Source of the DNA: Kappaphycus alvarezii
Lineage: Eukaryota > Rhodophyta > Florideophyceae > Gigartinales > Solieriaceae
Direction: 5' to 3'
DNA: 64,000 nucleotides
Assembly (NCBI GenBank): GCA_002205965.3
Contig: NADL03000753.1
Span: 310,001 to 374,000 of the forward strand
The position numbers were made by a program, and so were the translations under genes. Each line of letters starts with the position of its first letter. Position 1 is the stretch's first letter. Below are positions 1-64,000 of this stretch, piece after piece. The notes below the pieces were generated by a model, which saw only the letters and a program-made list of their open reading frames with translations, made no database searches and was not told the DNA's origin.

Positions 1-206
1 TTGCACAAGAGAGACATGGTTAATGTTTTCAACAAAAATTGGTCAAGGACGGTGCATGAGGAAAGGCTACTCACAAATTACGGTTACTGGGAGTTGTACT
101 GACCACCCCCGGCGTCGTCGTAACAATGCTCCTAAAACACACTCAAGAAGCCCCGAAAAACGAAACGGCGACCAGCACTACACCCAGCGGAGCCCCCAAA
201 TTTTAA
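1..206. other. Unassigned sequence
   Basis: I see no gene, repeat or RNA here. The open frame at 23-274 has no recognisable domain and is composed of low-information Arg/Ser/His-rich sequence. It leads directly into a short LINE-like scrap, so it may belong to the same decayed element. Confidence 0.3.
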
Positions 207-305
207 CAGATTACCACAGAAGAAGTTCTTGGAGCCATAATGCGCCTCAAAAAGGGATCCTTCGAGGCGATTAGAGCTTTCGATCATGTCACCTTGAAGA
301 ACTAG
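207..305 (+). pseudogene. Possible LINE reverse-transcriptase scrap
   Basis: In one frame this short stretch reads a TTEEV-LGAIM-LKKGS pattern, then AFDHVTLKN. Non-LTR retrotransposons often have an EEV..AI..LK.GK segment just before the PGPDG block that opens the RT domain, and a V(T/L)LKNL-like segment after it. The PGPDG block is absent, so a small deletion would have to be assumed. The frame stops at 303-305, and the following 300 bases are AT-rich without a recognisable RT. The evidence is one short motif. It is a weak call and could be chance. Confidence 0.25.
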
Positions 306-829
306 TACGGGTTGTAAAAATTAAATGAAATGCGTAGATCCAAAATAGATAATTCCAAATAAATGAATAAAAAAATTACCTGAATAGGACGGAGAATAAT
401 TATAAAAGAAAATCAGTACTTTTTTATAGCTGATTGACGAGAATAGTCCGATGCCTAATGCTTGCAAAAGTTTTCTAACATCCTAAGAACGATTTATGCT
501 GTAGATCAGAGTAGAAAATCTGCAAAGATGATTCCACCAGTTTAATAATTTTGTAGATGAATTTCATGCTCAATAATAATTATATAATAATGATCTAGGC
601 GAAAATTAATCCAAATAAAAATTTCCTTGTTGTATAATAGCATGGACGCTATCTTGAACGGGTCTTCAACGACAGAGGCCGAATTTGGGGTGCGAAATTG
701 CCCTGCTGGGACGCTGAAGAGGTGCGAGGATACGAAAATGTGTGCCGCAATGAATAAAGCAACGGAAGTAGCGAAGGACAACGTGTATTGCACCAGAAAT
801 TTGGAGGATAATGAATAAATGGTGGTAAA
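306..829. other. AT-rich stretch without a recognised gene
   Basis: The first 300 bases are AT-rich and stop-dense. From 627 a 63-codon frame on the plus strand (and overlapping frames on the minus strand) is open, but shows no domain I know. It directly precedes the integrase remnant and may be decayed pol sequence of that element. Confidence 0.3.
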
Positions 830-1815
830 TGCCACCTGTAAAGATGGTAAAACAGATTCTGGTTGCTAACGATGACCAGGGGCATCGCGAATTATGTTAA
901 GTCCTGTGTCACATGCCGGAGGGCCGAGAGAGTCCTAAGGTCTATTACTTCACTTCATCAGCCAGCCGTCTCGCTTTTCTATACGTTTAGTGTCGATTTT
1001 GCCGGTCCACTACGCAAGACAGCACGCGGGAACAAGTACGTGATGTTGGCAGTCGAACATTATACTCGGTGGCCGATAGTGCACGCGACGAAAGCAAAAA
1101 CATCGGATGTTGCGGTTAAGCTTTTCCAGAGGGAGGTAGTTGGTCAGTGTGCCAGTCCGTCGATCGTGCTAAGCGATGGAGGGCCAGCCTTCACCGCGGT
1201 ACATTGGAAGCGGTCGATATTAGAAGCTAGAACCAAGCCTCAACTCGTGTCGGCATACTCGCCTCAGGCCAAAGGAAGGGCGGAGCGCATGGTCCAGACG
1301 GTGAAAGCGGCGTTGTGCGGAATGGGTGACAGTGAAGACTGGGACCTGAAGTTGGCGAAAGTTGAACAGACATACAGGTCACGGCAGGGAGCAAATGGAT
1401 ACTCTCCTTTCTTCCTAATTTTTGGGCAGGAACCAAGACTGGTGACATTTCTACAGGGTGTGCGCATGGTCGGTGAGGAAGATACCATCGTGCCCGTCGG
1501 ATTCTACCGGGAAATCCGCAAACTGGACTTGACTGCCCTTAATGGACCGCGTTCGTTTCGACTTTTGTGCCACGCACGAATGCCTTCGAGTATAACCCAT
1601 TCACTCCGGGACAAAAAGTAAAGAGGCTCAAGCCCAAGGCAGAAAAATTGGCCACTACAACGCCGAAGTGGGAAGGCCCGTATTTTGTTTCGTACGCGGA
1701 TGGTGCGACGTGCGTTTTGAAGACGGGTGAAGGACGGGTTGCCCGCAACGGAATCCACATGTCCAGACTCAAGGAGCTCGTACCGCGCACTGTCCCAGTC
1801 GCGCGCAACAACTAG
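830..1815 (+). pseudogene. Ty3/gypsy-type integrase, frameshifted
   Basis: Integrase of an LTR retrotransposon, the enzyme that inserts element cDNA into the genome. The frame 863-1621 has the CVTC half of the N-terminal zinc finger. A degenerate GH-containing half lies just upstream in another frame at about 850-885. The catalytic core is complete: Asp in FSVDF (codon 45, base 995), Asp in LSDGG (codon 105) and Glu in GRAERM (codon 141), with spacing D-X59-D-X35-E as expected for integrases. After a frameshift around 1545-1580 the C-terminal module continues in the 1567-1815 frame, with FTPGQKV, KWEGPY and VHMSRLK-like segments typical of the gypsy integrase tail. No protease or RT is visible upstream, so the 5' part of the element is lost or too decayed. 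Polar order and the purine tract that follows indicate plus-strand orientation. Confidence 0.85.
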
Positions 1816-1832
1816 AAGCGGTGTGTTGAAGT

Positions 1833-1850
1833 AGATGGGGGGGAGTGGTG
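1833..1850 (+). other. Polypurine tract and presumed start of a 3' LTR
   Basis: A run AGATGGGGGGGAG sits 18 bases after the integrase stop and is followed by TGG at 1846. In LTR retrotransposons a polypurine tract primes plus-strand synthesis and abuts the TG that opens the 3' LTR. The LTR end is not identifiable, because no second copy is in the window. Confidence 0.4.
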
Positions 1851-2136
1851 GCTGGAGTCATAGAAGGCATAATGCTTCGATCTCGGGAAAGAAGTTGAAG
1901 AATAAGGGAGAACCAACAGACTAAGCTGAAGGTGGAACTGTGGTAAGAACAGTTGCGGCTGACAGCTTACGTGTTCTCCACAATAATGACGGCGTAAGCT
2001 ACTGACGTCTATATTTTCTACTGTGCCGTTTTCTGACGGAAACGCAATTACGTGAGGGCCTCAAAAACGCGGAGAAAACCCCGCAGACTTCTCTTTCCCT
2101 AAGGGCTGCACTACTGAAAAAATTCTCGGAAGGTAT
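1851..2136. other. Presumed LTR body, no gene
   Basis: Non-coding. By position it should be the 3' LTR of the gypsy remnant, but there is no partner LTR to compare and no clear CA end. Confidence 0.25.
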
Positions 2137-2210
2137 GAAAGTGGTGAGATTCGAACCCAGGTTCGGACTCACGCCCTGAAAGACTAGTGCCTCAAACTTG
2201 CCACGCTTCC
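2137..2210 (-). pseudogene. tRNA-like relic (Leu-like)
   Basis: On the minus strand a 74-nt unit has an A-box-like TGGCAAGTTTGAGGC and a good B box GGTTCGAATCTC. The first 7 bases (GGAAGCG) pair with the last 7 (CACTTTC) at 6 of 7 positions, counting one G-U. The T arm pairs at 4 of 5. The anticodon arm does not pair, and a stretch appears deleted. The loop TTTCAGG would give CAG (Leu) if aligned to leucine tRNAs. It is not a functional tRNA as it stands. It could be a decayed tRNA gene or the head of a tRNA-derived SINE. Confidence 0.5.
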
Positions 2211-2442
2211 TTGCTTCGCTTCCAATCTGTAGAAATTCCCCGTGGGTATGTCTAAACGGATTCCACACAGTACCAATCCCGGCGGCGAGCGCGGCACCGA
2301 CAAATCAGGAAGGATTTTGTAACGGCATACCTGAAGTTGAGGACGAAAAGCTACTTAACCACACGAGGACGCGTTTTTACCATGACGGGGACGGAATTCG
2401 CGGCCTTCTCATGGCGACTTGGCCAATTTCAAAGTTTCTACG
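2211..2442. other. Spacer between two tRNA-like relics
   Basis: No gene seen. It separates a minus-strand and a plus-strand tRNA-like sequence. Confidence 0.3.
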
Positions 2443-2535
2443 CTCTTCGTGGCTCAGTTGGTTAGACATTCGACATCTAAGGTGAGACTTTTTTTAATCT
2501 ATGGGTTTTTGAGGGTTCGACTCCCACCTATGGCC
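2443..2535 (+). pseudogene. tRNA-like relic (possibly Arg-like, with extra insert)
   Basis: TGGCTCAGTTGGTTAGA at 2450-2466 is an excellent A box, and GGGTTCGACTCCC at 2513-2525 an excellent B box. The sequence between contains a CATCTAA loop (TCT anticodon if real) followed by about 20 extra bases, which could be a decayed intron. The acceptor arms pair at only 4 of 7 positions and the T arm has one mismatch, so it is not functional. A pol III promoter pair with a poor tRNA fold is also what SINE heads look like. Confidence 0.45.
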
Positions 2536-3835
2536 GACTCTACCACTTTGCGTCGAGCATCCATCCTCGCGTTAGCAACGATTAATGCTAGTCGTTATTC
2601 TCGTCGAGCAACGACGGGAGAACTACGGCCACGAACAGGATCGTTTGTGTGAAGGGAGCTGGTAGTCCGTGGTTATCAGAAGCTGATAACGAGAAGCGGG
2701 ACGAGCTGGCCGTCAGAAAAAGGGGGGGAAAGGAGCGCTCATACAACGAGAAGAATTTCCGAAAAAGCTCGAGCCACGTTAATTTCGGATTAAAAAGCCC
2801 AGCGACATCGTTCTTATTTCTTCAATCATATTGAGAATATGATCAACACAACGCAAATTCAACGCTTTTGAGCCCCACTAGGTCCAGTAGGGACCGTAAG
2901 GTCCCCTCATACTGCATTTGAATAAAATCACCTGTAAACCACCGTCTGGAATACCCATAACAGCCCCCCATGTCGCCGCCAACGTCGCTTCTCACCCCGA
3001 CACGCACCCGCCGTAACACAAATCGGAGCATTACCATCCTTCCTCACCTCCCCCATCCTCAAAGGGCACCCACGTCGTCTCGCCTTACGCTAGTTCCTGC
3101 ATTACTCCCCACATCACCCAGTTCCTACGATAACGCCCCACAGAACCGCTACCAGGACCATATAACTCTTCCGGAACAACGCCGTCACCGACAGCCAACT
3201 TAAACGACTTCGGGACGCCATAATTGTACTATATAACCATCGTTAGCGGCCATTTCATTGAACCTCCCTACTATCTTTAACCCCAATGGGCCGCTGTGGT
3301 ACACACCGAAGTCCAACCGAACAAGATTCTCCACATGCATTACAGTATTTCACTTGCAAGATTACCCTGACAACATAGCCGACTAGGCGGCTTTTATTAG
3401 TCAGGAGTTCAAATAAATGTTCTCCAAACCTCTTCCCTTTGTACAGTACTGACACCCGTTTTACTGATGCCATAAAGTTACTACATTATATTACAGGGAG
3501 ATGCGGGAAAATCCGAAAAACTTCAACAAAAAGTTGAATAAAAAGCAAACCATGTATGATACTCATCGAAAAGCACTGGGTGAAATCATAAATAACCAGA
3601 TGCCCATCTGAGCAGAATCTTACCAATAAAGGCGCCTTATATTTGGCGGAAAAGAACAAAGACTGACATCTGAATCCACTCCTGGAGGGCCCTTCCACTG
3701 CGTCAAAACCCCTGCTAAAACCCGACGTGCAGTGATGAACTCGAGACAAAAGAAAGGATCAATTTAATCGGCCATTGCAGCCTATGTAACTGCACTCCCA
3801 TTGTATAAATTGATTCGCAAACGCCTGCACAAACC
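2536..3835. other. No recognised gene
   Basis: Short open frames on both strands (for example 2970-3203 plus, 3486-3749 minus) show no known domain. The pyrimidine-rich stretch 2960-3200 has little structure beyond a GGACCGTAAGGTCC palindrome at about 2892. Sequence close to 3577 (TGGGTGAAATC) recurs inverted at 6002-6012. Confidence 0.4.
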
Positions 3836-4928
3836 AAAAGGTTCCCATCGACTGTCCACACACCGCCGCTAGGACTGATTGATTCACAGCACTCTCAAGA
3901 ATTAACAGCATGGCGCAAAATCCTAACTAATGGCACTGCCGGAGACTTTATTATCGTTACAAAATCTACCAAGGCATTGTTCTTCGACGAGATAGTTCCC
4001 CTCTTTGACAAAAAAAAGGGCTACGATAAACGATGGAAGTCCCTACAGAATTAGTAAAGGCAAGAAAGGCCGTTCTTGCTTTTCCAACCTCGCTGAACTG
4101 TTGGGATTAGCTTTATACTTCTTGAAATCTACAGCTCCAAGAAACCAGCTGTCATCGTTCTTTGTCATTGTGCCATCCTCAGTAATTGTCTGGTTGGATT
4201 TGGCTTTAACTGTTTTATACCATGCTGTAAGTTCGAAAAATGCGGTTCTTTTCGAATTTCGGTAGCCAAATTTTGCAGAACAGCAACAGTCCGCAGAACT
4301 TTTAAAAAGAAGCCGTCAATATGGACCGTTGCTTAAAGGATTGTTTGGATTAACTGTTGGGGAGAGGTTTGAAATTCAAAACTATGGTGCAAGGAACCTG
4401 CAAATCTCGTACTGGGAAGGATACACACAAAAACAGAAGTGACCAATCTATCAGTGTACAATATCTTTGGAGAGATAGTAATGCTGCGATTAACTATCCG
4501 GGAAGCTGGCAGGATAACAAATAGCATATGTCTACGGGCTGGACTATCCAAAGCTAAATGATCAAAGAACTCCTATCGGAATGGCAACAATAGGAGATTC
4601 AGCATTTGTTAACAATGCTAAGTACATCAATGGTAAAATATTGCGAGCAAGGAAGTCGAATGAAACAATTGACATTCCCCAATCCGATGAACTTGCTGCG
4701 ATAGATATTATCTTTCAGCGAATTGGGCCGAGGGAGCACCAAACCGCGGAGTGGGGCATTCGAGCCATAAAAAGTCCCTTATACCAGTTGGGAACTGTAC
4801 TAAAAACAGGTTGAAAACCGAGAAAAATTATCATAGAACTTGTAGTCCGCCTATTAAACTTCAGAACGAGAACAATTGGACGTAACCAAATTTCGTCCAC
4901 CTATAACCCGGAACCATCTGAATCGTGA
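3836..4928 (+). pseudogene. PIF/Harbinger-type DDE transposase, decayed
   Basis: DDE transposase of the PIF/Harbinger (IS5-like, DDE_Tnp_4) family, which cuts and moves the element. The open stretch 3836-4054 (WRKILTNG, GDFIIVTKS, FFDEIVPLF) fits the N-terminal region. After a stop, 4080-4265 carries SNLAELLGLALYFLKST, the helical segment before the core. Past further breaks come YWEGYTQ and then, in the frame from 4581, IGDSAFVNNA (second catalytic Asp) and HQTAEWGIRA (catalytic Glu). A single TGA at 4812-4814 interrupts the final frame, which continues with LLNFRTRTIGRNQI to a stop at 4926. The first Asp (VDGT) is not preserved cleanly. Only 74 bases separate its end from the end of a Myb/SANT-like gene on the other strand, so the two probably belong to one element. 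Confidence 0.75.
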
Positions 4929-5002
4929 GCGCCAGCGCAAGCCAGGCATATATTTTATCCTCCAGACAGAATGATATAGAAATAATTTGACGAATAGAGG
5001 CT

Positions 5003-5772
5003 CTAGGCCAGCTTTGCTGCAAGGTAGTTCAGTGCTGAACTCATGCTGCTTATCATTGCCTTGATGCCTTCCGTACTTTTTCTCACCCCTACTTTGAAAG
5101 ACTCTACTTCCATTCTTAGTGTAGAGATTACATCGTCTGAACGTTCCTGGACTTTCTCGGTCTCCGTGCATTGCATTGTTTTTGTAATCATTCCTATATA
5201 ATTGGTCATTGACTCAACACAATTGTTTAAAAGGTCTTCTCCTCTAACTTTCTTTCCTGCAACTCCACCAAGTCCGATTGCACGACGTTTAGCACGGGAT
5301 CCTACGTAATCACCGTCATCTTCGGATTTTGGTTGATCATTTGACACGTCACTGTTCTCATCAGCCTCACTACTACCATGGCCATCATCGAGAGCTTCTG
5401 CAATTATTTTAGATTGTATATCGCGAGCAATGTGCTTAGCAGACGGACGATTTTCGAACAAGAGGGGTCTCTGTTTTTCTTTCTAGCATTGCAGAATTTG
5501 TCGTATTTTTTTCAAGGAGTCGAATTATCGGACTGGACGATGGTTTTCTTTGCTCCATTCATCAAACTTTGATGACACATGTTTATTCCAATGGGCTGAA
5601 AATCCTCAACAATATCCAACAGAGCTATAACTTCTTCTTCTTTTTTGGTAGGCGCTCCTGCTCGACCTTTGCCTTTTGCCTTCGGGAATTTGTTTTTCCG
5701 TTTTGAAGCCTCGTTTGTTGGTTCAACATCTTCTTTGGGTGGGTACTGTGCTTGTGGATCTTCGCCTGGCAT
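5003..5772 (-). pseudogene. Myb/SANT-like DNA-binding protein of a Harbinger element
   Basis: Two minus-strand frames form one broken gene. The first (5772 to 5512) starts MPGEDPQAQ, is basic, and carries EEEVIALLDIVEDFQPIG, the opening helix of SANT/Myb-like domains in which LLDIVE..PIG is followed by a tryptophan helix and a KF/KY..F segment. That segment (KKYDKFCNARKK) lies in a different frame at about 5465-5505, so there are frameshifts at both ends of it. The second frame (5461 to 5003) continues AKHIARDIQSKI, an acidic SEADENSD stretch, a KRRAIG basic patch and a C-terminal helical region. PIF/Harbinger elements encode such a protein as a second gene needed for transposase nuclear import and DNA binding. 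It runs tail to tail with the transposase at 3836-4928, which fits. Confidence 0.65.
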
Positions 5773-5992
5773 TATAGTTGGGATTCTCTTTGGAAGATGT
5801 CTAGTAAGCTCTTGAAGTCGAATCGATGAGCTAAGTGCTCATGTATCTCGCAACTATCTACCAGAAGCACAAAGAGCCGCCTTGTATCTCTGTATGTCAC
5901 TTTCGCGCCAATTTTGGCGTTCTGGCTGGTGCGGAGTCTCTGAAGGGAAAACAAGGGGCGCCATATACAGTATTTGGTGATATGTTAGTTTG
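5773..5992. other. No recognised gene
   Basis: Short non-coding interval upstream of the Myb/SANT-like gene on the minus strand. It would contain that gene's promoter if it was ever active. I see no clear element end. Confidence 0.3.
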
Positions 5993-6211
5993 TTAATATC
6001 CGATTTCACCCACTCTGTTGGAAGCTTCAATAGAAAGCTCTAGTAGGCTCATTTCTGCAAATAAGCATTTTGAATGCAAATTAAGATTTTGGCGAAATCT
6101 ATAAGCTGTACCACATAGGGCTGAAAAGGACTGCTTGAATATAATGCAATCAGTCCCATCGACTGACATTTTAAATGGAGAGCTACTGCGCCCCTCATGC
6201 TTTTTCCCCAA
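5993..6211 (-). pseudogene. Harbinger-type transposase fragment (first catalytic Asp region)
   Basis: The 72-codon frame contains KMSVDGTDCIIF. VDGTD is the first catalytic aspartate block of PIF/Harbinger DDE_Tnp_4 transposases, and the YRFRQNL segment that follows corresponds to the KFR/KFK-type block after it. Nothing recognisable extends on either side. Its orientation is opposite to the transposase at 3836-4928, so it is either a separate copy or a rearranged piece. Confidence 0.5.
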
Positions 6212-7652
6212 AAAATTGCAATGGCATTAACCGTTGATAAAGTAAACCACGTTAAAGTAGAAAGGTTAAAAGGGATAGACGAATAACGCTGTGATCATGA
6301 CGTTTGATAAGGTGGATGGGTTTGGTGTTAAAAATGAATCAAGGGAACCGGTTGGAGTGTGGTGTTCAACTGACCGCAAAACGAGATCAAGGGAACCATC
6401 GTTTGGCATATCGGTTCCTTTTTTTCTGTGTGGGTTCGAGGTCTTTCCAATCATTGAAAATTAAAATCTTCAACTGCTTTTTATGCCTGCAGGATGAGCT
6501 TGTTGTGTTTACAATGTGGCCAGTCGCTATTTTTATTGCCTGTTGAACGTTTAACCCGGTTCATAATGTTACACGGACACCACTCAGCAATAAAATGATG
6601 CCATTGATGTTTCTATGATTTTTGTATCTCCGAGCAACCGCTTACCTTCTCTGGTCAACGACAACAGCAATAATCTCACCCTCCACTCTTCCGCTGGTCC
6701 AACCTCTCCACCCCGATACCCTTAAAACTGACACTGTGACCCCTCCATCCGAGTTGCCAGCCGTCGTCCTCTCACTGATTCATCCATTTCAATAGCCCTC
6801 CAAAGCTTCAGTCGATATTCAATTCCTATACCGGAAGACATGCGCCACTCCATACTCCGTGCGCTCAAACAGGCTCCGACATGAGCGGAATCCCAAGGCA
6901 ATGCACTCTAATTCACGACTTTCTTCGAAAAACGGGCAAATGGAGAGGTTCCAATCCTTTTGCGACCATATTTATGCGGGGAATCTTTGATTACCACGCC
7001 CATGTGCCCCTCTGACCCCCATCTCTTGCATTGCAATTGGAGTCCAGTACAGAAGATTCGTGGGACAGGTCCACAGGACCAGAATCAGTAGCGACCTCTG
7101 GCTTCTCTCATACCCTAAGCCTCCGCAGCATGCTGTCATCTCGAAAAAGATATTGAAGCTGTTTTTTGCGTCCTCTGGATAACACCAGCACCGCTGGTAG
7201 ATCAAGACCCGGCACTCCTCATTTCTGTCCGCACGATTTCTTTTAACCGCCTAGAGCGTTCAAGCTTCCGCAACTAGATCTACGACCACACTCCACAGGA
7301 TTAACGCCGCTTAAACGTCAAATACGGACCATCCTTTAAACTCTTATTCTTATTGTACATCCTGCAATCTATGATCTGTCTCTCCACGTTCAGTGCCTTT
7401 TTGCCCCACTCGCAATCAACAATCTCCTTGCGAGCTTCTGCTATGACCTCTGTAACCGCGCTTAGCGGATCATGTTATGATGTGACCGTCTTTAATCAGT
7501 CTTCAAGCCCAAACTGTGGCAACGGATAAGTTTTTTTGTACAGTCCAGTGTCGCAGCTACCCTCCTAACTCGCATGCAGTCTCACAAAGAGCGTCTTTCT
7601 CTACCACTAGCTAGTTATAATCTATTCTTTACTCTTCAAGTATGATTAAGTT
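6212..7652. other. No recognised gene
   Basis: Several open stretches of 60-80 codons occur on both strands (for example 6972-7205 minus), and the plus strand around 6640-7200 is unusually pyrimidine-rich. None shows a motif I can name. This may be old transposon sequence beyond recognition. Confidence 0.35.
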
Positions 7653-8941
7653 TTACTCAACGAAATTAAACATATCCCGGACAGAAACTTCACATGTTGA
7701 AATTGGATTGACGGCCAATACCAGAATTGGCAACGGAGAGAAACTGTACATATATCCTTGCACTGTGCCTTCCTCTGTAGTTTCCTTGAACAATTTTGCG
7801 CTTGAGGGCGTCACTGGCGCTAATTTCAAATGAGCGATTACTGAAACGGTGGGGGCGTCCACGTCTTCAATATGGAGATGTTGCAAACGAATGTGAGTGT
7901 TCGTCAGCTCGAGGCAGACTTTAAAGTAACTGTCGTAACCAACCTTTGCCCACTGCCATGTGGCTGACATCACAGTCTAAAGTTGCGCTGAAATTTCGGC
8001 CAACACTCGATAGGGGGAAAACCGGTCGTTCCGATGCTGCCATCTTCCAGTCAAAGCCATTCCACGTCACCCTACTCACAAAATCATCGATGCTCTTGAA
8101 TCCTTCGTCTACGAGAACCGCCCACGAGCATCGGTAACCGTCAAACAGCTCCCCATATTATCTTTCCTGTGCTCCTTCTTTGACCTCTTCATTTTTGCAA
8201 TGTGAAAAGTGTTACTTTTCTGAAAATAGTCATTAAAGAGGACTATTCAATGTATTGTCGCGTTAAACCTAAAGCAAAGCCATTTGGTATCACAGATGTC
8301 TCAATTACTGAGCTATACAGTTTGTGCTTGACTCTATAGTATAGCCTGCCCGCCTAAATATTACCGCTCCGTCTAAGTGCCTGTGGAAACTTCAGTTCTT
8401 TCGCCCACAATGTGTACTTGAAATTACGAAAGTATTTCTTTTCACCACGCATTTAATCCAAACTACACTGCTCTGCTATGGATTCATACACTAATTCACT
8501 GAAAAGCGCACAAAACACTGACTACATTTTCGAACGATAGACCATTTTCCGGAAAACATGGGCCAGACCATCCCACTGACTCCCATTTTTCAGAACTGTG
8601 CGCTTCATAAAAAACGCTTCACTCCCACGTTTTAATGCGCCATCACGTAGCTGAAGTACAAAAAAAATACGTATTCAAACTCCTCCCGATTAAATTTACA
8701 CATACGCAGTATAGGTTCACTTCCGCTGGCTTCATCAAAACGGTCAAAAATTCACTAGGGAATCTTTCTCCTCATCGCAGTCCTCAAGGGGCTCGTTCGC
8801 GTAGTTGCTGGTTTCAAATTGTCGCTTCAGTGTAGCATGAACTAGTGAGCGAAGTCCGTTCGTTGCATCACTTTTTGAAAGCTGACAAGGTGAAGCCTTT
8901 TCGGCTGGTGGCTGAGTGGCCTGGGCTGATCGGGAGACCAT
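7653..8941 (-). pseudogene. Second PIF/Harbinger-type transposase, decayed
   Basis: Reading the minus strand from 8941: the first frame (to 8744) runs into MCKFNREEFEYVF and VLKNGSQWDGLAHVF, matching the N-terminal helical region of DDE_Tnp_4 transposases (the LK.G..WD.LA..F pattern). Further on, in other frames, come YYRVKHKLYSS and SVIPNGFALG, matching the YYSGKH.LYG..EV.V.P.G block of the core. Near 8100-7980 comes SWAVLVDEGF, matching WAVLVDKGYQG with the second Asp. The last frame (7973-7653) has WAKVGYDSYF and ELTNTHIRLQHL, the family's C-terminal LTN.HI...PL block. There are several stops and frameshifts, including one near 7970. I first took the 7653-7973 frame for an orphan; the upstream blocks give its identity. 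Confidence 0.6.
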
Positions 8942-11900
8942 ATAAAGTGTAAAGGGTGGGGATCTATGTTATCATAGTGAGTGAGATGTCAGGACATGTT
9001 TTTTAGTGATCTATGATACCATTCGATGGTTGAAGCAGGAGCTCATAGTTTATAAGTCATGTGGGGCGAGTAAAGAATATAACTATTTTGTCTTTTATTT
9101 GAAAATGTTTTCATTTGATTTCCCACCTTTTTGTTTTAAAAATACTTAATGCGTCTTTCTGGCTGGCAGTTGAATAGTTACTTTGATTATGGGTATTTAA
9201 TGTAGTATATAGAATATATGTACTTATGTCATGTTTCGAAATATCCGTTGTGCAGTTGCAATGGGGTTCGATGTTCAAGAGATTTAAGTTATATGCGAAA
9301 TTTGTATATTAAACGGTATTTTCTGAGTAAAAGAGCGTCTACACTCGTTAGGCCGCTTTATGCTCTGGACAAGACGGAATAAGACCATTTATTGTTCGAC
9401 TAAAATGAAGCCATTAATTAGCACTGAATTCAGTTTAATACAAATATGCTTCAACCAAGCAGAAAGCGTGAACATTTTTCGTCCCCATTTGCAACGCAGA
9501 ACTACATGCCAACCAGGCCCACCCCGTACATTGAAGTCAGGTTTCAATACTAAATGCACCCACTGTGCAGTTAAGCACGTACAGTAGAGTGTATACAACT
9601 AACCACATCTTTCATATTCTAAAGTATCCCAGAATTTCACCATGCTTTGCAGCTTATGATGAGCTTCTGCAACAATTGTTGGTGCAATGAACGTCAGCCT
9701 CGAAAAACCTTCATTTCTCATACATCAAGAATCGCGATTTGTTCTGGACGAACACAATTCTAAAATTGGCGCAATACTAGGCATAGTTCATGCTCATGCA
9801 GCTATACTGCAGTCGCTCACACAATCTAGGGAGGATCAAAGACAATAAAGCGTTGTAATAGCAAAACAAAGAACGCAATGGTGCAGAAATATCTTTTTGA
9901 TGCCTATTTCCGATCACCCAATGAGTTTTGTGAGGATGGTTCCGTATTCCAGCGACCAAGGTGTAGCGAGGCATATTTGAACGGATTCTCGGGATGACTC
10001 TGATTTTTGACCAGATAGAAAGCAATAGATATTGCGTCGCAATATCTGATGGCGGGCGAGAATCCTGATTGATGTGATAGGAAAAGCATTTCTCCTATCG
10101 CAAAGATTATTGCAGCTCTGAGAATGCTATGTCACGGCAATCTTGCTGATCTGTTGTAAGAGACTCTTCAATATCTGAATCAGTGGCCCTTCTTCTGTTG
10201 AGACAAATGTTTCAAGCAGTACTAACTGCATTAAAAGAAAAGTAAATGGGATAAAAAACGAGGGCAAATTTTATCCGTATTAGAAAGCCGTTCGGCCAAG
10301 TAGTTATTTATAGGTGTACTGCATATCTAAACTGCAGTGAGTAGGGGGAATAAGGGTTTCAAAAGTCATAGCAGGGAACCAAAGTCGGAAAGAGTGGATT
10401 CCAGGAGCTGAGGATGAACGTTGTATGTGATTTAGGCTCACATGTATAGAGCATGTTTTCTTGGACTGCGTAGGAATCTCAATGTCAATATCATCAACGT
10501 GCGTCATACCTTTTCCAAAGTGACGAATTGAAAATTTCCTCTAGTTCTGAGTACCACTTTTAGAGCGATAAATTTGATTAAAATGGCCTTCAAGGGGTTA
10601 AAAAAACTTTGAACTCTTTTCAACTCATGAAAAAATCCTGCTCTACTAAGCATAAAGTCGTTGCTTCTTATTTTCAGTATATTTTTGTGCATCAGGACGC
10701 AAGCCTCTACAATTACCAATGTAATATGCTTGTACCGCAACCTACACGGATGCTCCAGAAATTGGAATCGAAATTAAAGAACCCCATGTACACGATTAAC
10801 GTACTTTCTCACGAATTTGTTTGGCATAGACAATGAATTTTCGTCAGAAAAATCCGGATGTACAATGGAACACACTAAAATTTGTACCCAAAGTAGACTA
10901 CATACGAAAAAAACAAGTCGTAATCAACTTTCTCTTCCAATTTGTGGTAATCCATTAGAAAAGGAGGAAATTTTCGATTGAGCAGCTTGGAAAAGATAGG
11001 ACTCACATTGATAATATTGACATTATTGAGATTTTTATCAATTTTTCCGTTACGGTCGGTACGGGAAGGGGTTGCTTTTTTGCCTATACTGAGTTGAGGC
11101 TCTGATTTCTATTCACGCTGTCAAGCAAGACTTCAACCCGTTGCAAGTGACGCTACACAATTTGCAGTTGCGTTTTTTGGCCGCAACGCGTGTCCTTTTG
11201 GTCCGAAAAACATCTAATCCACCAGACAGCCAGCGGTCAGCTTTGGGACGTACACGAAAAGGTGCTTTTTTTCACTGCCAGAAGATGTAAGAGCCCGGGA
11301 GACTGTAAGTGCAACTGGGTTACAGTAGATAGATCTGAAACCTGAATTTGAGTAGGACCCGAAACGACGCCTGTAGAACCTGAGACTGAAACTGTAGAGA
11401 CAGCTGTAACTTTCTGACCCGTCCTGTTTGATGGAAGGCGATTGGTCTCGATCGGCGACTATTGGATGCCACGTTTAGAGAGTTGATTGGCTCTCTCACT
11501 ACTTGCAAAGACCAGGATGGTCCTAGCGGAGGGCGTACTTGCTAAAATGGGGTGGCTGACGTGTTTCCAGGGCCGACAGTAGGTGTATGAGGATAATGTG
11601 TAGAAGAGATCATCTCCCAGCGCGCTGATCTGGATTCCAGTCCTGTTCTGGATCCTCTCGGGCTTGGCTGGCTATGCTGCAGGGTGAGCGTATCGCTGTT
11701 CTTATTGGCCACTGGATATTGTTCAAGAAAGAATTTAAAAACGTATTGTTAGTATTCATCGGCTTATACGTAGCTCTAAACAACCCTGAAATAGAACGAA
11801 AATGTAATTTTTTCATTATCGAATAGCAAGTAGACTTACTTCTTCACCTCCCCGAAAATCGGTAAATCCGTGTTGTCACGAACAATGAAGGGTTAGATTA

Positions 11901-12375
11901 CGAAAGGCAGATGTTATGCGTTAGCGGCGAGTCTGAAAAAGACACAGCGGCTTTACATAGGGTAGACAACTTGAGTAGGTTGAAACAAACATTTTGATGT
12001 TCGTTTTTGCTTCAGTGCCGAAGGGGGCGAGGTCTTTTGCGGACAGTAGATGCCGTCGACTATCTCTAGCACATCTACTAACTACTACCTATAATCCGTA
12101 ACGGATAGTCCTGCGGACCGTTTTTCTGGCCCTGACACTACAATGGCCCTAACAGGCATTGCTGAAAAGTACGATTTGACAGAGAAAATATTGACTACGT
12201 CGGATAGAAACAGTAGTAAGGGTAAAGTAGCTACACTTTAAAACTGAAACATAAGGGGGAGAATTGGGGTGCTTTACTGATTAGGGATGCAGGACTGCAT
12301 TTTTTTCGAAGACTAGTTCATGTAATATGGTAATTTAAGCAAGTGTTACATTACAGAATACTGCATTCCGCACTC
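8942..12375. other. Long stretch without a recognised gene
   Basis: About 3.4 kb of AT-rich sequence. Open frames are short (up to 82 codons) and overlap on both strands. None has a domain I recognise, and there is no rRNA, tRNA or LTR signature. I see nothing I can support. Confidence 0.4.
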
Positions 12376-12600
12376 TACATTGAAGTACAGTACTGCACAA
12401 TACAACATACTGTATAGGGTACTTTACAGTACAGAATTTGCGCAACTACAGCATACTTTTGCACTGCGTAGTACAGTATCATACTGCTGTACTCATTACA
12501 ATACCGAACAAGACAGTTTTGAAAACAGTGTTGTATATTGTATGATGTATGTAATATACAATATAATTCAGTACAGTATTTAGCACAGAAAGTGAAATAT
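12376..12600. repeat. TACAGTAC/TATA-rich low-complexity tract
   Basis: Dense in short palindromic words such as GTACAGTA, TACTGTA, ACAATAC and TATACAATATA. The same word class recurs at about 32140, 32670, 34700-34850, 52120-52260, 53371, 58127 and 59145-59200. There is no fixed period, so it is not a simple satellite. Confidence 0.6.
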
Positions 12601-12628
12601 CTCTATTATTAGAGGGGAGATATGTAAG

Positions 12629-12702
12629 GTGGTTCAATATTTGAAAGATGTGGTCGGTTGTGGCCCGGATTATCCGCAGGGTGAACAGTAGTACATATTA
12701 AT
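12629..12702 (+). repeat. Dispersed direct repeat, copy A
   Basis: A 74-base stretch (GTGGTTCAATATTTGAAAG near its start, AACAGTAGTACATATTAAT at its end) matches 15691-15767 in the same orientation at roughly three quarters of positions by eye. Non-coding. Likely part of an unknown repeat family. Confidence 0.5.
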
Positions 12703-12839
12703 AGCATTAATAGAGTTTATTTCAAAAAAACATACTGTACTAGAATGAAAAGGCAATAATTGAAAAGCCACTGAAGCCATGTTCAGAAAATGTGGTATAA
12801 TGACCACTGCGCAAAATGTAGAGTACAGCCAGGTTCATA
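12703..12839. other. No gene
   Basis: AT-rich. It may include the truncated 3' part of the mariner element that ends here, but the catalytic DNA..H block expected next is not visible. Confidence 0.3.
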
Positions 12840-13459
12840 CTACATTTAATATTACATTTATCCTCATTAAATTTATTTTCCCGTGCGCATAGAATGCTGC
12901 CCATACCATCACACCATTCCCATCATGCTGACGTTTTGACAAAAACCAGTTCCTCGCGCCTCAAATCGTGCCAATAGCACTGAATAACATCCGGTCCTTC
13001 GCAATTGAATCTTTTCTTGTCGCTTCGCACAACTTTTTCCCACCATGCCTCGCTCTTGTTCGAATGTTTCCTTGCTAATTGAACTCGGGCATCGCGTTAT
13101 CTTTATTGGAGAGGAGGCTGTCGTTAAATCTTTTTGTAGCATAGAAACACTGACCCATTGAGAATCACTTTTGTCCGGTTCTGCAAACCCAGAAGACTGA
13201 GTTAAATTCGCAATATTCTTGAGCTTGTTGAGGAGTTTTATGCTGCCCTCAGCAGCCTACTTTCGTCTCTTGAGGTCATTCTTCTACGATGGGCTTGGAA
13301 ATTCCTGATTTCATGTGTTCTTGGACTATTGAAAAACGATGACACAACTGCTTGCCATCGACCAAGCTGTTTGGCGATAGCCTGGATCGATAAACTATCT
13401 TTTTTCAAACCTGAATTTTGGGCTCGCTCTTCTGAGCTTAGTTGAATCCCACTTGGCAT
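12840..13459 (-). pseudogene. Tc1/mariner-type transposase, truncated
   Basis: The frame starting at 13459 (MPSGIQLSSEERAQ) contains LSIQAIAKQLGRWQAVVSSF, a helix-turn-helix of the Tc1/mariner paired-like N-terminus, and RMTSRDESRLLRAA, the start of the second HTH. It stops at 13238. Further down the minus strand, in shifted frames at about 13070-12850, come AWWEKVVRSDKKRF, GPDVIQCYWHDLRRE and GVMVWAAFYAHGKI. These match the Tc1 core blocks W..V.FSDE..F, GPD....YW.DLR and GG..VMVWG.F...G. The Asp of SD is kept and the acidic residue after it is replaced by Lys. The final DNA..H and D/E blocks are missing. No terminal inverted repeats were found by eye. Confidence 0.75.
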
Positions 13460-15690
13460 TTTGACAAATTGGGGGATTGAGTTCTCTCCGGTACGCTCAC
13501 TAGGGTTAAGGGAGTGTTAAAGAGAGTGCTAGAGCTCTAAACGGCTTGTTAGTTTATGGTCATGTATACAATTCGTATGGCATCAGTCACCCTCTTTTTT
13601 CCTTCCCATAGTCCTCCACCGATGCTATGTGTACTGTGCCGCCTAAAAGCAACCCCCTTAACGCTAATCTAGTCGATATTTTCATTGTTGGAAACTGTTT
13701 TTCAATATGTGTCCGGAAGTTGCAAAAAGCAGCGAAACAGGGGGTGTCGTATGGTATAAGTTAGGAGTGTATACTATACTATTTGGTGGCTCAGGAATAG
13801 CATTGTCAAACTAAAAACACAAGCCCTTTTTTCATCCATTCCAGCCTTTTCACTTCTAAAAAACCCAGCAGAAAAATAAAGGGCCGACATTTTGGCGCGA
13901 AAGAGTAAACGACACTTGGCGAGGAATTAGAATACCCTCTTCCGCTAAAAACGAAGATAACACACTACAGTAATACTATTACTATGTAGAGAGGTAAGCA
14001 TTCAAAAAAGTGATAATATTAATATTACTATTAATATATAAAGAGGTATGTAGGCTAAAAAATTCTCCTAGCGAACCTACCTTGAAAGCTAGGTTCTTAA
14101 TCACAACGAACTCCCCCCTTTTTAAGGGACTGAAAGAAATTCTGGGAAATTTTTAAATCACCGGGTCAGAAACCTTTTTCATTGCTTAAAATAGACCTTC
14201 TATTTCTTAATTCTGGCAGCCACAACTTCAGATTATGCTATAACAAGCTGAAGGTCAAGATGGGCTTCGGAAAAAGTAAGGCTCTTCTTCTATTTCCGTT
14301 TTCTGTTGTAAACTACGTTTTACAGCTCAGAATTCTCAAATTATTCCAGCACAACTTGGGGCAGAAAAAAAGGGGAGAAGATGAGTTTTTGGGTGACTCT
14401 GACGAGAAAGACGAAAAAAGTGGATCAGTGAAGAATGTTGTCATTGGCAGGGGCCGTAATTTTGACTCGTTCATAGGTTTTCTGTATGGTATGTTGAGGA
14501 AGCAGGCATGAAGCAATTTCAAGTTGTATTTTTGCTGCCTCCAGGTGTCTGTTCTAAGGAATACCTATTACGGGCTGTGACGGGGGTGCTGGAAATCAAG
14601 GTTCCGTGGCTCGCCGAGTTTTTAAGCCCAAAAATACTTTAGAAGCCTAGGACAGGATAGAAGTCCCTGCGATGTGCCGTTTCACCCATGGGAAATGCTT
14701 GTGGTTCGATATGAGATTTAGAGAGTAGCGGGGATGAGTGCATATGAAAATCATCTCTACAGGTAGAATTAAGTTACCGTTTAGATGTAATGAATTTATA
14801 GAAGAACAATGTTATTTAGGTATGGCCAATAACTCGGCGCGCATAAAGTACGTTTGGTTACGGGAGATTGAGGACCATTCGTATGCTGCTCAGAGCTCCA
14901 ATGTAATTCTAGCCCAGTAAACCTGTTCTGTAACAAGTAATGAAAAGTAATTTTATTTATGGTGTACATATAATAATATGTAGGATTTTAATATTTTTCT
15001 TCAAGAGTTACATGCAGTGGAGCATTCTCAGCTATTTAATTTAAATATTTACAGTTTGAGAAATAAATTGTACAATTATATACGAAAACAGGCATTTGCC
15101 GCACCTTCCAGGCCGAGCCAATTTCTTTCAAGCGATCTCAGTTACCCTACTACACCATCTAGAAAACGATATTGCTAAAAGAGTAACGTTACAGACACCT
15201 TGGCAAGGATGTAGACGATGTTGACGAATCTAGAACTAACGGAAATGGCGAAATTTGAGATGAGGAACTGTACCCATCAGTAGGTGCTCACCTGTAGGGA
15301 TTATCATCGACAAGGCAACTCCCGAACGTCACGGCCGTCTTAATTATAACTTCAGTAAGGCCATTTTCGTTTTTCAATGTGCAATGAAGTTCAAGATGTA
15401 AATTGAGCAATAGCCTAATTGTCAAATCCTCAAAGCTCGCTGTTCATTGCACAGTTAAACCTGCAATCCAGCAGCCTGAATCTAACTCAAGCAAAGTCGT
15501 CTCTGAACTTCAGACCAATCATCGCATGAACTAGATCGACAGTCAGAGTAACCCATACGTAGAAGCTTGACTAGAAGCTCTAGATATATATTTTACTAAT
15601 TCTTTCTCTGAGTTTTACACTTAATAATACACTATTTAGCTAAAATACTACTGGATGTTTAACTCAGACCACCTGCATGCTATGAAATGT
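13460..15690. other. No recognised gene
   Basis: AT-rich with runs such as TAATATTAATATTACTATTAATATA near 14020. The longest frame, 14182-14511 plus (109 codons), has a hydrophobic middle, a KKRGEDEFLGDSDEKDEKSG charged stretch and no known domain. The frame 14738-14920 is also unrecognised. Confidence 0.35.
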
Positions 15691-15767
15691 GTGGTTATTT
15701 AATTTTGGAAAGATATGGTCGTTAATGGCTCGGTATATCCTAGATGATGACCAGTAGTACCTCTTAA
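15691..15767 (+). repeat. Dispersed direct repeat, copy B
   Basis: The partner of 12629-12702: GTGGTT start, GAAAGATATGGTCG middle and CCAGTAGTACCTCTTAAT end are shared with a few substitutions and small indels. Confidence 0.5.
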
Positions 15768-17938
15768 TTTTCCCTAAAAAGTCGGCTCAGGGCCCGCCAG
15801 CACGCATCATGTGTTGGAGACTACGGCCGTGGCAGTTTGCCTTCTCGTGCCCACGTATGAAAATGGAGCCAACGATGACCACAGAAAACAAAGGAGTCGC
15901 TCTTAGAATAAGAGTGGAATATTACCAGCGACGGTGCGGTAGAGGGCCTCAATGAGCGGCATTACTCTTCTAGAAACCAGAAGGTGGCCGTGGATGGCTC
16001 ACCAAGAGAATCAAAAGCGATGGGTTGGAAAAGGAAGCACAGGTCTCGAGAGAGGTTATCACCCCCACCGCCTTCCTCCTGCAGTATTTATATCCTAAGT
16101 TACTCCCTACTGATATACTAAATTAAATTTTCTATTCCTCCAGCGAAAATGTGATCCAGCGCAAAAACAGAATTGAAAGCAACTCCTGTTCTGAGTAAAA
16201 ATTCGTAGAGCCTCTAACTATTGCATCGGTTGCTGTAAAGCAGTCCTATTTTTGGTGAGGACTAGTACCAGTCGGGTGAAGTCAGAGTATCAAACTCATC
16301 GTTCAAGTGCAACAACTGAAGGAGTGAAGAAGGATTAGCTCTGATGTCGACCACATTTTTAAACGGTTTTCGAGTCTATGCGTCACTTTTTAGAGAACTA
16401 GAGAGAACAACAGTGGATCAGACGGATCCTTTTGCTGCAAGGATGTGATTGTGCGGACGCACCACATATTTTCCGCAGGCAGTGAAACGTACACGACGTT
16501 GTCCCTATTTCCGTCCGCATTTATTGTCAGTACAAAGCCATATACCCTCACAGCCTTCGTTCCAGGCAAAAACTCAGATTCTCTTATTTTTGCCAAACGC
16601 CCCCCATCGAGTCGTGAAGGACAGTATGAAACTCTGGTGCGGGTGCATAAGCCTTGGCATCATCCAGTTTATTGCAAAAGACCACTTAACAGAGAAAACG
16701 GGGATCAACAAGCGACGCGCCCTTAGGCTCGGAAAAGAGGTTGCTTACAGCAAGGCAGCTCGTATTCTAAGAGCTTCTGTAATAACATACCCCTCCCCGT
16801 AGTTTGTGATAGAGGTAAGGAGGAAAGGAAGCGAAGGAGAGAGAGAAAGAGGAAGCGAGGGAGAAAGAGGAGCAAGAGATAGAGTTGAGAGGAGAGGAGG
16901 TGGTGAGAGACTTTGCTCAGACAGAGCATGGAGGAAGACCGGGGCTTAAATAGACCTCTAGACGAGCCGAATGGTGCTTCTGAACTATTGAAGGAAGTTT
17001 CAAGAAGCCAAGTAGACGACGGTGGAAGGTTAAACGTAACCCTTCTTGAGCTGGTCTAAAGAAGATCAGCTCAAGCTTACAGCACTATACAGTGCATAAA
17101 CGTAACGGTTAATTTCTAGGTTTTACAGTAAGCTACAGTAACTTATGTAAGCCCCTATGCTAGCTGTAAACTGTCAGCAGAGGCAACAGAAGGTAACTAC
17201 ACTAATAGTTTGTTTCCATCCTCCAGGATTAGCAACCGCAGAGCTCTCCAATGTCGAAGTGAAATCAAGCTACAAGCTCATCGTGCTCTTTCGCTGCCGC
17301 TTTGCCCCCGTTTTACACAAGACCAAGTTACATGCCTCGACCGGAGCTTCCCACTGGGCAACTCCGCATGGGAATTCGGACTGCGGGCAAAAAATTTCTT
17401 TGGGCCCCTGCCGATCCCACCATATGTAATGATGTAGGAAGCCTTCTACCCGCTCTGACCTGACGCCTCATCTTCTTAGAAAACGAAAAGAGCCTCGAGG
17501 TAATACCGCTTACGGCTCTCATTAAACCTAACAATGGATTTAGATGGGTTGCCGTGGACGAGACTGAACATCACTCGATGAGCAGGTATTTGTTGAACCG
17601 AATTTCCAACAATGCTTCCTAATACTTTCAGCCACTACAGTTGGTATTTTTAACGTCAGAAGGATCTCAGACGATCTTTCTCGCTATCCGGCGACCTCAT
17701 GAGGAGCATAGTGAGTCAGCGGAGTATTAAGGTGCCGTCGAGGTTTACAAGACAGGCGTCCTTCAGTTAAGCTGCCTACAACCTCTGGTACTGTAGTCTC
17801 CGACATACTCGCTCGACAAGAATACACTGAGGTAGTTAAACTTAACAAGTTCCAGAAATCTATCTCCGTCACAAAAGTTCCCGCCAAGAGTTTAATTCCG
17901 CAATCATAAGGCTTCTTCGGTCGCATCAAGTCCACTAA
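15768..17938. other. No recognised gene
   Basis: Contains overlapping open frames on both strands around 16390-16802 (68 codons minus, 93 and 117 codons plus) without known motifs, and a purine-rich AGG/GAG tract at 16810-16930. The frames 17157-17429 plus and 17684-17935 minus are also unrecognised. Confidence 0.35.
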
Positions 17939-18622
17939 TGTCCGCCACGGTGGAGGGGCTCAAGTACTCTGTTATTTTGGGCACAACTTTCAGATGCCAG
18001 CATTTGCGCGCACCGAGTCACCGAAGCTTTCAAGAACAAAGGCATTTCCGCCGCGAAAAAGTTCTTTTCTATTCTCTACCAATACATAGAGACCGATTAC
18101 AGCCACGTTTTGGAAGTTACGGACTTCTTTAAGGACTATATCGAATCTAGAAAGTCCGAAGTGATCCTGCTGCAGCGGTATCTCCGTGAAGAGTACTACG
18201 CGTACTCATCTGAGCTTACTGTTCTTCGATGGCTAAGCTCGCGGATTTACCTTCCGAGGACTTACCTGAGCAGTTCAACAAACATGCTGCTCAAGGCTCC
18301 CAACTTCCAAAGAAAAAGCATGGTAAATATCCAAAAGACTCCAGGTCTAACAAAATTCGTCACCTCCACGAATCTTCGTTTCTCTCCGAACGTACCGCCT
18401 CTTCTGGCGCAATATCCAGCTCTCCGCTCATTTCTGATCCAAAAACTTTTATGCTTTCGAACTCCTCATCCACTAAATACGGTTTTGGGTATACCAAATT
18501 CCCATCAAAACTTCCCTTTAAACAACAAATTTCTAATCCCCAAATTCCCATCGATACTCAAGACCAGCAATAATTCGACTCAGTACTATCAAATGCTCTA
18601 TATTATCGCGACTCGCAATTAA
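17939..18622 (+). pseudogene. Putative N-terminal (gag-like) region of a DIRS-type element
   Basis: One plus-strand frame is open for about 228 codons from just after a TAA at 17936. It reads VTEAFKNKGISAAKKFFS, YIETDYSHVLEV and KSEVILLQRYLREEYYAYS, a helical, charged protein segment. From 18229 a second frame is the more natural continuation: DLPEQFNKHAAQGSQLPKKK, then Ser-rich sequence, suggesting a frameshift near 18235. I do not recognise a named domain. The assignment rests on position directly upstream of a DIRS-like RT in the same orientation; DIRS and Ngaro elements carry a gag-like ORF there. Confidence 0.4.
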
Positions 18623-18731
18623 TCTCCTATTCTGCCTCCTTTTCTATACAGCGGAAGAAATTTACAATACCTAACGCCTTTGCTCCTACGTCAGCCGAAA
18701 AAAGCGGCTAACCGTCAACATTTCTAGAAAA

Positions 18732-19409
18732 TTGATCCTATTTAGAGACATTTCCGCGCGGATTGAAAAAGTGGAAAGGTTAGATCTAGACCTTCAGGGA
18801 TCCGCTTTGATGTTTTATTTTGAGATGGCCAGGAGTTACGACCACTTCAGCAGCACTTCAGACTATACCCCGATACTTGAAACTGGCTTATATTTAAGCT
18901 TTACTATCATTAGTTTCTCTGCACTCCCTTTTGGTCGGAAGCAATCTCCAGCTTTCTTCATCAGGTTCATTCGACGTTTCGTTGAATATGTTCGAGCAAC
19001 CCTCCACCTTCGAATGAATCCTTTCATGTGCGATTTCTTAGTGTTTCTTTATCGATTTTCAAGCCTCAAGAAGGACGGCCGACAAATCGATTCGTTACCT
19101 CGCTTGAATGGACTTCAAAGACAGGGGTGAAAGAGGTACTGGAAGGGCACTAGAAAATTTGACCACTTGGGTTCCCTAATCGAAACGGAGTTTGGAGTGG
19201 CAGATCGACGGGTAGAAAATTTTCGAGGAATTGCACAGCAACTGTTGAACCAAGCACGCCATAGTGGCCGACCAATCGATGTACTGCTGCTACGCAACTT
19301 CTCATGCGTCGCTCACCGCTCACTCCACGACTCTCTCAAGACTAGTTTGAGCAATACTAGGAAACTGTTGAGGGTTCTACAAGCTGCTCTTGGTGATATG
19401 TGCTTCTGA
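18732..19409 (+). pseudogene. DIRS/Ngaro-type reverse transcriptase, decayed
   Basis: The frame 18732-19130 has ALPFGRKQSPAFFIRFIRRF, matching the LPFGL..AP..FT..LR block of DIRS-like RTs, and FMCDFLVFL at 19023-19049. That is the catalytic Y/F-x-D-D box with its first Asp replaced by Cys. The upstream MARSYDHFSSTSDYTPIL corresponds to the A..Y.HI.I.P..R.YL.F block, where the motif A aspartate is poorly preserved. In the next frame (19167-19409) LGSLIETEFGV and RGIAQQLLNQARHSGRPIDV match the post-RT segment of DIRS (LG.IID......L...A..LL). The frameshift lies near 19125-19165. The tyrosine recombinase that defines the class was not found. Confidence 0.65.
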
Positions 19410-20180
19410 AGTACCTCACCACCAATACTCCACAATAGCCTATTACAACTCCACGGCCAACATTGGCCGTGCACGCAGAGAAGTCGACGGGAATAGTTCA
19501 AATGGGAGCGTTGGGATTGGATATGAGGCCAGGAATACAAGGATTCTGGGAAGCTCGCGGAATTCGGGACATTGTACTTTGAGTCAAGCCAATAGCTTTT
19601 TTAAAGTTACTGACCGTCACGAACAATACTGGCGCTTTTTTGTCGATGATGAAGAACTATATTCACTTCAATATTTAGGAAGAGAATCAGGCCGTGGTAC
19701 CCGTATGCAACTAGATGTCTACTAAGTTACGTACCTTGAAGCTAGAGCTCCGTTCGCTTCGCCACTTGCTTGTCAAGATCTGGATCGCTATCGAATCGCA
19801 GTTTCTGACCTTGGCAGTCAATCTCTTCGCTTAACTGTCTTGCCTATAGAGATTAGAATATTCAGTCACTCCTCGAGGGTTTATTCCCCAACGGTAAACA
19901 GGCTCACGGACAGTACCAATCCAAAATGCTAAAGATCCAAGAGCGGGTTTTCGTTTCCTGGCTCCCTCAACGTAAACGCGGTCTCCCATGACTGGAGAGC
20001 TGGATTAATACTTTAGAACATACAGCTGAAATTAATACAGGTATTAGTGACCAATATCATCACGAAACAAGCAACAGTAATCCTAATCACGCCGTATTGG
20101 ACTGCTCAATCATGATTTCTCATCCTGGGCCAACTGTCATGCAGACAAGCGTTCGCCGCTGAAAATCTCTACCTCCCGCC
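19410..20180 (+). pseudogene. RNase H and post-RNase H region of the DIRS-like element
   Basis: The reading is scattered over several frames. At about 19515-19560 IQGFWEARGIRDIVL matches the G.W....HIN.KEL part of the DIRS RNase H. At 19620-19700 FVDDEELYSLQYLGRESG matches the FVDNTTV.SYL...GG block. At about 20065-20125 ATVILITPYWTAQS matches the ATLIVP.W..Q.WF segment that follows RNase H in DIRS/Ngaro elements. Stops are frequent. The order and orientation agree with the RT just upstream, which is the main support. Confidence 0.5.
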
Positions 20181-23100
20181 GCTGAGGGCTCCGTCGTCGA
20201 AGCCCGTCCCGTTGTGTAATATCGATGTTTGGAAAATATCACAGGATAATTATGATTGTTAGACCCGCAATTGCTCTACAGAAGTCAGTGCTTACAACTA
20301 CAAGAATAGGGGACATGTAGGGAGGAACTAAGATAACATGGCTCATGCCCAAGGCACATACGCCAAAAACATGGCCATCGACCTATATATTACGTAAAAA
20401 TGGGGTACCCGCTGAATGGCTCCTAATCCCATCTACGACGCTACCTGTTTTTTCTACTTGATTAATCTCTAATAAGTGCTGATTTAGTTCGTAACTACCT
20501 TTCCGCTGTTACAACTGCCCATGCCTGAATTGTTCGCATCCTAAGACTCACTTCTTTTATACAGCTTTCTGTTCTAGCGCATCAAGAAGCCAGTATAAAA
20601 CGAAAAACCATGAGTGACCCTGGAGCCTCAATAGAGCATCGCGCTCTATCAAGCTCCCTGGTCGGCCAAATTCTTCATGCTGATATGTTCTCTTCGCCTA
20701 CTAATGATCAATATGCACGAATCGCTTCTGCAGTGCTAGTTAGTTAAGCATTTCTTTGAACCAAGTGAAGCTGATATAACGCTGTTTTTTGACACTTTTA
20801 TGGTTCAAAATCAGTCTGTTGGTATCGCAACCGCGCTTCACAAGAATTTCCAACGAGTCGCTCACATTTTCATCTACTATCTGAATTCAAACTACTCAGA
20901 AAATCTAACTGATTTGTTACCTTGCTATGATATTCCATGGTTTGAAAATTCCCCTAGATAGAGCTACTTTTGGGATTTACGAGACACTCGCTTGTCTAAT
21001 ATTTATTTTATTCGTACTCTATATACCTGGATTAATTCTACGCTCTATCCCCTGGAATTGACCGAGGCAACTCAGATGAATTGTTCACTGCACTCTCTAA
21101 AAATGGGGGTTATATCTGAATGAGCCCCAATGAGAGTTCATCAATAGTATATTATGTTCTGGGATGATTGGTTACACAATCGGACGTTTCGAGAGTCGTA
21201 TACAAATTGAAAAGTGCAAATATGTGATGATTAGTTTTCTTCTTCGGATACTTGCTTTAACCAAAGTCTAGAAGAAAATTTTTTAAATTTGGTTTTCGTA
21301 TATTTTTAACTCAGCACTTTAATTGGAAATTTATAGTTAAACATGTAAACATGACAAGTTGTAAGCAATTTGGATTAAGGCCAAGTAGGCAAGAAAAACG
21401 AGCCACGAGAAGCTGTCTCGGCTTACGATAAGTGACCGTTTCCCAATTTTTTGCTTGATATAAGTTGATTATCCAGCACCCTAACCACTCATTAAAGTAT
21501 TGTGTTTCAAAATTTGACTCAATTGACCCGCTTTTCTTAAAAATTACTTCTGAAGCGACTGCTGGAGACGTTTGCGAATGGGAACGCGGGTATGTCCTAT
21601 GCCATATTCTAGTTGTACTATATTTTGTGTATTATTTAATGCATTTGTAGCTCTCTTTGTTTGAATCACGGAATAATTGAAACATTGACATCTCTAAATA
21701 GTCACAATTCTGCAATTCGACTCACACGGAGTAGCAGAATTATATAACGATTTTTACGAAGTGCAATTTAATTACGGGTTCTTTGCAGTTTCTGCAGTTT
21801 TACGCCTGCGTAATTTCTCTGAAATACACGTAAGACACTGTTAAATGTGCACATTTAATACGAGGAATGATTGTAATGACAAGCTACCAGCATGGGAAGT
21901 TACCAGGACTTCATTTGATGAGAAATGGCAATCGATGTAGTCGGAGCTGGGTCCGTCAGACACACGAGCGAGTCCCGCTTGTGAACCACCAAGTCCCATT
22001 GCCAACCTCTGTCGGTATTCCAAGTCCCCAATGTTGCATTTGCGAGGCTTTCAAGGGCACCAGAACTATAAATTACGGTGTTACGCTCCTTTCCAGTACC
22101 ACATTCCACTGCCCTGTTAACATTGCTTGTTGCGGCTCTCCATACTGCACCAGCGATATACGCGGCTTTTTATTTGCAAACTAAATCTCTTTCCTGGAGG
22201 TTACTCTAGCTGATACAACTGCCCCTGAAACGATACCATGGGACGAATTCATTCAATGCGATAGTTTCAATGTGTTTGAGAGGCTCTAATCTGCCCTCAT
22301 TTTCAGGTGTTACGTCGAGCTCCTAAAATTAACAAGCTGTTGCGTTGCCCCACCTATGCTGGTTTGCAGCAATACATTTTTTTTACATATCGTAGGAGAT
22401 TTTCTGGCACAATGTACATAGATGGAAGTATATTGGCGAGTTCTTCTGTGCTACACTTACGAACGGTTATTGAAGTTTTCTTTATTAACCTTTTTATCTT
22501 TTCTGTACTTTATAACGTTTTGGGGGCAAAGGACACTTCTACACACAGTTTTGGGTTTTCATCAATGAAAAAATACTTTTACAATCAAATCCTGCTGAAA
22601 AACTCTGAAAGAATGAGGCATCATCAAAAGTCACGGAGTATAGTTGGTTTCCGCTGCTATCTTGCGAAAAAACTGCGTTTTTTCCTTGAAGGATACTAGC
22701 GGTGCATTTTAGACCCTTAACACCTAGCGAGCAGTTTGAGGGAAAGCCCATTTCCAGTGTGCAATCAAGGATTTTGGAAATGGCCCGCGAATCAGTAAAA
22801 AATTTAAATATTTACAAAAAGTAGTACTGTAGTTTGCGAGGCGAGCCAACGTATCTGTCCTAATAAATTTATGCAGATATAGACGTGTGCATCTACGAAG
22901 AAACTTTACTTCATTGAGTATAAAACAACCCCCTTTGGTGTGACCATGTGGTCGGGTGGGGAAGGGAGGCAGGGCGCAGGGCGGGCGCGCCCACCCCATT
23001 CTGAGTTCAAACCCCGGTTTTGTTCCGGCCAACCCTTTCTTTTGGCGCGTAACAGCACATGATTCACGGTCAATATAAAAGATGTAGAGAAGTAATCAGA

Positions 23101-23316
23101 CCAATGTTGTGAAGTAGTAGTACGAATAGATGATAAGCGATACTACTGACATCGCTACTGAATTGAATCACCACATATAGTATGCCACTGTATATGAAGG
23201 TACTGGCTTTTCATTTACTTATGTAACTACATAAAAAAATGGGACGCGCGTCTTCTCTTCACTGCTCTTTTCTGCTCTAGAACATTCCTGATTGCAAAGC
23301 GTAGTTCCTTCAATGT
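20181..23316. other. No recognised gene
   Basis: The first kilobase may be the lost recombinase part of the DIRS-like element: a short frame at 20610-20745 reads MSDPGASIEHRALSSS without a catalytic motif. Beyond that, 21867-22184 plus / 21900-22109 minus and 22307-22699 plus are open but unrecognised. A weak tRNA-like B box (GAGTTCAAACCCC) near 23012 has no matching acceptor stem. Confidence 0.35.
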
Positions 23317-24978
23317 TCATGGAATTTTGAATTCAATTCCGTGTCTAGCAACCCGGTCTAATGCTTTAGATCGACCAATACCATCCATACGTGTCCTCCT
23401 ATGGGCTTGCGCTGCTTCCTCCCTTGCCCTTCTCAGATCCGCGTATATCTCTTTGTCAATTCTTTCTTGATGGCTCTTCTCCTCCAATGTTGCGAGCAAC
23501 TCGATTATATCGCCACCGCTTACCTCGATTCCGATCCTTGTATCGACGAATCCTGCTCGAACGCGAGGAACTGGCATCCCGTCACGCTTCATTTGAAGCA
23601 TGCACGCCCTGCTATCCCTAACGACTGCCTCCAATGGTAGTAAGTCTTTATTCGCGTACGATTCTCGAATTCGGCAACCAACTGCAATGGTAACGTCAAG
23701 GGGCCAAATCCTTGCTCTTCTGAAACCATCCGTAATGTTCTTGACAGTAAAAGCCTTTCAATAGGCCCCTTCTATAGAATCTCAGACATGGCGACCGTAT
23801 AGCTTACACGAGCCAGAAGACAGCTGACATCCGTAGGCCAACGACATGCGCATTACGGACTCATTGGAATAATGCTTTAGAGGACCAAAAACAGATACAC
23901 CAAGCGGTTGCAAACGATCACTTGTGTGAGCTAGTAGAGCTACAGCGGCAATTAGAGCATTTTTCATTTGGTTAATTACACTTGAATGTAAATGGGAGCG
24001 ACAGGAATCAAAGAACACAACAATCCATTCTTCCACAGGATGCTTAGCGCGGACGATATTGATGAAGATATATACCCATCTTCTGAAAACGTTTCCGTCG
24101 ATGCTGCCAACATCGCATCGCCAAAACGGAAAACAGCCTTCGGGCATCACGTTGGATAATTTCCCCGAGCAAACCCCGTTGTGTAATCTTGGCTCACTGC
24201 AAACATTGGAAACCGCTACAGGAGCAACAGATTCTCCGCTTGCGCTGACACAGAACAAAAGGGAAATACGATTCACGTACTGAAAGTCGAAATTCTGCCA
24301 GGTTCCTCTTACACCGGCAGACGTAACAACTTTTCTCCCTTTCTTTCCGACTAAGTCCCTCCCTGGAGGAAATCCTGTTTCATCCAGATTGTAAACTTGG
24401 AGAGCAGACTTAATATTGTAGTGTCCATACCGCAGCTCCACCTGGGCGAAGAACTGGGTCGCAAAGTCAGCATTGAAACATTGAACAGGAAGCTGGTCGA
24501 CAGGGCGGGCCATATTGAAACTTAATTTTTCTGCACGGCGAGCAAGAAACCGTCGAAACCAGAAATCAGAAAACTTGGCTTGACGAAGTCGTTTAGACGC
24601 CGTGTCGGCTGTTTTCATCTCATCACGGTATGTACGGGCAATGTCGCATATTTCTTCGGAGTCCAGATACACATGCTTCTTGAGACTTTCAATCGCTCGT
24701 CGTACCACCTCTTCTTCCTGTTCCTCCTTCAGTACCTTGGCAACATTGCTTCTCCTAGAGGTGATAAAAACGAACCATTCCTGTTTTTTTTGCACTTCCG
24801 GCGGATAAAGGTACCTCCACCGCTGTATATTTGAATTCGACAACTTGAACTGAGTATCAAAGGTCCCTTCCGATACCTTGCGGCATGATTCACCGGCGTG
24901 AATCTTCTCCAGAGCAATTATCAACGCATTGCATGCCTTTTCTGCCATTGCCTTTGTAGCGAAAAGAGTGTGAGTCAT
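23317..24978 (-). pseudogene. pogo/Tigger-type DDE transposase with two in-frame stops
   Basis: A single minus-strand frame from ATG 24978 to a stop at 23317 gives 554 codons, normal for the family, broken only by TGA at 23784-23782 and TGA at 23760-23758. The N-terminus has an HTH-like region and a CENP-B-type second half (FWFRRFLARRAEKLSF, about residues 139-154). The DDE_1 core has YNLDETGF (Asp199), VVFFDSCRSHL (Asp324) and RLQPLGVSVFGPLK. In active relatives the last block is QPLDV..F.PLK, so the third catalytic Asp is Gly360 (GGT, bases 23901-23899). The spacing D-X35-G shows the position is the right one. After the stops the frame continues KAFTVKNITDGFRRARIWPL, the usual NI..GF...GI.P block, and a charged helical tail. 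It could be a recently inactivated copy. Domestication is unlikely with the stops. It is flanked on its 5' side by a short tandem repeat. Confidence 0.85.
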
Positions 24979-25045
24979 GGCCTACATGGGATGCCTGTAG
25001 AGTGCCTGTAGATTTTGCAGTGGTGGAGGGATAAATAGGGTGAAA

Positions 25046-25130
25046 GGGAGCAATGATGGAGGAGGATCAATGACGGGGGAGGATCAATGTCGAGGGAGGA
25101 TCAATGATGAAGGGGTAACAATGATTATGG
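25046..25130. repeat. Short tandem repeat, GGGAGGATCAATGA-type units
   Basis: About four to five imperfect 16-18 base units sharing GGAGGATCAATG lie just upstream of the pogo-like gene's start codon (minus strand). Subterminal repeats of this kind often occur inside DNA transposon ends, but no terminal inverted repeat was found. Confidence 0.6.
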
Positions 25131-25725
25131 CTAATCCTTATGATGTTCATTTATTGAAACCTTCTCTTAGAGGGCTTATTTGAATTAATTGTTTCCGACG
25201 AAATTGGTCAGACTTTTTAAAAGGGCCGTTTCTGGTGTACTTCTTCGATTTTGAAACTGTTTTGCCCCGGCATCCCATTGATAACTCCATAGAGAGTAAT
25301 TCTGCGAGGTTTCATGTGGAGAACCTGGTGCTGTGCCGAGAAATAGGGTTCTGAAGTGCGGTGACTCGGAAAGTGAAGAGTACCTTTGTGTGTGATTTCT
25401 TGCAATTTTCATACAATTTTCAGGTTTTTTCACCGCGAAGAATTTTTTGGTGTCCAACAAACTGATCGTGCACTGTTAAGTGATTTGAATAATAACTCTT
25501 TTTGCTCTTGTAGAGGCTATATTATCTCTACGATCATCAAAATGTTCAACATCCTCATCATGTTTTGCGTCGACCTCTCCGCGAAGTGTATATTTGTAAG
25601 ACTTTGCGAAAATGAGGATACATCGCAAAATAGAATCGGGTACAACAAAGAAAAGCACAAATCATGCTCAGCAATGATTTTCATGAAGGACGGTTTACCA
25701 TACACCCTATCAGCATGTAATAATG
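25131..25725. other. No recognised gene
   Basis: The 91-codon minus frame (25460-25185) and the 137-codon plus frame (25386-25799) have no known domain. They overlap, and neither can be supported. Confidence 0.35.
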
Positions 25726-25805
25726 TCTCTGTTACACCACTGTGTAATAGAGACTTGTTCGCTGTCGATATTCCAATTTTCTATTACACAGTGGTGTAAC
25801 AGAGA
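25726..25805. repeat. Perfect 26-bp inverted repeat with 28-base loop
   Basis: The arms are 25726-25751 and 25780-25805. The left arm starts TCTCTGTTACACCACTGTG and the right arm is its exact reverse complement over all 26 bases. There is no coding signal across it. It could be the end of a folded DNA element, a collapsed MITE with both TIRs kept, or a small hairpin RNA template. Perfect arms imply recent origin or selection. Confidence 0.8.
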
Positions 25806-26770
25806 AAATGCATCACTCTTGGAAGAATCTAGAAGCTGTGCGTAACCAGGTAGCGGTTTTATTGCGGAGTATTTATATTCTCTATAGTATTTTTATTTGA
25901 CGGGGAGCCCCACGTCATCGTCTTGTTTATGTTCTACATAGTACTATTATTTAGTTACAGCTTTACTTTCTAGTTACAGCTCTACTTTCCAGTGCTTTCT
26001 ACTGAGCTGGCACAACTCTGGGAGTTGTTTAGAAGAGCTGCCGTACTGTCTATAAAAGGGTGGCTCATCTGGAATCTCGTGGGGATCCAGGTACACTCCA
26101 CACACCGTTTGCCCCCAACTTTCTGAAATCCACTACCATCGTCTCTACTGTTCCTTTAGCAGCGCCAGGCTGCCTCCCTCTCTGTTTAACAACAGTTATG
26201 ATACATCCATTGAACGCTTATTCACCCTTTTCATCCAGCACTATAGTAAACAACTTGCGTACAGACTCGACTTGACTCTGTCCATGCTTGTCCTACCAAA
26301 GAGCAAGAATAGTTCTGAACAATGCTCAAGCAAGAGCTTCAGCAGAACTGCCCCCTTTGTTAGCCTTTCTGTTTCTTTACATATTGATCTGGTTGTCTGC
26401 CGCACTTTTTTAAAATATATCCTCATGAAAAGGCACCAATACATGAAGAGGTGAGGAAAATATATTCATTTTCTCTTCGCATGTGGTGGTGTAAAACTTT
26501 GGCAGTTGCTGAGGCTGATCACGTTACGCGTCTCAGGTACTATTACCGTACTATCACCTTTCATTTGGTAAATTCGCGTGTTTGTGTATAGATATGAAAC
26601 AAATAAGCTCTAGAGAAGGCATAGAACTCCCACATTGACGTAAGATCGCGAGTGATTTCTTAAAAGTCAAACGAATAGTATGCGCCATTAACAGAACAGC
26701 AACTCAACGGTAAGTATCGGTCGAGAAGAATGGAGAAAAGGACTGGGTTCTAAATTTCATAAATTCATTT
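25806..26770. other. LTR-like promoter region, no gene
   Basis: A good TATA box (TATAAAAG, 26051-26058) lies in a stretch with a duplicated TAGTTACAGCT.TACTTTC segment (about 25954-25990), followed by a pyrimidine-rich leader. This would suit an isolated solo LTR or a pol II promoter, but no second copy and no target duplication are visible. The frames 26060-26275 and 26241-26444 are unrecognised. Confidence 0.3.
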
Positions 26771-27074
26771 TGTTGAAAGGGCAGCACGCATACGAATAGG
26801 ATTGCAATGGTCGTGAGCTGGGATTGAAATCGGTCGTCGGAGGTTGCACTGTTGAAATGCAGTAGGTGTTTATGTGAGGTTAGCATTTGAACTAACTGCT
26901 TTTTGCGACTGCTAGGATATTTGAGGTTGGTTGAGAGTACTGAACTCACAGTGATGAAGTTTTCGGCACCAAAGTTGTGCTCTTAGTGCACAAATTTACT
27001 GAGTCAGTAAAGTTGTGTGTTTGTTTGTCTAAGATACGCAAGCTCCGATCTCTCTGCACCATTTTCTTTTCATA
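26771..27074 (+). repeat. 5' LTR of the copia element
   Basis: 304 bases, TGTTGAAAGGGCAGC to CTTTTCATA. It aligns along its whole length with 31120-31399. It holds the element's promoter. No clear TATA box was identified by eye. Relative to the 3' LTR it has 23 extra bases near 27000 (after GCACCAAAGTTGT). Confidence 0.95.
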
Positions 27075-27089
27075 GGTTATGGGCCCAGC
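27075..27089 (+). promoter_or_regulatory. Primer-binding site for initiator tRNA-Met half-molecule
   Basis: GGTTATGGGCCCAGC lies directly after the LTR. It is complementary to the anticodon stem and loop of eukaryotic initiator tRNA-Met (which contains CUGGGCCCAUAACC), not to a tRNA 3' end. Drosophila copia and some yeast elements prime with such an internally cleaved half-tRNA. I infer the same mechanism here. Confidence 0.85.
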
Positions 27090-27115
27090 GGAACGTGAAG
27101 CCTGGAAGTAACAAG

Positions 27116-27835
27116 ATGGACACGAAGTACACTATCGAGAAGCTTACGGACAAGAATTTCCTGGTCTGGTCCACACAAGTACAACTGGTCCTAGAGGCGA
27201 AGGACCTTTGGAAGTATGTTGAAGACAGCTACAACCCAGCAACGAGTGAGTCAGGAAAAACAAAACAACGTCAGGAGAGACGCCAGTGCCTTGCCGAGAT
27301 CGTTTTAAATATTGACACCAAGCACGTGGCAACCGTCATGCGCAAGTATTCGCCAAAGTCTGTGTGGGATACATTGCAAGAAATGCACAAAAGTAAGTGC
27401 AAGGCTAGTCAGTTGACGCTTCGGAAGCGTCTGTTTGGACTCCAGATAGAAGAGGATCAAACGATTGGAGAATTTGCTGACTCGATTCACCAAATTGAGA
27501 ATGAACTACACATGGGGGGCTATGAAGTTTCAGACAGTGACAGGAAGCTTGCTCTCCTTGGTATGCTTCATGATGAGTATGAGATGGTGGAGACTATCAT
27601 GCGAGGAGAAGATGGCCTATCATTCGAAGGAATGGTTGCAAGACTGGAGGCACGTCAGGATGAGATCGGTCGGGCAAGTGGCAGACGAGAAGATTCAGGT
27701 ACACGCGAGGGTGCCAAGGGTGAAGACTTTGTCGCAGGGAATCCTCGCAAGAAAGGAAACAAGACTTGCCACCTTTGCAACAATAAAGGACAATTCGTCA
27801 AAGATTGCTTCTACAATCCCAAATCGAAGAACTGA
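27116..27835 (+). CDS. copia gag (UBN2-type gag with one zinc knuckle)
   Basis: Structural protein that packages element RNA. Start chosen at ATG 27116 (MDTKYTIEKL), which is followed by NFLVWSTQVQLVLEAKDLW, the classic opening of copia gag. The further ATG at 27017 lies inside the LTR. The middle has the SVWDTLQEMHKSK and LRKRLFGLQIEE blocks typical of the family, then EFADSIHQIENEL. The zinc knuckle is at 27767-27808 in the form C-X2-C-X4-Gln-X4-C: the expected His is Gln (CAA, 27791-27793), which should impair zinc binding. The frame ends at TGA 27833-27835, but the same frame stays open into the protease. The TGA therefore either separates gag from pol or is a disabling mutation. 239 residues. 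Confidence 0.9.
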   Translation: MDTKYTIEKLTDKNFLVWSTQVQLVLEAKDLWKYVEDSYNPATSESGKTKQRQERRQCLAEIVLNIDTKHVATVMRKYSPKSVWDTLQEMHKSKCKASQLTLRKRLFGLQIEEDQTIGEFADSIHQIENELHMGGYEVSDSDRKLALLGMLHDEYEMVETIMRGEDGLSFEGMVARLEARQDEIGRASGRREDSGTREGAKGEDFVAGNPRKKGNKTCHLCNNKGQFVKDCFYNPKSKN

Positions 27836-28183
27836 AAGCCAAGCCTGACACCTCCGGAGAAGGTTAAGGAGAAGCTTGTCCAGTGGAAAGATAGCAGCAG
27901 TGGAGGCTCGGGGTCTGACGACTCACCCTCAAAAGCTAGTTTTGCTTTCATGACATCGAAGGATGATGAAGGCATTCGGAATAAGTGGTTTTTGGACAGC
28001 TGTGCAAGCCGTCACATGACCAATCAAGGCAACATCCTGTACAACTACATCAACAGACGCGATAACACTGTCCGAACGGCAGCAGAGGATTCGGAAATGG
28101 AAATCGTTGTATATGGGTCAGTTCGTCTTGTGCAAGTAGTCGATCGAAAGAAGCAGGTAATTGAGCTCAAGAAGGTCTCATAA
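27836..28183 (+). pseudogene. copia protease region
   Basis: Continues the gag frame after the TGA. KWFLDSCASRHMT at about 27983-28021 is the copia retropepsin active-site block. The family form is DSGA, here Asp-Ser-Cys (GAC AGC TGT, 27995-28003), so the flap-side Gly is Cys and activity is doubtful, though the catalytic Asp is kept. A Ser/Asp-rich linker precedes it. VRTAAEDSEMEIVVYGSVRL and VIELKKV follow as in other copia proteases. TAA at 28181-28183 then interrupts a block (V-stop-MPNIRKKLMSL) that is continuous in relatives, so this is a point-mutation stop, not a natural end. Confidence 0.85.
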
Positions 28184-29110
28184 ATGCCTAACATCCGCAA
28201 AAAACTTATGTCACTTCCTTTGGGACAGGCCGCGGGCATAACTTTTGAATTCCCAGGTGGGTCAAATGTGATGGAGGCTAGAGTTGAAAATGCGAAGCTA
28301 ATGGTCGGATCAAGAAAGACACATAGAATTACAGAGCTAGCTGGGATGAAAGCAACGGGACGGAGGGAAATATCGTACTTCAATGCAGGTTCCAGTAATA
28401 GGGAGGAACTGATGCACAAGCGCACATGCCATACCGCAGTCGACGCGCATCAAAGGATGATCAGGACGAATGCAGCTGACGATTTGAAAGTATTGGCAAA
28501 CAAGGCTGATGGGAACCATGTTTGCAAGGAATGCTGTGCAGGAAAGGCAAAGTCCAATACCCACAAACGTCACGAGAAAAAGGCTAGTACAGCCCTCGAA
28601 CTGGTGCATACAGACATGATGGGAGCGATCACACCAACTGCGCTGGATGGATCGAAGTACAATCTGTCGTTCATTGATGACGCTTCTGGCGTGGCAATGT
28701 ATGCGCAGCTGGAGAAGAAGTCGAAGGCAAAGGAAGCTCTCATGGCACTGATTGAAAAGCTTGAGAACAAGACGGGAAAGCACCTGGGACAGGGCGAGGG
28801 AGTACATGAGTAAGGCACTGGAGAGTTAATTTGACTCGAAAGGCATTGGGCACCAGCCTACTCCGCCGTACCCCCCAGAGTCGAACGGTCGAGCAGAAAG
28901 GTTCGACCGGACAATCACTGAACGGGTGCGAACTATTTTGGAGGAGCTACATGCACTGAGCAATTTGAAAAATCACAAAATTTTGTGGGCTGAAGCATTG
29001 AATTCAGTGTTGTATGTTTACAACCGCACGTCACAAACGCGACTCATCCCTCATTTCGAGACAAGACGCCCTACGAGATCATGACAGGACGCAAGCCAGA
29101 TCTTTTAGGC
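28184..29110 (+). pseudogene. copia integrase, multiply disrupted
   Basis: The frame 28184-28813 starts with PNIRKKLMSL (end of the protease linker), then the pre-integrase zinc finger (LMHKRTCHTAV, CKECCAGKAK), then the core: ELVHTDMMG with the first catalytic Asp, and FIDDASGVAMY. A small deletion at about 28785-28790 shifts the frame just before the second Asp block, and reading continues in the next frame (DRAREYMSKALES). TAA follows at 28827. Past it GIGHQPTPPYPPESNGRAER carries the catalytic Glu, then RVRTILEELHAL and VLYVYNRTS. Two further frameshifts near 29065 and 29108 break the tail (TPYEIMTGRKPDL). All three catalytic residues are present, but no continuous frame joins them. Confidence 0.85.
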
Positions 29111-30663
29111 TGCGAATATTCGGCTGTGAGGTGAAAGTCAAGAAACCAGATCGCTACCGCCAGGACAAGTTCGATTCGAAGGTTTGGGACGGTATAAATG
29201 TTGGTTACGACGGCATTAAGGCGTCTCGCATATTCTTTCCTCAGTTGAAGCGGGTTTTTGTATCAAGAGACGTTACATTCATGGAGGGAATCCCGAAAAA
29301 ATTGGGTGCTCCAGCAATTGACAATGCGGAAGGTCATGATACAATGGACATTCCACCAGCAACGACAGTGGAAGTTGATGATCAAGAGGATAGCAGTGAT
29401 GGGAAAGCTGCTGTAGATACACCGGAGGACCAGAAAGTGCCACCAGTTGTCAGAAGAAATCCGTCTCGCAACGCTGGGAAACCGCGACGTTACGAGGACA
29501 ATGGCATGTTGGCATTCCTCACTGCACAGGAAGTAAATCAAACAAGTGACATGAATGTCCCCGAGTCTTACGACCTGGCTATGGGTAGTGACATGAAGGA
29601 AGAATGTACTCATACGATGGCGGAGGAGATGAAATCGATCATTGAGCGGGAAGTATTTGTACCAAGATATCTCCCGGATGGTAGGAAAGCCGTCAAGTCA
29701 CGGTGGGTCTATGCCTTGAAGGAAAATGCAGAGGGCAAGGTCGTTCGTAGGAAGGCACGATTGGTGGCAAAGGGGTTTACTCAACAGAGAGGCATTGATT
29801 ATGACGAGTTATTCTCTCCAGTGGTCAAGTTTGAAACTGTTCGATTCTTAATGGGAATGGTGGCACATTTCTGCATGCACTTGCAACAGGTAGATATTAA
29901 GACAGCTTTTCTATATGGCAAACTTGATGAAGAACTCTACATGGAGCCGCCGCAGATTCCCTGCCGCCTTTGGAAAAGGTTCAATGTAGAAAGTTGGAAA
30001 AACAAGGTTTGGAAATTGTTAAGGGCCTTGTATGGACTAAAGCAAGCCTCGAAGGCATGGTATGAAGCATTGAAGGCACTTCTGGAATCTTGCGGATTTA
30101 TGCAGTCCACAGCAGATCCTTTTCTGTGGAAGCTATTGAACGATCGCGATGGAATAGCGTACCGATTGGTTTATGTGGACGACGCGCTCATTGTTTCGAA
30201 AAGCTTGGAGCTTTGTGAAAAGGTCAAGGGTATGTTGAACAAGGCCTTTGAAGTTCATGACCTTGGAGATGCGCGCTACTTTCGCGGAATTAAGATCACA
30301 CGGAACGGAACCTGTGGGACTCTGACGCTGACACAAGCACGATACGTTGAAAAAGTTCTCAAGAACTTTGGAATGGAAGATAGCCATGGAGTGCACATAC
30401 GAATGTACGCAGGTATGAGTCTACCAGTTAACTGTAGACCACAAGTGGCTCTCCCATATCGCGAATTGATGGGATGTCTGAAGTATGTGGCAGTAAGTAC
30501 TAGGCGCGACATCATGTACGCAGTGTCAACTTTGTCAAGGTATCTTCACTGCTACGGCGAACAGCATTGGAAAGCTGCGAAGCATGTGCTTCGATATTTG
30601 AAGCGGACAGTGGGCTATGGACGCGAACCTGGATGTGAGGTAGTTGGATACACCGATGCCGAT
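29111..30663 (+). CDS. copia reverse transcriptase, open frame
   Basis: The long open frame runs 29014-30666. Its first 30 or so codons are out-of-frame integrase, and true homology starts with LRIFGCEVKVKKP (end of integrase). An acidic linker follows, then the RVT_2 domain: SRWVYALKENAEG, RLVAKGFTQQRGIDYDE, VDIKTAFLYGKLDEELYM (motif A Asp, residue 294 of the open frame), LYGLKQASKAWY, and YVDDALIV at 30172-30195 with both catalytic Asp. KKYVAV-like MGCLKYVAVSTRRDIMYAVS and AKHVLRYLKRTV lead into RNase H. No residue expected to be catalytic is missing. TAA at 30664 ends the frame within RNase H. This is the best preserved enzyme domain in the window. Confidence 0.92.
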
Positions 30664-31110
30664 TAAGTTGGTGACAAGAGCACACGCAAGTCGACGGGTG
30701 GGTTCGTGTTTACGATTGCGTCGACGGCATTCAGTTGGAAGTCAAGTTTGCGGAAGGTTTTCGCCGCATCGACGATGGAAGCTGAATACATTGCAGAGGC
30801 ATTGTGCACAAGGGAAGCTATTTGGGTTCGAAGACTCAAGAGCAGCTTTGATCTTGGCAATAAGGCAATTGTCGTTAAAACGGATAACAAAATGGCGATT
30901 GGACTGGCCGAAGATGCAAAAATTACGCAAAGTAACAAACACATTGATGTGTGCTATCATCTCACCAGGGATTATGTGAAGAAATGATCTATCAGTCTCG
31001 AGCATACATCATGCAGTAGGTTGGTCGCGGATTGTATGACTAAGCCTTCTGACAGGACAAAATTCGACCAGCTTAGGATGATGTTGGGAATAGTGAGATC
31101 TCTGCGAGCT
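30664..31110 (+). pseudogene. copia RNase H and C-terminal tail
   Basis: TDAD (30652-30663) is the RNase H opening motif. TAA at 30664-30666 interrupts it, then the same frame continues DKSTRKSTGGFVF, SSLRKVFAASTMEAEYIAEA (catalytic Glu), VKTDNKMAIGLAE (catalytic Asp) and NKHIDVCYHLTRDYVKK. A TGA at 30985-30987 follows, and the frame goes on through LVADCMTKPSDRTKFDQL, the usual AD.LTK..... tail. Both stops are substitutions inside conserved blocks. The C-terminus reaches the polypurine tract. Confidence 0.85.
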
Positions 31111-31119
31111 GAGGGGGAA
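31111..31119 (+). other. Polypurine tract of the copia element
   Basis: GAGGGGGAA directly abuts the TG of the 3' LTR, the site where plus-strand DNA synthesis is primed. Confidence 0.9.
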
Positions 31120-31399
31120 TGTTGAAAGGGCAGCACGCATACGAATAGGATTGCAATGGTCGTGAGCTGGGATTGAAATCGGTCGTCGGAGGTTGCACTA
31201 TTGAAATGCAGTAGGTGTTTATGTGAGGTTAGCATTTGAACTAACTGTTTTTTGCGACTGCTAGGATATTTAAGGTTGGTTGAGAGTACTGAACTCACAG
31301 TGATGAGTTTTTTGGCACCAAAGTTGTACTCAGTAAAGTTGTGTGTTTGTTTGTCTAAGATACGCAAGCTCCGATCTCTCTGCACCATTTCCTTTCGTA
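31120..31399 (+). repeat. 3' LTR of the copia element
   Basis: 280 bases, TGTTGAAAGGGCAGC to CCTTTCGTA, followed by the CATTT target duplication. It lacks 23 bases present in the 5' LTR and differs by a few substitutions (for example TTTTTTGG for GTTTTCGG). Because both LTRs are made identical at insertion, the differences accumulated afterwards. Confidence 0.95.
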
Positions 31400-31404
31400 C
31401 ATTT

Positions 31405-32745
31405 AAGCAGTTCAGAATTGACCTCATGAGATCATGCATGAGGAGTACAACAAACTCACATCTCGATAACGTCAAGCTCTTGACCTCGCAATGAATATTC
31501 CTATTTTCAACAGCCGAGATACTCATGAGACGTGCTCTTTTCTGGAACACACTTTCTGAAAACTCTTTGTCCATCAATTTATTGTCTCATTCTGTTACGT
31601 AGACTGCAAGCCTTGGGTACCCTCGCAGATATTAGATGCGGAGCTCCGGAAGACTTTTCGGCCTCGAAACACCTTTTTCTTCTCCCTCGAATGACACGGG
31701 CACGTCTTATATGTACCACGCCTAGCTTCTCTCTTGCCTCGTTCTATACTTCCCGTGCGACATTTGAGTTCGCGATCTCGTGAAATGACTTTTTAGATGG
31801 CACTTGTAAGCACTTTTTGTATCATAACAGCAAAATCTGGAGAAAATAAATATGACTGTTTGAGCAATTGATCGCTCATAACTTAACATTTGGGATATCC
31901 ACGTCAAATGGTGTCATTAGACTTGTCCTCGGTGGCTTGTAAAAACAGCTGCCTATGTCTGTCAAATACTAAGAAACCCTAATTCATCCCACCCTAAACG
32001 TTTCTTCCATAGGACCAGTGCTCGCAATGCTGAGCTCGCTATGTTTTTGAATACTGTATCTCAAAGTGTGGAGTATACACCAAAAAAATAGGCGGCTTTG
32101 TCTGCACATAGGTACAGACATATGCGTACAGTATGCACTGTGTACAGTACAGTACAGTATGGTGGTGGTAAATCTTTATGGTTTGTAATTCATACCGGCT
32201 GTGTGCCAGCATTGCCACTTATTATCATCCATGCAAGGATTGTAATGCAGTGGGCGGGTGTAGAGCGTACTTTCGCTGGAACTCTGTAAAGCATGGAAAG
32301 CAGTTTAATGCATTCTGGCAAAAGCATGGCTTGAGCGAGTGTATGTACAGTACACCTTACGGACATATCCAACATGTTGATTTGAGTTTAAACGTCCAAG
32401 AGAGGTCATCTCTACAGGAGAATTATGTGTTTTGATACGATAGTCTTCTGAAATAGAAAACGCAAATCAATTTATTTCAGAGTATCCTGATGTATACAGG
32501 ATATGTTTTAACATTAAACAAAAAGGACTTTTGTGATTCCATTTCCTGGATTTCTTCTTTAAATTCTATTAATCATGTCCCCATTGAAGTCCCACAGCCC
32601 TATTACTTTTTGCCTCCCCACCTCAAATCTCCTCAAATCTTAAACTCTATATTTTCAGCTACGATACTACAGTACAGCACAACACAGTACAGTTGCTAAT
32701 TTACCAGCTCCCTGCACGCATTTCAAAATACTGTACACAACTCCG
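31405..32745. other. No recognised gene; TACAGTAC-rich patches
   Basis: No known domain. The patch at 32125-32162 (GTACAGTACAGTACAGTATGG) and another at 32660-32695 belong to the dispersed palindromic-word class. The 3' end of the DEP-domain gene follows on the minus strand. Confidence 0.4.
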
Positions 32746-33778
32746 CTACCAAACCTCCATCATCCCCATCTCACGCCACAGCTTTGCTCCTCTTCCAAGA
32801 CCTCGCCCACATGCCCCGCCCCCGTTTCCCTCCCCCATCCGACGAAGCAGTCTCCCCACTTTCCTCTCTACCCTTCCCCCCACCCTTGCTCCCACAAAAC
32901 TCCTCGCCATCAAAGCGTTATTCAACTTTTCCCGAAATGCAGGCACATCACTAAAAGCCGCCGTCATACATCCCCCACTCTCCTCCTTCACTCGTGCACG
33001 CCCCCCATCACCGCCAAATGCAAAACAACTCAACACCTTATACGCGACTTTCGGCTCCTCCAATTCCCCCTCCCTCTGCAAACCCACCCCACAATCTTCA
33101 TCATTCCAACACTTGTACCCGCCATCATATCCCCCCCGTTCCGGCATGACTCCACTCACCGGAATCTGCCGTAACGCCTCCGGTTCCACAACCCCATGTC
33201 GTTCATTCCGCATCAAATTATCGTCCATCATTTCGCAACTCGCCCTTCACCCGCCGCACCACAAAACACCACACATCGTATACAAAACCAAAACAGTCAG
33301 TCATGCTCACAACCATACCACAAACCCCCAGCCCAATTTACACAACCAAAAAAAACATCAACAAATCCAAAACCTACTCCGAAAACGCCAGCTGCGAACC
33401 GCACTCGCCTTGAAACTCATCCCACTCCTCACCATGCACTACGGGAAACCGGGTCAACCCGATACGGTACGCGATTTCATCACCAGTAGGCACATTAAAC
33501 CGAAACACTCGTGCCGAATCTTCAAACGGCCTCATACGTCCCACATGCGAGATGATACCATCTTCAACCAGACATTGCCCCAATTTCAACGCCTCCCCTC
33601 TCGTTTCACAGTGCGTTTGTTGAAGATGGGAGACTGCATCACAAGCAAGGAATGAGAGTAGTGGCGGTGGCGTGGGCGTTTGGGAACGCAGGTGTTGAAA
33701 CAGAGACCTTGCAATGTGTGAGTATTCATTCCAGTCCACTTGCCAAGGGTATGCACAGTGTGTATGCGTGGGTGGCAT
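32746..33778 (-). CDS. DEP-domain protein with one intron (likely host gene)
   Basis: join of exon 1 (33778-33378) and exon 2 (33244-32746), 900 coding bases, 299 residues. Exon 1 holds a DEP domain at about residues 25-95: FLACDAVSHLQ, then TRGEALKLGQCLVEDGIISHV and PFEDSARVFRF, matching the R.EA..LG..LL..G.I.HV....F.D....Y.F pattern. DEP domains tether signalling proteins to membranes or GPCR partners. The 133-base intron begins GTAGGT, ends AAG, and has a good branch site (TGACTGAC, about 33296-33303). Splicing restores one frame, and the unspliced exon 1 frame stops 2 bases into the intron. Exon 2 is Gly/Arg/Glu-rich with no named domain and ends TAG at 32748-32746. No stop or frameshift breaks it, unlike everything around it. 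Start at ATG 33778 is a guess; upstream exons cannot be excluded. Confidence 0.65.
33245..33377 (-). other. Spliceosomal intron of the DEP-domain gene
   Basis: GTAGGT donor at 33377-33372, branch-like CTGAC, AAG acceptor at 33247-33245. Length 133 is not a multiple of 3, so retention would break the frame. Confidence 0.65.
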
Positions 33779-33798
33779 GGCGGTAGTGATGGTGGTGA

Positions 33799-34218
33799 AT
33801 GGTATGGCGACAGGAAGGAATGGGAGTAGACCTTGAGGCGGTGTGTGGACGCGCGGAGTATGCAGGGGTGAGAGGGGTTGTGTGTAAATGGGGAAATGGA
33901 GCTTGTTTGGAGATTGTTGTACGGACGGATTGTCGGGTCGGTGTGGTAAACATTTATTTAGACTCTTTGACGAAAAGCCGCCTTAAGGGCTATGTAGTTG
34001 GTGAAAATGTGGAGGTGATGAAAAGATGTGTTTTACATGTGCGGAAAAAGAGAGGATTGGATGGGCTGTATGATGGGCGTCTAGCTAGGGATTGTCCAGT
34101 CCAGTCTCATGAGATACAGTCGGGTATCTACTGTCGGGGTGCGCTACGGTACAATTGCGTACGGAAACATGGCGCTTTTTGCGTGGCATATATGGCGGTG
34201 TTGGTAAGCGGTAAATGA
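33799..34218 (+). CDS. Unrecognised open frame, 139 codons
   Basis: Plus-strand frame starting 20 bases from the presumed start of the divergent DEP-domain gene. It has VVNIYLDSLTKSRLKGYVVGENVEVMKRC in the middle, many Cys and no domain I know. If the DEP gene's 5' end lies further upstream, this frame overlaps it on the opposite strand and would be spurious. Weak support. Confidence 0.2.
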   Translation: MVWRQEGMGVDLEAVCGRAEYAGVRGVVCKWGNGACLEIVVRTDCRVGVVNIYLDSLTKSRLKGYVVGENVEVMKRCVLHVRKKRGLDGLYDGRLARDCPVQSHEIQSGIYCRGALRYNCVRKHGAFCVAYMAVLVSGK

Positions 34219-35006
34219 CGCGTTACTGTGTTGACCCGACAAACGGCATGTTGTGAGCTGTTCTGGAAACACCAAGCGAGTGCAATGCCTGTTGCTTGAG
34301 CCGTTTCGTGCAGTACCCGATGCAGTAGAGCGGAGGATGAGGAAATGCAATGCTTTCGGATGCAACGGATCGCAGTACTGTGTAATTGTGACGTCAGCGG
34401 GAGGTTTCTTTCGCCGATTTTGTCAGGATGCATGTCGTTTGATCAAGGGGCGCTGTGAATTGGCGAATAATGCTTTCAGGGGAGGCATGAAGTAAGTGTG
34501 CAGCGCAGTCTAACCAGCCACCCGCCAGTTTTATCGGGGGTTGATGCTCGGCGTGTAACGAAAAAATGAGAAATGGGTTACTGGTGTGCAAGTGGTGCCC
34601 TGTTTCGCCATTTGTAAACTCTAGATTTATCTGAAAAGCAAGGGAGGTGTAAACTCATGCACAAACTGCCAAAATGGATAGCAACGGTTCAGAACAGAAT
34701 AATGTACAGTATGTTTGTACAGTACTGTGGCAGATATCGGCTATTTTTTGAAGTACAACAGTGCATCCAGTTCCGTACCTGTCGATGTCTCTATCGTAGT
34801 ATGGGCAGTACAGTAAAGTACTGTACTGTACGTACAGTGACCTAAAGTCTTGTACCCTCCGTGCTCTGTAGGACCCTGACAACACCCAGGTTACTGTCAG
34901 GACTAGCTAACCACTGTAAGGTGGAGTGCTTTATTACCTAGGGTCTCGTCGTCCTCTCAAAGACACAGAATTACCAGTTCCTTTTTCAATATCCCTAATG
35001 CCGCAT
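34219..35006. other. No recognised gene; dense TACAGTAC palindromes
   Basis: 34700-34850 has about ten GTACAGTA/TACTGTAC words, including a TACTGTACTGTACGTACAGT palindromic run. The frame 34253-34495 plus is open but unrecognised. Confidence 0.4.
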
Positions 35007-35090
35007 GGTTTCGATAAATCGAAAATAGGCACTTTCGGGGGCCGACCGACCCCTCCCGGAAAAGGCCTTAATTTCGATATATCGAAACTA
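35007..35090. repeat. Imperfect 84-bp palindrome built on TTTCGATAWATCGAAA
   Basis: The two arms GGTTTCGATAAATCGAAA (35007-35024) and TTTCGATATATCGAAACT (35072-35089) each contain a near-perfect palindrome, and they are themselves inverted around a centre near 35048. The inner arms ACTTTCGGGGGCCGAC and GACCCCTCCCGGAAAAG also pair. TTAA at 35068-35071 directly precedes the second motif. The motif recurs at the far side of the composite element (39399-39414), which suggests transposase-binding terminal repeats. Confidence 0.7.
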
Positions 35091-35125
35091 TAGGGCGTTT
35101 TCTGGTACTCAGTTAAAGAGGCATT

Positions 35126-35911
35126 GTGGAATACACGCATTGGTGTACAATCTGCAAAGGGCGGGTTTCGAATGTCAACAGTAAACTGTACTACAGACAA
35201 AAAACTGGCGGCCGGCCGATGAAGATCCATCCCGCTATGACATCTCCAACTTCACGTTTTCTCCCATCTGGACTCCAGATCCAACCAGCAGACTACTCCC
35301 AACTCTCTGAGATTCAAAACAAATTGATCGCCTTTTCCCCTCCTACCCGATCCATGTTCGCGCTGTGATTGGCTTCATCTTTGCTGCTGTACCTCCTCTC
35401 CCCCTCGTTGGTCCTACTCTCCCCTTCGTTACAGCCCCTCATACTCTTCCTCAGCTCCCACTCCATCAAAAATCTGCTCTCTCCCATGTCCTTCCCCTTC
35501 AGAACCAATTTGAATGAGGCGAATGCACCGCTCATCTTTTTCTCTGATCCCTCATCTCCCCGAGGTTTCAGATCAGCAAGAGTACGCGCTGCTCCTAATT
35601 CGCCATCGGAGTCAGAAGACAACATTCATGCACCTTTTTCACCGTTGCCTGCTATTCAGCCCTATTCACCACAGAATCATGATTTACAAACCGATTACGA
35701 ACTGGAGAGAATACTCGGGCAAAGAACGCCCTCTCTGCCTGTCGCATCTCTACGATGTTATGTAAGTGACCCGATCCGAAACTCCCAAACGCTACGTCCT
35801 CCTAATGTGGCTCAACAAGCTCAAAATAATCCTTTATTAGAACAACTAAACAGAGAACAAGAAGGAATTGAAAGTGTAACACCGCGAGGACCAAGAAGGA
35901 GGAGAGGATAA
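35126..35911 (+). pseudogene. N-terminal region of the composite transposase
   Basis: One plus-strand frame with a single TGA at 35366-35368. It is Ser/Pro-rich and contains an acidic SESEDN patch, LQTDYELERILGQ and NNPLLEQLNREQEG, ending in a basic GPRRRRG run before TAA. PiggyBac-type transposases usually begin with an acidic disordered region, which fits, but there is no named domain. The evidence is its position and orientation immediately upstream of the DDE part. A minus-strand frame (35314-35625) overlaps it and is less likely because it is shorter and isolated. Confidence 0.4.
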
Positions 35912-36220
35912 AGAGCGAGGGGACGATGAAGGGGTCGCGTCAGGAAGGGTCGCGGTACTAATGTTACAATAAGGTAAGAAACAAGTCGTAGAGAATGTTC
36001 AGATCCGAGTGCAAGGTGGAGAATACAAAATTCCCCGCCATTCAACATAATGGATGAGAGATCTTTTAAAATGTCTTCTTTCTCCCAGACGGCTCGACTG
36101 TATGGAGGAACAGTTGTTCGGAGAATGGAAATTGAGTTTAAAGCTCTTTAACTAGGCAACAGGAGGTACTCATTTTTGCGGATGTTTGTGGATGACGCTT
36201 TATAAATTTGTTGTAACTGG

Positions 36221-36907
36221 ATGAATGAACGCACTGCGCTCAAAATGGTGAAACTTACACGCCTTCAGATTTGGACGATGCAGTGTTTCCTCGCTGTTTT
36301 TCTGCTGTCATCGACTACTATGCTCAGCCTCGAGGGAGACGCAGAAATACTTAAGCATATCATTGGCTGTTGCCTTGATCTCGATGAAGCGAAGTCTATA
36401 CTTTACAACATGCTGTCATTTAGTTCAACTGGATCTGGGAATGACAACAACAGGGTTTGGGCAACTCAAAGGGATCTTACGCACCTTATTGGAGAGTTCG
36501 AAAGAGTCGCTTTTCAGTCATCTAGAAAGAATTTTCTCGATACAAGCAATGGATTCTTTACATTGGACGATGACCTTTTCGGTACACGTGCGTCCGACAT
36601 CCAGCTCAAAACTTTGAGCAACAGAAATGCCGACCGAGAAAGACGCACGGCTGATATATGTAGTAACTCATTATTTCAAGTTGTTCTTCAGGTACGCTTC
36701 CGCCGGCGTGGTGAAATACTTGAGGAATCTGTAGAAAGAATAGGAGAAATGATTTCGGAAGGAAGAAGGGACCAGGCCCTGACAGGAATGATTGTCACAA
36801 TTGACAGGGGATACACTAAAATGAAAGTGATCGAGAAATTGAGCGTTCTGGGTATTGGAGTACTTGGAGTTGTAGAATACCGCTTCAACTCCATTCACCC
36901 TTTGTAG
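36221..36907 (+). pseudogene. PiggyBac-like DDE (DDE_Tnp_1_7) transposase region
   Basis: 228 open codons. FFTLDDDLFGTRASD (Asp116-118) occupies the place of the first catalytic aspartate, followed by NRNADRERRTADIC and VVLQVRFRRRGE. VTIDRGYTKMKVIEKL (Asp195) matches the second, the DRGY/DRGF block of PiggyBac-related transposases that sits on a beta strand before a helix. GIGVLGVVE...NSIHPL closes the segment. In PiggyBac the enzyme cuts and pastes at TTAA without leaving footprints. The third acidic residue would fall after the stop at 36905 and I cannot place it. Family assignment combines these blocks with the C-terminal Cys-rich domain 1.6 kb further on. The DDE part alone would give lower confidence. 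Confidence 0.6.
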
Positions 36908-37311
36908 CGCAATCTAACCTCAACCCCAAAACGGCAGGAAAAGCCTATCTTGATAGCGATTCGGAAGATGAGAATTGCCGGTTCGAGAACATCCTGAAAG
37001 ACCACCCAAGCAGTCCTGTACTTTTCTATTGTAAGAAGCAGACGGTGGGAAGAGAGGGAAAATCTATATCACTTCATGGTACTGCCGTCAGAGGATACGG
37101 TAATAAAAAAGCTGCTCAAGTTTTGCGGCTTTATCGTAGCGTTCCACCCGCGTATGGTGACATCTTTTCATACTGGATAGCGGTGCATGACACAACGGAG
37201 CTACATGATCACTTTTTCTCAAAGAGGGACGACAATGGCCGTATACTCGCCCCCAACGGGCACGATGACTCGGAAGATTTTGGGCTAGAAAACTGGTTAT
37301 ACCTGCACTAA
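36908..37311 (+). pseudogene. Conserved spacer domain of the composite transposase
   Basis: After a frameshift the plus strand reads AYLDSDSEDEN, ILKDHPSSPVLFYCKKQTVG, then in the 37045 frame REGKSISLHGTAVRGYGNKKAAQVL, LYRSVPPAYGDIFSYWIAV and a charged KRDDNGRILAPNG tail. I do not recognise the fold. It is nevertheless clearly protein-coding, because a diverged copy (50830-51100 minus) keeps the pattern FYxKK...G(R)xG...(L), N(K/I)AA/S and YGDIFS(Y/F)WIAV. It ends at TAA 37309, and the same frame continues into the nuclease. Confidence 0.6.
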
Positions 37312-38509
37312 ATAGTCCTCACGATTACTCAGAGAACTGCGGACTGGTTTGTGCAAAGGAGTTTCAAGGTGACTGCGACTTTCGCTACTGAGTTATATCA
37401 AAAGGAACAGCGACTTGTGTCGTCTCTTCAGCATGACAAAGAAAACTGGAGACTGAAAAGAGTTTAAAGACTTCAGTTCCGTTGTTACTGACAGTTGGCT
37501 CGGCAGAAACAGGGCTACAGAGCCAGTGATGCGCGGTACAGTTAATGGGTCCGCGGTGTTGTCAGAACTCGGGAGAGAGAAGTTCGTCATGTGTGTTCGT
37601 CAATGCGATTTGGTTGAATGCAAACAAATAGAATGGGCAGCAGCCTCACCTGATGGTGTATGTTCATTGAACATCAAAGATTGGCGGTTTCTTTCGGAAT
37701 GGTATGAGGATGACAATTGAAACGGAATCCCACCGTCGATGGCATTTATTGAAATCAAGACAAGAGTTGAGGACTCATCTGTTCGACAGGCATTGCCACA
37801 TGCTGACTCCCGCTTTCATTGTAAGATTGTGTACGACGAATCCTGTGGATTGCTTGTTCCGCTCCCGCATAGATTCAAAATGCTGCACCAGTCTGTATGC
37901 TTGGACCTTGACGCAGGAATTTACATAGGCGCCTCTGAGAGCCAGATACTATATAAAGTGTTGGTTATGTTTCCGGAAGATGTTTTGGAAGGAGCCAAGA
38001 GGTGTCTAAGTAACCAGTTTCGAGATCAATTTCGTTGGATGTATTCATATGTATTTTCTGTTCCAAGTTTTGTGGACAAAGGGCACAAGATGATAATGCT
38101 ATCCCAGGTGGAGTTGTGGAAAGCGGTCCGTGACTGTGTGCAGAAGGATGGGCATATGCGTCCGGTAAGGCTCTTCAAGCATAGCTCTCAGAGCCTTTAC
38201 AGTGCTACAAAAGGAGTTGTTGACACTGCCGCGCACATAAGCTCTATTCTATATAGTCCAAACACCCATTTAAAATGAAGACAGAAAGTGGTGAATCACA
38301 TTTTAAACAATCTCACGCAAAACGCGTTCGTCGCATGGAGAATCCTGCACTGCCGAGATAACCTGTCGGACAAAGACAGCTTCAGGTCTCTAGATAATTT
38401 TAGAAACCATCTCCGGAAAACGAAGTCATTTGCAGACTTTATACTAGATTCTTGTGCTGGCCTTGCTAAGATGCCCTTGAAACAAAGAGAAATCATAGAG
38501 AAACCTTGA
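37312..38509 (+). pseudogene. YqaJ-type PD-(D/E)XK nuclease domain
   Basis: QRTADWFVQRSFKVTAT (37330-37380) matches the opening T..W...R..R.TAS block of YqaJ / lambda-exonuclease-like nucleases. After a frameshift near 37440-37470 come RATEPVMRGTVNG and LGREKFVM, then AAASPDGV with the catalytic Asp (37652-37654) and, 32 codons on, FIEIKTRV with Glu (37751) and Lys (37757). S/T-P-D-G followed by E-I-K is the signature of the fold. YqaJ enzymes are dsDNA exonucleases used in recombination. A TGA (37718-37720) sits between the two halves of the motif and another at 38276-38278, but the frame 37526-38509 is otherwise continuous. The C-terminal half (LYKVLVMFPEDVLEGAKRC onward) is helical and unassigned. 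Confidence 0.6.
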
Positions 38510-38841
38510 TTGATGTTCAAGGTTCCAAAGCAAAGCAAGTACAGCTAGAGTCGCGTAATTTGAATAGCGTGGAAGTACAGAGAATCACTGAGCTTGCAGC
38601 AAATAGAAAGCCAAGAATTTGTTTCTTCAATTCGGAGGAAGGGACAAAACTACAGCTGGATGTGAAGGGAAACAACCCTTTACATAAGAAGATTCAGAAG
38701 TATTGCGCTCTGTGTGGGTTAAATGTTGATTCCAAGGCTCGTGGAAAGCGTACTGTTATCATTTGTAGCCATTGTCACGTCCATCTATGTGTCAAGAAGG
38801 CGGTATGGTATCGAAAAAGCTGCTGGGAAAATTGGCACTAG
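38506..38841 (+). pseudogene. PiggyBac-type C-terminal cysteine-rich domain
   Basis: YCALCGLN, then KRTVIICSHCHVHLCVKK and KSCWENWH, give C-X2-C ... C-X2-C-H-X-H-X-C ... C-X3-H. This matches the RING-like zinc domain at the end of PiggyBac transposases (C..C...R...C..C.V.LC...C...YH), which binds the terminal repeats. It is preceded by NNPLHKKIQK. Its frame differs from the nuclease frame by a shift near 38506, and it stops at TAG 38839. It supports the PiggyBac assignment of the upstream DDE part. Confidence 0.6.
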
Positions 38842-39268
38842 TAAATAGGTTGAGGGAAAGGAAAGCAGTTTATGGTAGTAAAATAACTGCAACAGAAGGG
38901 AATGATAAAGATTATCATGATAAAGATGTAGGGGGACGCGATGCAAGCGAGAATAATGAGGATAACCAAAGAATAAATGTAAAAACGGAGCAGCAGAAGC
39001 CTGTAAATCGTAGTAAGGAGGCTCAAGGTCAGCATATAATTGGAGAGGCATAAAAGGATATCATTGAGGAAAGAGCACCCGAAGAAGTAGATGGATCTGA
39101 TTTCTTAGAGTTGTTGTAAGGCATGAAAGTTGTTGAAGATGGAAACTCTGCTAAACGGGTTGCGATCATCGCAACATCAATTGCTGCCGAAGAGGGGATG
39201 AAGACAAGATCCAAGCGAAGGAGAGTTTCTGGGAAGATGCCGAGAAGTGGGAAGGTCGTGAGGAAGTA
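38842..39268 (+). pseudogene. Basic C-terminal tail of the composite transposase
   Basis: A single frame (from 38772) runs to TAA 39266 with stops only at 39051 and 39117. It is Asp/Asn/Lys-rich and ends in TRSKRRRVSGKMPRSG, a likely nuclear localisation signal. It lies one frame off the cysteine-rich domain. Hydrophilic and without a known fold. Confidence 0.35.
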
Positions 39269-39394
39269 ATCTATTGTTTTTTGGTTATTTTTTTATCTAT
39301 TTTGGTTTGGATAAATCGAACCATGGTAAGGTTCGAAAAATCGAACATTATAATTACGATAATTGCCGTAGTTTCTTTATTTCGAAATTACTAG

Positions 39395-39414
39395 TTAATT
39401 TCGATAAATCGAAA
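39395..39414. repeat. Right-end TTAA plus palindromic motif
   Basis: TTAA followed by TTTCGATAAATCGAAA, matching the left-end arrangement at 35068-35087. Weaker relatives lie at 39306-39321 (ATAAATCGAA), 39331-39346 (GTTCGAAAAATCGAAC) and 39601-39616. Confidence 0.6.
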
Positions 39415-41869
39415 ACAACTGAAAACTGGGTCCTTCGAGAGCTCTGGAAATAGTTCCCTTAGCCTCGTTTATCTCTTGGTCAACCTCGGTTTAAGTGGAT
39501 TTCTTTGTAGATCACAGAAGATAAGACTGGGATCAGGGTTCTGACTGGGTGAGGGGCCCTGAAGACGTCGGTGCTGCACTTTCTCAAGGCGTAAATTTAG
39601 TTTCGAAATATCGATACCAAATCAGTGGCATTAGGAATATAGTTGTCATCCAACTACAAAAAGACTTTCCTGACCTCACCCGCGAGCAGGAAGGAAACTT
39701 TCACCTAAGAACGATTAGGACAAAGACCTACGTTAAGCAAACATTCGTCCGCAAGCAGGCGAGTATGAGCAAAACCAGACCCAGGGTATCACGAAAGTGC
39801 GCAAAAAAGTGCAGACCGTAAGCCTACAGGAGCATACAGTTGTGCAACTCCGCTATTCATTAAGATTACTCGGAAATTTAAATCACATATCTCAAAGGGG
39901 CTCAAAGGAAACGATCAGAAATAGCCAACGCAGGAGAGTTCAATGACGCGGCACGTGATAAAGTCATTGAGGACACGAGCACAATGGGTTCCCAGGAAAC
40001 GACCTATTCGTAAGATTCGAAGAAGACTCTAAAACAGGAAACGTAGTTAATTAAACCAACACTTCAGACGGAAGGTGAAAGACTTTTTAGAGTCAAACGG
40101 AGTAATGTATCGGAGAGAAACAGAAGATTATATCTAGAGACGACTTCTCCGTTTGCTTGTATACAGGCGAGCCACTAACGCCAGCAGCCCAGCGTTAGAA
40201 CTGCCTTCTCTTGACGCTTCACCAGGACCAGGATCGGCGTATCAAGCGAAAAGAGACTTCTTGAGATCCCCACTATGAGGAAGTGAGAAATAATTAATAC
40301 CTTAAGACGGACCCATCAAATGCAGAGTTAGAAGAAACTCAATGCAAAATACGAAGCTTTTGAACTATCATATTATCAGCGCATAACGCTTCGTGTTATG
40401 TTCAGAAGGGTGAAATTTGGTGTGTTATTAATCCATGAAAAATATGGTCAGCTGTTCCCTGAGGGATGTTGTGATGTGGGTAAAGGCTTCCGAAGTGATG
40501 CCCTCTGCTGTTTCACAGACCACAAGGTTCCGACTGAAACCTCAGTGAATGAAGTTTTTGCCATAATGATTGACTGTGGCATGACCCCAGCTCATAGAAA
40601 GAAACAAAAGATAGAATTTAACACGTTACAATTTCCTGGGATCAAGCGTAAACACCCCGCAAACCTATGTCGAAAGTACTGGACCTTCTGTACCAGCGTT
40701 GAAGGTATACAAAGTCTATTTCGAACCCACCGTATCATTTATCACTCTTGATGCGGGATTACATAGTTATAGTGTTCAAATCAAGGTCGTTTTTATTTCT
40801 TTGATAACTTCTGAGATATTCACCGATCTAAACACAATATAAACTCCTTTCTGACTGTAGTTTAATGCGTGGCGCGCAGTTTTTCTCGTCTAAGTATGAA
40901 ATTACCTCAGAAAATGGGAAAATATCACATACACACCTGGACTCACATGGTTTTCGCTGTTACTCTTTCTCTTTAAGCACCCTGCGGTGCAGTAGCACAG
41001 TACGCTGATGGAGAGGAGAGGTTTGGCGGGTAGAGTTGGGCTGATTACTTGGACATATTAATGGTATAATTTTCTCCGGGTTGTAAGGCCGGGCCGGGTT
41101 CCTCTGAATTTAATAACCTTGAGAAGAAGCTAGTCTGAAGAACCGTGGACACCAGACGTTAATTTTTGGACAAAAAGAGATGTAGTAGTGGGTCATCAGA
41201 GCTGAATATCTCCTCTGGAGATAAGACTGTTGTCACCAACGACAACCTTGAAGTTATTGTCTTTGTAAAGACGGCTTAATTCCGGGAACTAAGTGTGAGT
41301 AAGTATCAAAGGCGAAAAATGAAAGGATTAGTATAATGCGAGATACAGAGTATTCGGGGAAGTCGGGTGGATAAACGTGGTTATAGCCAAAGTTGCCGTT
41401 GGTATGTTTATTGCAAAGGCGGAAATTGGTAGCCAAGTGTAGAGCCAGCATCGGGGCGGCAGTTTGTTTTGGTTCCCTAGTGTCCAGGTATGTTCCAGTA
41501 CTAGTTATACAGGTCAATGTTATCTATGACGTTGATGTATGTAAAGTCAATGTCAGCCACGTAATAGAGATCCAAGTTAGAGATGATTATAGTTGGCACT
41601 TGACCCAATAGGTGCCTTTCTCCTGCGAAAACATCAGGTCGAATTTGGGATCCGAGTGGTCCGGACTGCCTGCCATCATACCCACTCGGATTAAGACCAA
41701 TGGTGGTCGACAATCGAAAAATCATCCTTATTGTACAGTACCAGGTAGGAACTGTGCTCCAGCATGAGCAAAAATAGATCATAGAAATATGACTAAAATC
41801 AGCGCTGCCGGTGGGAGAAAAGTACGAGTGCCAATTGCACTACAAGAAATCCAGACAACCCCGAACTGC
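39415..41869. other. No recognised gene
   Basis: The frame 40398-40751 plus (117 codons; LLIHEKYGQLFPEGC, TDHKVPTETSVNEVF) reads like protein but has no domain I know. A preceding stretch (about 40330-40400) may belong to it. The frames 39549-39821 plus and 41254-41517 minus are also unassigned. Confidence 0.35.
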
Positions 41870-42330
41870 AAACACACACTACCCCGTCATTCGACAGGTC
41901 ATTTGACGAGTACAGCTTCACGGAAGCGTCGACCATAAAAAAGGAAAAAGACACAAAATTTCAGCCAAGCGACCAGAAAATCTTGTTTGTATGACTGGTG
42001 GAACACGCTAGTACAATACTTGTCGAGAACATACACGAGTTGTCTCAGCACAAAATCCCATCACTGCCTTCAAGCTTGAATAAACGTTTCGCCACGTATC
42101 CAGAATTTATGTAAAAACCAAGAGAACATATTCACGGCGTTTGTTTGGACGAAGGGGCGCCGCAATCAGCAAGTGACGTTTCACAAAGGCTTTTTTTTCC
42201 GCAAATACAATATTCCCGCACATGTCTACGCTATTCAGCCTTTTATGACCTATATAACGTTCAGCGATACGTTGTTTAGCCTTTAATAGCGTACACAACT
42301 TTCGGTGGTCAAGGATAAAATAAGGTAAGA

Positions 42331-42633
42331 GTGAAGAAACTCGGGGGGATCAAAATACGAGTACCGAAAAACAAACACCCATACTTTGAATACGTGACCA
42401 TACTCATATTAAATGATGCCCTCATGCTTCTTATTCTCGTTACGCAGTCTAACCTTCTGATGTTGAGTGACATTCCTATGCAGAAAACCTCTTTGACCGT
42501 CAAAGAAGGTGGTAAATGCCATCGTAACTTGGAGTTACGAAGACACTCATCGCTTCGGACGCCCATACTACAAACACTAAGGCAAGAAGTAACACTTGTT
42601 TTTGACCTTAGAGATTTCCAAAATACACCTTAA
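42331..42633 (+). pseudogene. Protease-like segment of the copia-like copy 1
   Basis: KIRVPKNKHPYFEYVTILIL, then MLLILVTQSNLLMLSDI, occupies the place of the retropepsin C-terminal half in the related copies, where a stretch V.I.....PLL.G...L is found. No D(S/T)G is preserved. It continues toward LVFDLRDFQNTP, corresponding to the ELRDLHR-like spacer before the pre-integrase zinc finger. Weak on its own; supported by position. Confidence 0.35.
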
Positions 42634-42679
42634 TCTGGGACTTTCACTTCTTGGAGTCGTATACAACGCACTGAGCAGA

Positions 42680-43560
42680 GCTTAATCGATAGAGGAAACG
42701 ATACGGACCTAGAAAACTGTACAATCTCACCAAGTCCTTTCATGGATACCATCTGTACCAAAAAACCAAACAGTTCACGAGACGTCATCCCCGAGCAGTT
42801 TGCCTTAGTTTTAACATTTCGATCGACATTACGTTTATTGGGAACACCTCAATCCTACACTACGTGTGTATAAATACTCATTTCTCGCGGCCGCTGTTCT
42901 CGTAAGACGCTATTCCTATTATCTATAGGACCATTTTATCCAGATCTGGGTTATAACCTACTTAGTATTTGGCTGAATCAATACAAGGCCTTTGAGCAGG
43001 TGTAATTTAAGACTTTGACCTCTTCGTTGGTATATATTCTCGTTCCTATCTCATTCGAAATGCATCGTATCTTAATAGCTGAATTATACCACGACCAATT
43101 ACGCTTAATTGTAATTTACCTACTTATAGACTATCCAAATGATCCTTTAAGCAATGCAGTAGATTGTGCTAGCCTGTAAGTATCCCAAATCGTAGAAAAA
43201 GAGGGAAACATACCGGCAATCCTTGCCCTTGGAGCACAGCCCTGCCTAACAGTCACCCAATGCATCCAGCAGTCTCAGACCATGATTAACAGAATGGAGC
43301 TCATATAAACTGCCCGATGTTAATATTAGGAAATTGTTGCCTCGCTCCGTACAAGATGCGCATTATACAGCGCTCCATTAATGAATCGGTAGTCAATATC
43401 AACCCCGGAGATTAAATACTGGTTTATCGAAGTAATAAGGGATGGGAAGGCCCATCTACTTTTCTTTACCGAGGCGGACGAATTCCTGCCGTTCTCAAAG
43501 ACAAAGGGCACGGACATAATTTCTATAACACTGAAATAAAGCCATACCAAAGGCCGTACT
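42680..43560 (+). pseudogene. Integrase remnants of the copia-like copy 1
   Basis: At 42683-42770 a frame reads IDRGNDTDLENC and CTKKPNSSRDVIPEQF, matching the pre-integrase ..DRG..D.E.L....C..CQ...P.RF pattern. At about 43075-43150 ELYHDQLRLIV matches ERYH..LR (catalytic Glu kept). At about 43215-43330 IPAILALGAQPCLTV and MINRMELI match the GLVPSLLVFG.LPR and ERM.AL..AR blocks. At about 43435-43530 KGWEGPSTFLYR and HNFYNTEIKPYQRPY give the C-terminal G(W)EGP...L and VKPY segment. There are many frameshifts. Confidence 0.5.
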
Positions 43561-44620
43561 TGTTAATCCGTGACTTGCTTAGCCCAGCAGACGACGTCAG
43601 CTCTGACACCATTCATGCCAATATCGTCGAACAAATGCACGACCCCAACCACCCACGTTTTAAGAGAGCAAACAAAAGGAGGTCGATAGAATTTTAGCTA
43701 ACGGTGGCGTAAATCCAGTGAACATAAGTGACATACCCGTGGACTCTAACTATGTTGAAAACAGATTTTTACTATGCATTAAGGATGCGGGTAGAGGAAA
43801 ACGTAAATTCAAAGCAAAATGTATCATGCATTGGCACAGCGGCAAGTACCGCCTTAGGATAGCGAACGACTCTCCTATGTTAATGAGGATGATGTTGCGT
43901 GTAATCACGTCAGTCGCTGCGATATTTTTCGGTGCCTTACTGTGGACTAGTATTTTGAGCAGGCTTACATGAAGTTCAAACCACTGCATCGCGACGTTTA
44001 TAAAATGCCACCACCGTAGTCAAGTTTGCCTCCTGGGCAAGTTCTCAAAATTCCGTTACCACACTATGGATTAGTAGAGCCGAGTTCATGCTTTTTTGAA
44101 GCAAATTATGCGTGTTTTTACTTCTATGCTGAACATGTTATCATCCCCGATTGACACTTTTCCCTTTATCGTATTGATGACGATGCACCGACAGGTATCG
44201 CAGGACTGGAAAATTATGACTCCATCAACACTGGAGCAACCGCATATCGGGGATTTAATCCGCTAGAAACTGGCAGATTTGCCAATAGCAAAGTTCAATT
44301 GCCTCTTCTTTTTATCGGTCCTACGGTTTCACGCGAAGAAGGCGTGATAAAACTGTCACAAGATTAGAAATTTAGCAAAATGACCCGCATCAATTTCACG
44401 GAAATACACCCACCGAGTTCGTCCGAGCTAGAGGTAACCACTGTTAACCACGCAAAGTTACCGGCCGGTCATTCATGCCACGTAGCGTAGTTATGTCAAG
44501 AACAAGAGGATTCCATCATCAAATCACACTCTAAGCTACTTAAAGATACTGTCTAGTAAATATACGACATTCCCTGACACTCGAGTTCAAGCGTCTCGAC
44601 CAAAAGAGTCTCATGTGATA
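43560..44620 (+). pseudogene. RT remnants of the copia-like copy 1
   Basis: The frame 43718-43972 has ISDIPVDSNYVENRFLLCIKD and KFKAKCIMHWHSGKYRL, matching the IP.DANVL.GRFVL.IKD and .YKAR....G..D pattern that opens the RT in this lineage, then MLRVITSVAAIFFGALLW leading toward motif A. At about 44190-44420 another frame reads DSINTGATAYRGF, SREEGVIKLSQD and KMTRINFTEI, the post-YVDD thumb/connection blocks. The YVDD box itself is not found. Confidence 0.55.
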
Positions 44621-44700
44621 AATTTATACTAAAGGGGGAGGTTATCCGAAGAAAAAAGTAGTTCAAAATCACTCTGAGAAGCGCTAAAATTACCTTCAAT

Positions 44701-47700
44701 GATTTTGGTCAACCTTTTTGCTGTATAAAGTGTATATTGGAAAAAAATGAATAATTAAATATGTTTAATTTAAAAAATAAGGCCAAACCTCATATTCATA
44801 GTCATATGACAACAGTGGTCAGTATAAATAGAAACAGCTGCTTTTGTAGCTCAATCATTGCGAGTAAGTTTGAGTGATTCCAGAGTAGTTCGGTAGGCCT
44901 CAGTACGTCGCAGGTTACTTTCAGAGCATATCTCTGACAAAATAGAGAATCTTATAAGTTTAAGCTTCTCTATTAGTAGTAGACGGGCTTTCGGTACTTG
45001 CTTTTCTAGAAACTTTCGCATTTCACTAGCTCTATTTAATTCTTTTGAGACATTAATAAAGAATTGAAGGGACTCTCGACAGAAAAAAGTATATTGGGAA
45101 GGAAGAGGCTTGAAAATCCTCTCGCTTCGACAGTTCATTGTCCTTCTATATTGAAAAGCTTTAACTGTTGCGAAGTTTTAGCATCGTAAGATCATTACAT
45201 CTTTATTTGAAGACGAAGATTGGTGGAGGCTGAAAATTGTCTTCGAGTGGGGTTCCTGCAGATACCTTGTGGAAAGGCACAAAGCTATACGAGCCCTTTT
45301 CCAAAGGGGGTAGTATCCATGTATATAAAAAGCGAGTGAATCTACTTCTGAATGGACGCTGAAGTGCTTAGGCGCAAAAAGTGGCCGCAGCTTGGAAAGA
45401 ATAAATTGACCAAAACAAGATAAATGAAAACAAAAAGCAAACGAGCAGTCCAGGAGAAATAACACCTTCAATGAAAAATTCGGAGCAGAATAGACAATAC
45501 TATAGGCAAAGATGGCTATCTTCAAAAAAAGGGCTTCAAGGTAACAAAAGTTGGGAGCTATGTTTAGATCGAGCACCGAGGTACCATTTTAATTGGTAGT
45601 AGCGGGTCCGGAGAAGCACAATTGCTAATAAACTATGTGACTTCGCTTTGGTAATCTAAGGTAAAACTAATAGTAACTCGTAAGGTGATTTCTAGGTCCA
45701 GGGGAGCGTAGGTAAATTATAATTAGTGATTAATGCCAAGGACATTTGTTTCAATTAGCGGTGTGGCCCTGGGGCTATATCTGGTCCGGGAATCGGGTTC
45801 ACTAGGGGCTGTAGTCGTACATTCATCTCAGTACTTAAAGCAATGTATTTGCTTGACAGTGATAATAACTGCTGTAAGAAACGTAAATGTAGCTCAAAAT
45901 TTGGTCACCAAGTCATCACTTTTGTCAAAACTGCAGTGTGTTCTCCCATTGCAGTGAGCATATTTATTTTGGACACACATCTATGCGGCCCTTTAGTTTT
46001 GATTTTAATTCCTAAAAGGTGTGCAAGAAGTGATTCTGATTGAAGGCAGTTGCTTAAACTATGGGCAAGATCCAAAGATACCATCCCGATTTTATTCTTC
46101 CTCGTAGATCTGCGGGAAATTTTCATGTGAATCGGAAATTTTAGACGACAACTCTTAGCTAGAACCGCATGAATATATTTTCGCGACGAAAATAAGCATC
46201 AAGTGCTGCTTGGACTAGTCTTGTGGCTTCATTACGTATCTCCAATGGAGGAAGCAAATTTTCAAGCACAGCAGTTAAATTGAGGCTCTGGAGTCGATTG
46301 CTTGAGTATTTTCGCTTGAAAAGGTTTCAAATCGAGCCTGAGAGACTATAAACCCATCTTTTGCCCCCCTATTCAGATTGTACTGATCCTCCGGAAGAAA
46401 ATCGTGATAGAGTTTTTTGGATCACAGTTAATTCAACCTTGGATCTCTGGTACATCCACTGCTCCAGTATGCGGACATAGGTTCTGAGATCTGAGATCAA
46501 TTGGGCTTCAAAAGGCATCTTCAAAAGAAACATCCGATGACTCACTTTCGGTCTTTTTATTGCCTGAAGGTAGTCTTTCTCCTGCATTAAGGATAACGAG
46601 GACCATCGAGAGCTAGTATCTTACCGTTCGCTTGTAAAGTAGCATGCGGTTGGAGAAAATTGTTTTACAAAGCAAAACCATTCAGAGGCTCCTCTTTGCA
46701 GACAAAGGGACATAAAGCCGTGTTTAGTAACGGTGTAAAAATGGTGAGATAACTCGGAGGCATCCTTTGGGTTTGAGCGAGGACAGCTCCATCATACTTC
46801 TGGGACAGGGCCGTTGAAGGCCCGGATTTCGCGAAAAAAGCCTTAGTTGCAGACTTTTTGTATTATACTTGGCCGGTTGGGCTATATGGGATGCTTTTGA
46901 CACCTCACGATGTGGTAGATCCCGATAAGGGTGATGATGGCCCTCGTTTAACTTAGCGACACCATTCTGAGGCGAGTTCTGGGAGAATTTGGATTCGAGG
47001 AATGGCAATAGATCATTCAAGAAGTCTTGCTCACCAAATAGGCCGAAATATGCATTCAAAAAAATAACAGCACCGTCAACTCTGGCGCTCCGCCTTTTTT
47101 CCTGGGGAAGGATACTCTAGTGGTCGACTTCGTATATTAAAACCCTCGGATCCGGTAGGTTGTTGCTGGTAAGGTGACCAGAGCAATATTACCTCAATAT
47201 AGGAATTATACAACTAAATTCCCGATCCATTTGGATGGATCGTGGTCTGGAGCTTGAAATTTCGGAGAGACAGGATTCGGCGCCCATTTGAGGTTTTTTT
47301 CATAACGCGAGTGAATGAGCAGTCTTTTATTTCCATTTTTTCCTCAAATGCCATTGGCGACGCACCTTGACGCCATAATAGGAGTCTATCTTACGGTCCT
47401 TGTCAGAGAGTTACAACAGCTGTCTCAAACAGTATCAGTCCCAAAGATCCGCGAAGATCCAGTGCGACTCCGACAACAGTGGCGACAAATGTCTCAGGCT
47501 TTTGGTCGCAACTTATTCCAACGAACTTTTCAGGCATGGCCGGAGAGAATACGTGTCCTCCAATAACAGCTGCCTCCAACTCAAACGAGAGAGCCGAAGT
47601 CATTTATCAATGTTCGGATGTAGAACCGCGACCCCAGCCCACGAGAATAAGCATTGAGGGAAAATGAGTAGAGGGGCAGGAGGAGTGGATAGTTTTTTCG

Positions 47701-47720
47701 TCCACGGACTTAGAGGCTTT
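44701..47720. other. No recognised gene
   Basis: Open frames on the minus strand (45138-44851, coiled-coil-like NRASEMRKFLEKQVPKAR; 45576-45178; 46587-46369; 47059-46724) and the plus strand (47315-47566) have no domain I can name. 46369-46587 with SDLRTYVRILEQWMYQR might be gag-like. A short GGGCTTTACGGGCTTTACG direct repeat lies near 47710. Confidence 0.35.
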
Positions 47721-50700
47721 ACGGGCTTTACGGGCTTAGGAGATTTAGGATTTAAAACCCTAAAATTATAAACCACTGATCTCATAGACGGGGTTATTGG
47801 GTACTTTGCTGTCATCAGAATTTCCTCATAGTTCTTGACCTAACGTTTTAGCCCATTGTTACACTTGGAATATTTCAGAGTGAATTGCACACTGGGATAT
47901 TTTATCACTGTTTTACCAGTCAAAATCTTCCTTGCTATCTCTTGCCACCTGGACCAATGTAAGTCTTTTTTATTGCGAGCTTGTTTCACTCTTGCTAACT
48001 ACAAGTTTCGAGAGCGCTACTTATGATACTTTCGGAGCTGTTTTACAGGAAATATTTGCATTTGCTACTTTTAGAATATGTTTTTCTCCCGCAGTTATCT
48101 ATTTACAGTTATATGTAAATCCTATTATGGAGTGGCCGACTCAACTCAGCCAGCCTCAACCCATAGTTCAACCAAAGTTCAACATATTTTTCCCCAACAC
48201 CCACATTTGTCTGGTGAAGACGATAAAAGAAGGAAGAAAATAAAAATTACGCTTCATCGAAAGTAGATATAATATTTTAGATCATTTATTAATGCAGCTC
48301 TGGCTGAAAAGCTACGAAAATACGAGTGTTTCACCACCAGGTCACCTGGCAGGAACAAGATCGTCTCGACTTCTATTTCTAGGTTTGGAGAGTTGCGCCT
48401 AGGTGCGTTTTCCATCACCAAAGAAGTTTCAACAGATAGCACCAATAGTCTAGCGTGAAGGAAATTCTACCTCAACGACACGCCGCGTTGATTGCCATCT
48501 CAGATGCGGAATTCTTGCTGACGGGATATCAGCCACTTTTGTGTTTAAAAATAGCTCTCTTACTCGTCCACTATTGCGGATACTGAACAATGGTTTGAAT
48601 AAAAATCTATAGTACTGCAAACCTTTGCAGAACTCGCAGTTAACTAGCATAACTTATCGTGGGGAGAAAAAAATGCAGACCCAGCGGATCCCCAGCTTAC
48701 TGCTCTCCCATACTCCATAACATATCATCCCTAAACTAAAAATGTGCCGGGCACACAGCTTACGTATAAAGGAACTGATGAAAGAACACCGTAACTCTCT
48801 GATCGGCCTCCAGCAAAAGTCCACCGTAACTGACACACAACGTGGAAGACTGCCTCAGATTTTTTTGAAGTTGATATTACCAACGATAGTGGCCGGAATT
48901 ACTTGCGAGCCTATTCTTAAATTCTGCACAGCAAACATCTGCCCAACAAGCGACGCAAGGCCTCACCGAGTGCCATCGGCCTGATTTGCCCATCCAGTTT
49001 CAGAGGAGCCCAAGAAGTTAAGCGAAAACTCTAAAAATGAGATTGGGTTGCCGATCTGGAGGATTCAGAAATTATTTTTGAGTAGAATGAGAAGATAGCG
49101 AGCATATTTGACTGTCATGTGTGACCCCATGCCTCAACACTGCGACTAAAACCCATTATGTGTTCAATCCTTTCTCTTTGACAGAAAGCCATCGTTATAT
49201 CAACAAAATTAATCATAATAAATCAACTTAAACCATGACACTACGATGGTCGGGACTTTGCTAACCGGGTTGTGACCGGCATTCCCGCACGTGCACACAT
49301 TATGGTTTCTGAGGCGTGGCAAAACCCGTTCGCTCTTCACTTGGTGAGAGACTCGTCCATAATAACGCCATTAATATGTTGTAAATTGTTTCCAGTGGCT
49401 CCTCACAAAAAAGCATTTATATTGCTGGAAGAAAATATCAAGTTATATCCCTAATGCTGCTTCCATGGATCGATATATGGAAACAAATTTCGAGCCTGAA
49501 AAAGTTGCAGAAGGTCTCGGAGCTATGTCATGGACTTTCGAGATGGTGTACAGGGCATTATATTCATATGAGAAATGGCAAAAGTTCCTGGTTGCAATGC
49601 TTTATTACTCCGAAAAGAGTATCTTTAGATAAGGGGTCAGATACTCTTAAAACATGGAGGCTTTCATTGTATTCCCCTTTCGATCTATTGAACATAACCA
49701 ACAATTATATTTGTCGAAAATAAAGGAAAATTATGTAGTGTGACCGTTTTCTGGAGAACCTCCCCACGCTGATTCGATTATGTGACTATTTTTCATCAAC
49801 CGCAACTTAGTCCTCCGCAATTTTGTTAGGGTGAGCACTATACCACCCCTTCCAGCGCGATCAAGCACTGTAAAATTGGGTCCATTACCCCGCCTCCCTC
49901 CGTCGCCGCACCCTTATTCACCGAGCGACGACTCTAGCCAATTTCACGACTGTCGTGCTGACTTCTTTCGCATTTGCACTCCCACCCCTTCTCTTTTCTA
50001 AAATCTTCCCCCATTCGCATCGTGTCTCTCCCTCATTCCCGACGGCGCCCGCTCTCCTCTGCATTTCCCCTTTTCCTGTACGCTCTCTCCACTCTTTAGC
50101 ATCAGGGCTCCTCAAACCCTTTTGGTATCAGAATTTCTCCCTCCTCTTCGAGATGGCGCTCTTACCCCTCTATATTTAACCACCCGCCTTGAGATTGGTG
50201 CATAATGCCAGATGCAAAACTTACAATAAATAATTCGAAAGAATACAGTAAGATCATGATACTACACAGCTCTATCTTCCGCAAAAAAAGTCGTTCTGTG
50301 GATGATGGAGTGATTGTTCAACATTTTCCTGCACCTCCGGTTTCGATTTCCGAAAAATAAGCCAAAATCGTTTTGAAGACCCGCAGCTCAAGAATTTTAA
50401 GGATTCTGCTCATTCAAAAACTCACAAGGTGCGTCAGGAGAGGAGTCAGTCCGTAATAAATCTTACAACCTGCCGAATGAAATCTGAAAACCGCTGCCGC
50501 TGCCTGTTTCTTATCAAATTATGACAAAATAACACTCCCATTCATGTTTTCACTCTCCACGGGTACTTTTTTTTATTTTTTTCAAACAAGATGTCCACTA
50601 GATATTCATATTAGTTCTCAGTGGACGTAATATTATCCTCAGTAACTTGAATTCCGAGCACTAGCTTGCTAAAAGTATAAATTTACAGGATCGATTCCAC

Positions 50701-50829
50701 GCAGAGAAACCCAAGAACAAACCAAGATGCCTTCTTATGTGTTTCTGTTAGAATCCGACTTCCATCTAGTATATAGTATCCATTCAATCAACTTTCTTTA
50801 ATCAGCTCCATTCTCAAATTTTGGAGGGC
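47721..50829. other. No recognised gene
   Basis: The frames 47932-48243, 48742-48984 and 49454-49723 on the plus strand are open but unassigned. The frame through 49458-49620 (NFEPEKVAEGLGAMSW, EKWQKFLVAMLYY) reads like protein. 49860-50170 is strongly pyrimidine-rich on the plus strand. I see no element ends. Confidence 0.35.
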
Positions 50830-51100
50830 TCATGATATGGCCCGAAATCTTCCCTTCCACAATAACGTCTGATCCTCAAAACGTTCAGGCTGAGAAACCG
50901 CTATCCAAAATGAAAAAATGTCTCCGTAAAGTTGTGGAGTTGAATGAAAAAGCCGGAAACGTTTTGAAGCTATGTTGTTCCCGTTCCCACTGACAAGTAA
51001 TGCATTTAAATCGACACTGATCCCACCTCTTCCTTTCATTACTTTCTTAAAATAGTAAACTGCAGTTCCTCGGAGCTTTCATCCGCAGATAGTAGATCTC
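50830..51100 (-). pseudogene. Second, diverged copy of the composite transposase (spacer segment)
   Basis: The minus frame 51039-50830, extended upstream to about 51085 across one codon of overlap, reads VYYFKKVMKGRGGISVDLNALLV, then NNIASKRFRLFHSTPQLYGDIFSFWIAVSQ. This aligns without gaps to VLFYCKKQTVGREGKSISL and KKAAQVLRLYRSVPPAYGDIFSYWIAV of the element at 35-39 kb, with about half the residues identical over the best part. Flanking DDE and nuclease blocks were not recognised in the decayed surroundings. It shows that this spacer is an inherited protein segment of a repeat family. Confidence 0.6.
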
Positions 51101-53327
51101 GAAGCGCATTTTTTCCCTAGACCTACGAAAGGAAGATCATCCAGCCCTCAGTTTCCGTGTTCTGAGTGGTCAGCCGCTTCATCATTTTTACCCTTAAGGG
51201 TAGAGGGAGGCACAAAATTATTTTTGTCCATTGTATTGATCCCTAATAACGATGAGAATCCGCTCCACCGGCATTTAATACTTCGAAAGGTATTATTACG
51301 TCCTCTATTTCCGCTGGAATGGTGTATGAAGGCGAAAGCAGTGGTTTCTAGGAGGCATTTAATTGTGAATAATCCAAATGCGGAGGAGAGTTTGGTTCGG
51401 GTACCTTGGCTGTCGCTGCTAGTTTGAAACGGAGTAGATCCTGGTTGGTATAGAAGGAAAAAAGCATGGTATCAGGAAAGTAGTTAGTCAGTTGATCGTA
51501 TGGGGAGAGCCGAGCCCCAAGGGTGAGCGCAAAGCATTGATTTGAGAAGCAAACCATCGGTAGGAGTGGCAAAGAGATGTAATAATAAGTAAGGAGGAAT
51601 TAGGTTTCCAGTACTTGAATGAGGAAAATATGGTTAGAAGAAAAGCATCGGGGACGATGAAGATAAAGTTTTCGAAATAATAAGGTCGTCGCTTTGTTGT
51701 TCTGTTAGCAATTTTGGCAAATTTTTTTCCGGGCATGAAGATATCCTTCAACTACCGCCCTATACCAATTATAGTTGCTGCATCTGAAAGCTCCTATACG
51801 GTTGCAATTGAATACAAAAAACATCTTCATGGCAATAATATATCGTACATAAAAGCCTCGTAAGGGAATACAGTAAATTCCCGGAAATGGGATATGCTCG
51901 ATATATGGAACATACTGTCAATGACACTCGGAATAAATCATTATTTGTGTGGCTAATTTTTGGGCACTATGCACCAACGGGTCTGTTTTTGGCGCTATTA
52001 GTAGCTCTGCTAATTGAAGGAAGTCGATATTCGTGCCCACGCGCACTCATCCGTAAGCTCACGGGGGCCAACATTTGTTGACCCTCAGCGGTATCAGCTC
52101 CCACCGACCATTGTACAGAAAGCACGTACAGTATGGCAATACTGCGGCACCCAAACCTGGAAGACAGCTATTCTACGTATACTGTATCCCACGGACAGTA
52201 GGGTTATCACCCAGTCCAGTAGCCTGCACTACAGCACGCACAGTAAAGTACGGTAGTCACATAGTTCAATGGTCCCTTCATCCGGACCCGGCTTGACCCT
52301 CGTGGGCAATAATAATCTACTTGATAGCGTCTCACACAAGCGGTCCCCAAGTTCACGTGTGCCAGGTCTGTAATTTTTCGCGCCCCACGACACAAATAGT
52401 TCAGACACCATATTCAAACCTAATACTTCATTTTAGAGTTGTTACAGTATTTTATTCAGGACTTTGCATATTGCACGTACATATTTCTGCGGTGAAAAGC
52501 ATACTTCCCTAACATAAGCTAAGACACGTCTCCATACTTTCTAGATAAACCCCACCCACCATTGATCCTTCACAATAAAAGACCACACTTTTGTCAAATG
52601 AAATATACTGCAAAATGATGATACAGTGTTTTTTTGCCGTACAGTGAACGTATAAAAGTTCTGGCTTTACATATCACGCCGTTCGTCGGCGTGGAAAATG
52701 CTCGTTAGGCGGCTTTACTTTATTTAAGGCTACCGTACTCGCTCCATGGGGATCGGTCTCTAAGAAACACTGGGAAAAGGAGAAATTTAAGCAACGGTGA
52801 CAAAAAGTCTGTTGTACTGCTGTAGCGTCTTCCACGGCCTTTCGCAATAAATAAAATTTATTTTCTCTCTATAGATATCTATCAGCAATATATTCTACCG
52901 CTCTGATTTCCGACGCGTTTAATGCCGACCGCGAAAACACGGGTGTCTCGAACTTTATTCTCCCTGTGTATACAACAGCAACACAATCTTTATATATTAG
53001 GTAAGACGCATGCGAACATATCGAGGAGGAGTTGAAAAGAAATCGGAAATTGCTTCATACAGAATCATTGTCGAAAATTTGTTTGTTCGCTATTGCTCGC
53101 TGTGTGGGGTAATTGGAAGTAAATGGAGGTGGGAGGATGGGAGATAATACTACGTCTTTATGGTTTGTGCCGCATTAAAAAACTTGCACATTACACACCA
53201 CCCGCTGAATACTGAGGATCCAAAGCTGTACACTTCTGTGAAAACAGTCTGTATGCAATAGAAACTCAGTCCGTTCACAAGAGAAGGGCTATACAGGCGT
53301 CATATCTTGAAAAAAAGGAGTATAAAC
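51101..53327. other. No recognised gene; TACAGTAC-rich patch
   Basis: The minus frames 51572-51348 and 51751-51488 may be further upstream parts of the diverged PiggyBac-like copy but show no motif. The plus frame 51887-52081 encodes a hydrophobic segment (LFLALLVALLIEG) of unknown meaning. 52115-52260 is rich in GTACAGTA/TACTGTA words. Confidence 0.35.
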
Positions 53328-53475
53328 TGTTAATTTTCTCCTAGGTGACTTAGTCGATTCGACTAAACGCAGGTACAGTGCAGTAAATTGGTTTAACTAT
53401 TCACCCCGGTTTCCCTATTCTCCATGTCATTCCACTGCCAGTCCTTCACCTCCCCGAACCAAATCAAGCGATCAA
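53328..53475 (+). repeat. 5' LTR of copia-like copy 2 (right edge approximate)
   Basis: Matches 58083 onward in its first 75 bases. It contains the AGTCGATTCGACT palindrome and a GTACAGTGCAGTA word. No primer site was recognised after it. Confidence 0.6.
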
Positions 53476-53485
53476 TTAACAAATT

Positions 53486-54414
53486 TTGTTTTGCTCAGGA
53501 GTGACCTTCGCATACGAAGAACAGCGCAATTTCGTCGACGCAATCCGTAGCTACGCGTCTGACGAAAATCTCATGGTAAATGAGTTATGTGATGCATTCC
53601 GCGAAGATTTGAAACCTGCATTCCTGTTCGGACGAAAAAAACCAAAATCCCCTTATTTACAGAAATTTAAATCATTCCTTCAAAGTCTTAATTTTACCGT
53701 TGCTAGAAAATTCGATAAATTTTTTGAGACTACCCCTCCGCTCTTTTCTACGGCCCAGAATTTGATGAATTTATCAAACAAATCAAGACAATATTGTCAA
53801 CCTAATCTGTTCATTTAACACCTCTTTCTCCATCTCCCTCTCCGTCCAATGGAAAAAAACAGGATATTCAAAAATTGACCAGCAATATGTCACAGCGTTT
53901 GAATGAGGCCGCAAGGAAATACTCCGGGACGAAAAAATTATATTCTTTGGTCACTGAGTACCAATATGCGGCTCGAGGCTTCCTTTTGTCGCAAGAGCAG
54001 AAAATTCAATTCCTATTCGTCCACTTACTATTCCGCGATGATGCTCTTTTTTATTATCAAAATAATATTGAGTATCATTTCGCTGATTTCGGCACAGCCA
54101 TTGCCAAGATCGACAAGCACTTCAATCCGACCTCAGGTCAAAATCTCTTCTACCAATACCTTCGCAACTTGCACATTGAAGACCATCTCGCGTCCTTCTC
54201 TTTTCTTTCGGTAGCTCTGGACAAAACCAATTCGATTATTTTCAAATACGAACCACGTATCCCCTGTCACAGGCGAGTCGAAGAAGCAAAAAAAATTGAA
54301 TTGCTCCGCGGCGCAATTGTAGGATGCCCTTGGTCAACACACGTCCTCATGCACGCAACAAACTATGAGATAACGTACCAAGACCTACTGTCTAAACTGC
54401 ACAGTGCAATCTAA
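53486..54414 (+). pseudogene. Gag of copia-like copy 2
   Basis: Two frames. The first (53486-53818) reads FVDAIRSYASDENLMVNELCDAF and ends early. The second (53875-54414, 179 codons) reads RLNEAARKYSGTKKLYSLVTEY, FLFVHLLFRDDALFYY, YHFADFGTAIAKIDKHFNPTSGQ, YLRNLHIED and NYEITYQDLLSKLHSAI. This is the helical layout of retrotransposon gag (capsid-like) proteins with a DL..KL..A ending. A zinc knuckle was not seen in the following sequence. Confidence 0.6.
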
Positions 54415-55166
54415 ATAGATAGAGAATCTTCAATTGCAAGCAATCGGCGGTCTAGACCTATCGCATCAGCGTCCACGTACTTGGCTTCAGGGCAGCCCAT
54501 GTACTCTCGTTCCCTTCATCCACAATTTTGCTCCCAAACCATTCCATCCCGACCACATTCTCGTCAATCTAACTTCAATCACTCCACCCCACCCCTTTTG
54601 CATTGCTAGAACTGCCGAAAATTCATTTTCTCCACAAATGCCCCCGTCCCAAGAATATCATAAAAATCACCGAAAATCTTCTTCGTTTTTATTCCAAAAA
54701 ATACCCGAATCAAGGAAATAAAGTTCTTGAAACGAGTATTTTTCGAAACTATTGACATTTATCAGAACATGATGATAGTTCCCATCCAGATAGGGCTTAT
54801 AATAACCCTCTATTTAAAAACCTTGAGACGAAACTTGTCGAGGAGTCCAAATTTTGAACATACATTCGACCCCTTCTCCTCGTACTAAATCATTCGTGAC
54901 CAGCCTCCCATTTCTATGCCCCTTGATGATACTAAAGACGGTTCCACGGATTTTTGACCTTGGATCTACCAAAAAGCCGCAGTCAGATCCCTTCTTCCCC
55001 CTACTTGTGCCGTAATGACACAGGTAATCCCTGTCATGTTGCCAATGTCCTCCATACTAAGATTTCGGATTTCACACCCTCGTCCCTTTCTCGTTTCAAT
55101 GGTGCGCGTATTGATCTTAGCCAAAAGTAAATTATAAGGAAAAAGCAAGCAGCTACATAAAGCAAA
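54415..55166. other. Decayed gag-protease junction of copia-like copy 2
   Basis: No recognised block. It should hold the nucleocapsid and protease N-terminus, but reading frames are broken throughout. Confidence 0.35.
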
Positions 55167-55484
55167 ATGGCTGGACGCAAGATGACCCCTAACCAGTCAA
55201 ATACCATCTTTCGCTTTGGTGACGGAACCCTTTCATCTATCAGGATTCTTCCAGTTTGCATACCCTGCACTGATCCTTCCTTCATACCAATCATTTTGGA
55301 TGTCTTCACCGCGGATATACCCATTTTAATAGGTCTCGACGTTCTGGACAGTTCAAAAATTGTCGCCGATAACGTCGAAAAATCTCCTCTTCAGCAAAAA
55401 TTAAAATCGGCCACTGCTCCTCACTCGAAAGCATGGAAATTTTTACCTGATGAGCCTCCGTCCTTTTCCCCCAACGTCAGCTGA
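55167..55484 (+). pseudogene. Protease region of copia-like copy 2
   Basis: The frame reads TIFRFGDGTLSSIRILPVCI, VFTADIPILIGLDVLDSSK and IVADNVEKS. F.FGDG.....G.I.IPI followed by V.ADIPLL.G.D.LD is the retropepsin C-terminal half of this lineage. The D(S/T)G active-site half lies upstream and is not recognisable. The related block in copy 3 (63582-63836) reads VDADIPSFAG. Confidence 0.55.
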
Positions 55485-55553
55485 GTCGTCTCCATTACCA
55501 CTTCTTTCACTCCTCCTCACAAAAACTTTATAAATTTATCACTAGAGCAAACC

Positions 55554-56474
55554 ATGAAAAGGCAGCCCTTGGAACGAAACGACTCCTACAACAAATCACA
55601 GATTCGTGTCGGGCTTTTTAACATTTTCACCCTCGACCCCAATTATGCCAAGTCTCTTCTCCAGATTAAATATTCTCAAATTCAAAGATGTCTCTGGACC
55701 TCATGTTTCTCCATGTCAAAAATATTCCCAGACCCGTCCTCCATGTCGTAGACCTTTGTTAAAAATTTTACGACACCCCGCTTCTTACAAGACGAGTCGG
55801 TTTAAGATATTTGGTACAACTTTCTTTAAAGTTGGGCCACCATTTACAACGATTAACCTGTCATCATTCGCACTGATCAAGGCTCAGTCTTCACTTCGGC
55901 TCGCTTCCAAGACATTGATTCAATTGCAGTTATCAAATTTGACCCCTCAGGAGTTAAGAACCATAATTATCTTGGAGCTGGCGAAAAATAACACGCCCCG
56001 TTGCGCAGAATCTACCTCAAAGTTTCCCTAGAATACCCCCAACTAGATCCTCATATAATGCTTTCCCTTTCAGTTGGAGCCTTGAACGATACCGTGAATT
56101 TAGATGGTCTTGTCTCCTCTCTGCTTGTCTTCACCACCTTCTCTCGCTTTCATTCTGTCAACACTGCCCTCCCCAATCAGGCAGAACGTATGCGCGCTTC
56201 ATCCCTCGCTAGGGCTGAAATGGAAATCATTACCTCCTGGCTGCTTATTCAAAAGCCACTTCTAGCCAACATTCCTTTTTACTCTACTGTGACCTTCGAA
56301 CCAGGTCAAGGGGTATTAGTATATCGTGAGAAGGAGCATATGAACGGGCTAGGACCTTACAAAATCTTATGCGCTGAAGGAAAACAAGGCTTAATTGACA
56401 AGGATGGAACTAATACTAATTTGTCAGAGACTAATCTTCGTCTGTACACAAGAAATTTGAACCACCTCCTATTC
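55554..56474 (+). pseudogene. Integrase remnants of copia-like copy 2
   Basis: The frames 55554-56031 are short and shifted, with few anchors (for example SYKTSRFKIF). The frame 56001-56477 is convincing: YLKVSLEYPQLDP, LSVGALNDTVNLDGLVSSLLVF, RFHSVNTALPNQAERMRASSLARAEME, VTFEPGQGVLVYREKE and GLGPYKILCAEGKQGLIDKDGT. These are the end of the catalytic domain and the C-terminal SH3-like module (PG..VLVYRE....GPY.IL...G). The core DDE residues are not in a readable frame. Confidence 0.65.
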
Positions 56475-56859
56475 TGAGATGACAAAGTCTATGCAATTCT
56501 ATAATATCATGTTAAAAACCTTCAATCATAAATCTCCCAAGCAACTACCCGTCTACCTCTCAGAGATGCTCTATCCTAAAGATACTCGTAGATTTCTCCC
56601 GCAATATATGGGCGCTATACGTACATAAATACAGTGACTCCTGGATATTAAGGTCTAGACTACTGTTTCAAAGTCGCATCTTCCAAAGAAAGCTAATTGA
56701 GAGCGGTAGATTCGTTCTTACCATCAATAATTTCGAAACAAATGCACTCTTCTACAAAGATCTATTCGTCGCACAAAGGAATTGGACAAGGATAAAAACT
56801 TATTTGTTCATAACCAACTAATTTACGACGATATTCGACCAGTGTCATCTCTTCACTAG
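56475..56859. other. Linker between integrase and RT of copia-like copy 2, decayed
   Basis: Stop-dense. It should hold the RT fingers region, with no clear block visible. Confidence 0.3.
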
Positions 56860-57203
56860 CGCCAATTCGCAAATTCCGTTTTTGGAGCAAAGATGTCAGC
56901 CAGGCTTACCTTCAGTCTTCAGATGGTCTCTACTCAAACGACAACTTAAGAACCCCTCCTCAGTTGCGACTACCAGATGATGAGATTCTCAAATTACTCA
57001 AGCCCCTCTGCGGTCTACCGGATGCTGGAGATTACTGTAATGGCACAATGGCTGTACACCTTAAAGAAGACCTCGCACTTTCACCGGCCTTGAGTGACAT
57101 GTTTCTGTTCTCCCCAAGTAGTTCTGATGGGCTACAATTCCTGTTATATGTCTATGTTTATGATATTATCCTTTGTGGCAACAACGCGTTTCTTCATCTT
57201 TAA
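56860..57203 (+). pseudogene. Reverse transcriptase of copia-like copy 2
   Basis: KFRFWSKDVSQAYLQSSDGLY at about 56871-56930 is RT motif A with its Asp (56892-56894). After a frameshift, the 56964 frame reads LLKPLCGLPDAGDYCNGTMAVHLKEDL, the LKPLYGL.DAG.YW block, then LYVYVYDIILCGNN. The catalytic Y-V-D-D box is here Tyr-Val-Tyr-Asp (57153-57164; TAT where GAT is expected), so the first catalytic Asp of the pair is lost. Confidence 0.7.
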
Positions 57204-58070
57204 GGACAAATACTGGAGAAATTTGATTATACGGAATCCAAGTTCGACAATATAACGTCCGCCGGTGTTCGCATATCTACCACTCCCGATATTATCGTCC
57301 TCTCACAAAGCTCATAAATCTCTAAGCTTTCCACTCTTTCTGAAGACTCACCGCTTTAGGACTACCGTTCCTTCCTTCCAAAAATTGCTTGGGCAGTCAC
57401 ACTCGCCCAGATATTTCTTGTGCGGTAGCTCTGGCTGCCCAGGTTACCGAAAGTCAATTAAATTCAGACAAAATCACAAGTCGCAACTAAATAGAGACGC
57501 ACGTGCAAAAATATCCCAACATATATCTTTCGTACTCTCTCTGCATCACCGTGTACTCTGATGAAGCTTTGTCCTTTAAGTCTGATCTTACCTCTCAGAT
57601 AAGGTGTATTAACCTACTACTGAACGCTTCGGACAAGTTTCATATACTCCAGTACTCCAGCAAAAAAAGCCGTTCGCTGTGTTCTAGCAGCTGAAGTACT
57701 CACCTTTGAAGATGCCTTTGATTTTGCATATACACTTCGAATGGATCTCCACAAATTACTTCACCGAAATATTCCTTTGAATATGCTTACAGACTCAAAG
57801 TATCTCTTTGTATTCATTACAAAATGCTCTTCAACGTCCGAAAAAATGCTTATGATAAATATCACCGTTGTCAAACATGCATACTATCGCAATAACATTT
57901 CAAATGTTGGGTTTGTGCGCACGCCTGCGAACCCAGGCGATTCTTTCACCAAATTATACCGCTGCTCCGCCTTGACGACCATTCTGGAGAACCAAACTTT
58001 TTTGCTTCCTATTATGCAATGGGTCATACGTCAAAATCAACCCTCTGTACGTCATGAGTCTCACGACCAC
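57204..58070 (+). pseudogene. RNase H of copia-like copy 2
   Basis: In the frame 57741-58088: LLHRNIPLNMLTDSKYLF (catalytic Asp in TDSK), SEKMLMINITVVKHAYYRNNISNVGFVRTPANPGDSFTKLYRC, matching the R.(D)I..V.WVR...N.AD.LTK tail of copia RNase H. The earlier part (57265-57700) is shifted, with ITVYSDEALSF (related to a Y.DAS.A block) and an ARAVLAAEVL-like trace. It ends next to the purine tract. Confidence 0.65.
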
Positions 58071-58082
58071 AAAAACGGGGAG

Positions 58083-58260
58083 TGTTAGACATTTCCTAGG
58101 TGCCCTAGTCGATTCGACTCAACTCGGGTACAGTACAGTAAGTTGGTCGTCAAATATTTGTGTCGGTGACATAGCCACCCACACTATACATAGTCAAAAT
58201 AGTTCAATGATGCAATTTCCTTTTTAGGCTCCCCTTATAGGTAGTGCTTCCTCTATTAGA
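58083..58260 (+). repeat. 3' LTR of copia-like copy 2 (right edge approximate)
   Basis: Begins TGTTAGACATTTCC directly after the purine tract and shares its first 75 bases with the 5' LTR. Beyond that the similarity fades. Confidence 0.6.
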
Positions 58261-59424
58261 TTCATCCTATTGGGATAAGTCTACTTCTCATCTTAGTGTC
58301 CCTTGTTGCCATACTTTGTGGGTAGCAAAACGTAAGAATCTACGCTGTTTCATGGGCCTTCGTTCTCCTACAGACCTGGCCCTGCTACCTTTATTCAATA
58401 TATTTTTGCCTTTGCTATTCTACCTAGAGTAAAATAAATACCGGGGATCGGGTCGAATAGCGGCCTGAACCAGCCATCGCTTTCACAAAGTTCAATCTAA
58501 CCGGTCAAGTCATATCAAACGGGATCTGTTATCCTTAAATAAACGACATAAATTTTCGGTTCATCGATTAACACTATGCACAGCTATTTGAATCTCAGTA
58601 GTCTTTGTTTTGAGTAATTTTTTGATTAAAACTTTTGTTCTACCATTTATTTGGAACACATTAAAACATTTAGGAAGTCACTGTGGCATACGGAGTTGAA
58701 ACTTTCTATAAATTATAACTGTACCCTTTTTCAATACGATTTCAAAGTGCATTGATTAAGTCACTACTCGGAAAACATTCAACTCGTTTTGAGACCAAGC
58801 ACTGCATGAACGCTGTGCCAAGTCAGAACAGGAAAAAATGAAAGAGAATATCGTGAGACCGGCTCTCAGCTTAAAGCGTTCTGCGTGGCGGCGATTGACA
58901 AAGTAAATCAGAGCGCTTCGTAAATAAAATGTTGGGTTGCTTTCTTGGTATAAATGGACCAGGGCGGGCGCCTCAGTGATGCATCGGATGGAAATCAACG
59001 TTGCGGTACTTCTCTAGAATTATAAAGCTTTTCAGGTCCGTTTGCGAGCTTAAAAGAGGCCAAAACAGTAATTAAGTAAAACCGGCGCCCCTAGCACAGC
59101 TCACGCGGTTGAACGGCGTGGGAGTTTTGCGCGACCCTGTGTACCGTACTGTACATTACAATAAAGTACGGTCTTACGGTGTGTGGTCTACTGTACTTTG
59201 TACTGAGTATATGTGGATGATTGAAACTCCCCTCGTGGCGCAATGCGGTGCGCGCATTTACTAAGCAAGATTCTAACTGATAAAAACCTATAAAAAGAGT
59301 GAAGAAAACCGGCCAAAACTGAAACATTTACAATTTTTGGCTTGATTATGCAAGTAACGGGCGCAGGGATGGCTATAGTTCGAAGTACATCGAACTGTAT
59401 AAGTAACGGGTTGATACTCGGCGT
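58261..59424. other. No recognised gene; GTAC words and a tRNA-like half
   Basis: 59140-59200 is another TACAGTAC-type patch (CCGTACTGTACATTACAATAAAGTACGG). CCTCGTGGCGCAATGCGGTGCGCGC at about 59233-59256 resembles the 5' half of a eukaryotic tRNA-Trp (perfect GCGC D stem), but there is no matching 3' half. The frames are unrecognised. Confidence 0.4.
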
Positions 59425-60260
59425 TTGGGTGGCTTTCATTTTCTTTTGCGGCGGTTTGCTGGGTCTAACCTACAACGGTGGTGTCTAGGAAGCTTTGTAA
59501 TTTTCCTTTGTACGAGTGCGGCGAATACGGCGACGGAAAGGAGTGTCAGGAAACGGGCGATAAGGTTGGTGTCACGTTTGTCGAGGGGTGATTGCGGGAG
59601 TCTAATGGCTGAGTTGAATGTCCTCGGAAGTGACATAAGTGACGAGGAGAGGTTCTTGATGGGATATGAAAGGATGATACCACAGTCGAGCAGGGCGGGT
59701 GTGTCATGTACGAAAACGGTACCAGGGAAGGAGGTCGGGTCTTCATCGCAAAAGGAGAAGATTGTTAAAGGGGGGAAGCAAGGGATGGTGCTACTGTCGC
59801 ACATATACCTCGCATGGCGGACAAATCGCCATACGAGACTGAGCCGGTTATTTATGTAAGCGGTGCGTCCGTCAGGGGAATGGAATTCGGAAGGGGTAAG
59901 TAGTATGAAAGCGCGGGCGGTGTAGGTGATGTGCTTTCTTCACTTATAAATATCGGTTCCTCCATAACTCCTCCCAGTTGTATGAGTCGTAAGGTGGCCC
60001 TGAATACCGTAGAAGCTGCGGTTCAAAGCAGTAAGGCCGCTCCCCAGAATTGTTTCATCATCTATGGGGAGGTGAAAAGGACGAGGAGTGGTGATGCTTC
60101 CAGTGGAGAGTTTCGAGCGCTAGAGTGCATGAGGGGGTTTTGCAAGAGAAATTCCGAAGTATCCGTTGTGTTAGGTAAACCAGGAGCACACAATAATGAT
60201 TCCCGCCTTGCTTCTTATTTCAATATCGACGCGAAGGGTATTCTGATCGGCTTGACCTGA
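59425..60260 (+). other. Two unrecognised open frames (59425-59859 and 59931-60260)
   Basis: 144 and 109 codons on the plus strand, separated by 71 bases. The first has a hydrophobic start (LGSFVIFLCTSAANTAT) that could be a signal-anchor, then SRLSRGDCGSLMAEL and a Lys/Gly-rich end. The second has RKVALNTVEAAVQSSKAAPQ and FIIYGEVKRTRSGD. A 122-codon frame lies opposite on the minus strand (59804-59436), so strand choice is not secure. No domain is recognised. Confidence 0.3.
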
Positions 60261-60734
60261 GACCTGGATTGCATACCGGCGGTTATTTTTATTTTAATAA
60301 TATGCTTTATCAACGAATTTTTTTCGAGGATTGTGAAAGATAGGATGATGCCGTGTATAAAGCATTTTAGGAAGCTGGGAAAAGTGATCTATGTCATTCA
60401 CTGCGCTCACCGGGGCTTAATCAATTTGCACAGGCTCCGCGGGAAGAAATTATTGCCCGAAAACAGGCTTTGACACTACATGAATCGTATTTAAACTGCT
60501 TTTGAATCATTGAAGGTTATAGGTATGGGAGTTACTTAGTGCTCTTGTCGCAGTTAATACGTGAGCTACCAAAAGTTGACAATTGCGTCGCGGTGGATGC
60601 GTCCAGGGGCCTCAATCTTGACAGTTTTGAAACTTATCAAATCAGATTTTAAGTAGAAACGCTGCACCTGTGCGGTGGTCCGAAAATTCCCATGTAGGAA
60701 GTAGCAGAGATCTTTCAGCTGGTAATTGATTTAG
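60261..60734. other. No gene; expected position of the LTR of copia-like copy 3
   Basis: Directly downstream (minus strand) of the copy 3 pol stop. No TG...CA structure and no match to the copy 2 LTR were seen. Confidence 0.3.
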
Positions 60735-61433
60735 TTAAATGAAGCCCTTAGTCCGTACGGTCCACTGTTGCGGTTGAATATCCAGATGACCTGCCACTAA
60801 AGTTCGCCGAAGCTTTCCTTGACAAGTTTGCTTCGTAAGGGCGTCGGCTACGTTGTGATGACTTCGGAAGAATCTAATATCTGAAATAATCTTATCGCAT
60901 CCTTCTGTTTCTATCTCGACATATAGCTTCAGCCTCTTTTCCGATGTTCGAAATCCATTTCAAATGACATCAAAGAGGGACTTGCTGTCCGTGAGAAGCT
61001 TGATTGGTACGTTTCGGGAGACCATGCGCTTCAACTCCCGTCTGATCGCGATTGCTATATTGAACATGTCGCTGAAGGCAATGACTTCATCAGACATAGC
61101 AGATCTGGTTACGCGAAGTGCCTTGTAAGACTTGAAAGAAAGGGGAATGACAAAGTTGGAAGCGTAGCCAAAAAGTGTATGGCAGAGCTGGGAGGACATG
61201 TCACGGTTATTGGCGAACGACGAGTCGGGAAATCAGATGAAGCGCAAAGATTCAAGGTCAAGCTTTTCAACAAGCAGGCAAAGTAGATTGTCAGCTGCGT
61301 ACTTGAAGGCCTTGTTCAGTGGGCGGATTATCGACTGGCATTCCTTCTCGTACATGTCTTCGGTGAACTGTGATAGCTGGGATATTTCGAAGAGGCAGTC
61401 TGGCCTTGAGTTAGCGAGCCAAGGTAGCCTCAT
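60735..61433 (-). pseudogene. RNase H of copia-like copy 3
   Basis: RLPWLANSRPDCLFEISQLSQFTE (61433 frame) is the W.A..TRPD..F.ISQ..Q.T connection block, followed by IRPLNKAFKYA. In the next frame (61199) SYKALRVTRSAMSDEVIAFSDMFN covers the RNase H Glu block and NVPIKLLTDSKSLFDVI the Asp block. A single TGA at 60962-60960 interrupts it, then the same frame reads RTSEKRLKLYV, IRFFRSHHNVADALTKQ to the end. At least one frameshift lies near 61200-61230. Confidence 0.7.
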
Positions 61434-61636
61434 ACGTGTAGGCCTGAAGTGGGGAAATGTCGCGTCTAACGATAGGCATTTGACCTTTCTGATCCAATGT
61501 CTCTCGTCAATTCAGAAGGATTCATCATCCTCCTTGCCCAAAATAAGCCTGTGAATTCTGCGGGAAGCACCTCGTCGGCTTTCATCTTGAACGTCTGACA
61601 CATTTGCTCGGATACCCGTTGAAACGTGTTGTTTCT

Positions 61637-62450
61637 TCATCGTATGAGATCTTCGACATACGCACCGCTGAGCTCCGTGAGTACACCGTGAGTAAGTCGA
61701 TAATAAAAGACTCGGTCGATTGGAAGAGGTTCCATGCCGAGTTCTTCGTGGTGGTTTTTGTCAATAGTTACATTCCATAGGTCTCCGGCTTCATATAAGT
61801 CACACAAGGGACGGAGAAGCTTCAAGCATTGTTCATGGCTCAGTTCGAGCTCTTGGTCCTGCTTGTCGATGAGTATGTCAAGGGCGAGTGGTTTGGTGCA
61901 TTGGAGATATGCCTGAGTGATATCGGCAGTCCAGAAATCAAATTCGAATATGGCTTCCAAGCCTAAGAACAGAAAAACTGGAAGAGTTTGTACGGTTGTT
62001 GATGAGTTGACAAGGATATGGTTCATCATATCGCGATTTTCCCCGATGACGTATTTTTCCTTGTACTTTACTTTCTCTTCCCATCGACGGTCTACTCAAG
62101 GTAAAGAACAAAGCGTCCCATTAGGACATTTGCGTCAGATGGTGCTTCTTCGCGAAGCACTACCTTGAAGGTTCCACGTCCGAGAAGGGCGCATATTTCT
62201 GCCTTCTTTGCCTCGCTAATCTCTGGACCTCGAGTGAGGTCATCATGTGGATCGAGTACTTCAACGGCGAGGATAAGGTCTTCGCTAGGCGACTTGAAGT
62301 TGTTTAAAACTTTCAAAACATCGATCAGAAGCGTATGCGCGAGAGGTTCGGGTTCGAAGTACGGCCTCACTTGTGCAAAGCTGAACGTTGTTGCCAAACT
62401 TGCGGCTGAATGGCTTACGAAGACCAGTTTACGTTCCGAATAAAATTTGT
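61637..62450 (-). pseudogene. Reverse transcriptase of copia-like copy 3
   Basis: The frame 62397-62092 reads EPLAHTLLIDVL, EISEAKKAEICALLGRGTFKVVL and EEAPSDANVLMGRFVLYLE, the RT opening blocks (AR..E...L..RGTF, ..P.DANVL.GRFVL). After a break, the frame 62029-61637 has FDFWTADITQAYLQCTKPL (motif A Asp), CLKLLRPLCDLYEAGDLWN (LLKPLYGL.EAGD.W) and LSGAYVEDLIR. The catalytic box is Tyr-Val-Glu-Asp (61660-61649, GAA for the expected Asp codon), a conservative but normally inactivating change. A frameshift lies near 62040-62090. Confidence 0.75.
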
Positions 62451-62459
62451 CAACAGTGA

Positions 62460-63515
62460 AGGGGCTAAGTCATTCACAGATGCCGTTCGAGACGACCTTC
62501 TCGAGCCAAACTAGTACTTCTCCCATTGGATTAGAGGCTCTTTCGCTGGCTGGAGGCACCTTGCACTTGAGAGCACGATTCAAACGCAAGGTGTCCATGT
62601 GTTTTTTCATTTCTCCTCGCGCCAGTCTGAAAATTTAGGCTCTTTCTTGTACCGTCTGGTGACTTTGATGGGGCTCGAAAGGGGTGCGAAGCTGAAGAAA
62701 TTCTCCAACTTCTAATGCCGACAGCACTAATACTTCGGACCCAAGGGTGTCGTTCATTGAATTGACAGCACAGTTAAGTACAAGACCCTTTTCAACGTTT
62801 GGTTCGCTGCCATGATCTTACGGAACGTCGAGCGAAGCGGATCGTGATACGTTTCTCCTATATCGAGGCTGGGGTTAGCTTCGACACCTGTTCAGCTGAC
62901 TTCGACGTCCTCAATCCTTGCGAGATGGATCAATTTCGGGCCGAAGGCAGAGCCTCTGTCGGTGAGAATCTTGTTTGGTAGCCCTGCGTAGATGATCATC
63001 CAACATTCAATGACCTTTTGTCAGTTATGTCCCGTGGACAGATTGGAGAATAATCGGGCTGCGCTGAAGCAGGTACCTTCGTCAGCAATATTAAGCACCG
63101 GATCTCAATCAATTTACATGATGTTCAACGGAATCTCCTCGTTTAATCTGGATTCTTCAACACCACAAGAGACACGGAAGCGAGTGGGTGCATGCTGAAT
63201 CCTTTTGAAAGGGTCGCAGCGTCTGGATATCGCCTCAAAAGTTCTAAATTTGTCGAAAGTCTCTTCTTCAGGGCGCGAGCGAGAGACTAAGTTGACCAAT
63301 TTCTTCGACTTGGGGTGCAAGAACTGACGGTGGAGTCTTATAAGCTGCTTCTTGGTTGAGGTATAGGACTGAAAGGAGACATAGAGGTGATTTTTCGTCG
63401 ATCTTCTCATAAAAATAGACCATTGGCCCATGTATGCAACCATTCCACCAGCAAAAGTATGCCGTGTGCGATGTAAGAACCGGTTAGAGACAGTGCAAAG
63501 GGTAAAAGACTCCAT
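62460..63515 (-). pseudogene. Pre-integrase and integrase of copia-like copy 3
   Basis: The frame 63515-63114 reads STKKQLIRLHRQFLHPKSKKL (the ELR.LHR.F.HPS..KL block), FEAISRRCDPFKRIQHAPTRF (zinc finger C..C..Q) and EEIPLNIM. It then crosses a TAA at 63116-63114 and a second stop, keeping the same frame: catalytic Asp, PVLNIADEGTCFSAAR, LPNKILTDRGSAFGPK (second Asp), VEANPSLDIGETYH (Glu). Spacing between second Asp and Glu is 34 residues, as in integrases. After a shift at about 62800 come NCAVNSMNDTLGSEVLVLSA, ALKCKVPPASER and MGEVLVWLEKVV, the C-terminal module. All three catalytic residues are kept, but several stops interrupt the frame. Confidence 0.75.
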
Positions 63516-63836
63516 TTGTATGACTTATATCCCCACGAGGTCGTTCCAGCACTTACCAGTTCGATGTTATGACGTTTGGACTCATGAACGCACCATCCAC
63601 GTTCCAGCAAATGATGGAATGTCGGCATCAACGATGTCCATGTTGACCAGGACGAGAGAGGCACCCTGTGTGGTCTGTAAAGGCAATGAGATACATCCGA
63701 GTGATTCATAGAAGACGTCGAAGAAGCGGAGAGGGGTCAGTATCCGATTCAGTTCCTTGGGAACGACGACGGATTTTGCGGCACCAATATCAGCTGCAAA
63801 GCCAGGCGGGCGGCAAATTCGGACTTCTTTACTCAC
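63407..63836 (-). pseudogene. Protease region of copia-like copy 3
   Basis: The frame 63836-63582 reads FFDVFYESLGCISLPLQTTQG and LVLVNMDIVDADIPSFAGTW, matching the F.FG....SLG.I.LPL and V.V.VVDADIPLL.G retropepsin C-terminal half. The following frame (63709-63407) continues RHNIELVSAG, then SYKWSLLPFALSLTGSYIAH, the spacer toward the pre-integrase domain. The active-site Asp lies further upstream and was not found. Confidence 0.5.
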
Positions 63837-64000
63837 TTCTCCAACGAAGGTTCCATCGTGAAGATCTGCGAGTCTTCTTATGAATAACGAGTCGGAGAGG
63901 GGTGAAGCTCCGTATCCGCGGTGACATCAGTCAGAGGCGAAACGGTAGGGGGGGTCATTTGAACAAAGGACAGCTGCTACATAATTTGTGACGGTGTGGC

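Follow-up and report, generated by a model that had tools for sequence, protein, structure and literature searches.

The 64,000-nucleotide stretch of Kappaphycus alvarezii DNA analysed here (contig NADL03000753.1, positions 310,001 to 374,000; hereafter the window) carries motifs of a DDE transposase, of a YqaJ-type nuclease and of a piggyBac-like Cys/His domain on one strand. This raises the question of whether these parts belonged to one protein and, if so, where the nuclease sat in the transposase and what it could do there. The locus is very probably the relic of a piggyBac-related cut-and-paste transposon, in which a YqaJ-type nuclease was nested in the RNase H-like domain, after the second catalytic aspartate (D2) and before the third (D3).

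A decayed transposon in the window

The window copy is a decayed transposon of 4,644 bp (34993-39636), with the ends CCCTAATGCC...GGCATTAGGA and ATAT at both flanks. All motifs named by the initial annotation were located on the + strand in the order that it gave (Table 1). Its interval of 36221-38841 does hold these motifs but is too narrow for the element. SPDG and EIK share one frame, as had been noted, with one TGA (37718-37720) between them in this copy. The copy is dead, a relic broken by stops and frame changes.

Table 1. Features of the transposon relic, in window coordinates.
Feature	Position	Strand	Remarks
Target site duplication ATAT, left copy	34989..34992	.	Duplication seen at empty sites of other copies
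Left terminal inverted repeat CCCTAATGCC	34993..35002	+	
Palindrome TTTCGATAAATCGAAA	35009..35024	.	bp 17-32 of left end
Second subterminal palindrome	35072..35087	.	
N-terminal coding remains (MSFPFRTNL...), basic stretch, broken	35486..36151	+	Resembles N-terminal ORF of locus L031; by position, RG-rich N terminus of L051
Catalytic part with D1 and D2	36206..36907	+	D1, LDDDLFGTR 36563-36589; D2, DRGY 36803-36814
Conserved spacer between D2 and nuclease	36910..37305	+	
YqaJ-type nuclease, start	37312..37467	+	QRTADWFVQRSFKVTAT 37330-37380; TAA stop immediately before
YqaJ-type nuclease, core	37457..37900	+	RGTVN 37532-37546, SPDG 37646-37657, EIK 37751-37759, HRFKMLHQ 37868-37891; family assigned via relatives
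Third catalytic motif YSATKGVVD...(stop)RQKVVNHILNNLTQNAFVAWR	38198..38341	+	Behind nuclease
C-terminal Cys/His domain (CALC...CSHC...LC...CWENWH)	38572..38838	+	CALC 38704-38715, CWENWH 38821-38838
Two subterminal palindromes, degenerate	39306..39346	.	
Subterminal palindrome TTTCGATAAATCGAAA	39399..39414	.	
Right subterminal palindrome	39601..39616	.	bp 21-36 from right end
Right terminal inverted repeat GGCATTAGGA	39627..39636	-	
Target site duplication ATAT, right copy	39637..39640	.	

The ends were surveyed in 26 stretches, comprising 20 ten-kb loci, 2 window stretches and 4 short loci. With seven further matches discarded as internal or unrelated, 11 left ends and 10 right ends carried CCCTAATGCC with no more than one mismatch, and ATAT adjoins 10 and 9 of these, respectively. 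A single insertion seems to have been duplicated in loci L032 and L035. Empty sites in L033, L041 and L053 contain a single ATAT, indicating that insertion duplicates these 4 bp. The element ends start with CCYT, which is a rule for piggyBac (available part of PMC5601938), whereas the TTAA target duplication of the piggyBac superfamily is replaced by ATAT.

Scanning the window pieces against Pfam yielded no credible family: the nuclease had no Pfam match, and the Cys/His part none to PF13842. A phmmer search of the pieces against the PDB returned nothing relevant. As a chance check, 64-kb sequences generated by a first-order Markov model (n = 100) were scanned in six frames for patterns picked after the sequence had been seen. 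Neither the W...R..[KR][IV]T[AG][ST] core nor the Cys/His pattern turned up in any of the 100, whereas the SPDG-to-EIK and DRGY patterns each turned up in three. Conservation across the genome is stronger evidence than this check.

Copies in the genome and the common reading frame

The spacer query found at least 60 matching stretches at E ≤ 0.001 in the 336-Mb genome of the alga itself, and the query of spacer plus nuclease at least 121; these numbers count matching stretches rather than copies (several per copy in places), with part of the candidates scored. The spacer, which the initial annotation had described as conserved, is here placed more exactly: it links D2 to the nuclease. The order of the parts is alike in many loci. 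Scans for relatives outside this genome, which reach mainly close relatives, found none in viral contigs, in genome contigs (two peptide patterns) or in phages (spacer only).

The proposal that the parts formed a single polypeptide is supported by locus C513, for which a frame of 958 codons without stops was reported for each of the D1-D2 (1170865-1171227), spacer plus YqaJ (1169800-1170855) and Cys/His (1168726-1169262) matches, in a single common reading frame. Direct base-by-base reading of this frame covered 406 bases between the nuclease and the Cys/His part, which are open and include the D3 motif. C513 also provides the uninterrupted ORF over all three parts that the initial annotation had suggested looking for in this genome. 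For a longer match at the same locus, 1,192 codons and two stops were reported, at odds with the 958-codon frame; stops upstream of D1 would agree with that frame, whereas the length would not. At C4 (867 codons) and C504 (595 codons), D1-D2 and YqaJ share one reported frame each. These long frames fall within C4:786341-789660 and C504:342547-344997, and others within C697:250590-254063 and C749:1078741-1082202. Locus L051 (C450), which was fully read, holds the N terminus, D1, D2, spacer and YqaJ within one frame of 975 codons. It was rejected as an intact copy because the frame shifts at the D3 motif and a stop precedes the Cys/His domain.

We had considered a D3 within the spacer (GDSFSYW), which would place the nuclease after a complete DDE domain and before the Cys/His domain, and rejected it once KGGVD was found behind the nuclease. 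The third-aspartate motif there, KGGVD...W...NAF, is of the piggyBac type. Because it comes after the nuclease, the nuclease lies between D2 and D3, and not behind the DDE region as first annotated. In piggyBac, Tn5 and the P element, this is the site of an insertion domain.

Kinship of the transposase and the nuclease

Profile A5 of the D3 stretch (10 sequences), compared with 177,635 PDB sequences, ranked Trichoplusia ni piggyBac first (E=8e-4), with an alignment over residues 438-502 that includes D447, and piggyBat third (E=1.2). A 25-segment family profile of the D3 stretch scored 20.2 bits against piggyBac, compared with at most 1.6 bits for 200 column-shuffled profiles. D1 and D2 are 79 residues apart, compared with 78 between D268 and D346 of piggyBac (available part of PMC2533014). 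The D1-D2 profile did not pick piggyBac above shuffled profiles. DDE_Tnp_1_7 (PF13843), the profile first suggested for the DDE part, did not recognize it in any member tested, and none of the 119 PF13843 places in this genome overlapped the at least 121 family stretches when compared by eye, with weak candidates partly scored. The nearest pair seen, on C715, is 3.1 kb apart.

The Cys/His pattern (C..C, C..C, LC, CW..WH) is present in alignment A4. The Cys/His part of L051 matched PF13842 (zf-Tnp_2) with E=0.0034 and 18.3 bits, under the cut-off of 24; for the same piece, NCBIfam preferred the DmmA family, with E=0.0019 and likewise well under the cut-off. Profiles A2, A3 and A4 retrieved nothing relevant from the PDB, and no lambda-exonuclease structure matched the nuclease profile A3. 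Because the target is ATAT and DDE_Tnp_1_7 does not match, the transposase is, judged from its motifs, piggyBac-related rather than canonical.

The assignment of the SPDG/EIK segment to the YqaJ/lambda-exonuclease type, made initially from the motifs, agrees with several profiles. PF09588 (YqaJ) exceeded its cut-off of 22 bits at four places in this genome, three of which overlap family matches to spacer plus nuclease. The fourth place, on C58, lies 639 bp downstream of a same-strand D1-D2 match of the family and was rejected as a stand-alone YqaJ gene; all four places are members of this transposon family. In relatives, the segment also matched TIGR03033 (with E=0.0022 well short of the cut-off), the RecE-like exonuclease phrog_434 (E=0.0013 and 0.00047) and the exonuclease phrog_149 (E=0.0016). 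Individual members at the retrieved loci matched YqaJ weakly (E=0.026 and 0.18), and in a 48-member scan the unrelated family Imm19 scored equally well (one member, 0.017).

The aspartate of SPDG is retained in 20 of 25 copies, and the glutamate and lysine of EIK in 23 and 19 of 24, with L024 left out as the same locus as L049. The RG..NE, SPDG, EIK and H/Q motifs recur across distant subfamilies; L051 has SLDG in place of SPDG. Three pairs of YqaJ segments between subfamilies gave pN values of 0.34-0.42 and pS values of 0.79-0.88, which only bound the constraint, as the synonymous sites are saturated. We infer that the nested segment is a PD-(D/E)XK nuclease of the YqaJ/lambda-exonuclease type, with a putative fold and activity.

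Possible role of the nested nuclease

By analogy with piggyBac, the Cys/His domain would bind the palindrome at bp 17-32 of the end, and the DDD site would cut at the CCCT ends and join them to an ATAT target. The joining step would duplicate 4 bp; the duplication itself is observed, and the steps are modelled on piggyBac. The left palindrome is a likely candidate for the Cys/His-domain site, because the palindrome bound by the piggyBac CRD has the same place (bp 17-33; available part of PMC7351741). The insertion domain of piggyBac lines the target channel, and the nested nuclease would therefore sit beside the DNA junction, where it may trim flaps or the ends of the donor break. An active nuclease in this place would, to our knowledge, be new among insertion domains. 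We tentatively propose, as a serious possibility, two different active sites in one catalytic unit: once the DDD site has made the junction of transposon and flank, the nuclease would act there by hairpin opening, flap cutting or donor-end resection, and so couple excision to a chosen repair route.

The domain may instead be catalytically idle, its nuclease fold being kept for binding or positioning DNA in an ordinary piggyBac transposition. The SLDG of L051 and the aspartate missing in 5 of 25 copies are consistent with this, as are the insertion domains of piggyBac and Tn5, which are not nucleases, and the GTP-binding domain of the P element at that position (as far as described in the available parts of PMC7351741 and PMC7776569). 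However, the catalytic glutamate and lysine are mostly kept even in decaying copies, and the four motifs recur in distant subfamilies, and we consider an idle domain somewhat unlikely. The nuclease could also resect the donor break and lead to homologous repair from the sister chromatid, by which the donor site would regain the element. Recombination by single-strand annealing is what YqaJ and lambda exonuclease feed into, and the family is abundant (at least 121 and 150 matches in two genome scans). Lambda exonuclease, however, works as a free toroid, which is hardly possible for a nested domain, and this route appears unlikely.

Two adjacent genes, or a YqaJ gene that landed by chance in a piggyBac relic, could give a composite, which would fit the window copy, whose pieces lie in different frames. 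The arrangement shared by many loci, the 975-codon frame of L051, the 958-codon frame over all parts in C513 and the D3 motif behind the nuclease in the same frame argue against this scarcely credible origin, which C513 and L051 already contradict. It is equally improbable that the element belongs to ISL2EU (PHIS superfamily), a known YqaJ-carrying group of eukaryotic DNA transposons with a DDE transposase, in which most autonomous candidates encode the transposase in one ORF and the YqaJ protein in another (according to the available part of PMC4482050). ISL2EU has a THAP domain, AT duplications and two ORFs, whereas the present family has the nuclease nested in one protein and one frame, an ATAT duplication, CCCT ends, a piggyBac-type D3 motif and a Cys/His end. 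The Pfam scans made detected no THAP domain. Membership was rejected on the ORF layout and the duplication, as neither a separate YqaJ ORF nor an AT duplication was found.

Among the closest known systems, the family shares with piggyBac (6x67, PMC7351741) and piggyBat (9c0f) the KGGVD...W...N[SA]F motif, the D1-D2 spacing (79 versus 78), a putative C-terminal Cys/His domain, CCCT ends, a 4-bp palindromic duplication and the left palindrome (bp 17-32 versus 17-33), and differs in ATAT for TTAA, the YqaJ-type nuclease of about 200-300 residues between D2 and D3 and the missing PF13843 match. No such fusion was found in the available parts of the literature on piggyBac with YqaJ or exonuclease and on YqaJ with transposons, in a search limited to papers outside subscription.

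Insertion domains shape the handling of ends and targets in RNase H-type transposases, and a nuclease there would link a second DNA-cutting chemistry to that of the transposase within the same enzyme. The duplication of ATAT instead of TTAA by a lineage related to piggyBac bears on how target choice is tied to clean excision in a tool much used for genome engineering. If there are active copies, what a nuclease contributes to donor-site repair can be tested directly. In the available part of PMC7776569, the P element transposase likewise has an enzyme-type domain inserted in its RNase H-like catalytic domain, in the place of the insertion domain, although this domain is GTP-binding rather than nuclease-type and the transposase belongs to another family. 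KolobokP, as described in the available part of PMC9587614, also combines a DDD/E transposase with a nuclease in a DNA transposon, but its transposase is of another superfamily and its nuclease, a His-Me finger homing endonuclease, of another fold.

Coding capacity of the window copy and its relatives

The genome comprises 884 contigs (336 Mb), with the window on contig C749; judged by this size and by the retroelements that the window contains, it is eukaryotic. The motifs of the initial annotation, their order and their location on a single strand were borne out, since all lie on the forward strand in the named sequence. The element is 4,644 bp long, its coding parts are interrupted by stops and frame changes, and palindromes resembling TTTCGATAAATCGAAA are located close to each end. 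The motif set is improbable by chance, as estimated from pattern frequencies in Markov sequences, but the patterns were picked post hoc, after the sequence was seen; the paralogues are the real test.

The spacer query (P0001), the conserved stretch between the second catalytic aspartate motif (D2) and the nuclease, gave at least 60 genome matches; matches are counted as stretches among the scored candidates, several being possible per copy. Twenty stretches of ~10 kb each were fetched around the spacer matches. At locus L045, spacer and nuclease share a single open frame (P0002, 345 aa), which as a query gave at least 121 matches. At locus L051, 975 open codons comprise an RG-rich N terminus, D1 (LDEDLYGTR), D2 (DRGY), spacer and nuclease (at least 84 matches as a query). 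L051 was ruled out as an intact copy by a frameshift at the D3 motif, because of which the final codons of its frame are out of frame, and by a stop ahead of the Cys/His domain. The C-terminal Cys/His piece (P0006) and the D1-D2 piece each gave at least 150 matches. No relatives outside this genome were detected when viral contigs and prokaryote genomes were scanned with sequence patterns.

The proposal that the parts form one polypeptide, for which an uninterrupted reading frame was sought in the genome, is upheld by contig C513, with all parts in one frame as reported. The D1-D2, P0002 and P0006 matches were each assigned to a 958-codon stop-free frame, and their reading frames agree. The 406 bases read between the nuclease and the Cys/His part are open in this frame and encode YSKTKAGVDGATQQRAILRSATSHFKWEQKIVSQVLKTVAINGFFAWRMFQ, followed by a linker toward the Cys/His domain. 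A longer C513 match (L051 query 1-910) has 1,192 codons and two stops, at odds with the 958-codon frame; a position of both stops upstream of D1 would be compatible with it, the 1,192-codon length would not. On C4 and C504, D1-D2 and YqaJ were reported in common frames of 867 and 595 codons, respectively.

Locations of the element ends, the C513 matches and neighbouring elements
Feature	Location	Strand	Remarks
Window copy, left end	34989-35002		ATAT then CCCTAATGCC
Window copy, right end	39627-39640		GGCATTAGGA then ATAT
C513, D1-D2 match	1170865-1171227		92% identity across 121 residues
C513, spacer + nuclease match (P0002)	1169800-1170855
C513, Cys/His match (P0006)	1168726-1169262
Older family fragment, spacer piece	50869-51075	-	44% identity across 64 residues
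Older family fragment, right end	49445-49458	-	CCCTAATGCT beside ATAT
Copia-type retrotransposon	26771-31395		two direct repeats of ~299 bp, 89.6% identical
Gag-Pol-like ORFs of the copia-type element	27011-30666		family judged from translation
pogo/Jerky-type DDE transposase-like ORF	23782-24981	-	399 aa, judged from translation
Retroelement integrase-like ORF	851-1621		256 aa, judged from translation
54-bp direct repeat	53339-53392 / 58094-58147		87% identical; TAGTCGATTCGACT palindrome in each
Canonical piggyBac (PF13843) copy	C749:293526-294539	-	~15 kb left of the window

Position and identity of the nested domain

The nuclease had been placed after the DDE region, a position revised by the piggyBac-like D3 motif found behind it. 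Segments there resemble the D447 motif of piggyBac, for example YSSxKGGVD.AAQMRSxLxSxSTHLKWGxKVVxxILxTLTQNAFVAWR. When a profile of ten such segments (A5), including the window copy with TGA read as W, was compared with 177,635 PDB sequences, the top-ranked entry was T. ni piggyBac (E=8e-4), and piggyBat came third, with an E value of 1.2 that is not significant by itself; both matches were in register. With a profile of 25 segments, piggyBac reached 20.2 bits, compared with at most 1.6 bits for column-shuffled profiles (n=200), and both piggyBac and piggyBat ranked above 4,000 shuffles of the two. The D1-to-D2 spacing is 79 residues, compared with 78 between D268 and D346 of piggyBac (PMC2533014). 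The D1-D2 profile did not place piggyBac above shuffles, and PF13843 matched no family member tested. Judged from the D3-motif likeness and the D1-D2 spacing, the nuclease lies between D2 and D3. At that place the P element carries a GTP-binding domain, called the only known GTP-binding one (PMC7776569), whereas this family has a nuclease-type domain.

Canonical piggyBac is also present in the genome, with 119 PF13843 matches, all above the cut-off; comparison by eye found no overlap with the P0002 matches. Full-length matches span ~1.14-1.28 kb (six measured), which leaves them no room for a nested nuclease.

The assignment of the SPDG/EIK segment to the YqaJ type is supported by profile searches. 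PF09588 (YqaJ) matched P0002 (E=0.026) and the related P0004 (E=0.18) weakly, in register. TIGR03033 (lambda-exonuclease family) matched P0002 (E=0.0022; 18 bits, cut-off 68), phrog_434 (RecE-like exonuclease) matched P0005 (E=0.0013) and P0002 (E=0.00047), and phrog_149 (exonuclease) matched P0004 (E=0.0016). A genome search with PF09588 gave four places above the curated cut-off: three overlap P0002 matches (C669:1141030, C690:13350, C488:653089), and the fourth, C58:369316-369879 (-), lies on the strand that also carries a family D1-D2 match, at 370518-370844. PF09588 matched two of 48 alignment members at E<=1 and was the sole family of 16 to match more than one; Imm19 matched one (0.017). 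On the other side, single-member matches are weak, and the nuclease profile (A3) found no nuclease in the PDB.

Ends and target duplication

The end survey covered 26 stretches with at most one mismatch allowed; seven further matches were discarded as internal or unrelated. ATAT precedes 10 of 11 left ends and follows nine of 10 right ends. L049 is inserted in a repeat; copies of this repeat that lack the element, in L033 and L041, have the sequence CCTCATATGAGG, with one ATAT. The left flank of L049 is ATAT, and its right flank is TAT, which lacks one base. An element end in L040 occupies this repeat too, at the identical ATAT. Of the 41 genome rows obtained with the joined flanks of L038, 33 span the junction; 18 bases were read at one of these (C634) and are TAGGGGCAATATAATTGC, with one ATAT. 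Since empty sites hold a single ATAT, insertion duplicates ATAT. Separate copies share one ATAT in the same host repeats (L038 and L043 flanks; L049, L040 and L046), which points to either a preferred target or favoured host repeats.

By the piggyBac rule of CCYT ends and TTAA targets (PMC5601938), the family conforms in its ends but not in its ATAT target. A piggyBac palindrome at bp 17-33 is bound by a Cys/His domain dimer (PMC7351741), and the left-end palindrome of the window element (bp 17-32) corresponds to it in position. The Cys/His domain of L051 matched PF13842 (E=0.0034) and the NCBIfam DmmA type (E=0.0019), both below cut-off.

Retention and possible role of the nuclease

Among copies, the SPDG aspartate is retained in 20 of 25, the EIK glutamate in 23 of 24 and the EIK lysine in 19 of 24 (L024, the same locus as L049, left out; near-duplicates L032 and L035 both included). 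In 14 pairs compared for pN/pS, between-subfamily pN was 0.34-0.42 for YqaJ and 0.27-0.35 for DDE (three pairs each), 0.40 for the spacer and 0.20 for the D3 region, with saturated pS of 0.79-0.93. With pN below saturated pS, both the DDE and nuclease parts appear to have been kept under constraint during the active period of the lineage. Close pairs (n=6) gave dN/dS of 0.66-0.96, save for a spacer pair with a value of 0.39; this fits decay following insertion.

The 4-bp duplication at insertion, seen from empty sites, the conserved layout and, as reported, the one frame of the C513 parts are established. By analogy with piggyBac, the transposase would bind the transposon ends, and its DDD residues would then cleave and join DNA; one step further, the nested nuclease might act at the junction. 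Active end or flap processing is rated the most likely role of the nested domain. An idle DNA-binding domain comes next, and long resection for recombination third. No published piggyBac-YqaJ fusion was found in the open literature searched.
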